The notes under the pieces are model-generated. The model had not been told where the DNA came from, did no database searches, and saw only the letters and a list, made by a program, of their open reading frames with translations. The translations under genes were made by a program, and so were the position numbers. Of a stretch of 64,000 nt of DNA, positions 1 through 64,000 are shown piece after piece (within the stretch, counting starts at the first letter, position 1; the number at the start of each line of letters is the position of its first letter). The stretch is from contig JANPYM010000005.1 of the NCBI GenBank assembly GCA_025890175.1, positions 2,665,827-2,729,826 on the forward strand, read 5' to 3'. This DNA comes from Ciborinia camelliae (Eukaryota > Ascomycota > Leotiomycetes > Helotiales > Sclerotiniaceae).

Positions 1-2
1 CG

Positions 3-623
3 ACCCAACCCCTCCTCGAATCCCGCCACCAACACCAACACCAAACCCTACACCCCAGCCCCAGCCCCAGCCCCAGCACCAGCCCCAACAAAACCCACCC
101 CAGGCCCAGGAACACCCCTACCACTCATCGAATCCACAAAACGCATCATCGACATCGAGCTCAGATCCAAACATCAATATTCCGTTTCCAGCTAATCTTC
201 TCCCTAATCCTGCTTCTCTGCATATTCCTAATCCTCCACTACAAACCCATCATCAATCCCAGCTCCTCTCACAACAACAACAACACCAACAACAATTCTC
301 AGAACCCTCACGAATCATCATCATCATCATCTACAACCCCGCATCCGTTGATCCTGGGCTATGGTGACGATCCCGAAAATTCCACCCCATCCCTCCACAA
401 AGAAAATTCTATTGGAAAAGCCCAGTTAAAAGGGATTGAATTTGCCATTGTGTGTTTTATGGTGTTTATCGCCGCTGCGGTTATTAATGCTGCGGGGTGG
501 ATGATGAGGAGTTGTGTGCCGGGTTGTGGTGAGGGGAGCGAGGAGGGGTTTTCTGAGGAGGAAGAGGAGAGGGGAGAGATGTGGGGAGGGCGGGAGTGTA
601 GTGTTGGGGGTGAGGGGGTTTGA
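3..623 (+). CDS. 3' part of a membrane protein gene (uncertain, starts before window)
   Basis: One frame is open from the left edge to the TGA at 621-623. It reads a Pro/His-rich stretch, a hydrophobic segment at about 186-240 (FQLIFSLILLLCIFLIL), an Asn- and Ser-rich linker, a second hydrophobic segment at about 435-500 (GIEFAIVCFMVFIAAAVINA) and an acidic, Gly-rich tail. That would be two membrane-spanning helices around a low-complexity loop. The other two forward frames are also open for the first 190 and 360 bases, one of them Pro/Gln-rich, so the frame is not certain. No GT donor suitable for an intron lies in the first 180 bases. I do not recognise the family. The start lies outside the window. 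Confidence 0.35.
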   Translation, partial: TQPLLESRHQHQHQTLHPSPSPSPSTSPNKTHPRPRNTPTTHRIHKTHHRHRAQIQTSIFRFQLIFSLILLLCIFLILHYKPIINPSSSHNNNNTNNNSQNPHESSSSSSTTPHPLILGYGDDPENSTPSLHKENSIGKAQLKGIEFAIVCFMVFIAAAVINAAGWMMRSCVPGCGEGSEEGFSEEEEERGEMWGGRECSVGGEGV

Positions 624-1150
624 AGATTTATTGAGGGATAGCAAATGGGGTCTGGTATGTTGATTGATTGATTGGGGGAGATGTCAGGATATGCAATATA
701 GGATGGATACCTATGTAACGAAGATATTCAAATACATTTACAGAGTATGAACTCGACTGAGTACACTAATAATAATGGGATGAAGAATCAAAATTTTGAT
801 GAGATGATTCAAATTGTATACAGAAACCAGTAAATATCTTCGAATAATATCTTCGAATAATCTCATTCCATAGAACTTAGCTCGATGACTAAGCTAGTGT
901 ATGTAGAACTACGCGACACGATGCGATGCGATGCGTTCGTTGACCATGCCATCCATCCATTCCCAGTCAGTCAGTTAGTCAGTTAGTCAGTTAGTCAGTC
1001 ACCTAGGTATGTATGTATGTATGTATGCATGTAGAAGAAAAAGAAGAAAAAGAAGAAGAAGAAAAAGAAGAAAACGATCCATTACGAAACGATATATCCG
1101 AAAAGATAATATATCCTATATCCTATATCCTATATCCTATATCCTATATC
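624..1150. other. Intergenic stretch with simple repeats
   Basis: This lies between the left-edge gene and the 3' end of the transcription factor gene, so it should hold both 3' ends. It contains GTCAGTTA repeats near 964-1000, an ATGT run at 1006-1028, a GAAGAAAAA purine run at 1032-1075 and about six TATATCC units at 1104-1154. I see no coding signal. Confidence 0.6.
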
Positions 1151-4100
1151 CTATTTCCCCTTCTCCCTTTCCCCTTCTCCCATCTCCCCCCCTTCTGCCC
1201 CCCATCTCCTATCCAACCTCCATCCATCCATCCAAGCTATCCCACCCCCCCATTCGCATTCGCATTCCCCTCCCCACCACCCCCCACCACCCTCTCCATT
1301 CCCCACCCCACCACCCCCATTCCCCTCCCCCCCCTCATAATACCTGACAAACATATCCGGCGGCAAATACTGCAACCAAGGAGTCATATCCTCCAACAAG
1401 CCCCTCATATCGATATCCTGACTCTCCATCATCATATCGCCGATCAGATTAGCTCCGAGCCCCATGCCCATGTATAAATTCGCATTTCCATTGCCATTGC
1501 CATTGCCATTTCCATTTCCATGGACGTGATGATGATATGCATGCCCATTCCCATGCAAGCCATTACTATTATTGTGATTATTATAGAGATGTGGATGTTG
1601 CGGTGGAGGCGGAGGTGGAGGATGAAAATCAAAACCCCCACCACCCGACGTACTCGCCGATCCCGGTCTGGGAGAAATAGTATTTCTTGGTCCTGGATCA
1701 AAAGAATGATGGGAGCTACTGCCCGGTGTAGCATAAGCGGAACCACCAGCACCCAATCCGAGTAACATTTCCGCCTCCGCCGTCGTCGTCGCATCCGAAT
1801 TCGTGGCTTGCATATACTTGAGTGCAGGAGGAGGCATGTGATTCGAACGAGAGGAATATCGATCATATCTCCCATTAGTGAGAATACCGCCCGTCATATT
1901 TTCGGGAAGACTTTGTCGAATCGGATCATAGATCATATTTCCCTGGCCATATTCCCTCGGTTGAGCTCTCATTTCCAATTGTTCTGCCGCGCTTTGATTT
2001 TGATACATAAAGGTCAAATTCGAGCTTGGGGAATTTGTTGTTCCGGTGAGTGACCATCCAATAGCTTGTGCTGAATCGATTGCCGGAGATCCAGGGAGTG
2101 CTTCCATCATTGGCGAACGAACGAATTCTGGAAAACGACTCGGGGAGGGTATGGAGAATTTTCTTCTCCAATGGGGAATAATTTCAGATCTTGGTTTGGT
2201 AGCTTCAGTATATTCTTCCGCTGTGTAGGTTTCGACTTCTTGTGGATCTATTCCACTTTGCTTTTGTTCCATAGCAACTCGAATATACCGCGTGCCAGCC
2301 CAGTATGATTCTATATGTTGTAATGCTTTGTGACATCGTTGATAGTTTTGATTGGCAGCTGCTGCAAGCAATGAATGTTTTTGCTTTTGGTTTCCTTGAT
2401 TAGTTTGATTCCCGCTTGGTTTCGCCGTACCTGATGGACCGCTCGGGCTATGTCGAGGACTGCCATCTCTAGAATTTGGTTGAGAAGTATGCAACCCAAT
2501 CTCTTTGAGGAATGCACATCCAGCTATATATATCGGCTGACATGTAAATGGATTTCCAATGAAGGATCTTGGATCGATGAGTTCAGCGAAAGCCAAAATA
2601 TCGGCAATGGTTTTAGCAGATGACATGCTAAGTTCGCGACTATGTGGAAGTAATTGTAAAACTTGTCCTTCGAAATGATGCATTAGAGTTGGTTGGTGAA
2701 GTAGCATGATTAAAGTATGAAACCAAAAATGAACCTTGATATCAGTTAGCGAAATTGTCTGCATTTCTCAAAGACAAAAGCAAAACTCACAAGTATAAAA
2801 TTGGTTCCCTCCCCACTCTTCACATAATGCTGAAAATTACTCGCTGTAAACCCCAACCTCGCATCCAAACTCTGATACAGCATGGTCAAATCTTTTTCCA
2901 TCCCAGAAAGTTGTTGTATTAATCCCTGCGTAATATCATCTACACCTCTGATGCGATTTAACAAATCCGAAACCCGTCCATATAGATGTATGATTCTGAT
3001 AAGTGCTGGAAAAGGATCTGGCCATGCGGCTTCCGTATTATTGGAAACGGATGGAAGTGTTAATTCGAGATCTTCATCTTTGAGACTCACTGGTCTACCG
3101 GTCCCGGAAGAGATGACTCGGTCGAGCATGAGGACGGCCCAGAGAGTATCGATCCGTTCTTGCTCAATTTCGTTTTTTTCTTCCGCGGTAATGGTAGCTG
3201 CTGGTTCATTGGATTCCCCTTCATTTGTCGAAGACCTATGATATCCTGGATCTTTCTGACCTTGATGTTTAACACCATCTAATTTCTGCAATCCAAGATC
3301 CACAGCCATACGTATGGAACAACCCAGATACATCCATAGCGCACTATCTTGATTTGAACCAAAAGACTCGTACGCAAGTAATAAGCAAGCCCTAAAGTTG
3401 TCAGTATTGTCTATCGAGAAAAGGTTTTGGAAGAGAATGGGGAATGAAAGCTGTTTCAGGAAATCAAAATGTGTTTGAGGAAGAGGAAAAGTGGGATTAC
3501 AGATCGAGGAACAGGATTGGGTACAAAAGCAGTATGAAATTGTGAAGCGATTACGTACTGTACAGCCCCAACCGTCGGACAAGGGAATGTATCTACCACA
3601 GCTGCTTTGGCTCGTTGAGCAAATACTTGTCCGTATTCCGATTTTGGATGTGGAGACACATGGGAAGTGGTAAGAAGAGGATGATCTGAAAATCGAGCTG
3701 CTAATGCGCAAACTGCATCAACAAGAATCGGTTCGATTTTCTTTTCCTCCACCAAACGTTTGAACTTCTCTTGTCGTTTGGATAGAAAGGGGTAATTACA
3801 ACCTAGATGAGCAAAGAAGACTTCCACAAGATGGATGATTAGTCGATTAACCGGTAGCAGGTCGTTAGGGTCGTAAAGTGGCATGTCGATTGCAGACTTT
3901 AGTTCATTACTTGATTGAGATGGCGTTCCTCCATGTACAGAACCACCAGAAGAGTGTTTTGCAGATATAGGTGACAATGTTGAAGAGGAAGATGAAGGAG
4001 GACCCATACTTCTTCTATGTTCCCGTATGGAGACAACCATCTGTTTAAACCCAGGTACAATGGCTGTTGGACCGAAATACCTGAAATATGGTACTCGATG

Positions 4101-4770
4101 ACTTTCGCTGACAGTTGACTCATTGAGCAGCGTTTGTTCCCTCTCAAGAAGACTGGGGCCTTCTTCCGGAAATAGCGCCTCATCTCTGAAATCAACCCTT
4201 AGATTCCCAGGTCGATTATTTCTCAGATCCTCACTTGCCACCCCCCTCGGCGCATTTCTCATCATGTACAATTGATCGGCCTCAACCCTCGATTTTGAAG
4301 TTGCCACATTTGCCCTTTGTTGATATTGCTGGGGTACCATATCCCTCGAACTCTCCCTAGAAACCGTAGGCCTCCTCATATTTGTAGGTGTATAGCCTCC
4401 CTCATCCCCATCCCCACCATCCGGAGTCATCACCTCCTTCCCTATCGAGCTCGCAACCCCCTCCGAACCTTCCGCATACCCCATACATTCATGACCATTA
4501 TCCGTACACGTTGAACAAAGCGGGCGTTTACCATCACATCTCGTTTTTCGTTTTCTGCAAGTTCGGCATCTGCATTCAACATTGAAGATTAGCTGGCATT
4601 CTTCCCAGAGTAATTTGCGGGGCCCTCCTCATTTTGCGATTTCCCCCAAAAGGATATACGTACGCAGCATTAACCCTCCTCCTCTTTGCAGGTGGCTGTC
4701 CCTCATTATTCACAAAACGGATTTGCTTTGGCTGTACTCCTCCTCCCCCCACTCCTCCTCCTGCGCTCAT
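1151..4770 (-). CDS. Zn(II)2Cys6 fungal transcription factor with fungal_trans domain
   Basis: A nuclear DNA-binding regulator. Proposed exons (minus strand): 4770-4664, 4569-3559, 3391-2791, 2734-1151, giving about 1100 residues. All phases agree and all introns are GT-AG (94, 167 and 56 bp). The first intron splits the zinc cluster. Joining it restores a basic run followed by CRTCRKRKTRC and CSTC...C, spacing CX2CX6CX6CX2CX6C, a canonical binuclear zinc cluster. The middle exons carry the fungal-specific transcription factor domain (RVPYFRYFGPTAIVPG; LLPVNRLIIHLVEVFF; the ACLLLAYESFG...LWMYLG...A..LGL region; a LDRVIS-type segment). The tail has poly-Pro, an Asn/Gly repeat and ends in Gly/Glu-rich low complexity encoded by a polypyrimidine tract, so the exact C-terminus is less sure. 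The ATG at 4770 is the first ATG; the frame is open further upstream only from a TTG. The RYFGPTAIVPG block recalls the TamA/Dal81-like group, but I cannot name the orthologue. Confidence 0.88.
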
Positions 4771-5640
4771 ATTCTCCGCCTTGACCTCTCTTGTTCTTTT
4801 GGGGTTGAGAATATTCCTGCCAGTCCTCACGACGCCCTTCGTTATCCCTTCGGTATCCCCTCGGTATCCCTTCCGCTTCTCTGCCGCTTCACTTCGCGCA
4901 AACCTCAAGCGCAGTCGAACCCAAACACTTGTTCACATCATCCGTTGTTTCTTTTCCTTCCGTCTGTTGTTTTCGTCTGGACTCTCTCTCGCCTGGTCTG
5001 GTCTCGTATCGCCTCGATATAGGTAATTCTCGGTTCGTGTCTTCCCGTCTTGCCGTGTTGCTTTCCCAACCTATCATACAATTTCAATCTTTGAAGATTA
5101 ACGTCTCCCCTCTCCCTCAATCGGTAATCCCTATCTCAACCTCAATCTATTATGCGCACCCACCCTTGTCGAACGAACCAAAAACCTCCTGGATCTGCGC
5201 CTTCAAATCAATAATTATTTAACAAGTATCGTATCACCCGGAAAAGATGCCGACGGTTCTCCTGTTGAACACCAAATGCAAGATGAAGCAAATTCCCGAC
5301 TTTTTCTATGGTCTGGAATTTTCGTAACACTTTGTACCAGAGTTCGGATTTCTGACGGGTGGTACCGATTGTGGATACAAAACCGCTAAAATACAGGGTA
5401 AACCTAAATTACCGGTTAGGTGCCGATCGGCCTCAGATTCCGGGGAAAGATAATTTCTGGGGTTGTTTATTAAGCGACGGCAGGTCAAACTAGATCTTGA
5501 ATGTAAGAGGAGAGCATAGAAAGTAGGTAGATATATATTCAAATACTACGAAGTATATTTGAATCTAACTCCAAATCCACGAATATATCATTTCCCATTC
5601 CATCCTCCCATTTGACCAAATATACTCAATATCCACCAAA
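4771..5640. other. Promoter/5' UTR of the zinc-cluster factor and 3' end of GAD
   Basis: This separates two minus-strand genes. The part next to 4770 is pyrimidine-rich on the plus strand (purine-rich in the transcript), as expected of a leader. No ORF with family resemblance and no RNA gene was seen. Confidence 0.5.
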
Positions 5641-7531
5641 TTAACAGATAGCATGAGTCTTTCCAGTCTTTCCTTGCAAGCTGTGCTTCTCCTTCTTGTA
5701 ATGAGGATGGTTATGCTTGGCCTTTCCAACGTGAGTAGAATGCATCTTGATGTATTCCTCACTCTTCTTAATAGCATCCTTATCCATTGCATCCAAGACA
5801 CCGCAGCATAACTTGATGTCATACAACAATTGATCACATCTTGATTTGCTGAAATCCTCACGGACAACTACACGCAACATCTTGAGGTTCTCGGTCTTGG
5901 GGGCCATGGTATATGCTGGAACAACCCATGAACGTTGACGGAGTTGATGAGCGAGTGCGAATTCATCATAATGTTTTTCGGACTTGGGGTCGATGCGGAA
6001 GGCAACGAGTGGAAGACCTTGGCCATGCTTTTGAGACATGATGATGAATCCGAGTTGTTCGAGAGAATCCGAGAGGTAGTCGGCGGTACGAGTCAAATTG
6101 CTCATGATGGAACGATAACCCTTTTTACCAAGACGAATGAGTTGATAATATTGACCAATGACTTGAGAAGCACCCTTGGAGAAGTTGAGAGTGAAAGAAG
6201 CTTGATCTGCACCAAGGTAATTGATGTTGAAGACTAATTCCTTTGGAAGATATTCGGGGGCTCTCCAGACAATCCAGCCGACTCCAGGGTATACCAATCC
6301 ATACCTGGGTTTGGGTTAGTCATGGGTAAATAACAATCAAAGATGAAAACATACTTGTGGCCACTGGCGTTAATAGAAACAACCTTCTCCAATCTGAAAT
6401 CCCACTCCAAATCTGGAATCTGCAGGATCGAGTAGTCAGTAAATGTCTATCAAAGGGGAAGAAAGAGGAGGGGGAGAGGTGGGAGAGAGGGGGAGGGAGG
6501 TTGGAGCAAAATGAGGGGCATGCAAAGAAAATGAGGAAAATTTCACATACCGTGAACGGAGCCACGAAGCCACCACTGGCAGCATCAATATGAATAACGG
6601 TGTCAATGTTCTTCTCAATCAAAAGATCATTAATAGCCTTAGCATCTTCATACCTGATAAGATTAGTTGGTATATTTGCGCAAAAGTAAAGAGGGGGATA
6701 GTTTGGAGAGGGGAAGAATATGGATGATTTTTTCTTTAAAACTTACTCCCCAGTATACGTAGAGCCCAAGATAGCCACAATGCCCACCGTATTCTCATCG
6801 ACCAAGTTAACAGCCTCCTCAGGATCAATAACATATCTCTCCGGGGAGCAGTAAACGTATTTCTCCTCGACCTCAAAATATCTCGCCGCCTTCTCCCAGC
6901 AGACCTGAACGGCCGAAGACATGATGATATTCGGACGATCGGCCGATTTCCCCGCCGCAAGACGAGCCGTCTTCCAGCGTTTCTTCATCGCCAAAACCGC
7001 CAACATGATCGCTTCCGAGGAGCCAACGGTCGAGGTACCCACCGCCGCATCCCCATCTTCATTTGTAGGAGCATTGAACAAACGACCGATCATCGAAACG
7101 CATCGATTTTGGATATCTGCTGATTGAGGATATTCTTCATAATCGATGAAATTCTTATTCATCGAATCTGCCATCAATTTCTCGGCTTCTTCTTCCATGT
7201 ATGTCGTTACGAAAGAAGCTAAGCTTTAAGCGAACAGGTTAGCGTTCGCAACATCCATCGGATCGACAGAAGATGAATAACAAACATACTTGAGCATGGG
7301 ATTTCCATCAAGGGAGAGATGATCTTTAATCATTCTGTAAGCTACCTCTTTGGGCATATCATTTTCGGGCATTTCGTGTTTGGGAAGATCCTCGGCGGCG
7401 AATCTAGATCCATAGACACTGGTGGTGAATTTATCTTCATCACTGGAAGCAGCCATTGTAAGTTTCTGAAGGCCCTCCACAAGAGGAGCCTCGACTTTTT
7501 CTTGGGCGGGAATTTGAGAAAGGTGAACCAT
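5641..7531 (-). CDS. GAD: Glutamate decarboxylase (PLP-dependent)
   Basis: It converts L-glutamate to GABA and CO2, the first step of the GABA shunt, in the cytosol. Proposed exons (minus strand): 7531-7290, 7223-6747, 6653-6551, 6419-6355, 6304-5641; phases agree and the product is 516 residues, the usual size for a fungal enzyme. Introns are 66, 93, 131 and 50 bp, all GT-AG. Diagnostic parts in order: [14 protein letters not shown] near residue 78-91; the substrate/cofactor region [19 protein letters not shown]; a [13 protein letters not shown] block whose Asp should contact the pyridine nitrogen; and [10 protein letters not shown], whose Lys (about residue 296, split by the fourth intron) is the Schiff-base lysine. 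The C-terminus is basic and His/Lys-rich. The ATG at 7531 is preceded by GAACC. Confidence 0.96.
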
Positions 7532-9087
7532 GATTGCGTTTATTGTTATTGTGTTGTTGCGTTTTTGATGCGATGGATTAGATTGTATTGTATTGTATTG
7601 TATTGTATTGAAGTTGAGGTTTGAGGAAGTTGATTGTAGGTTACGAAGAAGGAAAGGATTGGGAAGAACAAGAACAGGAAGAAGGAATTAAGAAGAGTAA
7701 TCAATAAATCTTGTACTCTTATTGTGTACTAGATATCCAATCAAGATAATCGTTCGACTTTTTCTCCAATAGTGAATCTCTGTGCCGCATTACCATGAAT
7801 ATCCATAGTGGGGAGATTCCGCAAGATGAGATACACATATATTCACAGCATGGATGTCAGCATTATAGTATTGACGAGGCAGTGGTTACCCCTCTTTCAA
7901 GGATGTACAGTAAGCTGTGCATGTAAGCTGTTTTTGGAAATCTTGGCAGAAAGCTTAGTTTGTCAACAATATAAATGAAATAGATGAAATAAATGAAACA
8001 AAGGTATATAATTGGTTGAGTAAATAAACGAATTAAATATCCGATCGAATCAAATTCACATATCTCGAAATTGTGGAAATTCATGCTAATCTGCGTCATT
8101 TCCCGCTTCTTCCCCCTGCCAAGAAAATCCGTCAATAGTTTGGTTTTCCATCTAGATGTCCAAAGATTGTACGACACATGGCAACATTCATACCTAGACA
8201 AGCTGAAGTTTTACTACAGAGAAGTAGCATATGCTCAGAAGTAGGGAAATTATTGAATATATTCAAAACACTATTACGGGCAGTGAACATCAACAAAGGA
8301 ATAGGTTACCCTATAAAATTTCCGAAACTCAACCCTTTACAGAATCTTCTATAAAATACCTAGATATATAATTGGGAAGACTGTGGCTAATTTGGAAGGT
8401 GGCACATCAATTTTATTGGGACACCAAGAACATTGGTCATCCTAAAGTAATGACATGTGTGTGAAAGTTCCGATAATGAAGTTATGGAAACCCACCACAT
8501 GCTGTCGCGAGAGAAGGATGTATGTTGATTTCCGCAATATCAGAGAACGTTTCCATTTATATTTCCAATATTCTCGCGGAAGAAGAACGGGCTTCTTCCA
8601 TTCCGAGAAAAGATAATCAGATATTTGAGTGCAATAGCTATAGGAAATTCGTACCAATCTCTGGTTATGCAGATATGAAGTTCAATCACGAACTACTCTT
8701 GTGTCGAACAAGCGCTGCTGCTCAAAAGTTTGGCCAGCACACGACAATTGCCTCATGTAAACCCGACGAATCTTGAAGGGAAGTCTCTGATTCAGGCCAA
8801 AATTACAGAGAGAGTTTCCGGGAGGTATTGGTTCAATGAAACATGAGGAATTCTCCTTTACATTACTATAAGAGCTAAGCCGGGCTCAACATATCCAAAG
8901 GTTTATCATGGATGATTCCCCGATGAGAGATACTGGAGAGAGGATCTTGTTATATCGATACAATAACAAGGTCGAAATGTTCATCCTACTTTGCGAAGAC
9001 CTCTGCCCGCTAGATGATAGTAGAATGACAATACACTATACGCCCACCAAATTGATCATTGGCAGGAGAAACAGAACACATGCAGCA

Positions 9088-9140
9088 TAACTTGAGCCAT
9101 AGGATAATCATATCATGAAATAAAGCTATGGCTCAAGTTA
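9088..9140. repeat. Perfect 15-bp inverted repeat
   Basis: Left arm TAACTTGAGCCATAG at 9088-9102 and right arm CTATGGCTCAAGTTA at 9126-9140 are exact reverse complements around a 23-base loop. No gene is adjacent. It could be a transcript hairpin or the ends of a very small foldback element. Confidence 0.75.
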
Positions 9141-10989
9141 CATATAGATACCAGAGGTATTTAAAATTCGTCATACGAGGCCAAGGATATGAAGATTCGA
9201 CCTGGGTATTACGAAGGATCTATCTATCGATATCACTGCAGCAGACTTCTTACTTTTGCCCTAGTGATTTCTAAAAGGTAAAAGTAAAAGCCCCAGAAAA
9301 GTTTCTCGGTCTGAAACCTCCCTTACCTATAACTAGGAAATATTTCCAGTGCTTGGCAACAAAGAGACAGTGGGATGTCAGATGGTATTCAAAAATACCA
9401 TTTACAGCTATTTACCCTACCTATATCAAAAGATCATTCGAAGCACCTCAATCCCAATAATCCAGTTCATGAAGAATGAGTTTCACATTCTCAAGATGAT
9501 ATAATTCTGTTTTCGCCCTGTTTGCCACCATGGATGGGTCTTGACGCAATAGTGTATGCAAAGGACAAGCTGAAGGCTTTCATGATTATTGTGATGGTAA
9601 AAGTATATAGGTAGAGTATATGTGTGTATATATCCAATCATTCCCGTCAAACATACCTACCCGAGCTTTCTAATTGTTACTACTAGGTGTTCACCTCTAT
9701 CATGAATAGCATCCTATTTACTGTGCTCTTTCCTCAAAATGCTTGCTCTATTCTTAATATATAAATCACAAGTAGTGGAGCGTAATTAATGACATCTTCA
9801 GAACCTATTTTCTTGAATATTTTCCTTCTTTCCTTCTTGATGCACATGCACACACACACCATAACTACAAGTAAGAATTTCCATTTTCTATGGCTTTTAG
9901 CCATGAATTCCATTCATCGTTTCGGATCCATCTTCTTCATCTTCATCACATTCATATCCACATAACATTCACATTCATTCCATCTTCATATCCACATAAC
10001 ATTCACATTCATTCCCCTCTACTTATTCTTCTCCATAGGTATTCATACCGCCGTCTATACATACATGCATAATGCTATCACTTCTATAATATTCCCATTG
10101 AACTAAACATCATAATTATAATCACAACCACAACCATAAGAACCCCTTTCATTAGCATCCACATCCACATCCATCTTCGTTTTCAAGAATCGATTATCAT
10201 TTCTTTCTTGCTCTCGATATTCCATATTCCATATTCCATATTCCACACATCCACACATTTCCCTTTCCCTTTAGGTAAACACCTATAAAACCACCAGCAC
10301 TCCCCTCCCCTCCTCTCCCCTCCCCTTCCTCCGAACCACCACCACCACCACCACTACCACCTACCCTCCACACATTCATTCATATACTTAATCCAGCTCT
10401 TCACATCTTCACCTCTTCACTTCACATTTCATTCCATTCCCCATTCTACCACTCACTTCACATTTCCCTATAGTACAATCTTCCACAATACAACGGGACA
10501 TACGAGAGAGGAAGAGAGTAATAAAATAGAATAAAATAAAATAGGATCTAAACATATCTACCTAACCCTTCTACTTCGTTTTATGCAAAACCAAAACCCA
10601 AAAAACTCAAAAACTCAAAAACTCAAAAACTAAAAAACTAAAAAACTAAAAGACTAATAACTTAAACATTCATTCCAAAAAAAACTCCTCAATAACGAGG
10701 TATGACGCCAGCCAGCTAGCCAGCCAGAAGCCAGTAGAAAGAAGCAAGCAGAAAGCAAGCAAGCAGACAGATATCAACACACATCCATGGATACCTCCAC
10801 ATCACACCACATCATATCACATATTCCCCCCCTTCCCCCCAAAAAATCAATATCGACCCTTCGCCATACTTCTGCCATGGCCCATGCAACCACATTGGAA
10901 ATGAAAAGCCCCCCCCCAAAAAAAGCCCAACCACCCCCTCCACCCCCTCCTCCCCCTCCTCCCCCTCCCCAACGCACTGGAAAAACAAA

Positions 10990-11063
10990 AATCCCAATCC
11001 CAATCCCAATCCCAATCCCAATCCCAATCCCAATCCCAATCCCAATCCCAATCCCAATCCCAA
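10990..11063. repeat. AATCCC hexanucleotide microsatellite
   Basis: About twelve uninterrupted AATCCC units. It follows a C-rich/poly-Pro-like tract at 10820-10975. Open frames across it only translate the repeat. Confidence 0.95.
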
Positions 11064-11207
11064 ATATAACAAAATACCTAAATACATCGCATCTACAAAC
11101 CTACAATGCAGCTCCGTTCCTTTTTTAAATGTCCCCCTATTTGTATTTGCGTAAATTCGCATTTTCTATATAATAGATGTAGTATGGTATGGTGTAATCT
11201 CAAATGT

Positions 11208-11352
11208 CAAATTCAAATTCAAATTCAAATTCAAATTCAAATTCAAATTCAAATTCAAATTCAAATTCAAATTCAAATTCAAATTCAAATTCAAATTCAA
11301 ATTCAAATTCAAATTCAAATTCAAATTCAAATTCAAATTCAAATTCAAATTC
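11208..11352. repeat. CAAATT hexanucleotide microsatellite, about 24 copies
   Basis: A 145-base pure array of CAAATT (equivalently AAATTC). It is open in several frames on both strands because the unit contains no stop, so long apparent ORFs here are artefacts. Confidence 0.97.
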
Positions 11353-11732
11353 CCACCCATATTCCAAACCATATTCCAACCCAAACCCCAAACCCCCAAA
11401 AAACCAAAACAAACCCAAAAAACCCAACAAAATTCATAAAATCCACCAAAATAAAGCGTGAAGCACTCACCCACCCACCAACCCATCCACCCACCTACCC
11501 CCCTACCAACCCACCTACCCATCCATCTACCCATCCACCTTCCTACCAACCTACCCACCAACTCGAACACGCATAAATAAAGACGACCGAAAATCGAAAA
11601 TCGAAAATCGAAAACCTAGTTAGTTAGTTAAGTTTCGGGTTCATGAATAAATAATCACTCAACTCAACTCAATTCAACTTCAAATCAAATCACAAGCTCT
11701 GGGTTCTGGAGGTCTATTCATCTACACCCACC

Positions 11733-11830
11733 AACAGAATCAAGTAAACCACATCCAATTTCAACTTCCAATCTCGAAACATGAATCAACAATCAACATA
11801 ACAGAATCAAGTAAACCACATCCAATTTCA
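11733..11830. repeat. 31-bp direct repeat
   Basis: Two identical 31-base copies, 11733-11763 and 11800-11830, begin AACAGAATCAAG and end CCAATTTCA. They are separated by 36 bases. It looks like a local duplication in non-coding DNA. Confidence 0.85.
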
Positions 11831-12156
11831 CATCCAATTGTCATCTATTCTTATTCTATTGGAGGGAGAGGCAGAGAAAGAGAAAGAGAAAGAGAAAGAG
11901 AGAGGTCTCTAGTATACAGACAGACGCCATGCCATGCCATGAAAAGCAATCCCATCCCCATCTGTCCTCTTCTAAAGTTCCAGTCCATCATCTAGTCTAT
12001 TCTTTTCTAAAAGAAAGACAGACCGGAGATATCTTCCCGAAGACGAGGAGAAAAAGCTGCTTGCTGCAACAAACAAATGCATGCATAGAACCCCGGGTTC
12101 GCTAAACCATCTTCGACCATCCCATACCCTTTTCACAATTGCTTTTATACAATCGT

Positions 12157-13334
12157 TTATTTAGCCAAGTCGACACCACCAGTGGCACCCAATGCCTTCT
12201 TAATATCACCGTAGATGGCGAATTGACCTGAGAGAATTATTAGTTTAAGAACGGGAAGAGAGGAAATCAAGTTTACTTACCAGCAGTAATAGCACCAACC
12301 ATAGCAAGACGAGCACCGATACCAGTGTATGAACCTCTGAATCCAAGCTCTCTGGCAATCTTAATCAATCGGGAAGTGGTTCCCTCTCCTGGAAGACCCT
12401 TGGTCTTGTTAATCTTTGACAACATGGTATCAGCTGGTTGTGAGACAACAGCAGCGGCCATTCCAGCAATGAGACCAGATCCCAAGTTAATGGTGGTTTG
12501 CATTCCATCGGAAGTCTTGGATTTGTCGACCTTGGTGTAGATAGCCTCAACGACCTTCTCGAAAACGACGAACTTGGCCATGGTGTATGGGACTCTTTTA
12601 GATTATTAGCAAATCGTCATGATATAATTTGATATCATCAGAACTTACTGCTTGAACAAGATTGGTCCGAAACCAGCGTAGAAAGCACCAATACCCTCGT
12701 TCTTCAACATCTTGGAGAAACCACCAATGAGACCATTGGCATATGTTGGGTCAGAGACCAAACGAATACGGGTAGCCTCAAGAGGGCAAAGAGCGATATC
12801 TGCGAAGAACTCGGCGGTAGCAGATGAAGCCAAGTAGACAGCGGTCTTGTTGTTGACGGCATTCTCATATCCGATCAAGTTAATGGCTTGTTGCTTGAAC
12901 AATTCATAACCTCCGAACTTGAATGCGCCTTGAAGGAAATAACCAGCGAAAGTTGGTCCAACACCAGTCAAGAGAGCACCAGCACCCTCCTTTGCAATAA
13001 CTTGTCTGAAACCACCGATAAGTCCCCTGTTGTATGTAGCGGGGTCGAGTTGAATTCTGGTCTTGACGCTATGAAGAAATTGAAGTTAGTATATCGTCCT
13101 TTCGTCATCTCCCACTTATATCGAATCGAAGCTTTGGAATGGCGCAAAATTCGAGGGTGATTCCAATACGTACACATCAACGGGAGTAAGACCACCGTGG
13201 GTAACTGAACAGCAGACGGCACCGGCCAAAGCAAATCTGGAGTAAAGGGCGAATCCGCTGAGCTTCTCTGGGGTGTTAGCAGCGACCTGTTGGACGGCTG
13301 CGTCAACCTTGGTTGAACCAGTAGAGCCAACCAT
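12157..13334 (-). CDS. mir1: Mitochondrial phosphate carrier (SLC25 family)
   Basis: It imports inorganic phosphate into the mitochondrial matrix with protons, supplying ATP synthase. Proposed exons (minus strand): 13334-13174, 13068-12649, 12594-12281, 12227-12157; introns are 105, 54 and 53 bp, phases agree, and the product is 321 residues. The three mitochondrial-carrier repeats each show their signature: PVDVVKTR (the VV codons are formed at the first splice), PLEATRIR and PADTMLSK. The last, with Pro-Ala-Asp, is typical of phosphate carriers, as are [10 protein letters not shown] and GVGPTFAGY. The short N-terminus has no obvious cleavable presequence. It ends GGVDLAK. Together with the ADP/ATP carrier at 20693-22303 it would supply both substrates of oxidative phosphorylation. 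Confidence 0.95.
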
Positions 13335-16300
13335 GATGATTATCTATAAAAAACAAGAATTGAGAGGAGAGGGGAATTATTAGGTATCTTCTTCTACTAG
13401 AGAAGGTAAAGACAGGAAATATATCTCGTTGGTGGAGAGGAGATAGGATGGTCAAGTCAATTGTCAATTGAACGAAGCTTGATTAGAAAGAAAAACAACT
13501 AGCGTGAGTGCGTTAGTGCTCATAAAACTTTTGACGCTAGAATATCGGAACCTTTCGGACCTGACCTCGGGCTGACTAGGTAGGTAACGGCTATAATTAA
13601 TCTATAATTAATGTGGCGGCCTGAATATGGTTACATTGATGCCTTATTTTGAGTTTTATTTTTATCCATCGGTAAGCCCGGATTCTTCTTTCAGATTGAA
13701 TCCCCCAATCCTTTCTACACGTGTATTTCCATAAGACTCCTTGGGACGTCGTATAGAAAGGAGTATGATGAGGATAAGTATATCTTCATATTTATCTTCA
13801 GTTGAGGCAGGACAAGGGATTTCTCCGCCTACTTTGAGGACCTTGCAAATGACGTAGCGACGTCAATAATAGATGCCAATGCGTTTGTCGGATAAAACGG
13901 GATTTCCAACCTACCATGCCGCCCGTCAATGTCTCATACCTCATCGTCGGGGTTATATCTATCAATAGCTTCATCCATCGATATGACTAAAGATTAATAA
14001 GCAATCATCAAGCATTGACTATCGCATTCTCATAATTGTACCTCTAACAAAGTGGATGTGATATCAACTGGATATCAAGTATCATTCGGAAAGGTTTGGT
14101 GGCTACGAGGTAACTTTGCTTTGTTATATATGTTGTCACCGATTGTTGGGAGGGGAACAGTTTCCTTTCATTTCTATATACTTTTTGATTATGAAATCGC
14201 GGTCACGTCAAGTGGTTCATCTTTTCTCGCGTTATCTGAAGCTTTTCTCGTTCTTTTTTAGCCATATGTATCATCTCAACGAAATAGTATTGTTGTGACC
14301 ATTATATTTGCCTGGGTTGTATTTCTGTGAGCTTCATACACTACAAGGTCCATTCAGGGTCAGATATGCCAAAATCTTAATACAAAATACACTTCCGATA
14401 AGTTACAATATACCGGAGCACTAATTTGGACTGTCTATGAGAACAAGATATGTTTGTGGGCAACCGTCGCATCAGTGTGATTCAATAGGGACGTACTTCA
14501 ACAGATCATGGGTTCAAGATAGTTTCGAGTATTCATATATCTCGTCCGACCCTACTCAATCAAATATATTTATCGTTCAACACCATCGTGGATATTGACG
14601 TTGTTGTCACCTAATTTTGAGCATTGAACAGTTTCATCCCGTCCCGCCGTATTTGGCCAAGACTATCATTGTTGTCCATTTCAATCACTGTCGCATCGCC
14701 AATAATCAAGAAAAATTGTCACCCTTATACATTAACTCTACAGGGACACATGAGATCTGAGCGAAACCCGGGAACGGATCATAAGACAGTATTGCTGGTG
14801 GAGTTTTTGGCGGGACTGGAGATTTTGTCGTAACTGCTTTCAGCCTCATCGATGCGTGCCTACAATTCTTTAAGCCCTCTCTAGATACTCGAGTTTGGCA
14901 CGAAGGGTGGAATATTGGGGGTCACTGGAACAAACAACCAGTTAAAAAGCCTTGCCACGCCTAAAACCCACACCATCATCCCAGATTCACTAACTCGAAA
15001 GCCCATCTATCATGATACCTATATTTTTCCCTGCTCGTTTAAAGTTTGACGAATGCAAGCAAGGTATCGCGGTCATCGCGCGTGTGCAATGTTGGTTTAT
15101 TGGGGGGGCATAGAGGGTGCATCACACCATCTCCGAATTCTGTAGTCAAGAATTGGCACAAATGAAGGATTAGTCTTCGTATTGATAATTACCAGTATAC
15201 TTACTCTCATGCTCTTTAAAAAAAGACCCTTATCTCTATCGAGTTTTGTTCCATCACTATTACTATGTAATCATACCTACCTAGTCACTGTTGACGCCTG
15301 GTTGGTCGTTCTATAGACATATAGCCCCATCACACCCGCCATTTTCAAGTCAATATAACACCTTTAAGTGCAGCGTACTAGTACTGTATCACGCCTAAAT
15401 CTATACATTTTCCTTTTTTGTGAAAAATTTAGTTCATCAAATCGAATCTAGAAGAGATTTTATACAAGAGTGTGGTATTGAAACTCCGGCGACATTTTTT
15501 TCTCACCCTCGTTTCTTTTTATGCATCTCTACATCACCGGTATCTGTCGCTACGTCATGCCCCCTATTTAGCTCGACAATATTTACATTTTACTCGCAAA
15601 AAGTATAAAAGGCCTTTTCCCACCACAGCTAGAAACCCATCATATGTATGTCCTTCTACCAAATGTAATTCAAAGGGGGTCAAAGAAAAAAAAAGAACAC
15701 ATTTACCTGTATACCCAATCTTCACCCCAAAAACCATCATCAGGGGACAAAACCCATTTAGAGATCAAACGCCAAGCGGTCTTTGTTGTCGGGCTTGAGA
15801 TCATTGTCATCTTGTTACAGAGATTTACATTGCTAAATTTGATGTTTATCAACGAGGTAGTTGGAGATGGAAAGGCTAGTTGAAGTTTTCCTTGGAGATG
15901 TAAGGAGTATCGAAAAGTCATTTGGAATTTTAGGTTGGGTTGTGGTGTATCGAGGTTGGTGTTTTAATGTGGAAGGTGGATCTTTTATTTGCTGATTCTT
16001 TTGCTGGTTTTTTTGCATTGTAGAGAAATCCATGTCAATGAGATACCGAGACTTTATCCCACCCAAAAAGTTCTCAAACTGGAACGGTGCGTATGGAATT
16101 ATTTGACAATGGTTACTCCCCACTCCATTATCTTTTGTCTGGGAGTGGCGTCTCTTGCGAATCGGTAACTAAATTTGTGTTTGTCTACCTAACTAAAGGG
16201 TCTATCTCTCTTTCTTTGCTTTCTAAAATTCAAATTGTTTCGAAGATAGAATGGTAGGATTGAAATACTAGCTGGATATACTGCGGAGTGCTGATTAGTA

Positions 16301-19300
16301 CGCCGTTGTGTGTTGAGCTTGAGGTCTCATCCAAGAACCGAATCTTTATTTTGCAATTTTTCGTGGCCCATTTTTTGATTCACGCCTCCAAGTACCATTT
16401 TCACTATCGCGGTTTCCCTCCACTACTTTCTCGTCATTGGGCTCTTCTCGCCATCACAATATCGGTGATCATATCATATCATATCATCTCAGATCTATAA
16501 TATCATTTTCTACTACAAGTCTACAATCAAATCCAGAATATGTAAATTTATACTCGAGTCATCTATATACACATACACACATACACATATATACACACAA
16601 ACGTCTCCACGACCTTTTATCGAATTTCGAAATTAGAGGATCTTCCCTGATGGACTTCTAATATCATCATCTCTGAGATGGATTGTTTTATATACAACTA
16701 GCTAGCGTAGATCGGAACCAGATCTGGAATCATGAAAATTATCCATTTGGAGAATCAGAGACTCGAATCTTTTCCCCCGCATCGTTATAATATCTCGGGT
16801 ATATTGTATACTATGGAGTCCCGTAGTCAAAGTCAAATATCAAATATCAAATATCTATCTATAAAACCTACCTACTCATTGTACCGGTACTTTTTTCTTT
16901 GCAAGCATAATTTGTCATCTGAGCATTAAGTTGGGATTATGGAATTCCTGAAAGGGTCTTTGTATACCTACTTAAACGTGATTTTAGTCTAATTAGTTAG
17001 GGGCTTGTTCAAGGTGCAAAAGAGAACCTGCTTGTCTGGATTTATAGGTATCCTAGGATGTGAAATTACCATGGTAATGCGGTTAGAGTTGGGAGTATTG
17101 GGGTTTTATTGTCGGTTTCAAACTTTCGTTTTTGTTTTCGTTTTTGTTTTTGTTGATGGTGGTTCTGCTTTTCGTTGTCTTTTCTGGAAATTCGTCATTA
17201 TCTCTACCTATCTCTACCTAGCTCTCGCAGAGTCGTGCGTGGAGTTCGCCAGCCATACATATATTGACAGCTACATCAACATGAACCCCCTAAATTGATT
17301 TATCATTTTATGCACCGATATCTCTCATCCCGCTGGTAAAAATTCAATATTAGAAAATATTCAGGATACTTAATATTTATACTTCTGTAATATTTCTATG
17401 CATGTCATAGATTCGGTATAATGTAGCGATCGTATCGAATATATCTATCTATCTATCTCTCTTGTCCGATTCTACATAGCTATTCACGAGGCCCTGGAGA
17501 TTCATTCTTTTTTGTTCGTTTGTTAAGTATGAATTCTGTACTTGGGAGGATAGTATTTATCCTATCTACTTAGATCATATCTAAAGCTCAAAGGAAAATT
17601 GCCAAAGTAACTGGTGACTCGTTCATGATTTCCGCTTCTCGAGGCCGGTTCTGGTATCGCAGCTCGACCGGTAGTCACGGAGATCTGTAACTTTTCCTCG
17701 GGGTGGATAGAAGATTTTGTCACGCATTGGACTTTGTTGGTATTTTTTTGGTTTATACTTTTATTTATAGGTACTTATAGTTATCATCACTATTATTTTT
17801 AAATCTTCTTTTTTGTTGTTAGGAATCATACTCCACGCTCTCTCTAAATCATAACTTTAAACTGTTTATCGACAGCAAGTCCTAAATAACAATCGTACAC
17901 TTCAATAGGTACTAATACTACCTAATTCTACGATATCATTATCGCCTTTTTGCTATGCAAATTTTATTGAACCCACAGAAGCCTGATAAATGAATGGACT
18001 TGGAAGAATATGAAATTCGGATGATGGTGGATATGAATTTTATGGTGGTATTTATATTACTTCCAGGATTTTATGCTATTTAATTTCTATATAAATCATA
18101 CCTAGCGCATGCCATCAAAAGATATGAGATGAGTGAGGTCTTTTAGTTGTACGAAACTTTGTATCTTATATGGGATAATCAGGACACTAATTAATAGTGG
18201 TATCAATAGTGTTGTTATAAAATAGTTCTATATACACTAGCTCGATAGTCACTACAATACAACAATAAGTTCAATAAATAGTAAGATACTATACTATACT
18301 ATAAAATAGACCATCTTAAATACCTACACTACAACCCGAAAGTAAAAAATTTCCAATCCATCTGATGCCAATTAGGACTCCTCATTTTACATAGAATACT
18401 CCCGATTGGAATTAAGGATGTCTATTCGCATTATTTTCGATTTCTAGAGACTGCCTAGCTAGGTAGGTACAGATAGATCCCTCTATTCTCCGTTTTTATG
18501 TAGGAAATCACTATAAACATCATCATCATTATCACTGGCGAATATAACGTAGAATCATCACCATCTTTCCTCCTTGATTTCTCCATTAAAAATACTGTCA
18601 CTATTATGGCTCCTTGCTACCTCACCAGTTCTTATTATTAATCCAGTTCTTTTTATTCATTCAATCTCAATGGAGTAGATAAAGAAATCTCGATAGAATT
18701 ATTATATATATGTCCTGGAAAAGTATATCCTACCTTTGGTTGATCAAATGACGCCCTTTTAATTATTACTGGCTGATAGTAGAAGATTCTTTTTCTTATA
18801 TATATATATACCTTTCCAATTAATACCCTCCCTTACACTATAAAAAAATCCATCGTCTCTTCTCTCATTGGTGACCTTATAACTATCATCTATATCCATA
18901 ACGCGATTAAGATAATATTACATACACCATGATTGTTATTTCACCCCAATAAAAATATTTATTATCTATATCCGCACTTATGTATCTCGCCTCCGAGTCT
19001 TGCGATTTCGCGATATTAGTCTATTAATTAGATAGAAATAAATCCTTGATTTCTAGCATGCTATAACTTCTGTTGATATAAAGTAGTTCTACATACACCA
19101 GCTTAGCTCTCCACACAATAATAATATCAACGAAAACTTCTCTTTCCCATTAGATATAGATCCAAGCTTTGGAGTTTAAAATCTTCACTTCTTTCTCTAG
19201 CGTAGATGATAAGTTCTACTAAATGAAATCAATCATTACCATTTCCAAGAAATCCCATCATTTATCGTTTATCGTTTATCGCATATCACTTATTACCTAC

Positions 19301-20692
19301 CATTTTTGAACTATCAGCTAGCTACATTCATAACTATTCAAATAAATTATTCCATCACCATACCACACACAGCATGCTGCATATATAACACCATCTGATT
19401 TTTTCCTCACATTCTCGCCATGAACTGCGAATCTGATCTGTGGTATTCTATTTCGATTAGGTGTGTAGTTTTACTTTTTCAAATCATTGATATTTGTTGG
19501 GTTTATATAAAGACAGGCTGGGTCTTGGGTTTTCTTTAAGGTAGAGGTAGATAGATATCTTAACGAATCTCTAAATCTCTGAATGTTGCTTTATTCTATT
19601 CCCAAGATTTTTTTATTTAAATACTCGTATTTATAAAAGTATACTCCTTGAGTAGCGTGACAATAGTAGGACAAGCGACCCCCTTGTGGTGTCCTTTTTA
19701 TTTTCTCTATTGTTGTTATCTTGTCTTAGGAATTTTATATTGTTAATATCATCAATCCTTCATCTCCATCTCCATCTCCATCTCTATCTCCATCTCTCCA
19801 TATCTAATACCTACCCAATATCTATCTACCTACCTACCTACCTATCTACCCATCTACCACACATCCCATACACATCCCACACCATACACATCCCACATCC
19901 CACATCCCAAATCCCCCCCCTTTACACACATCCCATCCCACATCCCATACACATCCCACATCCCACATCCCAAATCCCCCATACACAACCCCCCCCAAAA
20001 AAAAAGTCATCGATTTTAATAATCTCAATAATCTCAATAATCTCAATAATCTCAATAATCTCAATAATCTCAATAATCTCAATAATCTCAATAATCTCAT
20101 AATAATCTTATAATAATCTCAATAATCTCAATAATCTCAATAATCTCAATAATCTCAATAATCTCAATAATCTCAATAATCTCAATAATCTCAATAATCT
20201 CAATAATCTCATCATCTCGTTCGTATTCTTATATTTTATATCTTATATCTTATACCTTAAATCTTTGATCTCATCACCATACCACCCACCACCCACCACC
20301 CACCACTCTCCACCAACCCCCCCACCACCATCCCATCTTCACAATCTATTTTAAAAAGAGTCAAGAGTCAAGCATACAAAATAATGGTTTTCCACAAGAC
20401 GCAAAATCAAACTGGACATTATAATATCCGACCCACATGTGGAAAAAAAAAGAGACAACAAGATCAGGAGAGGAACAGGGAAATTGCTTTAGGTAATAAA
20501 GTACAGCAGTGACTAGTTTGTCTTTATCTTTTTTCAAACTATTACTGCAAGTTGCTCCAACAACATGGGCGATGGATGTCTGTGCAACTTTTGAAGAACC
20601 TTGCCGCTTGAAACCACGACCAGCCCCAGCGCCAATTTAGCATTATCATCAACCACCACTAGTCAATTACCCCTACTCCATTCTACATACAT
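13335..20692. other. 7.4-kb gene-free stretch
   Basis: It holds the phosphate carrier promoter (left) and the 3' flank of the ADP/ATP carrier (right). Base composition is AT-rich with many short TACCTA/TAGGTA runs and CTAT repeats (for example 17440-17460). ORFs are short and without recognisable domains. A minisatellite lies at 20018-20210, preceded by CATCCCA-type repeats at 19860-19985. I see no protein or RNA gene. Confidence 0.5.
20018..20210. repeat. 9-bp minisatellite (AATAATCTC), about 21 copies
   Basis: Tandem AATAATCTC units run through the stretch, with one irregular block near 20099-20120 (units with an extra ATA and a TTATA variant). The unit length is a multiple of three, so long false ORFs (poly Ile-Ser-Ile, Leu-Leu-Arg) cross it. 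Confidence 0.95.
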
Positions 20693-22303
20693 TTACTTGA
20701 ATGCCTTTCCGAACATCAAGACTTGCATTTGATCGTAGATGGACAAGACACCAGCACCGGCAACACCACGGAGAATGTTGGCACCAGCACCCTTGAAGAG
20801 AGACTTAACTCCCTCCTTGGCGATGATTTGACGACCAGCATCCAAGGAAGACTTGTACTTGACGGCCTCACCAGAAGTCATCATCATACGACGACGGATG
20901 GTGTCCAATGGGTAAGAAGCGATACCGGCACCAGTGGTGACGGTCCATCCGAGCAAGAAGGAAGCAAGGAAGTTACCCTCGAGAGGTCCGACGAGGAGAA
21001 CTGGCTTGATGGAGTCGTACATACCGAAGTAAAGACCACGGTAAACGACGATACCGGCAACGGAAGGACCGAAACCACGGTAGAGACCAGCAATACCATC
21101 GGAAGCGAGGGTCTTCTTGTAAACATCGACCAAACCGTTGAATTGACGGTCACCACCGGTCTTGGCGTTCTTGTTGTCGTTGGCAAGACGAGTACGGGCG
21201 TAATCGAGGGAGTAGACGAAGAGGAGGGAGGTGGCACCAGCAGCCTTTAAAATTGTCAGTATGGTCATGGTGGTGAAATTCTTTCAAGATAATACTTACT
21301 CCACCGGAAGCCAAGTTACCGGCCATCCACTTAGCGTATCCATCACGGTCCTTCTTGAAGTTGAACATCGACTTGTAGGTATCACGGAAAGCGAAGTTCA
21401 AGGCTTGTGTAGGGAAATAACGGATAACGTTGGCAGTGTTACCTCTCCATAAGGAGGCGACACCCTCATCTGCGGTGGTACGCTTGAAGCACTCAACGAT
21501 ACCATCGTATTTGCGGTCGAGACGGCCGGTCTTCAACATCTCATCCTATAGAGCCATGGTGTCAGTAAATACTTGGTAAGTGGAATAGAATTATTTTCGG
21601 GCGAATGATTTTCCATATCATGCAGATACGACATATCCAAAGAAAGGAAAAATGTGCGTGACTTGAATCTGTACATATGCACGTACGGATCGAGGTATCC
21701 GAATGAATAAATTCAATGAAAAATCTCCATTATAAACATACCTGGTTTTGGATCAAGAGCTTGACACGCTCGATGGGAGCAGCAGCGGTCTTGGAGACGG
21801 CAGCGGAGACACCACCCACTATCGCACAAATCAGTATCCTGCGATATAAAAAAAACTCCCCACAGTCCATCTCCTTTCCGAATTTTGTGAAAAAGATTGC
21901 AATATTTATCGATTTTCAAGTATTGGAATAGACGTACTCAAGAAGTCAATGATGAAAGGAGGACTATTGAAATATTGTCAGTATCATGGTTAATAGAAGA
22001 TATGTAACGAGCACGGGGGCCAAATGAAGCTATTTGATCGGAATGCCATTGATCGACAACGAAAGCTTTGAGAATATAGATGTAGTCAAAAGAATCATCT
22101 TGATGCCACCACGATAAACCAATTGAGCTTCGTATTTTTTTCGATTCCCGTTCACGTCGTTGTTGATGTGGCATTCCTCTCGGTCCCCAATTCCCCATCG
22201 CAATCACCAGGAAAAAGAGAACCGCCAGCACAGGAAAAAAAGGAGAAGGATCTCAAACTTACACGCCCATGACGGACTCCTTCTTTGGTTGTTCGTTGCT
22301 CAT
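20693..22303 (-). CDS. aac: Mitochondrial ADP/ATP carrier
   Basis: It exchanges cytosolic ADP for matrix ATP across the inner mitochondrial membrane. Proposed exons (minus strand): 22303-22263, 21963-21938, 21818-21742, 21545-21300, 21244-20693; phases agree and the product is 313 residues, normal for the family. The signature RRRMMM at the third repeat ([11 protein letters not shown]) is specific for nucleotide carriers. [12 protein letters not shown] and [12 protein letters not shown] mark repeats one and two. Exon 2 is only 26 bases, encoding PPFIIDFL and flanking split codons, and is needed to join [14 protein letters not shown] to the first transmembrane helix. The first intron is long for this locus (299 bp). 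The others are 119, 196 and 55 bp. Confidence 0.96.
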
Positions 22304-25300
22304 ATTGACGGTATTGTTGATCTAAAGATCGAAAAAAGGATTGAGAGGAGATGGGATTAAAGTTGGATGTTGGAAAAAAAGGAAGGATGGAAAGAAGTTG
22401 GAATTTGGCCCAAGGAAAAGAATTTTATGTTAGGAGCGTGAGAAGAACAGCTTCCGAAATTACCCACAGAGACTGTGCGCTAAGTGGGAATCGGTTACTA
22501 ATTGGGTTTAGCGGGGAGGGTGAACGGACGCGAGGTTTTTTTTTGGGTTCCCGCTGCGCACCGTAAATAGTTCAATTCGTATGTGTACCCTCTGTACCTA
22601 TGTATGAAATTATTCTTCCTAAGGTGACTTGGACTTTAATTAGGGAGGGCGGAAGGGAAGGGAAGGGGAAGGGGAAGTGAGGGAAGAGTTAAGAGAGATA
22701 AAGGAAAGATCCGATACCCGTTTGTTGATGGCGGCAAAGGATTGATTGATTGATGGATAACTGTCCCGTTAGTATTAGAACTTCACTATACCTATCTATC
22801 TTACTATACTATCCGTCAATAAAGAAAGCAAAAAGAAAGAAAAAATTCAATAAAAAAAGGGGAAATTTTTATTTTTAATTCTTTTACCGGTTTTTTACGA
22901 GTAATAAAATAGTTAAATACTGTAATTATAATATCGATTCTCTAGGTAATCTATAGTGATGTCTTTTTATAGAATCATTAAAGTTCATTCAATTTTTTCT
23001 TTTCTAGTTTTTCTTCCATCAATCTCTGATGTTATTTCTCTTTCATTTCTTTCATTTCTCTCACTTCACTCACTTCATTCATCAATATGAATTCTATAGG
23101 TGATGGATGTGATATGATGGGCCCTGATGCCCTCCCTGTATCTCTTCTCTCCCTATCTTTCCCGAGTCTTTATCACCCAATCAATATTCGAAATTCGAAT
23201 ATTCAGGATGGAACCAAGAGTTCTAGATGGATGGAAGGTGTTTAGCTGGCCAACAGTACTTCAGCATTTACTTACCTAGTACTTCATTCATTCACTCTCA
23301 ATGCAGGTGGCTGGCTACATGAGTACAGTATTCATGATCGGGAAATATAGGCAGGGAGATAGATGTAGGTATTTTTCATACCTACCTATGCTCTTATTAC
23401 TGTACCTTTATGTATCAACCAATATTTGATCAATAACTTAATTTTATCTTCATCTTCTTTCACTCAAGACTCCAGAGGAAGTTTCCTTGTTTTTGTTTTT
23501 GTTTTTGTTTTTGTTTTTTTATGAGTATGTATCCAGTTTATTATCTAGTGTTTGGAACTACAATGTCAATGTCAATGTCATGCTTCTTCTATAGGTGGGT
23601 GGGTATTGCGGTATGGGTTTTTTTCGCGAGTCCATGTTATCAGTACCTACCTAGATACCTACCTATAGGTAAGCATGGAAAAGTGGTCATCACTCAGCTC
23701 ATTGATGAGAGAGAGAGATATCGGTACCTATTGATCCGAATATGACCTAGATAGGTACGAAAAGAAGAATCGCAATAGGAAGACCTACTATTAACATAAA
23801 ACGATAGCTAGCTAGCTGGTATTTCAGAAGGATACGAGTGAAGTTGGTGGAAATACAAATGGGACAGTACAGTTGGGAATAGATACAATGAACTTTTGGA
23901 TGGATGGATGGATGGATACATAGACGGGTATTCGGAGTGGAGTTGGATTTCGCAAAGAGATAACCGAATAAATACATACTAGGTACATACGGGAAACTCG
24001 CAGTAATAAAACCTCCTGTCGCCTCAAACTTCACGATTGGAGCTGGATAGGTATTCAAATATTCTGAAGAGACTCGCTCAAATAGGTTGCCAGTGGGAGA
24101 AATGTTATCTCATTTTTATATATCTTATAATTATGGGGGCAAGCCCCCAAACCCCCATAGCTCGCTGCGCTCGAATGTTTTCTTTCTATACCAAATAGTC
24201 GGCCTCCACGGCAGTGGTCCCCGAAGGGCCAGCGGAGCGTCATTTGGAATTCGATTCAATTCAATTGAATTGAATTGAATTGATATGTCTTTTGTAATTA
24301 CGTTGAAACAAACATAGTTTGAATAATTTCGATTCGAAATTCATTAGGTAGGTAGGTATAATGAGATGAGAAATTGCAATATCATGATGGGAATATTACA
24401 TAGTAGGTAGGAAATTTATACCTAGATAAGGTTAAATATTAGGTATATTCTGATATCAATTCGATTAATTGAATAATTGGAGTATTGGATTACTTGTAGG
24501 TAGGTAGACTAGGTATGAGAAGCTGGAGCGACTTGATAATTATATCTAGGTAGCTGGAGGTAAGATAGGTACCTAGATAGGTATTAGAAAAGAATTCGGA
24601 ATACTTCGCGAGGAAATCTCTCGCTGTCTTGGACACAAGACCATATGATATCGGCGACACCGAGTTATGGATATTGATATGAATAGGTAGGTAGGTAGAT
24701 ATTTAGATTTGGAATTACTAGAGTCATCATGGATTTGGATGATTAGAACATTATCACTCATGACTAGCTATTGTCGGCTGATAGTCAATATAACTTTTGA
24801 TTATGGCTGTCACGTGTGGTGGTTCTTCAAATAGGTATATGACCTCATATTGGGTACGTAGTGTGATCTTGAGGAGACGGGAGGATTGGATGGATGATGT
24901 TGAGATGAAAGTCATTTTCTATAGAACTTGTGATATGTACCTAGATACCTAGATAGGTATATAGTAATGAAAGCACATATATAATAACTCAATTTCTTCT
25001 CAAATTCCCCTGAATACCTATCTTTATGTGAAAATCTACGAATTCCAAGTTGTTCTATCTACCAATACTAATAATAGATTTCATTATATGTATCTCTTTA
25101 TCTTTCTTCTTTCTACCCTATGTTCTGTTCGGCTCCAGATTTTTAATGCAGTTGGTTCTCCTGGAAACCACACTAATCCAAAAGAAGAACTAGTAAAGTA
25201 AACAATCTAAACTTGGACCACCAACTTTACAACAATTTCTCCATGAGCTATTGAACATTATCAATTCTTCCTTTTTCTCATAAGAAACTCATAAGAAACA

Positions 25301-25328
25301 TCTATTTCTGAATACAATCAAATTCAAA
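22304..25328. other. 3.0-kb intergenic stretch between divergent genes
   Basis: It should contain the promoters of both the ADP/ATP carrier (left) and the coiled-coil gene (right). Notable contents are a GTTTTT run at 23485-23518, a GGAT run near 23898-23918, a GC-rich hairpin block at 24132-24241, an AATTG palindromic run at about 24250-24285, and many TAGGTAGG/CCTAGATA motifs. No coding signal. Confidence 0.5.
24132..24241. repeat. GC-rich hairpin block, possible repeat-element fragment
   Basis: In otherwise AT-rich DNA, TGGGGGC (24134-24140) pairs with GCCCCCA (24143-24149), and TATGGGGG can alternatively pair with CCCCCATA at 24152-24159. The block continues with CTCGCTGCGCTCG and GGTCCCCGAAGGGCC motifs. 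The composition contrast suggests a fragment of a dispersed element. No ORF is associated. Confidence 0.45.
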
Positions 25329-27072
25329 ATGGATAGTTCACCAACAAGACTTGTGGAGAATTGTCCTCCAGGTACACCATTATATCAAGTTTCTCCTGAG
25401 AGAATCAATCAACAACAAAAACAATGGGATTTACCACAATCTCCTACCAACGAAACGGGTTCGAAAGCTAGCAAACATTCGAGAGACAATTCAGTCAATG
25501 ACAAGATTGCACAGTTTAACTCGTTGGCTTATCAAGGGAAGCAATTGGAAAGAAAAACAAATGATGCTGCATTGAAACGGGCAATGGTTGGGAGGGAAGA
25601 GGCAGAGAGTGAAATGCGCCGATACAGAGATGAAGCTAGAATCTTAAGAAGGCAGGTGGAAGAAGGAAAGGAACGAGAGAGAAAGGTTGGAGAGAGACTT
25701 GAAAGTGTTATGGTATGTTATCGATATGCGCTTCATGGTGAATCTTTGCTAACCCCTCATCTCATAGGAAAATTATGGTCGAGCCAAGGAAACACATTCA
25801 CACACACAAGCATTATGGGAGAAGGAAATTCGAAGGGTTCGAAAAGAAGGATTCAAGTCACAATCTTTCGTTGTCAAAATACAAGAAGAACTCAAAGCTT
25901 CAAGGGATACATTAAGGATGGTTCAAGGTGGCTTGGAGCAGGAAAAGGCTCGCAGTGTGAAGAGGGAACAAGAAGCATTTGCAGCAAAATATCAACTCGC
26001 TGCAGTGCAAGGAGAATTGACATTGCTACAAGAGAAGATCAAGTTCTTGGAACAGGAAAGAGATGCATTCAAGACGATTGCTAAGAATGAAGAAGTCGCC
26101 AGGATTGCCGCGGAAGGACGCATACCATTACCACAATCCACCAAGGATGATGAATTCTCAACTCCAAGGAAGGCTAGAATTTCAATAGATCCTCTTGAAG
26201 CTTTGTCATCTCCGGCTGGTCAAGAAGCACTCGATGATCTTAGACTAAAGCTGGAATGGGAGATTCAAAGAGCAAACCGAGCTCTTGATCAAGTCGAGTT
26301 CTTGGAGATGGAATCTAACATACATGTATGCGCACCAAAGTCCAACAAAAGAAAGTCAACCGATTCACAAGAACTTCATGATGACTCGACAAGACAAGCC
26401 AAGACCCAAAGAACAAGCACTGTTTTTATACCATCTGAAGGCATCTTCAAATCAGTTCCTGAAGAGTCCATGGAAGATGTATCCTCGAAAATTAATCACT
26501 TCAAACAACCATCAGAGCATTCTACCCAACAGCAAAGAGAAGTAACACCATCTCATGATCCACCTGCTACCGCTCTAATTTCCGATACCAATACATCTCT
26601 CCTCTCTATCTTCGATGAAGTCGCCTGTCCAAAAACTAGGAGAGGTCTTGAAAGCCCTATCAATTTACCAGAAACCGAAGTCCAAGATGAGAAAAATCTT
26701 CAAGACTCAAATGGCTCCACCTCAACCATCATCCATCACCAACCCGAACCAACTTTCCATACAGTCTCAACTACAACCCGCATTCCTCTCGCCGACCCTT
26801 CAGAAGATCAAAGATATGACACGACCCCCAAAACTCCAACTTCTCTCGCCCTTCCCAATAACACAAATGACCCAGCCCTGAGCTCAACAGTGTCCAGAGA
26901 AGAAGCTCTAGCGATGATACGTGAAAGAAGAGGTAGAGCAAGAAGTTTAGCAAATGGTACCATGACACCTAAAAAACAAATGGTAGATGGTGGGAATCGA
27001 AGGGATATTAGTGCACCGGCTAGTGGTGCTACACCTGGGAGGGGAAGAAGTCAGGTTCGATCCCGGACTTGA
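25329..27072 (+). CDS. Coiled-coil protein, TinC (NIMA-interacting)-like
   Basis: Two exons, 25329-25712 and 25768-27072, joined by a 55-bp GTATGT...TAG intron; phase agrees and the product is 562 residues. The N-terminus begins with a Pro-rich ENCPPGTPLYQVSPERINQQ segment. From about residue 55 to 290 the protein is charged and heptad-like (Lys/Glu/Arg/Gln-rich), predicting a long coiled coil. The C-terminal half is disordered with many Ser/Thr-Pro sites (FSTPRKAR, DTTPKTPTS, GTMTPKK), which are plausible cyclin-dependent or NIMA kinase targets. A conserved-looking SREEALAMIRERRGRARS block lies near the end. The overall plan resembles proteins annotated as NIMA-interacting TinC, a mitotic protein, but I base that on recollection of the N-terminal block. 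A different spindle or septum coiled-coil protein is possible. Confidence 0.82.
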
Positions 27073-27701
27073 CAGGTTAAAGATTGATGTATGATATTTA
27101 CATTTTGGTGGATAGGATAGGATAGGATAGGATATGATAGGGTTGGCGATAAATTCTTGTAATAATTGAGGGAAGGCATGGAATGGAATGGGTGGACAGT
27201 ACAATGAATGGACCTGGCGGCTGGAATTTGCGATGGGCGTTGGAGTTTGTTTACATAATATATCCATATATCCATCCGTTCATTTACAACGGGAGTTTTT
27301 CTGGAATGCGACACCCGCGGGTTTAAGCTGGCTGGTTGGTTGGTTGGTTGCATTTGAGGGTTTGAGGGTTTGAGGGGACGGTGGTAGAACGAACTTTTTA
27401 GTTGGTGGCTTGCTTGCTTGCTTGCTTGGTTTATGATTTATGATGGGGTTCTTCTTTGGTTCTCTCGCTTTTCATTTGGGGGAAGGGGGAAGGGGGAAGG
27501 GGGAAGGGGGAAGGGGGAAGGGGGAAAGGGGAAAGGGAAGGGGGAAAGGGAATGGAGGGGAGGGAAGGATAGGATAGGATAGGATAGGATAGAAAGAGAA
27601 TGTGCAGTTACTACCTATCTATCTATCTACCTATCTACCTACTTACCTATCCAGGTCTTTAGTGATTTAGTGATTTGGTGATTTAGTGATTTTGTTACGG
27701 T

Positions 27702-27892
27702 AGGCCTAGAAGAGTGCCTGATATCTCAGGCTACACCTGAGATATCAGGCATCTCTCTTCGCTAGGTCGTACAGCCCTGGAGCCGTATGGCTGTATTACC
27801 TACCTTACGCATATAAAGAGCTTCGCCCTTTATAGGTGTGAGGCTCTTCAAGCAATCCATAATATTTCACTCACGATGCGTCAGCATCGTGA
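27702..27892. repeat. Cluster of perfect stem-loops
   Basis: TGCCTGATATCTCAGG (27715-27730) and CCTGAGATATCAGGCA (27736-27751) form a perfect 16-bp stem with a 5-base loop, extended outward by CCTAG/CTAGG and AAGAG/CTCTT pairing. Next, TACAGCC (about 27770) pairs with GGCTGTA (about 27789). Finally TCACGATGC (27871-27879) pairs with GCATCGTGA (27884-27892) around a GTCA tetraloop. This could be a structured transcript or the remains of a foldback transposon. Confidence 0.7.
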
Positions 27893-27917
27893 CACATACA
27901 AAAACAAACATATGGTG

Positions 27918-27949
27918 GGCTGCAGCGGTCGGCTGGCTGCAGCGGTCGG
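27918..27949. repeat. 17-bp tandem duplication
   Basis: GGCTGCAGCGGTCGG occurs at 27918-27932 and again at 27935-27949. It is GC-rich compared with its surroundings. Confidence 0.9.
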
Positions 27950-28318
27950 ATAGGCACCGCACAATCTGAGGTTGCACTGCACTGCGGTCTCTTTCTACCA
28001 CTGCGCCTTATTTGATGATTGGATATAGGCAAGCAAGCAGCAGTGCGACCCCTGATTTCAGCCTGATTTCAGGACTTGTTGTTTGTGATGATGAGCTATA
28101 TACCTAGTGATTCCATCTTCCCCACACTCTGAATTGGTTGAATGTATTTCTTGTTAAAGATTTGAGTTTTATACGCATACGTACACGTCTCTCTCTACCT
28201 TGGGCTGAATGTTGGATTTCCTGAATTTTTCATCTCTCTGGGAGATCGAATACTCGGAAAATTTGCAATAACTATCTGTCACCTACTTGCAGATTTTTGT
28301 CACTTGTGTTCAACTGAC

Positions 28319-31300
28319 ATGGCCACTCTCTATTCTTTGAAGCGGGCCCTCAAAGAGAAAGCTGCGGAGACATCATCCCAAAGGCAACCCTTGTCCGATA
28401 TACAGTACATCGAAGGTTTCGACACACTTATGCATGGCTCAGAATGGAAGTCTTATGAAGATTTCATCATTCCGCAACTATCGAAGCTGCTATCCCCTCT
28501 CTTCAATTCGCGAACCAATATTTCGGTGCTAGAGATTGGACCCGGGTCTCAGAGCGTACTTGGTCATCTGCCCATTTATCTGAGACAAAAGTTTAGAAGA
28601 TATGCTGCATTCGAGCCGAACATATTGTCTGCTAAAAGATTGGAAGAATGGTTTTGCGATTCCCCGAAATCGAAGTCCCCGCTACCTTGTTTGCAAAGCC
28701 CGCCCGAGATCTACCGAGCCCCTTTCGATCTGAAGAATAACCCAAGCGAAGATTCTAAGACAAATATAATTGATGGCGAGGAACAATTCGATGTCATTCT
28801 TTTCTGTCATAGCTTGTATGGCATGAAACCTAAACATCTATTCATCCGAAGAGCGCTAGATCTGCTTGTTCAAGGGCCAGAGAGTGGAATAGTAATAGTT
28901 TTTCATCGCGACGAGGATCTTGATCTTGATGGATTGACTTCTGATCATACGGCAATTTTCCCTACTGGCACTGTTAGTGTGGTAAACGAGGACGGAATCC
29001 TGAATGCTTTTGCTCCTTTCATCGCTGGGTTCGTCATGAAAGATATAGAGTTGGACATGGCTGTCCGAGGTGAATGGATTAAAATATGTCGGGCCTTGAC
29101 TTGCCATAATGAGACACTTCCAAGTCGTCTCTTATTCAGGGCGCCTCAAAGAATGCTATCGTTTACTCGAGGAGCGATTGCGTTACCTGAACTGGCAGCG
29201 GAGGTACCATTAGCGAGCAGGGGCAAAACAGTCAAAAGTTGGGAGGCTCGATTGCACCAGACTGCCTCAATCATCAGTCCAACAAATATCGAACATGTCC
29301 AAAAATGCATCCAATGGGCTTTGAAATATAAAGTTGGACTGACCGTTCTTGGTGGGGGTCATAGTGGCCACTGTCTTTGGCCTCACGTTGTCTCAGTCGA
29401 CATGAATGCCTTTAACCAAGTACACATTATTAGGTCCAGTAAAGATGCAGGAAAAGCTGATTCTTGCTCTGATTCTCCTTCTTGCATTGTAGCTGAGGCT
29501 GGATGTAAGACGGAAGATATCGTTCGTAAAGGCATGGAGTCGGGTTTAACAGTACCCCTGGGTTCCCGACCGAGTGTGGGTGCTGGCCTGTGGCTACAAG
29601 GCGGCATTGGACACCTCAGTAGGCTTCATGGACTTGCGTGCGATTCCATCATAGGTGCCGTAATAGTCAGTGTTGAATCTGGCCAGGTTGTTTATGTCGG
29701 ACATGTACCAAATGAACATCTACCAGCTGGTGCAGTACGCTCCGAAAGTGAATCCCATCTCTTATGGGCAATTCAAGGCGCTGGGTCCAATTTTGGTATT
29801 GTGATTAGCGTTACTTTCAGGGCTTACCCAGCTCCAACCTATTCGGTTCGAAACTGGGTGCTTCCATTGAAGGACATTACCGAGGCGCGACTATGGCTGA
29901 GCGATTTTGATAAATCTATTGCTAAAGAGCTTCCTCGGCACTGCTCTGTAGACGCATATCTCTATTGGCACACCGACCAGCTACATCTTGGGGTAACCAT
30001 GATCGAATCTTCCACAACTAAACCGACTTTGCAAGCGCGCACTTGTGTCAGTAAGATCTTGGGGCCCGAAAATGAATTTAGGATCGTGGACGGAGTCGAA
30101 TTGTTTGATACCGAAATGTATATGTCCGGGATGCACGGTGGACATGGCGGTGGCAAGACCTCTTCGTTTAAGCGATGTTTATTCTTGAAAAATATCGGAG
30201 AAGTGCATATCGTCGATATCTTGGTGGCAGCTATCCAGACTCGCCCCTTTCCATTTTGCTACCTCCACCTACTGCAAGGTGGCGGTGCAGTTGATGACAT
30301 AGCCTCCGAAGCTACTGCTTTCGGCTGTCGGGATTGGGATTTCGCCTGTATTATTACTGCTGTTTGGCCCCGTGATCAAAATGGAACAGAAGCCGCTCAA
30401 ACTGCTGTTCAGTGGGTTTACAATATCGTCAGGGACTTGTTGCCCTTTTGTAGCGGGGTCTACAGTGCTGATCTCGGACCAGATCCTAGGGATATCGCAC
30501 TGGCAGTTAAAGCTTTTGGGCCAAATTTGCCACGACTTGTCCGTCTCAAGCATAAATTGGACCCGTATAATGTGTTGGCTTACACGTGCCCACTCCCAGA
30601 AATCTCGATGAAACAAAAGCTCATCATTCTTGTCACTGGCGATAACGGCGCTGGGAAGGATTATTGCGCCGATATCTGGGTATCTGAAATCACCAAATGC
30701 ACAAATAGATCGGTACGTTCTGTAAGTATTAGCGATGCCACTAAAAGAGAATACGCGATAGATGTTGGGGCAGACTTCAATCGACTTCTTTCAGACCGGG
30801 CTTACAAGGAGCAACATCGGCCAGCTTTGACGGCATTTTTCCAGGGTCAAGTGCACAAACGACCTCAGTTGCCAATGAAACACTTTCTAAACGTTATTCA
30901 CAATGCTGCCGATATTGATGTGTTGCTGATCACTGGAATGAGAGACGAGGCACCAGTCCCTACCTTCTCACATTCAATTCCAGACTGCAGACTTCTCGAG
31001 GTTCGGGTCAAAGCTAGCCAAAGTGTGCGCGGGATTCGCAAAGGGTGCCATAGCAGCTATGACCATGATGAGACTAAAGACAGGAACAACGGTGGATTAA
31101 AAGTGACAGGATCAAAACATCGCCCCAATCTCATCTTCGATAATGACACAATTGGCAACGAGTTGGCAGAAACATTTGCCAAACAGTATCTCCTCCCTTT
31201 TCTACACGAGGACTTAGAACGACTATACAATATGGTACGTGCAGTACCCGATTTTCCGAGCCCGGGTATTCAGTTTCGCCACGTGCTTGACATCTCCCAG

Positions 31301-31792
31301 CAACGGGGCGGGCTACTCCTGTGCACGTCTCTGCTCCAAACCCACTTCAATGGTGACTGGACAAAATTCGATGCATTGGCTTGTTGCGAGGCCGGTGGGT
31401 TTGTATTTGCATCATCGTTAGGGATGCGGGTTGATGTTCCCTTGGCATTGATTCGCGAATCCGGCAAACTCCCTCAACCTACCATTTCCATCATGAAATC
31501 TCCATCACATATCTCTTCTACGAAAGCCGCCGATCTAAAAGAGAAGAGGTTTGAGATGAACCAGAATTTGGTCCGTGAAGGCTCATCGGTAGTCATAGTA
31601 GACGATGTACTTGCGACTGGGAGGACACTGTGTGCGATGATAAAGCTCCTGGTTGAAGCTGGAGTTCGTGTTGAGAATGTTAGTATTATGGTCGTTGCTG
31701 AGTTTCCTATTCATCGTGGCCGGGAATTTTTGCTCCATCGTGGTTTTGGGGGAGTCAATATTCAAAGCCTTTTGGTCTTTGATGGTGCTTAA
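28319..31792 (+). CDS. Four-domain fusion: methyltransferase, BBE-type FAD oxidase, PMVK-like kinase, APRT-like phosphoribosyltransferase
   Basis: A single uninterrupted ORF of 1157 residues from the ATG at 28319. The frame stays open upstream without an ATG, so an earlier exon cannot be excluded. Residues about 25-260 look like a SAM-dependent methyltransferase (motif I VLEIGPGS at 70-77; FDVILFCHSLYGMK later). Residues about 310-755 form a PCMH-type FAD-binding domain plus C-terminal BBE segment: GGGHS at 345-349 has the usual flavin-linking His, QGGIGHLSR matches the Gly-rich loop, and LKHKLDPYNVLAY is the BBE end. Where many relatives have a second flavin-linking Cys, this protein reads GSRPSVG. 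Residues about 766-965 start with a P-loop GDNGAGKD (774-781) followed by KREYAIDVGADFNRLL and AYKEQHR, resembling animal-type phosphomevalonate kinase. Residues about 966-1157 resemble adenine phosphoribosyltransferase: PDFPSPGIQF and the PRPP motif VVIVDDVLATGRT. Substrate unknown. Confidence 0.9.
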   Translation: MATLYSLKRALKEKAAETSSQRQPLSDIQYIEGFDTLMHGSEWKSYEDFIIPQLSKLLSPLFNSRTNISVLEIGPGSQSVLGHLPIYLRQKFRRYAAFEPNILSAKRLEEWFCDSPKSKSPLPCLQSPPEIYRAPFDLKNNPSEDSKTNIIDGEEQFDVILFCHSLYGMKPKHLFIRRALDLLVQGPESGIVIVFHRDEDLDLDGLTSDHTAIFPTGTVSVVNEDGILNAFAPFIAGFVMKDIELDMAVRGEWIKICRALTCHNETLPSRLLFRAPQRMLSFTRGAIALPELAAEVPLASRGKTVKSWEARLHQTASIISPTNIEHVQKCIQWALKYKVGLTVLGGGHSGHCLWPHVVSVDMNAFNQVHIIRSSKDAGKADSCSDSPSCIVAEAGCKTEDIVRKGMESGLTVPLGSRPSVGAGLWLQGGIGHLSRLHGLACDSIIGAVIVSVESGQVVYVGHVPNEHLPAGAVRSESESHLLWAIQGAGSNFGIVISVTFRAYPAPTYSVRNWVLPLKDITEARLWLSDFDKSIAKELPRHCSVDAYLYWHTDQLHLGVTMIESSTTKPTLQARTCVSKILGPENEFRIVDGVELFDTEMYMSGMHGGHGGGKTSSFKRCLFLKNIGEVHIVDILVAAIQTRPFPFCYLHLLQGGGAVDDIASEATAFGCRDWDFACIITAVWPRDQNGTEAAQTAVQWVYNIVRDLLPFCSGVYSADLGPDPRDIALAVKAFGPNLPRLVRLKHKLDPYNVLAYTCPLPEISMKQKLIILVTGDNGAGKDYCADIWVSEITKCTNRSVRSVSISDATKREYAIDVGADFNRLLSDRAYKEQHRPALTAFFQGQVHKRPQLPMKHFLNVIHNAADIDVLLITGMRDEAPVPTFSHSIPDCRLLEVRVKASQSVRGIRKGCHSSYDHDETKDRNNGGLKVTGSKHRPNLIFDNDTIGNELAETFAKQYLLPFLHEDLERLYNMVRAVPDFPSPGIQFRHVLDISQQRGGLLLCTSLLQTHFNGDWTKFDALACCEAGGFVFASSLGMRVDVPLALIRESGKLPQPTISIMKSPSHISSTKAADLKEKRFEMNQNLVREGSSVVIVDDVLATGRTLCAMIKLLVEAGVRVENVSIMVVAEFPIHRGREFLLHRGFGGVNIQSLLVFDGA

Positions 31793-34700
31793 GATGATGA
31801 GAATTTTCGTCATCATCATCAGCTTACACGTATGAAGGCTAAGATGTGGGGTAAATTATTATGGTCACGTTTCAATGCCGTGACAAGTTTGTAATCTTAA
31901 CGTCCAAGTAATAATTCAGAAAATCTATTATAATATTTCGATGATTTTGCCGGTAACTCGTACTTAATCGTTTTCAAGATTCTCTAGAGAAAAAGTAAGA
32001 AATAATTGCATTGCCTAGAGTTCGCCAACTTTGCTTGAGACATCCCCTATCTAATAGACACCCCCCAACGCCCTAACAAAAAATCACAATATAAATCAGT
32101 TCTCCGGTCACGACTTTATGTCACATTAGCTCCCGGTGTATAGGAAGATGAAATGTTTCTGATGTTTGTATATAAAGTTTAAAAGTTGAGGCACTGGGGT
32201 GAGGCCCTGGGGTGAGAGGCATAGGGGATTTCTATGGCTATTATGATAGGAATTCGATAGTGATAATAAGTTATAGTTAAGATACATTTATGGCAGTGAT
32301 TATAGAACAATGAGAGTGAAAAATACTGCCATTCCGCATTCTTTTTATTATATATATAACATACCCATATATATAACCCAGCGAGTTTAAAAACACGAGC
32401 TTAATTACCAACACCAGACCCATACAGTGAAATGAACAGAAATTATTTTACTGGAGGTTATAGTGGGAATGAGAGAATTTATATACTAGGGAACACCCAG
32501 TTGTCAATTCCCTATATTTTGTAGTAGGTAGTTTGATATTAAGAAGTAGCATTCATGCGCGAATATTGAATCGTGCAGTTGTCACGTAGTGTAGTCTTAG
32601 GTAATAAAAATCTATTGGAAACTATATAAATCTCTGTCGCTCCCTGAACTTTCAAATTCATTCATATAGTATTCCACTCACTATACACAAACTGTACAGA
32701 TAAGGGAAAGATACTTGAGACACCATCTTTTTCGGACTTGAAGTTTGGATAAAAGGGAACGCTTAGTGAAGGAGTGTATGGAAGATATATTTTCAGATTG
32801 GAGGACTGGTTATTAGGAGATGAACGTTTTGATGGCAGTGATAATATTCTAATAGGGGGGAGGTGATAATATTGTATTACAACATTCAAAAACATTAATA
32901 ATAATTAAGTACCTAGTTTCATATACTAGTGCCTGACGCTTCAAGAATAGAATTGCGACATTTACTAACAAAGCTTCGAAGCTAAAGCATATCACGAAGA
33001 CTCAATTCCAAACTCCAGATCTATAACTGTGCTAGCTAAGGCCTTATGTGACATCATGGGGAGGGGTATGAAAGGGGGAAACGGAAAGTATTTATATACT
33101 TAAGTTGGAAGTTGTATCAGTTTATCTTACTTACTAGGTACCAACAATCGTGTAATCTCAGATTAGTACTGCTTTTCTATCAACCTGAACTTCAAGTGGC
33201 ATATTAAATAACTATAAAATAAACATGTTTATCTGCTTTAATCTATTTCACCGTACAGAACTTAGCTATTATGGGATTTAGAATTGATGGTGGCAGAGAT
33301 GGAAATTGTAAACATGTAGAGTATATGAGGCTTAAGGGGAAAACAATCAAAGTAGTCTGAGTTTGAAGTTGAAATTGGGAGATAGTAATAAACAAGACGT
33401 TTATGATAAAGTGACATCGTGACTGAAATAATGGCAATAATAAGGCAAGATATAGCGATACTAACCGACTCTACCTTTGCATACCTAAGTAGAGACAATA
33501 ATAATTCCTCTCCATCACGTTTCCCTTCATATAATAGAATCAAGTATCAAAAGTCAAACTAAATAACTAGTAGCTCTATCCGTATATGATTCTACTCAAG
33601 CTGATAACCGGTCGAAGGTTTCAGTTTGGATGATTGAAATGAATCCTCCATATTGATGTTATTGTTCTATTCTTGTATGTAGGGTTGAGCTATGTACAGT
33701 GGCAGTGTGGGATTATATACTACGGGATACGGGATTAGCGTTTCCATCAGGTTCTTTGGGTTGTTTTAAGCTATCTTGAAGATTTATAATAAGCTTTCAG
33801 TAAGACTTTACATCATCTGTCGTCCCAAAACACTCTCCATCATGGTTAAAAATGTATAAATACTTCGCTATCCGGCCATTGCCCCGATTCTTTCAAAAGC
33901 TATCACTAAAGGATACTACATCAATAAATGGAGTATTCTAACTCTTTCTCATCATAATGCTATACAAGAAGGTTTTTCTAGAGGCTAGGGGAGAGTTCAG
34001 GGTTTGGATGAACTTGGAACTGGAACTAGGAGAGATATGTTCAATAGTATGGATATAGAATCGGTAATTTTATAGAAGATTAGTTTGACATCAATGTTAG
34101 TGAATAATTGAGGTTTCATATGGATTTAGTTCAGTGAGATGACGGATGTAAGTGACGTTAATAAAGATGACGATCAATGGATCTAAAAGATGACAATAGT
34201 GGAGACAAGAAAGGAGAGTGACGGCCACCAATGAATGGGTTTATCTACAATGTTGAGAGTTGGAACATACTTGGGCACCTAAAGCCAAGAACAGTATACT
34301 CGATCATCATTAAACAAAATACGGATAGCTTCTCCAACGGCAATGAACGAGAATGTATTGGGAGAAAGATAGGAGTTTATATACTTCTAAAGAAACTAAT
34401 AGCATTAGTTCGATAAATAGTTAGATGTCAACTCAAGTAATATACTCTCATCAAAAATAATAGCTCTGCATGCTTGCTTACCTAAGAACACCTGATTAAT
34501 TATCAAAACATTAATTTTTGTTGCGGTCCTTCTTTACCAATGAATTTTTCGGTTCTCTAACCGACAGAAAATCTATTGGTTTTGTTGGAAGGGGATGTGG
34601 ATTGAAGATCTAAATTGGGATTGTTTATACTTGAAACAAAATAGAAGAGTTTCGAGACGGGAACAAAAACGATCTCTTTATTTTATTATATTCGAATTAT

Positions 34701-34870
34701 GTGATTATATATTTTAATATTATATTTTAAAAATATAATATATATAAATTATATTATAAATATAATAAAATATTATAAAATAATATATATAAAATATAAA
34801 AAAAATATTATTATAAAAACTTTATACAATAAATTTAATATAATTATATATTATATATTATTATAATAAA

Positions 34871-35048
34871 CAAATCTATAAAGTTTGAAACGTATTTTTT
34901 TATTTTTAAAATATTTATAATAATTATATATTAATCTTAAAAAAAAAATTATAAATAAAAAATAAAATTAAAATGTAATATATATTAATATATAATTATT
35001 ATAAATATTTTAAAAATAAAAAAATACGTTTTAGGTTCTATAAGTTTG
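34871..35048. mobile_element. AT-rich foldback element relic with 65-bp terminal inverted repeats
   Basis: Arms 34888-34935 and 34984-35031 are perfect 48-base reverse complements (inner ends ATTAATATATA/TATATATTAAT, outer ends AAACGTA/TACGTTT) around a 48-base spacer. The next 17 bases outward on each side (34871-34887, 35032-35048) also correspond but with about seven differences, all transitions. The block sits within a 350-base island of nearly pure A+T. No coding capacity. It is consistent with a miniature inverted-repeat element altered by repeat-induced point mutation. Confidence 0.65.
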
Positions 35049-38000
35049 CCCATTATAGTATAAGCAAGGTCCTGAGCTAATACTACGCTAGTCTAGTCCC
35101 TATGTGACCTGTTAAATCCACCCCTGTTACTCCGACCAATACTCAGATTATTATGCTTACATAACGCCCCCTAATACCTTGTAGTATCCCCCGGGCCTCC
35201 AGAAAGTTTCCAAATAGGAACGTAGGTAGAAATACCTCCTGCTTTTCCTTTTTTGAGGAAGTTCTTTCTGGGAAAAGAATACCAAATCTTCTCAAAATAT
35301 AGAACAGGACAGGACTTGATGTGAACAGTACTTTATATGTATTTTAGACTAGATATAGAGCGAGGAGGTAGTCTTGAAGAGTGGAAATTGTATGTTCATT
35401 TTCATTATGTGTAGCATTGCTTTTTCTTTTTGAGGATAGCATGGTAGTGACGAGAGACAGTGATGGAAGTTCTCTAGTGAATGACAAAAAGAATTCGTTG
35501 TCCAAATAGGTAAGAATACCAATTAGTTAGGTGTTCTTATCTCTCGGTATGATGGCAATTCAGATGGCATCTAAAGTGTCTAATCTGGAAATTTTGAAGC
35601 TAAATTCACAATCCGGACTTGGTTCAAAACTCTTTATCTTCTAAATAGCCAGGTTAGCCAAGGGCCAGGTGCCAGCATGTTCATGGCTCACGCCCTACCA
35701 ACTTTCTCCATGTTCTCTCCTCTGTGAATTCTCATACACAAAAATCTTCTACGCATTAGTATAAATAACCACCCACGAAGAACCATCCGACTCTTAGCTA
35801 TAAACATACCATTCGCTTTTCAAACTTACACAGGAGTGCCAACTTGTTTCAATGACCGAAACGGCCTGTTCTCAACTCCCAGGGACTTGACAAAATTTGA
35901 TATGATTACTGGGTTTCATGGGCGTGCTAGTCGAGCAGAAATCTACATCCTAGATGGTATGAATGAAGTATATGAATAGTGATGGTGAGAATACGGAAGG
36001 ATGAAATGATCATGATACTAATGTTCCTATCAGTTGACGATAATGAGAAAGGTGATGTCCATCAACGAATAATCAACTTTCTCCCCCCCCCCCTATTTTT
36101 GCTTCCAGGCGGTAAAGTCGCCATACAATTGCATAAAAATTTAGTTCGAGACTCCATGGGTTCACAGTCTTAAAGGCTTCGAACTTTGCACCTTTTTCTA
36201 TTGATGGAAGGGAATTGAAAGGAGGGATTTTTGGCGTTATATACTATTACTATTTCTTCAAGCAATTCCGAACAAAGCTACATTGAAATAAAAAATGAAA
36301 CCCTATTTTCACGGTTTTCTATCTACCAAGAATGTAAAATATTGCATAATGAATAAATCAAAAAAGTGGCCGCGCCGCCGCGAGCTATATAAATGATTAA
36401 CTCTATCTTCTTTCTAGTTCGCAATCAAAAGTCGAGGATTTACCACAGTTGAAGCTTCTTTAGGAGACTTCCAACCATCAGAATAAGAAGAAATTATAAT
36501 TCAAATCACATAGGAAGTCATACTTGGGAAGTTGGGAGTGTGTTTGTCTATTTCGATTTGTCAATCGGGATTTTGATATGAAAAATGACAGTGACTTGAT
36601 AGTGAAACTTAAACGATTGAAATAAACAATCTGCCACCGCTAGGTGGTTTACCTTACAACACTCTTCGTTTCAAGACGAATCCCACCTACAGCTGTTCAT
36701 GCTGGTTGACGGAATGTATATCATAGAGTAGCTTGGGAGCGATGAGTTTACTTATATACTTCTGGCATGTATATTCTTTCGGTACTCTCATGCATTGTAA
36801 GTCTTACCAAATTTACCAGCTTATTATTTGCACTCACTAGTTTCCACGGGCTCTTAGCTATATAAAGTCTCCGATCTATCTACTTATCAAAGATAAAAAC
36901 TTTCATGGAGAATTATAGAAAAGTACAGGGTGTGATAGTCGGTATTCGAAATTAGAAAGAAAAACAAAGATAGTATAAAAGAAATAGTACAATCAGTTTA
37001 TCAGAAATCAGTTTATCAGATGTAAGATATTTCAACAAACCGTTTTCTCTAGATTCCACAGTCACAGAAGATCGCTAGTGGTAAATCACAAGTAACAATT
37101 CCTTTCTTTTCACCATCAAAAAGTTCCTTGATGTAAATATTTCGTTGAAAAAGCAACAGCAATCATAAACCCATAGGGTGACTCAAACTTCTTTTCACCT
37201 CTCATCTATATCAGTAAAATAAATTTATTTACCTATGGATTCAGAAATGTTGAATTTTCCGGCTTACATATCCGTCAAGTTATTCTCCATTTGGTTCTTG
37301 CTAACCTTTCATCTCTTATGAGATTATCCGCTTTGGTCTCTAAATAAGATGTATATTTATATAGGTATCTAGATATCCAACACGAATTAGTCTTGGCTAA
37401 AGGAAAAATAACAGTGTATTCTAAAGACACTTTTTAAATTGGCATCCCAATTTTTGTGTGAAACAGCGTGACACTTGGGCATCACTCAATGAATGGAAAG
37501 ATGAAGATCATGAGATTCTCCGGGATTTGATAAATTAGATTATAGATATGAAGAACATCAGAAGTGTATGTTGATAAGACGTATCATTATTTTGCCAGAC
37601 ATATTTCTCCTTTTCTTGTTTGATGGTGGAATCGTTGAGATAATGACAGAGATATAATCTACAAGTATCAAGAAATTCCCCCCTCCATTTCAACTAATCT
37701 CTATTCTTTTTATCCCTAAGTACTGCTCTCTTTTGATTAGAAATATATCTCGAAGTCTACAGTAACAACTCCATCAGTGATTCTTTTCTTAGCCGTGACA
37801 CATTTGATGGTACTACAGATGGTTATTAAAGCTTTATATACTTAACATTGGGATCAAGCTAACTATTAAAATTTAATGGGATTACAAGGTGGATGATGGG
37901 AGGTTCCCAGGTGAGGATAATTCAGGAATTCTGGCCCCGGTCTGAGTTTGTGGGTGAATGATATTATCCTATGTTTTGAGAGAGGAAAGTTTTCTAATAG

Positions 38001-39479
38001 TTAACTATATAAAGTCCAATATTCCTTTCCTTAATCCCCCCAAAACACGTCCAGAATCGCCATGGTGGCGTTCTTATGGGGTCTGCTGTGCGTTTGTGAG
38101 TGTATCACGATGTTTATTGTTATAGGTTTATGAACATAGATAGATATTAGGAGCATCAAAACTCTTTTGCATGGGTGTATAATATTACTTCCTTCCACTG
38201 GCAACAAAATAGAGGTAGATGATCATGAAAATATCTCATATTTATCAACAACACGACGAGCGACAGCACTTGTGTACAGGAGACAATAATAGTTCAATAC
38301 CTACCACGCAGCTTCTCTCCCTCCCCCTTCCTCCCCAATTTCTTCTACTCCTTGTATATTTATCTTAGTAAATGAATGCACCAAACTCAGGAAGTGTTTT
38401 GAAATTTGACCTGATGCCTGGATATATCTAGGCCATTTCAAAAATATTGCGGTGTATGGAGAGAGTAGATGAAGTCTTTTATATCACTGACATTATTACT
38501 GATGTCTGCAGGACCTTGTTACTCGAAAGGTAATCTTACTATAGGTAAAGCTATGGAAATAGAATGAACAATACTCTACAATGCAACGAATATTTTCCCC
38601 ATCTCCAGAGATCAGAAGCAATAATACCTCTATGTATTTAGAGACGAGCCCACAAAAGACTAGATTTAGTAGATATATAAATTCTCCCATTTCCGAAAAG
38701 CTTTTCAAGTTCTCCATCACACAAATGGAAAGCGAGCTGAACTTATGTCATGTGATATTTCCAGATTTTTAGAATACATACTCAATAATATCATTGAAAA
38801 AAGAAGATGCGTTTCAGAAAGGGCAAAAGTAAAGTTGTTGAATGCTAGGTTGCGGAATTGAAGAGTTGAGATTTTAGTGAGAATGACTGACCGGTTGGTA
38901 GTCAGCTGAACCGTGACAACAACAAAAGAAATAGTGGCTGACTTGTGCAACCATGAATCTCCTGTTCCTTTTGTGGAGAATCTTGTTTCTCCCTCAGAAT
39001 GATGAGGGGAGGGACTTCCCAATAAGTGCTATCTCATATTCCTACTGCCAATCTCCAGCAATCTTCATTCATATATTTGCAGTGTGGAGGAAATACCTGG
39101 TACTAGGTGCTTTTATATGAGATAAAATTGCACCGGCTCCGACCTCCAGCTAAGAAAGTTTGATTTGATAAGAAAGAAGTGAATCATGGTCGAAACCCGG
39201 AGATACCTAGGGATGGCCTGGATTCAAGATGAATAAATCTAGATGAAGGAATTATTGATGGATCTAGAGACAGGAAATTACTATATAAAGGCATCACTAG
39301 TTCAAGATTATCGTTCTCTTAATGCTAGTACATCGAACCAGATTGAAATGCCTAGGGGCAAGCGACTTTCAGTGGCTTTCAGCTCTCAAATCTAGTTAGA
39401 GGTTATATATCAATGCAAGAATGCTTTATATATCACCAAAATGACTTAACTTGGATGTTACAGTCAGGGACAAGCAAAC

Positions 39480-40080
39480 CTCACCTAAAAAATTTCTTTT
39501 TTTTAAAATTGATTTTTTTTTAATATAAAATATACAGATTTTTAAACTGATTCTAATAATATAAAAATATTTTTAAAATTCCATTCGGAATAGCTTCAAA
39601 AATCAAAAAAACAAAATCCCAAAATCTGAACTGTCGTTACGTAATCATCTGATTTATAAGCTATACTAGATCGACGACACCATTTATATATAATCTAATT
39701 ATATCTCTCGATTCGTCTAGCTTTCCTTTATTATTCTATACTATATAAATTCTAAAAAATTCTAAAAAATTAAAAACTAAATAATATTATATAATTAACT
39801 TTTTCCTTTTTCCCTTTTTGAAAACCATTACCCTTTTCAGCTAATCACTTCGAACGATAGTATTTCATCATATACAATATATAAATTTGAACGATAATTC
39901 TAATCCTTCAACTGTCGTCACGTGACGCTCTAGAATTTCCTGTATATTAAATATTAAATCAAATATATATCGAATTGAAATTTTTATTGCATATTTGAAT
40001 TCCTCGTATTAATCTATATATTTTGAACTAAAAAAAATTAAATTTAAAAGCAAAATAAATTTAAGTAAACTTTGCTTGTT
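39480..40080. mobile_element. AT-rich island, probable mutated repeat relic
   Basis: About 600 bases of very AT-rich sequence. AACTGTCGTTACGTAATC near 39630 and AACTGTCGTCACGTGACG near 39909 are diverged copies differing mostly by transitions. The structure suggests an old non-coding transposon copy. There are no ORFs, and boundaries are approximate. Confidence 0.4.
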
Positions 40081-41502
40081 ATCGACTGTAGTTATTCCCG
40101 CATATGATGAAAGTGAGACGCGATACAAATCAATAGCAATAATTATATTAAACTTCCGGATTCCATCGAACAACCGGAACAACCAAAAGAAAATTGTGTG
40201 ATCCCCATCTTCCCAATCAGTTTTATTCTTTTAGACATCGACTTCAAACATGAACTACGAGCCGCCAACTTTCAATCCTTTCATCGGATTGTGTGTACAG
40301 ATGTTAGCCATTGGTTTCAGCTCAATCGGAAGGATGGCATGATTTATATACCCCATACAAAAAACTGGGAAAGAGCTTGTAAGTAGGTATGTACTATGTA
40401 GGCATTGGAGTACAAACTTGAAAAGGCGGGGCTTATAGAAAAAAGACAGACAGTTTGGATATTCAAAATAATATACCTATCTAGTTAACAAGGACATACC
40501 CACCTCAAAAGTATCTCTTTATTCGGGACTCTAATACTATTTATCTGATAGAATTAATATAAAAGGTATTTCCACTCCTCCATTGACTATCTTATCCCCA
40601 CAATCAGCCAAAACAACATCCTGGGTATCGTTTGAGGATGAAAGATTTCAGAGTCAAGGATTGAGGTTTAGGCCTGGAATGTCAGAGGTTCTTTTTAATT
40701 CTATTTAACCAGAGATGGTGGTGAAGATGCATTATCGATGACGGTGATGATTTTTCTTCTTGATCAATGGTAATAACGGGATGTTTACTACGACGACGAT
40801 GATTTAAATGAATGAGTAGCGTGAAGAATTTTTCCCCGTGCGGCAATTTCTCAATGGATTCATACAAACCGAGGCACTTGGATGGTTTCGGTTTCTTCTT
40901 TCTAGATCTTGGTGGAGAGCTCACCCAGACGAATGACGTTACAGATAGATTGAAGTTGTTGTTTGTGAGGCATTGCCTTAATATAAAAATTATTAATCGT
41001 ATATACCTGGGATGACCAGTAATACGGTAGGAAGGAAGTACTAGGGTTCTGCCCTTATATGCTACTCCCCCATACCCTATGCGGCATAGCTTACCACGTG
41101 ATCCCTGGTCGTGTGACCGCAAACCATGTGACCTGATTCCCCAATAAAAATATATATTTTTATATTAACATATCCCAGTGATCAATGGGCCGTCATACCC
41201 GGCTCGGATAATTCGTGTTTACTAACCAATAGGGATCCGCGTGAACCATTTCTTCGCATAGACTAATGGGACTTAACCGATCGGACGCCCAGGGCTAGTA
41301 TATTTGGATAGAATACATTTCAGGCTATATGGGTCTTGCCGACTCTAGTATTTTGAATCACACTTCAAGGCCAAGTTTAATAAACTGATGTATTCCGACA
41401 TAAAAGTAAACGTACCTAATGTAATAAAAAGGTAGGGAGAACGAAAATAAAGCCCATCATCAACAACTAGGCTACCTGTACAACACCCATCAAATGCGAT
41501 TT

Positions 41503-44500
41503 CTATAAAACATCGAAGAGGAACCGATACCCCGGCTCAACCATTTCCTCCCAATCTCTCATTCCCGGTCTCAAATACAAATCATGAATATGATCCTCTC
41601 CCTCTAATGGTAAGAAACCACATGTAATATTATGGTTCTTCAATTCCGCCACGAACTTCTCGGCATCGGCGAACGGCGCCACTTGATCTCGGGTGCCATG
41701 GATAATGAACGTCGGGACGTCGTAATTTCCACAACGGAGTTGCGCGAGAGGACTAATGGCGTGGATTTGTGCCTGTGTGAGTTGGTCAAGCGTTTCGGAT
41801 AGTGTGGCTCCAGAGCGAGGTAGTCCATTTAGAAGGAGTGGGAGACCAGTGCCCTCTTTGAACATCGAGAGAAGAAGCTCGGAACGTGGGTCTCCCGGAC
41901 GAACCCAACCGAGATTAGTATTGTCACCGATGGCAGAATCATAGTTTGTGATCTAGAGTTGAAGTTAGTATACAGTATATTGTAAGAAACAAGCTCTCCG
42001 GCATTGATGTATCGCCGCTGTTGATATAAGGGCTGGTGGGATTTTTAGAAGAGGGGCAAACATACGGGCTTCTTTGAAAGAGCAGAAATTATCCTTTCCA
42101 TACTCATTTTTCGGGCTGGGAGTTTCGAGGGACGATTCATACCGAGCTCTATTTCGTTCAACCATATCAGTATTAATTCAAACGCATTGAGCAGCTAGAC
42201 GACTGACCTTTAGATTCAAAATCTACTGGCGAGTAAAAGCTTAGCACTGCAGTTGGTGGTGTCGTCTTGGCTAGCTTTGCGGTCCAACCTATCGACATGG
42301 CTAAGTGGCCTCCAGTCGACCAACCAATTACCACCACTTTGCTCTTATCTACCAATAACCCATGCCTAGCAGCGATCTGTGGAAGCACGTTTTTGCACCA
42401 TTGATAAGCATCATACACATCCGTCATGGGTCCGTCAACCAGATTGATCTCGGGGCAGAGCCGGTAGTCAATGCTCACTGGGAGGTATCCATTGGCCAAA
42501 AGATATTGCGTCTGAATTGGCCGAACAGCCTTTCGAGAGAGTGTAATATGGCCTCCGCCGTGGATCATGAGAGCTGGACAATGTATCAGTCATATTCCAT
42601 AGATTGGCGGCAAAGACTTATATGCGTACCGACTGGCATGGGCGATGGAGGGGTTGTTCGAGGGAAAAAAACATCTGCCTCGATTGAAAGATCACTCACC
42701 TCTTTATATACAATAGTCTCTTGGCGATATGATGCATCCCGACTGCCGACTGTGTTTGGAAATGCCTGTATACTCTCAGGTATGTCCCACTGCTTGCACG
42801 ACGCTACAAGCAGTTGTTGGCTGTTAGCTTCTGGCGCCAAGCCTTTAGAGTAGTCGGTTGAGCTAAATCCCGCTTCTTTGAATGTCGACATCCAGGCCTC
42901 AGCTGGTTGAAGAGGGTAGGTTGTTTTCCCTTCAGCTAGCCACCAGCCGTCAAGCAGGCCAAAGCAGATATCATACCAATCTATAACACGAGTAACTTCA
43001 GAGAGAACAATAAAACCACCTTGCGTCAAAGTCTCTCTGAGTCTGCTACACGATGCAGTGCGGTTCGTCGTTGCATGTACACAATTGGCGCTGATTACAA
43101 TGTCAAATCTATTGCGGAAGTCGCTCGAGACATCCTTTTCCAAGTTAAACGTGGCGAATTTGATCCATGGATATTGCTGGAACTTATTTTTAGCCTTAGC
43201 GACCAGGCTGGATGACATGTCCGTGAAGGTATATTCAACAGCAATCCCGGAGGAATCTAGCGCTTTTGCAAGTCTTTTTGTCGTTCCCCCGGTACCTGCG
43301 CCCACCTCCAGAATCTTCAACGGTCGGGCGTTTCGTAACCCACGAGTCAAGCTTGTTATGAATATCACCAGCTGCTCTGTGAGTGTCGACAGCATTGGAG
43401 ACTGAGCATAGAAATTTTCCATTATTTTCAGAGACGCGGGGCTTCCGAACATGATGGACACAGGGTCTACTGTGCCACTCAAATAGTCAGCGAGTTTTGG
43501 ACCGGTAAGGCTGATCAGGTTTGTTTCGTGCTCATAATCCGGAAATTTCTTTCGAAACCCTTCGACCAATTGAGATGATGGCCTCGTGTCGATAACACGG
43601 CTGCCGCGCTTGAGGCTACCTGTTTGATCTCTGAAGATAACACCATGTTTTTGGAGGATCTCCCAAAGCCTGTTGACGAGTTTATCGTATTTTTGTGGTA
43701 GATGTGGTAATTGCGAGACATTGCTTCCTGGAGGACAATTTGCAAGATCGACTCCTAAAGCACCAAAACCCTCGACTATATATGCGAGTAATAGTTCATC
43801 CTGAAAAGGCGCTACGTCTGACCAGTAGTTACTAAATCTCTGCATTTTTGCAGAGTCATCGAAATGGGCATCAGCTAATTTTAATGCACTGAAAGGGTTT
43901 GGCAAGTCGAGGTTCTCATCGTGTTCTGATCTGGTAGTCGAGTTGATATTTCCATTTTGAACAATATTTTTGATGATATGTCGTTTCTGGCCCTCGGGAT
44001 TATTGATGTTCAAACGTGTCATGAGATCTTTTACCGTACAATCCAGAAGGGTTTCCTCGAAACGTACAGAAAACGATTCTTCCAACTCTTGTTTCAGATC
44101 AACTAGCGATAGCGAATCGATTCCAATATCGGGTAGTGCATCACCCTCTTTGATATCCTCAAGTTTAGCCCCTGAGATATCAGCGAGGATCTGCAAAAAC
44201 TTTTGATAATGTTGTGCAGATTCACGATCGTCTGAGTCGTGTAGGGAGCTTTTGGTCTGCTCGGTAATTGGGCGTAGCATAGATTCAGTTTGGCTGGGTA
44301 GCATGTTGCCCAAATTCAGACCATCAAGACGCTGATAAAGGTCACTCAGATTGCTGGTGACTAGATCATCGGGAGATATCACGAACTCAAACCTGGTCAA
44401 AAGCTCTCCAACAAGCTCAACCGATGCCAGAGAGTCTAGTCCCAAATCTACAAGCATTATATTCGTAGGTATATCTGATGCATTAGCTCCGGTATACTCG

Positions 44501-47500
44501 GCTATCAAGTCTCTTAAGCTTGCCATATTACTATCCGTCACAGGAGTAATTGTGTCGGGCGTATTTACTCCACCGCCGGTCGTGCTCGATGCCTCTGAAG
44601 TTTTGATTGAGGTCTGACGTGGAAGATCCCCAGCAGGTTTCGAATTCGTTGAATCGAGAGCTTTTTCCAGCTTTGAAATTGGTAACTTTGCAAATCGACA
44701 GCCACAAAGCATCGCCACTAGACCGCCATCCTGTGAAGAAACAAAAACATCTCCCATGGGTTGCCCATCCTGAGTAAAGCAGAATTTTGCGTAGACGCGC
44801 CAATCCTTTGCATCTGTCATGTTGCAAGCCGGTGAAATAACAGTATGCTCTATGCCAACCATAACCATAACTTCTTCCTTTGATACGGCAGAGCTACTGT
44901 TCATCAGTAATCCGACAACCTGGATAAATGCATCGATAGTGACGGTATCACAAATAAGCCACGATGTGCTCTCTTCTCGACTTGGCTGATCTTCTGGGAC
45001 ACTGATTGTGGCAATTGCTTCCCACTCATCCATCTTCACTCTCTTGATGCCTCTGAAAAAAGGTTCATAGTCAACAACCAGATGGAATAGACCATAAGCG
45101 CGTTTTGACATTAAGTTTTCTGCGTTTTCGTCCTTCTCCAATTTCTCGATAGGCCCAGCAATAAGTCGCTGAAAAGTATCAGGCAACGAGTCAGGAAGCA
45201 GGGCAATGGCGCCACTGGCATGAAGTACTTGCTTTGGCTTTGTAGTATTTGGGTTTGAAGTACAGATAGTAAATCTCCACGACCTTTCGGCTCTATCTGT
45301 CTTGACCAGCTGCATCACAACCTCACCCTTCGGATAAAGACCAAGAGCAGCGTGGAAATCAAGCTTGTCGAAAACAAGACTTTCATTTTTGATGTCTCCA
45401 ATCAAAAGCTGGATAGCCATCACGACGCATTCCATATACATGGATGCTGGGCATAGGGGCCTTCCTCGAACTGCATGGCCACCAACAATCTTTGAGAATC
45501 GTTGGCTTTCAGTGTTCACCAAAAACTCCGCAACTCCTGGCTGTTCGAGAATTGTTGCTCTTATCGTAATCAGTTGAGGGAGATATCGTAATGGCTCTTG
45601 TAATTGCGTATCTTTTGCAACGTTTGAGCACGTTTCCTGCATTTCAATGGTCCTGTCGATATTTTCTCGCCAGTGCAGAGTTCTTTCAAATTGATATGGC
45701 GGCAGCCATATCTGCCTAAAATCTGGCGCCAAACTTGGCAGGAAGCTCCAATGAGTTAAGGAGATGCCGCTTTCCCAAAGCGCTGATACAGTAGCCGAAA
45801 TCTCCTCGGCGGCATTTCGATCATTTTGTATTCTTACGGCATGGAAGGTCGTCATTTCTGGGGTTTCAAATGCTCTCTTCGCCATCGCTATAATTGGTGT
45901 ATTAATTCCTGCTTCCAGCCAGATGGATGATCCTAAAGAATTTTCGAGTCTTCGTACAGCGTTGGAAAAATAAACGGAGTTCCTCGTATGACCCGAAACA
46001 CTGTAGCTTTTCATAGAGGAGAGACGCTCAGCAGTGCACAGTTCCAAAGGAATTTTGGGCTCGTTCCATTGAAGAGACTTAGCAACATCAGTCAATTCAT
46101 CCAGTATTGGGTCTACAAGTGCCGAATGGAAGCCATGACTCGTGCGGACTCGCTGTGATTTGATATGTTGAAAGTTTGGTTCTGTTCTTATAAGTTCTTC
46201 AGTAGCTTCGATAATTGCCAACGTGCCTGCCACAACCAAAGATGTTGGCGAATTGTAACATGCAATTTCAATATTCCCATTACAGCTAGCTTGCAAGCGG
46301 GTAGAGATAGTTTCAAATTCATTGGCGTCGCAGTGTAAGAGTAACATGGCACCCTTTTCCGATCCCCATTTGTTATGAATTAGGTTCCCTCGAGAGGCAA
46401 TTAGAGTGATACTGTCAGACAGAGACAGAACTTCTGACACTGCCAATGCTGTAAGTTCCCCCAGACTGTGACCGATGATAGCGCTGATTTTCAAGCCGGC
46501 ATCAATCCAACACTTACCGCATGCGTATTGCATGGCAAAGATGCTACACTGCAAAGTAACAACATCATCTATGGACTGTGTTTGGAAGATGGCGGGAATG
46601 ATAGAACGAAAACCTAAACTCTTTATTTGCTTATCGCATGCGTCAATGTACGATCGAAATCCCGGGTATGTATCATAAATGGTTTTGCTCAAAGCGACTT
46701 TGTTGTCGCTCTGTCCACTGAAGCAAAGCACTATAGGCTTGGATGATTTGTGAAACTGCCTAAAGCTCGACGGATTGATAGAGCCCAGCTGGCCGGCCAA
46801 ATCTTTGGTGTTTTTTGAGGTGATGCTAACATAAAACTTCTGACGTTGTCTTTTCTCGTTCAAAGTATACGACACATCGCGAATGTTTATCGTGTTAGAC
46901 TCCTGGCGCAAAAATTTGCTCAACACCCGAGCTTGATCGAGAAGGCTGTTCTGCGAAGCCGCACTGAGAATGACTGGGTATAGCATACTAGCATCCTTGA
47001 CATGGTGCTTGTGTTTCTCATTCTGTTCATTTTGTGGAAGTTCGCAGCAAATAAGAGCACAATTGGACCCAGCTGCACCGTAGCTATTGACAAGAGCGGC
47101 GCGAAGCGGCACGTTCCAGTCAAGAACGCTCCGGCTGATGTCAAGATTGTCTGGTTTCAGGCTGGAAATTTTTGGATTCAGTTGCTGATGATTTGCCTGC
47201 GGTGGAATTTTCCCATGCTTTATCATAGCAAGAACCTTGATTAAGCCAGCAACACCTGCTGCGGTTTCACAGTGACCAATGTTGCCTTTAATGGAACCGA
47301 TTTGAACGGTATCTGGTCTAGAGGAACTGCCAAAGATAGATCGGATGCTTTCTATCTCTAAAGGATCTCCAGCTTGAGTGCCTGTTCCATGAGCTTCAAC
47401 ATAAGTTACCTGCTCTGGCTGAAGACCGGATTTTTCAATCACTGTTCGGTATAATGCTTGTTGTGTAGCCGAATGAGGAATAGTGATGGATGCAGATAAT

Positions 47501-49539
47501 CCGCCTTGATTAGTTGCGACGGCCGGAATGACACCCAAGATTTGATCATTATCACTCAAGGCCTGCTTAAGCGTCTTTAAGACCACAAGACCCGCACCAT
47601 CAGAGCGACAATAACCGTCGGCAAGCTTGTCAAATGGCTTGCACTGACCAGTGGGGCTCAAGAAACCTGCTTTGCCCAAATCAAGGAAGTTGTTAATCCC
47701 GGTTATGATATTGATACCGCCAGCTAGAGCCATGTTGCACTCTCCAGACTGGATTGCTTTGCACGCACGATTGATAGCTACCAATGAGGATGAACATGCT
47801 GTGTCAATTACCTCTGATGGCCCGCACCATCCGTAATAATGACTCAGTCTGCCGCAAAGAAATGCTCGAATGGTGCCGGTGGAAGTGTATGCAGTTGGAC
47901 TATGCGCATTGGTATTATCTAAGTATTCCACGAAGCTTGCCCCAATGAAACAACCGACATTGTCTCCTGTAGCTTTATCTCCTATCTCGCGATTATGTGT
48001 AGATAGATATCCTGAGCTGTCTAACGCTTCGAAGGATAGCTCCAAAAGCATTCTCTGTTGAGGATCCATATTAGCCGCCTCTCTAGGGTTAATTCCAAAG
48101 AAGGAATTGTCGAATCTTTGGACGTCATCAACGAAGTTTCCATAAAACTTTCGCTCATTTACAAAGCTGCCGCTTTGAGATGCCCGGTAACTTCCATGTA
48201 AATCAAATCTGTCTTTTAAAACTTCCTGGTGACAATCTGTACCATTGGCAATGAGTTTCCACAATTCGTCGAGATTGTTAGCACCTGGGAGACGGCAAGA
48301 AGCTCCGACAATTGCAATCGTACCCTCTTGAAGGAATGAGGTATTCGAAAGGGAATTAATTTGGGACGATGGCGACTTGACTTTCCGAATGAGGCTATGA
48401 ACTTCGGATTTGGTGGCCTGTAGACGCTTTCTATGAAATGGCAACATTGGAACGCAATCATTCAAACCAAAGACGACGAATTTATGCCCAACTTTTTTCG
48501 ATGCACTCAGGTCCTCTGCGACTTCATTGAGAAGCGTAAACCAATCGCATTTCGATGCAAGAATGGTGGTGACAATCTCTGCTGTCAATGAGCCAGAGCA
48601 AAGTCGCTCCCCAGAAATGTTTGATCTGACTGGAACCTGCAGCATGGAAGCATCCGGAAGCTTTAGACACGGTACATCATCACAGAGACGGCAAAGCTCT
48701 GCGGCGAGATCCTTGTTTTCCGGATTGTGAACTTTGCCTCTGACATCCATTTTTTGAACTTGAATCCCCTGCTCTTGTGCATAGACAAACAGTTCATCCA
48801 GTCTCTTTGCAGGGCCGACGATGCTAATAGATTTTGGATCTGTGATAGCTGACACATGTGTCTACATGTAAAGTTAACTCAATTCTCTCGTAATGAGATT
48901 TTTGGGGTTACATACTTCAGGGAAAAGGCGTGTAAGATCATCTCCTTGGCCCTCATACTTGAGTCGAAAAGCCAGAGTTGTTGACCCTGCTCCCCTAGTG
49001 TCGTCGGCTGCTTCGCCGTATGCACCAACACCTAAGAGTACCCGTAAGACGATAGCAGTGTTTTGCACAACCTCCATCTCATCCTGCGCACAAGCTATAG
49101 CCATCGCTGATGGCAGTCCGCCGCAATACCCTTGCAAGCCACCAGCATCCTTAAGCAGATCTAGAAACTCGGAGTGTGAAATTCCATGAAATTCGAGATA
49201 ACGCAAGTACTGTCCAATCTGAAGGATGGCCAAGAGAGGCAAGGCAACAATGCCGGACCGGGCCGCAGCGAGTTGACTAGACTCGCCGCTTGTCGCCCAG
49301 CTTTTAAGCATGCCGACCAATTCAAGACCTTGCCACATTTCCCTAACGTCTTGCCTGGCATTGGCGAAGATTTCCCAAAACATGTCTAAATCGGAGGCCG
49401 CCTGTAAAAGTATTTTACCATATTCATTTTCGCTGAGGAAAATATAGAGACCAGTGAGATAATCCTCATCCGGGGCTCTACTTTGAGGGCAAAAGAATGC
49501 AGCAGACAGCTCATGATCAGAAACGCGATTCATGACCAT
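41503..49539 (-). CDS. Non-reducing methylating polyketide synthase (SAT-KS-AT-PT-ACP-ACP-CMeT-esterase)
   Basis: An iterative type I PKS making an aromatic C-methylated polyketide, probably of the methyl-orsellinate type. Proposed exons (minus strand): 49539-48916, 48861-42630, 42573-42208, 42148-42066, 41952-41503; introns 54, 56, 59 and 113 bp, phases agree, 2584 residues. Domains: SAT with GYCGG (Cys about 139); KS with DTACSSSL (Cys about 564), EAHGTGT and GNIGHCE (His about 699 and 738); AT with GHSLGE (Ser about 1007); product template with GGHAVRGRPLCP (His about 1337) and DTVTIDAFIQ (Asp about 1518); two ACPs, LGLDSL (Ser about 1685) and IGIDSL (Ser about 1791); C-methyltransferase with EVGAGTGGTT (about 2060); and an alpha/beta-hydrolase release domain with HGGGH, GWSTGGH, GTRDQV and EDHIH. 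No reductive domains. The order matches PKSs of mycophenolate and dimethylorsellinate pathways, with one extra ACP. A divergent reductase gene lies 1.1 kb upstream. Confidence 0.95.
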
Positions 49540-50665
49540 GATTGTTGAGTGATTATTGGGTGATTATTGAGTGATTTTCGATTGAATCTTGAAGAGGGGC
49601 GGTAATAATCTTGAAGAGGGGTGGTAATAATCTTGAAGAACTGGAAATAGACGCTTTGAAGATGGCCTTTTAATACAGTTCCTTGTCTATCCATGACGTT
49701 TGAAACAAGGACAAACTTCATTCCTTTTCCCTTCCCCATCTTTGGAAAACGAAAACAGAAAAATAGTTTAGTCTAACAAAGTTTGCTAGGAGATGCAGGA
49801 ATTTATATTACCTAATTAGGACAGAGGACCGAATGCTACACCAGCGCCCCTCCATATATGTGTACGTGGGGGGCATCTTACATATAATGGGTGGAACGAT
49901 CCCGTTATGAGAAATTCTCGATGCCAGAGCTGCGGTACCCACGCCCAAGAGCAGCACCGATTTGACAAGAATCGCTCCGGCCATAGGAAGCAACATTTTG
50001 CCAACACAAGCATGAATATTCACATGATTGTAGAAAGTAATAATCACCCCGGAATTTTACTCTAGACTGTCAATGTCCCAACATCCCAAATGCTCAACGG
50101 AATGATCGCGCTATAGATAATTCCACAAATTATGCTAACTGAGCATGCCGTTGGTCCTTGCATATGGGCCTTAGCCGGAAGGTAGACGTCGCCTTTCCGA
50201 CCCACCTCCCGGGTCTGTGCGCTACTATCCCGGGCCGGAACTAGCAGCCTTAAGATCCGCGACGGTTTCCTTATATTTCACCAATGCGGGAATGTGGATT
50301 TTCGGGCGCCAAAAATCGAATCCGGACGGGAAAAAGAGCGAGAAATGCGAATATTTTTACAGCACTTGACGGCATCACACGTACGACTAATGCGTGTGAT
50401 TATTTCACATTCGACAACAAAAGAGATGCTTATGTGGCGGGGCACTTGTATCTTCTTATCTCCAGATGGGGTCCGAACCCCAATTGTTGGTACCGGCCGA
50501 TATGATGCTTAAATGCGGCACGGTTACTGATACAGGTAGGTATAAAATGTTGGTACTAAAGTGCGATAATTTGAGATATCTAGATACCTATCAATAGGAA
50601 CTACCTAGTGTGCCACTCAGCTATTATTATTTTATCTAGATATCTCTTATATTTAAAAAAATGCA
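49540..50665. promoter_or_regulatory. Shared divergent promoter region, PKS and reductase
   Basis: 1126 bases separate the divergent start codons, so both promoters must lie here. Next to the PKS start are tandem repeats (49585-49640). The middle part (50150-50280) is GC-richer with CCCGGG and CCGG motifs that could suit zinc-cluster factors, an inference only. A 61-codon minus-strand ORF with a hydrophobic N-terminus (49996-49808) has no recognisable relatives. Confidence 0.6.
49585..49640. repeat. 22-bp tandem repeat in PKS 5' leader
   Basis: The unit AATCTTGAAGAGGGG(C/T)GGTAAT occurs at 49585-49606 and 49607-49628, with a 12-base partial third copy to 49640. It lies 46-100 bases upstream of the PKS ATG. 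Between it and the ATG are further imperfect 11-base GTGATTATTGA repeats. Confidence 0.85.
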
Positions 50666-50669
50666 ATGA
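50661..50669 (+). promoter_or_regulatory. Two-codon upstream ORF overlapping the reductase start
   Basis: ATG CAA TGA begins five bases before the reductase ATG, and its stop codon overlaps that ATG (ATGA). Ribosomes starting at the first ATG would terminate on top of the real start, which could lower or modulate translation. Confidence 0.5.
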
Positions 50670-51545
50670 AGCTTATCGTTGCTGGTTCGACCGGTTTCGT
50701 GGCCACAGAACTCATCAAACAGGCTCTTACTAAGCCGGCCGTTAAATCTATCGTAGCTCTCGCCCGCCGTGAGACGCCTTTGCCGGCGTCCTTGGGGCCA
50801 GACACCAATAACACGAAATTCAAGTCTGTTGTCTGTCAAGATTTTGAAAATTACCCAGAAAATGTGAAGCGTGAGCTTTCCGGTGCTGATGCTTGCGTTT
50901 GGTAAATCTTCCCTGTGCCCTTTTCTCATATGTATCTAAAGCACAATAAGACTCAAAGTTCATCTGCTGATTTGTTCGTCGTAGGCTTATTGCTATAACC
51001 CCATCTCAAATGAAAACAAAGACGTTAGAGGAAGCTCGAAAAATTTGTTTAGATTACACGGTGGTTGGGCTGGAAACGATTACAAAGCTTCCGCGAGATG
51101 CCACTAGCAAGCCCTTCCGGTTTCTCTATGTTAGTGGTTCCAAGAGTGAGCGGGACCAAACCAAGAGGCCTTGGCCACTTACTGATTACTTATTGATGCG
51201 TGTATGTTCCTTCTGTTTTCCTGTCCTTGTTGTCCGTATGAATGGTAGTGCTGAGATTGCTCATAGGGCGAAGCTGAGAATCGTGTTCTGGACTTTGCGA
51301 ACGCCTCAAACGGCGCTGTGGAAGCTTGTGTGGCCAAACCTGGTCTAATTGATGGGCCAGATCGTCGTCAAGGCGTGTTGGTGAAAACTGTAACTACAAT
51401 TGGTCGTACCATAATTGGTATTCCCAAAGTCGATGTCAGTCAGATTGCAGCCACACTTCTGGAGCAAGCCATAAATGGAATTGAAAAGGATACGCTCTTG
51501 AATGAGGATCTCGTGACGATTGGCGATAAGGTATTGACCGGTTAG
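50666..51545 (+). CDS. NAD(P)-binding Rossmann-fold protein (atypical SDR / NmrA-like)
   Basis: Proposed exons 50666-50901, 50985-51201, 51267-51545; introns 83 and 65 bp, phases agree, 243 residues. The N-terminus MKLIVAGSTGFVATELIKQAL is a beta-alpha-beta nucleotide-binding start with a GxTGxxx motif typical of atypical short-chain dehydrogenases. Later segments are LLYVSGS-like (FRFLYVSGS), where a classical Ser could sit, then GEAENRVLDFA and ACVAKPGLIDG, as in the NAD(P)H-binding/NmrA-type group. It lacks a clear YxxxK catalytic pair, so it could be a reductase, an epimerase or a regulatory protein. Transcribed divergently from the PKS, it is the best candidate tailoring or accessory gene of that cluster, though co-regulation is not shown by sequence alone. 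Confidence 0.85.
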
Positions 51546-53685
51546 ATGAGAGGCTCATGCAATTCATATTATTTCGAGGTTCGCAAAATCTCATGGAGAG
51601 AAATGCCTCTCACTTAATCGGCAATGGGAATATTGGAGTATTGATATTAATCAATATGTCAACAACCAATATGCAAGCATTTCATAACAAATGAACAACA
51701 ATCATATCTGATGTATATCTAAGTATTCACTGCGAGAATGCTATAGTGGGGGAGGAATCACGATCTTAGAAAATGGCTAGTTTCGTGTCTTTTTCAGTTA
51801 ATCCTTCGCAGATAGATGCAGATGCGGCTGGGACAGTCCTTAATGCTCTTTGAACTCCAACTCGTGCATCAAGTAATGAAGAAAGATGGTTAGGTACGAA
51901 GTCTTATATAGTTGGGCGCGGTAGCTGCCATATACGAACGGTAAAGGCAAAGACAATTACATGGATATAGGCAAGAAATCAATTGGTTGGACTTGACTAC
52001 GTAGATTCCAAAATCCTGCCACATTTTGAGCCCAAATAGGCCGACTTGCTGGAGTCCATGGGTATATAAGCACTTCCAATACCTACTCCATGGAATTTTC
52101 TACCTCATAACAACCAATCTCCGAATATAAAACCATGCAGCAGGAGACTTTTTGTAGCTGAAAAAGTATTGTAGGGAAGGAGATGAGGGCATAGCAAGAA
52201 TTGAAAGAATGATGTATGTTTCCTTCGATCAGTGATCACATGGATGGACTAACAACGACGATTACATGCGATGGGAATATCCATATCCAACGGTAATCGG
52301 GGCAATTCGACAGTAGGTCAAACAATTGACAAATTATCAGAGTATTTGTATCACTCTGGCGGCGTCGTATACGTAGAAATTCCATTGGCCCTTTAAGTCG
52401 AGATCACTTTCGACGTTGAAATGTTTTGTCAAACGAGCAATCCAAATAGATAACCCCTTCCCCCCTCTCTTAAGACGGACTTTCAATCAATGAGAATGGT
52501 TCAGACAATGAAGCGCTCGCTATGGTAGCTGCGATTCGGGATTCCCTCGACATTGAATCAAGAGGAAATATATACATGCAGTTTTGAAGGAGAAGCGGAA
52601 ATCGAACTCGAGATGTGATCTAGGCGGAACTCGGCAAGCAAGATCGGAGTGACATGAACATGATATACAGAGGAAGGTTCAAACAATCATCTTCCAGAAA
52701 AAAAGGGGCTCGTTTCAACACTTTCCATAATTTTCTCCCTGCATAAGTATCACAGAAAGGTTACCTCCTGGTCTTTGCCCCTCAATATCCGCCCGATGGA
52801 ACCGTGTTCCCACAACTCCCACAGATATTTTTTGCGCAGTCAACTTCAGATAATGGCCACACTTTGACTAGCACATATCATCCAAAAACAACAACAGAGG
52901 AATCACAGCCTAGGGATTTCATAATTTTGATGAAGAGAAAATGGTGCGCCAGGAAGGGACTCGGTACCTAGCAAGTAGATAATGCCAAACTACCAACAAT
53001 TGATACTTGGAGTCGTCTATGAATGTGCTCAGTGAATTTGAATGATTCATATAAGATACTCGAATTTCGGATGATATACTACAACCAGCAAAGACAAAAA
53101 TACCCAAGAAAAAAGTTCCCAACAATGCACTTGCAAAAGCAAACAAACCAGCTTATTTACACCTAGCAGCAATGAGCCTTGAATAACAATACCCAGCAAT
53201 TTACCATCGAAAAGTAAAAAGGGAGGGAGATTCACTAGAATTAACTTTCCCCTTCCCTTCCTTTCCATTCACTCTCTTGCATCCCTAGTTTCATTTTCCA
53301 AACTTTTGTTGCACGTCTGATGAATAAATTTTATTGTCTCATGAATCTAAACCAAATCGAGTAATAATGAGTTCATTTTCCTCTATATTTTTGCATTGAT
53401 GAGGGAGATATGAGATGATTTTTCAGATGGATGTGGGAATTCTTCATGATGGAAATGGAAATGGAAGTGGAAGTGGGTGAAGAGAAGAAAAGAGGTCACC
53501 GTATTTTTATCAGATCACATGTCAACGTTCCATCTGCCAATTGATCGCGTCGCGTCTCTCGACCATTTTCAAATCTCGCAGGTGAATCCTTAATTTCTCA
53601 TTTCTCATTCATTCCAGACACTGCACAATATAAGTACACCACTCAATCAATTCCCCCCTTCACTCAAATCTCCACAATCATAATC
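51546..53685. other. 2.1-kb intergenic stretch
   Basis: 3' flank of the reductase and promoter of the CENP-X gene. Sequence is moderately AT-rich. The longest ORFs (for example near 52919-53268, minus) are short and hydrophobic without recognisable domains. I see no gene here. Confidence 0.5.
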
Positions 53686-54498
53686 ATGCCCCCCAAACCC
53701 TTTAATCCACCCGGTCCCTCCAAACCCCGCGGACGCCCCAAAGGTTCCACCTCGAAACCAAAATCCACCACCAAACCTCCAGCTGCAAAGAAACCCCGGG
53801 TCTCCAAAACCCCCACCCCACAACCCGAAGATGAAGATGAAGACCAAGACGAAGACGAAGATGAAGAAATGAACCAAGGTGAAGAAAGCGACGATCCCTT
53901 CGCATCACAACCCGTTCCTTCCCCCAAAGCCTCGACATCCAAATCCGCATCCAAATCCAAGCCCCCAAACCACAACAACGGAGATCCCGAATCCTCCTCC
54001 TCCTCAGTAGAACTGCTCACCTCACCTCCCCCTCCCCCTCCCCCCAGGCGCCCCCAAACGCAACTCTCCGGCCGCCTCAGAATCCGAATCCGAAGACGAC
54101 ACGCGCACGAAGATCCCGGACGATCTCCTGACGAAAATCATGCACGAACTGTTTGCCGAACCCAATTCGCGCATCTCGAAAGAGGCCAATAAAGCCGTGG
54201 GCAAATATCTGGATACGTTTGTGCGGGAGGCGGTGGCGAGAGTGAGGTATGCGGAGGGGAGGGGGGGGAGGGGTGGTGGTTTTTGGGAGGTGAGTTTCTT
54301 TTCTTTTTTCTNNNNNNNNNNGAGGTGAGTTTCTTTTCTTTTTTCTTGTGTGGATGGGTGGGATGTGGGGGGGGATGGAAGGGAAGGGAAGAAGTAAGAA
54401 ATTAATGAATGGATTTGTGTGCTGACTTTTTATATTTCGTGGGTATGTAGGTGGAAGATTTAGAGAAGATGGCGCCGCAACTGCTGTTAGATTTTTGA
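53686..54498 (+). CDS. mhf2: CENP-X / MHF2 histone-fold protein with AT-hook extension
   Basis: CENP-X pairs with CENP-S at centromeres and, as MHF, assists FANCM/Mph1 at stalled forks. The C-terminal 80 residues fit the family: IPDDLLTKIMHELF, ISKEANKAVGKYLDTFVREAVARVRYAE, and the final VEDLEKMAPQLLLDF. The unusual N-terminal half has an AT-hook (KPRGRPKGS) and a long Asp/Glu run. Consistent exons are 53686-53878, 54048-54289 and 54451-54498 (160 residues). The first junction is tentative: the donor GTGAAG at 53879 keeps phase, while a nearer donor at 54007 would not, so an error in the C-rich tract near 54030-54055 is also possible. The second intron contains the N gap. A Gly/Arg-rich insertion (EGRGGRGGGFWE) interrupts the usual spacing before the last helix. 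Confidence 0.8.
54287..54346. other. Assembly gap flanked by identical 25-bp ends
   Basis: Ten Ns at 54312-54321. The 25 bases before (54287-54311, starting GAGGTGAGTTTC) are identical to the 25 bases after (54322-54346). The gap lies in the last intron of the CENP-X gene, and the duplicated block contains that intron's GTGAGT donor. Confidence 0.95.
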
Positions 54499-55196
54499 GG
54501 GCCAACATATAGGAGGAGTTAAATTCAGGGGACAAAGCCCAATCCAGTCCTCCAAATCTCTGCTATTACTTCCCCTGTCAAAGAAGTGCATATATTAGGG
54601 GAAAGGAGTATTCGGCGTTTTGGGAAGATATACGATGAGTTGGTGAACTGTTGCTTTGGGCATTGGGTTATGACTATATATGCCTATTTAATACTTGCAC
54701 ACGACAAATTATGGATAAACTCGCGGGTTATCTAATCTATCTTCGAAACGAATATTGGCCCAAGAGTGCAACTATTCTACCAAGAGTAAACCGATTTGGT
54801 TCTTGGTGGCAATGAGGATGTGTTTGCTCTCAAGACTGATCATATATTTTCACGACAGGATCGATTCCTAAAACATTTTTTATATGCGAGGCTTCATTTA
54901 TTCTATCTCATCGTGATATCATTCATTCAACACATCTTCATGCTATCACTCCCGCGTATTAAAATGTAGACTAAAAAAACTCTCCATACGCCATCATCGC
55001 GTCCCGTCGACAGGATCGCGGTATAATGCATATATATAGGTATGCATGATGATGATTTTACATTAGCGAAACAATGATCAATTTCCCTCCTTCCAAACCT
55101 ATCTCCAATCCAGTTCAATCTCTTCTTCTTTCCTTCCATCCTTCCTTTCCCCACCATTAACTCATCCCCCCAAAACCAATCCCCGACCTCGCATAT
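54499..55196. other. Convergent intergenic stretch
   Basis: Shared 3' flank of the CENP-X gene (plus) and the cupredoxin gene (minus). AT-rich, no coding or RNA signal seen. Confidence 0.5.
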
Positions 55197-56078
55197 CTAC
55201 AACAAAACCCAAACACCAGCGCCCAGCACCCCCACATATCCCACGGCATTCAGCATTTTGAAAGTCGATGCTGCATTCGCAGTCGCGCTCGCTAGTGCGG
55301 GGGAAGATGATGCCGATCCGGATCCGGATGCGGATGATTCTCCATTGCTGCTCGATGTTGTTCCCGAGGAGGTCGAGGTCGAGGGCGTGAGTGTGGTTGA
55401 TGGGCTTGAGGATGAAGTTGAGGATGAACCTGAGGAGGAGGACGAGCCTGAAGTAGAGGTGGAAGCGGTGGAAGCGGTGCCATTGAGTGTGGGATAGAGG
55501 TTTGCCGGGGCTTTGGCTGCTATGGAGGCAAAGGTAGCAAGGGAGCGGGTGGCATTTGCTTTTGTACTGGAAGAAATTAACATGGGGATCTTGGGACGGA
55601 AAAGAAAACTTACTTCTCGTTAACAACCAAAACCATTCCCTTCTGACAATGCTTGGCCTGACTACAGTAGAACCACATGGGTGTGGCTACTTTCACCGGC
55701 ATGCTAAATACGGGAGCCATGCTACTGTTCCCAGGGACGACACTCATGAATCCACTAAAGACTCCTGTGGTATTGGTGCTTTGATCAATGGGTACACAGG
55801 GTGCATCGAAGGTGGATTGGGTAACGGTGTGGTTTCCGCCTGCGAATTGGAATTGGATTACATCGCCTACATTTGCGGTGACGCTGTCGGGGAAGTATTT
55901 CGTGGTTCCGTTGCTGGAACCGACGCGTACTACGTGCGTTGTTGTTGATGTGCTTGTGGCGGCTGGAAGGAGATTGTTAGTTATTCGAGTTGAAGTGAGG
56001 TTATGGAAGGATGGATGGCTTACCAAGGACATTGCCGATACTCAAGACGGAAAGGAATAGAGTCTGTGTAAAATGCAT
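55197..56078 (-). CDS. Secreted GPI-type cupredoxin
   Basis: Proposed exons (minus strand): 56078-56034 extended to 56024, 55962-55614, 55566-55197; introns 61 and 47 bp, phases agree, 257 residues. The first exon (56078-56024) encodes the signal peptide MHFTQTLFLSVLSIGNVL. The middle exon is a plastocyanin-like fold: HVVRVGSSNGTTKYFPDSVTANVGDVIQFQF, a first copper His in GGNHTV, then WFYCSQAKHCQKGM, which supplies Cys, His and Met ligands of a type 1 copper site. The last exon is a long Ser/Thr linker, likely O-glycosylated, ending in a hydrophobic tail (MLNAVGYVGVLGAGVWVLL) suited to GPI attachment. It is therefore probably a cell-surface copper protein of the fungal extracellular serine-rich group. 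The redox partner is unknown. Confidence 0.92.
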
Positions 56079-57848
56079 TTTGATAGAATATCTTATGAAT
56101 TTCGAAAACGACTGTGTAGGGTTTTAAATTTTAAAGTTAAAATAGAAAAGTGACGACGGGCGCTTGAGAATGAAAGGTGGATGTATATCGTACTCGCCGA
56201 CAAACAATTAAATAATATGTATATATTTTCAAATAATAGTGATAGAGAAAGAAGAATGAAGAGACAAGAAAACAGTAGACAAAGTAAAAAGCCAAGAGAT
56301 GAATGTCAAAAGTAAGAACCCACATCGAGGAGGATAGAAGCCATAATTAAACAAAAAAAGAGATGGAATGATCTTCAAGATGCTTGTCATGATTGTTCCA
56401 GCTTTGGTGACACTCATTAACACAGCTTCTCCATCCAAGAATACCTACTCGAGGTCATGTTAAGGGTTGGGGTTGTAACAAAAACGACTTTGTGGTGTTT
56501 GGGGAAGGGGGTCTAAAACCCCAGGGGTTAGGTCTTTTGGTGACGGGAAGATAAAATAAGGATGATGATTGAGATACGATGACAGGAGTGGAGTCTTGGC
56601 ATGTAGCTCTTTCTAGATTTGAGATGCGATGGCGTCGTGTATCATATTCGGATGACATGATTGAAGGTTAGGTAAATAGATTGAGATGTTGAGATGATTG
56701 GGGTAACATATGTAAGGCATTGTGTGCGTAAATAGTATCGAGGTCTTCATTTTTGGCCTCTTGCATAGCAGATGTCATCATTGCGAAACTTCGCATACAT
56801 AACAGGGGGGTTTGGACCAAATAGAAGGTATATCTTCATCAATGGACCGCAACCTTACTGTCTCTCCAACAAAGGATGAGTTCGTCTCATTCTTGATGAG
56901 CATACTGCACTCATGATAAATTTCAAAAGAATTTGTCAATCGCTTCATCCTTTCACAATCCAAAATCCGTGTCTCTCTCGGCTTCAATCATGTCCGCCCA
57001 TAGCATTCATTGTAAGTAAGCGAGTATCATGAAGCACGGAGAAGTATCAACTCCGACAATCTTAAAACGTCCCAGGTTTCAATAACATGGGAGAATATAA
57101 AACTGTACATTCAAATCGTCTGATTATACGTTATTTTAAGGTTTCGAACGAACGAACGAGAAATGGAGAGATGAGATGAATGTTGTTGAGATGGTGAAGA
57201 TGATGAATCTTTTGGTTGAACTTGGGATGGAAATTGATATGGTGAGGATCGAAGGATTCGTTTGCTTATATGTCACGGGGTTTTGTGGGTACAAGTATAC
57301 TTCGGGAATAGGATCAGCGAAGGACATATCAAACATACATTGTTGATTTTTCTACTTTTTGTAGACAACATTTCTAAAGAAGCTCAACAAACCCTAGAAG
57401 TTTTGCGCAGACAACTTTCAATGATTATAGCATAGCCCATTTTCGAGTGTCAGATAATCAAGGGCAAGGCAAATTCATCAACTTGTACGACCATTTGTGC
57501 AGGCGACTCTAACAATAATCTTTTATCACAGAATGGGTGAGAATCTTGGTGGCTGATCGATCTGAACTAATGTGCAAGTGTTCATGGCCATGTAATATGC
57601 GAGTCGCTCCATCTGGTTGCAAGAAAAGTTATTGCAGCACCAAATACATCTGGCCTCCAATGAGAAGAAGTTTCTCTCTGCAAGGGTAATACTGTAGGGG
57701 TAGGTGCCACCATCGCGAGGCTGAATGATCGATCCATGATTGAACTTCAAACCTTCCATGGTATGGATTGAACAAAATTCTACACACTCATATACGTATC
57801 GAACGAATTGAAGGGGAAATCTTAAACCTTCATAAAGCAATATCCACG
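56079..57848. other. 1.8-kb intergenic stretch between divergent genes
   Basis: It should hold the promoters of the cupredoxin gene and the TLC-domain gene. Short ORFs (for example 56778-56987 minus, 57526-57840 minus) have no recognisable motifs. No RNA gene seen. Confidence 0.5.
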
Positions 57849-58876
57849 ATGCGGGATCTATTTTTCCCTCCCCCAGACTTCGTCGTGGTGCAAGCTAAAG
57901 GCTTCGTCGATCTTTTAAACTTGCAGAGCTTGCCTTTTCACCTACATGAAATAATCATTGCATTTTGTTTCTACACCATCATTGATACCTATGGTTCAAA
58001 TTTTGTCTCATCTCGACTCTTTCCAAATATATATCCATCGCTTCCTCGACGAAGCAAGATCGGCTGGAACATTCATTTTGTCTCATTCGTTCAATCCACT
58101 TTGATATCGATCTTAGCTTTGTGGATCCTTTGGAAAGATGAAGAAAGATGGGAAATGGACTGGGTGGGAAGAATATGGGGATATACCGGAGCTGGAGGTC
58201 TTGTCCAAGCCTTTGCCATGGGATATTTCTTATGGGATCTAATGGCCAGCATTATTCACCTAGATGTTCTTGGCTGGAGCTCTTTGATACATGCAATTTG
58301 TGCGCTTGTTGTGGTTAGCATTGGTTTTGTGAGCTCTTCATTCATTACGACCCTATCCAAACATCCGTCAAATATCGCCACACGCGAGGTATCATGCTAA
58401 TGCGGAAGCACTAGAGGCCATTCGCGAACTATTACGGTCTAAACTTCGTACTCTACGAACTTTCTACTCCATTCCTCAACATCCACTGGTTCTTCGATAA
58501 ACTCCACATGACGGGTTCCAAAGCACAGCTGTACAACGGCATCATTCTTCTATTTACTTTCTTCTCATGTCGCCTCGTATGGGGTGTGTACCAATCTGCA
58601 AGACTTTACCAAGATATATGGAACGTTTTTCACGCTCCCAGCGCAACATTGTCTGTCCCGGATATCGGAACCCCCGGAAATCCTAAGTGGGAAATTTTTA
58701 GGTTCTCCGGAGAATCCAAGGAGCTGGCATTGCCAATATGGTTAGCTTGGGGCTATTTGGGAACGAATACCATATTGATTTTTTTGAACTTCTATTGGTT
58801 CAAGCTAATGATGGCGGCGGTGTTGAAAAGGTTTTCAACAAAGGAAAAGGCCAAACGAGCAGATAAGACCGAGTAG
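57849..58876 (+). CDS. TLC-domain integral membrane protein
   Basis: Exons 57849-58328 and 58415-58876 around an 86-bp GTGAGC...TAG intron; phase agrees, 313 residues. At least six hydrophobic helices are visible (LHEIIIAFCFYTII, FVQSTLISILALWILW, GLVQAFAMGYFLWDLMASI, LIHAICALVVVSIGF, LYNGIILLFTFFSCRLVWG, LGTNTILIFLNFYWFKLMM). The YGLNFVLYELSTPFLNIHWFF block, formed just after the splice, is the conserved core of TRAM-LAG1-CLN8 proteins of the TMEM56/TLCD type, which act in lipid handling in internal membranes. It lacks the HD-type ceramide synthase motif in what I can read, so it is probably not a ceramide synthase. The Lys-rich C-terminus could retain it in the ER. The ATG at 57849 is the first in frame. 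Confidence 0.9.
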
Positions 58877-60143
58877 ATTTCGTGGCATATCACTGGGTAA
58901 ATTCTCACACTGGAAACTATCACAGGTTAGATTGGGGAATATAGAGCTAAGAATTGAGGTGCTGAAGATCATTTTGTTAATCTATACCACGAACAATACA
59001 GGGCGAGATGATATCGATCGCTGGTCTTGGAAGAATAACCACTATCAGCCATCAGCCAAGGGCATCAGAGACTTTGCGCAAATAACCACGTGACGACCAG
59101 TCCACGTGACGACCAGTCCATCTATCTAAGCACCCTCTTCCCGTAGTTTACGTAGAATCATGTTCATTCCCCCTTCGAATTCATGATTATGTTAGTTTCG
59201 AAGTGCTAGACCTCTGTCTTACGAAGCTATTTCCACATCGTTTCCTTAGTGCTACGATCACGTGTGTTGACTGGATTTGTGCGTTCATGGTATATGCGGA
59301 GGCTCTATGATGTTCTACCTACCTCTACTCTATTCCTTAAAAGGTTATCGAGGGCAATATTCAAACCAATGAAAAGGGGGAGGGGGGGTTCTAGGATTTT
59401 AAATTGAAGAGCCGAAGACATACATTAGATGATATATATATATATATATAGGCCTCCTGGGCAAGTAGAAGGCTTCAGTAAGCTTATAGAAGAGGATTAT
59501 AGATGCGTAAAGTCAGAATCAGATATTGAAAATAGGGGTGGCATTTTCGAATTAATATTAATCAAATTATATGATGTGTCGATTGACCAGATGGACTGGG
59601 CTAAAAATTCGCGGGCGGGAGTTTGATTGGAAATTTTAATTATAGAATTGATTTGGGGGGAAAAGTGGAGGATATGGGGGAAAAAAGGTTTAGGCTCGAA
59701 TGTTTTTGTTCTTTTTATTCTTTTGGCCTTTTCTATCTTTCCTACTCTTGCTACTCTTGCTACTCTTGCTACTCTTGCTACTCTTGCTACTCTTGCTACT
59801 CTTGCTACTCTTGCTACTCTTGCTACTCTTGCTACTCTTGCTACTCTTGCTACTCTTGCTACTCTTGCTACTCTTGCTACTCTTCCTAGCTCCTTCCCCC
59901 CTACTAGCTTTTCCGAACCGAATCGGTTGTTCTAGTGACCGATTCGTGTGGTACCTGCAGATTTGAGGGGAAGAGGGAGTAGGGGTGAGAGAGTGAGAGT
60001 GGAAAACTAGATGGGTAGGCCTCACTCCTCTCTCTCTCTCTCTCTCTCCCGAATCAATCACTGGAACTACCGATTCGGTTAAATCAATTAAACTCACGCC
60101 CGCGTGAGTTTATCGCCTACCGTAATCTCCCGCTCTAACTGAA
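58877..60143. other. Convergent intergenic stretch with repeats
   Basis: 3' flanks of the TLC gene (plus) and the CAX-like gene (minus). It holds a tandem 16-base pair CCACGTGACGACCAGT (59086-59101, 59102-59117), an AT run at 59430-59450, a 9-bp minisatellite (59742-59884) and a CT run at about 60027-60050. No gene seen. Confidence 0.55.
59742..59884. repeat. 9-bp minisatellite (CTACTCTTG), about 16 copies
   Basis: Nearly perfect tandem CTACTCTTG units. The unit has no stop in any plus frame, so it yields long false ORFs (Leu-Ala-Thr, Ser-Cys-Tyr, poly-Leu). It lies in the shared 3' region of two convergent genes. Confidence 0.95.
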
Positions 60144-61853
60144 TCATACTACTGATTGGGAGCCCTGGAACCACGACGCAATAGCAATCATAACATATGT
60201 CATTGTAAGAATAGCGCCCTTCAACCTATTTCCGACGAAGATATGCTCAGCCATCGTAGTCACACACGAAGAAAAGGAATGGGACATACCAATTTGATTT
60301 ACCATCTCCAATACTCTGTTGCGCCAGTAAGATCGACACGAAAAGCGCCGAGACCTGAAACCCATCAAAAAGTAAATTCATATCATCCAACCCCATCCCC
60401 CACCCCACAATCACCAACGTTGGCGCAACCACCATGGCGGTCTGGATACTTTTCCCTAATGCGGATTGAATCGCGAGATCCATCTGATCTTTGGATGCGC
60501 ATTGGATTGCCATGGCATCATTACTCAAGATGGGAAGGAGGATCATCCCGATGAAGTCGCGGGGTACGTTGGCTTTTTCGGTAAGTCCTTGGATACTATC
60601 TGTCATGAATTGAGTATTAAAAGCTAGGATTGCGGTTCCGAATATTAAGATGCCGAGACAAACATAGAGATGTAATTCTAACCCGTTCTCGTCCTCATCT
60701 TCATCGTCGGTAGGAGGACGCTCGGCAAGGTTTGGTCCACCGAGCCTAACTTTCGCGAGTTCTTTTTGAATATGTCCACGTGAAACTGGCCTTTTTCTAG
60801 GACGCATGGGAACTTTCTGACTAGGTTCCATGAAACCTGCTGCGTGCGTCTTTAATTCGAAATATAGGTATAAGGCATAGATTAATATGAGTATGACAGC
60901 CATGCCCCTGGATTGCTTAGTGATTACCCGAACTGCCGTGCCTGAAAGATGAAATGAGGCAGTAGGGATGATGAAAGATACGATGGAAACCGACAGTAGA
61001 CTATTAAAAATGGTGGCGACAAGCATGTTATAGTACTGTTCAACACGACGCAGGCCTCCAACCATAAATGCAACGCCATTGTTCAAAAGCATCAAAGTTA
61101 ATATGCCTCCAATCAAAGATGTCTTAAGCGTAGATAGTTGTCGACTCCTGAGGAGAAAAATAGATGTTATTATTTGCACGATATTTCTGCGTCATGTCAG
61201 TGAAAACTAATCCTCTCATACCAAAAGAAATTGCATACATACCCAAAGCTCATGTAAATCAAAGCACCCAATACATCGCCAGTACGGAGAATCAAATTAT
61301 TCATCGCAGTCCCAATAAGTCCCGCCACTGGGAAAACGGCAATGAAATTCACAACAAAGATGGCTACCGGGCTGACATGGCTATAATTGAATGCAAAACC
61401 GATTGGTACGGCAATAAGGAGGATGTTAATCCAACTACTTAATATCCTCGCTCTAAGCTGATTCCTCAGAGTAAATCTTCGATATTCAAGCCTGAAAATT
61501 CCTGCTAATTTGTTAGGTGGTATAGCGTTCTCTTGACCCTCTTTCGTCCACCTTGCAAGAAATCGGCGTCGAGGACGTTCATCCACACTACGCCGGTAAC
61601 TCAAAGTACGAGAATCCGAGTGAACCGACAACCCGGATTCGGATTCTTGGCCCGCACCTGTCATTTTATACTCCGCGTTCGTAGATTCTTGATTTAAGTC
61701 ACCGATAGGAGTTATGGGCATTGACGTGACTCGTGATAACCTCTCACCCACAACATTTCTAGCGGCTTCGATATCATCCAGTGGTGTTGCGTGAGCCCAC
61801 GTGCTACGTCTTGATATCTTCCGGGAAGGAATAAACTGGGCGATGGGAAACAT
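60144..61853 (-). CDS. CAX-like cation/proton exchanger with degenerate ion-binding motifs
   Basis: Proposed exons (minus strand): 61853-61243, 61147-60290, 60225-60144; introns 95 and 64 bp, phases agree, 516 residues. The hydrophilic Ser/Arg-rich N-terminus (about 1-135) precedes two halves of membrane helices separated by an acidic cytosolic stretch (PPTDDEDEDENG), the plan of vacuolar Ca2+/H+ exchangers. Family landmarks persist: LILRTGDVLGALI, SLIGGILTLMLL, RDFIGMILLPIL, KDQMDLAIQSALGKSIQTAMVVAP, LVIVGWGMG and SNWLKGAILTMTY. However, the first-repeat GNAVE block is absent (MSFG runs straight into SRQLSTLKTSLIGG across the first splice), and the second-repeat GNAAEH reads SNDAMA (412-417), so both conserved acidic residues are lost. 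It may transport other ions, be regulatory, or be non-functional. The ACC-ATG at 61853 is a good start context. Confidence 0.88.
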
Positions 61854-62975
61854 GGTGATTTTTAGAAAGATCGTAGTTGTGACTAGACATGCAAATGATG
61901 ACCAAATCTCTGATGCTCGATATTAATATTAGATTCTCTTCTTATCTTCGCGAGGCCATCATATTGAAATCGAGTAGTATACATCCCTTGAATGTGAGGC
62001 TGAACATCCTTGATCGATTGCTTACGATTGTTACCTATTAATAGGTTACTCCATTGGGCCAGCCAATAAGAACCTAACGAAAAGCTACAATCCACTCACT
62101 GTTTGCGGGCAAGTAGACAAATTTCCTCCAAGTTCCTCAATTTAGATAAAATCAATACAAAATAAAAGTGCCAGATTTTACTTATATATTACAATGAAAG
62201 CTAGAATCATAACTCAAGCAACACATGAAGTGGCATACATATCTTCTGAGCATAAATGATATACTGCCGCAGTCATCCTCGTGATGTTTGGATTATGAAG
62301 AGTGATAGGAATATCTCTATAATGTTCGGTTGAAGAACAATTTAGTTTATAGGACAAAGATCAGATGATAGTGTAGTATTGCGTGGAAGTTAACTGGGTG
62401 ATGAGATAGATGCTATTACTTGCAATTTAAGTAGACGATGAAGAGGGCTTATAAGGAGGGAATCTGATGAGGGTTTCGTTTTGTTTTGTTTGGGGATTCT
62501 TTGGATAATCAGGAGTGAGGTTTGAACAGTCAATTCTCAATTCTGAACCCGAAAGGTTATGTATGCTCTAGGGAGAAACTTGAAAGAAGGTTCCGAGAAT
62601 ACGGGGGCAACTTTAAAGCAAGTCTGCTCCATTATGAGGAATGAATATCTGGGGTTTAGAGCCTAGAGAAACTTCATTCATGAAGTCAATTCCCCCCGAC
62701 CATCAATAAATTACAAATGCGGCACCACCATTGTCCAACCCGGCGTCCCATACGCTCCAACCGGCAACCTCCTAATGCCAGCTATGGTGGTTCGTTGAAA
62801 ATGACAGGTAGTATTTTGATTCCTGGCGCCATAGTTTACACGTGATTCAGCCTCAAGCTGCCGCCCTTTTCATTTGGCTTTTTGTAGACAGTGACTTTTG
62901 TGCCTGTTTTTTTGGTATTCATTATCAGCTCTCTATTGTTTCGTCTATTTTTTGCATTCGTTGCGTATTTCAGAA
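61854..62975. other. 1.1-kb intergenic stretch between divergent genes
   Basis: Promoter region for the CAX-like gene (left) and the PAQR-type gene (right). Sequence is AT-rich. A short minus ORF at 61883-62095 has no recognisable motif. Confidence 0.5.
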
Positions 62976-64000
62976 ATGTCTGCAAGATCAATATACCGTC
63001 CTGGGAAAAGCGGGTTAAGCCCTAAAAAGATTATAGAAGGCCAGCCAAACGTTAGCGATAATTCGGTATTGCGCAATGTTCGGAAACCAAATGATGATTC
63101 TGTGGGAAGTTACCTACTAGAATGGGACGAACTTCGTATGTTTTCTCCATATCTTCCATGTTCTGTATATCTACTGACAAGATATTGGAGATAATTGGCA
63201 GCAGTGAGTGATGAGTTTTTGATTTATTGAGAGGGGCTGAAGAATGGTTTTCTAGGGACAATGAATACATTTTATCAGGATATCGGTAATTTTTGCGTAG
63301 CTCAAGTTCCTAAATAATTGTCTCTAATACAACGCAGACCTATCTCAGAATCACTTCTCAAATCTCTCGGAAGTCTAGGTCATGTACACAACGAGACGAG
63401 TAAATTAACTCTTATGCGAGTGCGTTGAGTTGAGCAACAGCTAATGAGAACTGCTCTGTCTAGTTAATATCTACTCTCACCTGTTCGGCTCAGTTCTCTT
63501 CGCCACACTTCCATTCTGACTCTATAGGCAAATCACCCCTCGCTATGCCACTGCGACAATAGCAGATATGATTGTATTTTCAACCTTCTTTTTTGGGGTG
63601 GCGATTTGTTTTCTGCTGTCAGCTACGTAGGCCGTCCATTTCCCATCAATCTCTCCCCGTGACTAAGAACTCGAACAATTTCCACATTGTAGCAAATCAC
63701 AGTAAGAGGGTCAATGCACTTGGTAACCAGCTTGATTATCTAGGCGTTGTGACATTGATGTGGGACTCCACGATCCCAACTGTGTATTATGCATTTTACT
63801 GTGATCCAGCGATTCAGAAGACGTATTGGACGATGGTAAAGACATATCCTCGCTTGAGAAATCAGGATATTTTCTTGTTAACAACCAACAGATCTCTTTT
63901 CTCGCATCAGCATGTGCAATCACAACTCTCCATCCAAAATTTCGTCATCCGGGTCTTCGTGAATATAGAGCCGTGATGTATAGCTGTTTAGGACTTTCTT
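62976..64000 (+). pseudogene. PAQR/HlyIII-family receptor gene, apparently broken, truncated by window end
   Basis: Progestin/adiponectin-receptor-type seven-helix proteins act in lipid and zinc signalling. Exons follow the family closely: 62976-63135 (MSARSIYRPG...LLEWDEL), about 63243-63285 (WFSRDNEYILSGY), 63338-63399 (RPISESLLKSLGSLGHVHNET), 63464-63626 (INIYSHLFGSVLF... ITPRYATATIAD... FFFGVAICFLLSAT), about 63679-63835 (FHIVANHSKRVNALGNQLDYLG...), and 63892 onward (HPKFRHPG...), continuing past the window. Two faults are seen. TGA at 63517-63519 interrupts exon 4 between TLPF and LYRQITPRYATA with no length change. The acceptor before FHIVANHS should end at 63678 but reads CAA, not CAG. 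Skipping to the next in-phase AG would delete the FH zinc-ligand motif. The exon 2 acceptor is ambiguous (63233 or 63242). Sequencing error remains possible. Confidence 0.7.

Follow-up and report, generated by a model that had tools for sequence, protein, structure and literature searches.

A four-domain fungal fusion protein as a putative assembly line for a modified nucleotide

Gene structure and integrity

What would a fungal enzyme make if it carried four catalytic-type domains in one chain? The question is raised by an open reading frame at positions 28319..31792 (forward strand, as are all features given below) of the window, a stretch of 64,000 nucleotides from Ciborinia camelliae. The frame is single and apparently intronless, and runs from an ATG at 28319 to a stop at 31792, giving 1157 codons (1157 aa) with no internal stop. 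A TTG in the same frame is found 15 bases before the ATG. Based on the base composition of the ORF itself, the chance of 1157 stop-free codons is ~2e-27. Codon usage was scored with the polyketide synthase (PKS) ORF of the same window as reference and positions 31800-41000 as background. In all four domains the annotated frame is the best of the three forward frames (0.22-0.30 versus 0.08-0.20 bits per codon); another frame outscores it in two short stretches, residues 290-310 (0.60 versus 0.41) and residues 900-960 (0.33 versus 0.24). A chance ORF is ruled out by this codon bias together with the profile matches, and an assembly join is ruled out because the bias prefers the same frame across all four domains. 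The observation of the first-pass annotation that four domains stand in one unbroken frame is confirmed: Pfam finds all four in the order claimed, and codon bias agrees.

A search for fungal intron patterns returns three overlapping candidates, of 71, 78 and 95 nt, which share their first base at 30412. The reading frame survives only if the 78-nt candidate (30412-30489) is the one spliced out, which would excise approximately residues 699-724, a stretch within sequence aligned with EncM. The gene is read as intronless, as predicted from DNA alone. The PKS also has a long open stretch (2091 codons), and the window thus holds more than one long open frame.

Methyltransferase and FAD oxidase domains

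The N-terminal domain is a class I SAM methyltransferase domain (Pfam Methyltransf_23; residues 52-214; 28472..28960). The match is borderline at a cut-off of 27, with 27.1 bits in the whole protein (residues 52-187) and 30.2 bits when the domain is searched as a piece (residues 52-214). Rossmann motif I is present as VLEIGPGSQ (residues 70-78), followed by AFEPN at residues 97-101. A comparison of this domain with the PDB finds no chain at E < 0.6.

The second domain is FAD_binding_4 (PCMH) at residues 317-458 (29267..29692; Pfam 49.7-50.7 bits, cut-off 26.4). Its PDB matches are 6yjo (top), 6-hydroxy-D-nicotine oxidase (6-HDNO), EncM and other PCMH/BBE-type oxidases, with which it shares the PCMH FAD domain and the GGH histidine; unlike these enzymes, it sits inside a four-domain protein. 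A BBE C-terminal motif lies at residues 731-754 (30509..30580), at threshold in Pfam (20.3 bits in the whole protein and 21.5 as a piece; cut-off 20.6). The domain therefore has the make-up of a BBE-like oxidase, a PCMH FAD domain plus a BBE tail, with the tail borderline. Bicovalent BBE oxidases anchor FAD through two residues, a His and a Cys. His348 of GGGHS (29360..29362) is kept and is the expected covalent anchor. The Cys is absent: residues 415-421 read GSRPSVG, as seen in the sequence and in its alignments with PDB chains. The glycine-rich loop of 6-HDNO (GMHPKVG) likewise has no Cys, whereas 6yjo keeps it (GSCPGVG).

P-loop kinase domain

The third domain is a P-loop kinase of the phosphomevalonate kinase (PMVK)/dNMP-kinase type, at residues ~766-955 (30614..31183; outer limits approximate), delimited using PF04275, TIGR01223, PHROG_139 and alignment. 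Its P-loop GDNGAGKD (residues 774-781; 30638..30661) aligns with those of PMVK and phage dNMP kinase. PF04275 ('P-mevalo_kinase') matches residues 772-887 with 81.3-85.2 bits and passes the Pfam cut-off of 33.8, but the animal PMVK equivalog TIGR01223 fails at 31.3 bits against a cut-off of 188.15. The phage dNMP kinase profile PHROG_139 scores 31.9 bits (E-value: 1.8e-7), covering just 64 of 342 model positions. Judged by these profile scores, the kinase piece is about equally distant from phage dNMP kinases, at 31.9 bits, and animal PMVK, at 31.3 bits. A Kuravirus dNMP kinase aligns over most of the piece and shares the P-loop (GxxGxGKD), the stretch DRx[YW]KExxRP and an LxFxxxTI tail, although just 23% of the residues are identical (45/199). 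Because residues 888-955 align with this tail, they probably belong to the kinase rather than forming a linker. A tblastn search of phages gives weak matches (best E-value: 0.2). The description 'PMVK-like' thus holds for the fold family and not for PMVK itself, given the failed equivalog cut-off and the roughly equal score of the phage profile.

Since PF04275 (85 bits) far outscores the dNMP kinase profile, phosphomevalonate-like substrates are possible. The domain might then be a true kinase of phosphomevalonate, or of a mevalonate-like phosphate, linking isoprenoid and nucleotide chemistry, for example in a prenylated or cytokinin-like purine. The PF04275 score argues for this, as does the match to the PDB PMVK 7xnd (E-value: 3.8e-4), with which the domain shares the P-loop GKD and the conserved stretch YKEQ.R. 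Against it, besides the TIGR01223 result, the basic P-loop residues of 7xnd are lost (GKRKSGKD to GDNGAGKD), as is its Arg pair (DIRR to GMRD); the genome has a separate ERG8; and neither a prenyltransferase nor a LOG-type family turns up in Pfam for the scanned stretches of the window. A true phosphomevalonate kinase is accordingly considered quite improbable.

Phosphoribosyltransferase domain

The protein ends in a type I phosphoribosyltransferase (PRTase) domain (residues 977-1157; 31247..31789) that starts with PDFPSPG. Pribosyltran matches residues 991-1127 with 72-76.5 bits, and APRTs in the PDB match the domain with E-values as low as 1.3e-19. The domain search broadly bears out the kinase and PRTase assignments of the first-pass annotation, both far above their Pfam cut-offs, although its labels 'PMVK-like' and 'APRT-like' claim too much precision, and domain and PDB matches agree with the broad idea of combined phosphoribosyl and kinase chemistry.

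The domain shares with APRT the fold family, PDFPxPG, R-x-x-GKLP and the PRPP-binding loop VVIVDDVLATGRT (residues 1091-1103; 31589..31627), which is intact in alignments with APRTs. The RGF motif and the EYG catalytic-loop motif have roles in APRT. Both are present in the APRT of the same genome and in a Sinorhizobium APRT and absent here: EAGGF (31388..31402) stands in place of [D/E][A/S]RGF (Arg to Gly), and EYG is replaced by SPSHISSTKAAD, with a 9-residue insertion beside it. None of the nine curated APRT models shown among the best 25 of 40 families reaches its cut-off (nearest: 105 versus 125 bits). The name 'APRT-like' is therefore apt for the fold and the PRPP loop but does not extend to the RGF and EYG motifs or to the APRT models, all nine of which are missed; the domain also differs from APRT in being fused to others. 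PurR repressors match it weakly.

These replacements could mean that some of the domains have lost catalysis and serve for sensing or as scaffolds; the PRTase, for example, might bind PRPP to regulate the oxidase/methyltransferase, in the way that PRTase folds of the PurR type do. The loss of RGF and EYG, the insertion beside the EYG site, the weak PurR matches and the weak methyltransferase speak for such a role, whereas the P-loop Lys, the PRPP loop, IRESGKLP, the FAD-anchoring His and methyltransferase motif I are all retained. On balance, dead domains are unlikely.

Genomic context

The gene is matched once, at full length, in its own 46.2 Mb genome, where its PF04275 domain is likewise the single match. 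The same genome holds an ordinary APRT with the standard motifs and an ERG8-type PMVK, so the fusion should be superfluous for either housekeeping job. The separate APRT and ERG8 also rule out a duplicated housekeeping gene.

Downstream, at 41.5-49.6 kb, lies a non-reducing PKS (SAT-KS-AT-PT-ACP-CMeT) plus an alpha/beta-hydrolase; the PKS is the nearest biosynthetic gene found. BBE-type oxidases and methyltransferases often tailor the products of non-reducing PKSs. The oxidase and methyltransferase of the fusion may thus modify the PKS product, with the kinase and PRTase either phosphorylating and phosphoribosylating it or serving in regulation. The location of the synthase and hydrolase downstream of the fusion is consistent with such tailoring. 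However, the two genes are on opposite strands and ~9.7 kb apart, with no Pfam match at E 0.01 between them and a GC content of 25-39% per 1-kb block from 32 to 41 kb, and CENP-X is the sole Pfam match at 49.4-57.5 kb. Polyketide tailoring is therefore a doubtful explanation. The scanned stretches of the window yield no nucleoside-pathway families among their Pfam hits, and no IPT-type families either. The first-pass annotation had guessed at a cytokinin-like product; with neither IPT- nor LOG-type families among the Pfam hits in these parts of the window, that guess is unsupported.

Proposed model of fusion protein function

The domain set points to a fused assembly line whose putative product is a modified nucleotide. 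We infer from its domains that the C-terminal half works as a pair of nucleotide-forming enzymes. In the preferred reading, to which we assign a probability of about 40%, this pair and an N-terminal oxidase-methyltransferase form one multifunctional fungal enzyme that produces a methylated, oxidised nucleotide-type metabolite. The proposed steps are as follows. The PRTase would transfer the ribose-5-phosphate of PRPP to an acceptor resembling a base, probably not plain adenine. The adjoining kinase would put a second phosphate on the resulting nucleotide. The FAD domain, holding FAD via one histidine and using O2, would carry out a two-electron oxidation of its substrate, and the methyltransferase would methylate its substrate with SAM. 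The N-terminal half may act on the nucleotide made by the C-terminal half or on a partner molecule. Intermediates would be handed between the fused domains to give the methylated, oxidised metabolite.

The nucleotide reading is favoured by a PRPP loop that is intact while the APRT motifs are altered, by a kinase that matches dNMP kinase and PMVK profiles about equally, and by a fungal precedent in nucleoside biosynthesis for pairing a kinase with a phosphoribosyltransferase, in the cordycepin/pentostatin cluster (PMC11188397). Against it stand the dominance of PF04275, the borderline methyltransferase with no PDB relative, and a PKS as the nearest biosynthetic gene. Single-sequence AlphaFold runs (without an alignment) gave unusable models, with mean pLDDT of 30.6 and 31.2. 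More tentatively still, a single polypeptide might constitute a nearly complete pathway to a nucleotide-type natural product, with its kinase and transferase recruited from housekeeping substrates. A fusion that functioned in this way would amount to a compact route by which a fungus makes a modified nucleotide. This also suggests that fungal 'phosphomevalonate kinase (IPR005919/PF04275)' annotations may mark nucleotide and not isoprenoid chemistry.

Related systems and distribution

We take the nucleoside kinase and the HisG transferase of the cordycepin/pentostatin cluster both to belong to Cns3 of Cordyceps militaris. The figure legend that names them gives the kinase as N-terminal and the transferase as C-terminal (PMC11188397). 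On this assignment, Cns3 resembles the fusion in being a fungal kinase-phosphoribosyltransferase protein for purine nucleoside natural products. The available portion of the text names no oxidase or methyltransferase for Cns3 (PMC11188397). Its transferase is of the HisG type, whereas that of the fusion is type I and APRT-like, a comparison made by description and not by sequence; Pfam finds no HisG family in the fusion, with Pribosyltran instead. A working fusion would thus be another kinase-phosphoribosyltransferase fusion in fungal small-molecule biosynthesis, besides Cns3.

Searches with the single protein as query, in which close relatives only are detectable, find no relative of residues 766-1157 in prokaryote species genomes or IMG/VR and none of residues 1-765 in prokaryote genomes. 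A tblastn search of plasmids with the kinase and PRTase half matches 99 records, 0 of which cover 80% of the query. The 15 matches listed all begin no earlier than query position 150, mainly within the PRTase part, and so no bacterial fusion is seen among them. Long fungal proteins annotated as 'FAD binding domain protein' presumably share the whole sequence of this fusion; in that case ascomycetes would have conserved the architecture, and it would simply lack characterisation. Searches of open-licence PMC papers turned up none that deals with these four domains in this order, judging by the listings and selected passages.

A putative cluster at the AsSULT locus of Aspergillus sydowii contains a phosphomevalonate kinase (IPR005919) and an FAD-linked oxidoreductase (IPR050416) (PMC11677658). 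Unlike the fusion, these are given as genes and are not stated to be one protein, and the available section of that article mentions neither a PRTase nor a methyltransferase (PMC11677658). With an IPR005919 kinase and an FAD-linked oxidoreductase together in this cluster, as that section describes it, the fusion may not be unique.

Domain organization and coding evidence

The fusion gene (28319-31792, + strand) has a frame that stays open for 1157 codons, from an ATG at 28319 to a stop at 31792. A Pfam search of the whole protein places four catalytic-type domains in this one frame, in the order that the first-pass annotation had proposed: a methyltransferase (Methyltransf_23, residues 52-187; 27.1 bits, just over the cut-off of 27), an FAD/BBE oxidase (FAD_binding_4, residues 317-458; BBE tail, residues 731-754, 20.3 bits, just under the cut-off of 20.6), a kinase (P-mevalo_kinase, residues 772-887) and a phosphoribosyltransferase (PRTase; Pribosyltran, residues 991-1127). 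All five matches are at or over curated cut-offs when the protein is scanned as separate pieces (Methyltransf_23: 30.2 bits, cut-off 27; FAD_binding_4: 50.7, cut-off 26.4; BBE: 21.5, cut-off 20.6; PF04275, P-mevalo_kinase: 85.2, cut-off 33.8; Pribosyltran: 76.5, cut-off 26.3). The four-domain fusion is real and unusual, and no description of this order was found in the literature searched. Its novelty is probably limited, since similar long fungal proteins are likely to exist.

With the nearby polyketide synthase (PKS) gene as the codon-usage reference, the annotated frame is favoured among the three forward frames in all four domains; another frame lies above it over residues 290-310 and over residues 900-960, both short. 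GC3 is 0.43-0.49 along the whole length. Three overlapping intron-like patterns all start at 30412, only one of which (78 nt) keeps the frame. In-frame introns are possible in this genome, since its separate APRT gene has an apparent one, but we do not think that the 78-nt pattern is used because its removal would hit sequence that aligns with EncM. The gene is apparently intronless, as the earlier description has it.

Oxidase and methyltransferase domains

Among solved structures, the oxidase is closest to 6yjo (a PCMH-type protein), 6-hydroxy-D-nicotine oxidase and EncM. His348 of GGGHS is present; the second anchor, a cysteine, is absent, as in 6-hydroxy-D-nicotine oxidase and unlike 6yjo. 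The methyltransferase domain contains VLEIGPGSQ, its profile score is borderline, and it has no PDB match by sequence (best E-value: 0.66).

Kinase and phosphoribosyltransferase domains

The label "PMVK-like" finds support in the PF04275 match, and a score of 85 bits counts against treating it as a family label only. However, TIGR01223 (the animal PMVK equivalog), whose cut-off is 188, gives the kinase piece 31.3 bits, and the PMVK 7xnd residues GKRKSGKD (P-loop) and DIRR are replaced by GDNGAGKD and GMRD. PHROG_139 (phage dNMP kinase) matches the same piece with 31.9 bits. A tblastn search of 50,697 phage records with the domain hit 41 at E-values up to 10 (best 0.2); the best 15 of these are annotated as dNMP kinase (6), ATP-binding protein (4), hypothetical protein (4) and exonuclease (1). 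The Kuravirus ES17 enzyme aligns from the P-loop through the LIF..DTI tail (45 of 199 residues identical). These comparisons argue that "phosphomevalonate kinase" names the family here and carries no substrate meaning. A small sign of the closeness of the two families comes from PMC10653934: of the 871 proteins counted there as related to a bacterial dNMP kinase, one is annotated "phosphomevalonate kinase".

The PRTase domain is matched by PDB APRTs (E-values down to 1.3e-19) and in alignment keeps PDFPSPG, IRESGKLP and VVIVDDVLATGRT. The "APRT-like" assignment is sound to this extent, including the PRPP motif, but the APRT [D/E][A/S]RGF is EAGGF in the fusion, the EYG segment is replaced along with a 9-residue insertion, and all nine APRT models among the best 25 families score under cut-off. 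The domain is predicted to use PRPP with an altered acceptor.

We infer the chemistry of the fusion protein from its domains. At a probability of roughly 0.4, the PRTase and kinase half would make a nucleotide, and the oxidase and methyltransferase half would modify that nucleotide or a partner.

Relatives in the same genome

In the 46.2 Mb genome (27 contigs), the fusion protein has nine matches: its own locus at full length and eight single-domain matches (one APRT and seven FAD oxidases). The only PF04275 match is the fusion gene. FAD_binding_4 has at least 45 matches and Pribosyltran at least 10 (the fusion gene among them, one under cut-off), both lower bounds in which exons are counted. 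The separate APRT (C21:3047877-3048260) keeps DARGF, RKRGKLPGPT and KEYG. An ERG8-type phosphomevalonate kinase (C12:3649434-3650902) is matched in three pieces (181, 64.6 and 62.8 bits), none of which reaches the whole-protein cut-off (377), a shortfall that probably reflects the piecewise matching of the gene. As both enzymes are separately encoded, the fusion is unlikely to serve as the cell's APRT or sterol-pathway kinase. A 5.8S rRNA search, with 39 of 1350 candidates scored, gave two matches, the best (85 bits; C12:671681-671832) being a diverged copy; it may have missed a clean rDNA copy.

Precedents

Cns3 reportedly combines a nucleoside kinase domain with a HisG transferase domain. 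According to PMC11188397, the cordycepin cluster includes a HisG transferase as well as a nucleoside kinase, and Cns3 takes part in pentostatin biosynthesis. PMC11677658 describes, around AsSULT in Aspergillus sydowii, a putative cluster whose product is an unknown molecule and which includes a phosphomevalonate kinase (IPR005919) along with an FAD-linked oxidoreductase (IPR050416); the two may represent a relative of the fusion gene, although the paper's text is silent on whether they form a single protein.

Genomic surroundings

There is no clear sign that the fusion gene belongs to a tight cluster. Upstream of it, none of the ORFs at 25.3-27.1 kb is matched by Pfam over cut-off, and the roughly 9.7 kb downstream have no match at an E-value of 0.01. 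A non-reducing PKS lies beyond, on the minus strand (41503-49563, hydrolase included), with SAT, KS, AT, PT (DH-type matches), two ACP stretches and a C-methyltransferase. The adjoining alpha/beta-hydrolase (41503-42589, minus strand) may be an esterase part of the PKS. Between 49.4 and 57.5 kb, Pfam gave CENP-X only.

AGGAT-type repeats and GGGGGAA-type runs occupy 27114-27615, upstream of the fusion gene. The region 34001-35060 is very AT-rich (25% GC in 34001-35000), with an AT-rich stretch at about 34.7-35.1 kb, and contains a 77-nt inverted repeat (86% complementary). A mitochondrial carrier match has its best stretch at about 20996-21244 (minus strand), and pieces of a Zn2Cys6 transcription factor and of a PLP-dependent decarboxylase are found at 2746-4628 and 5641-6315 (minus strand).
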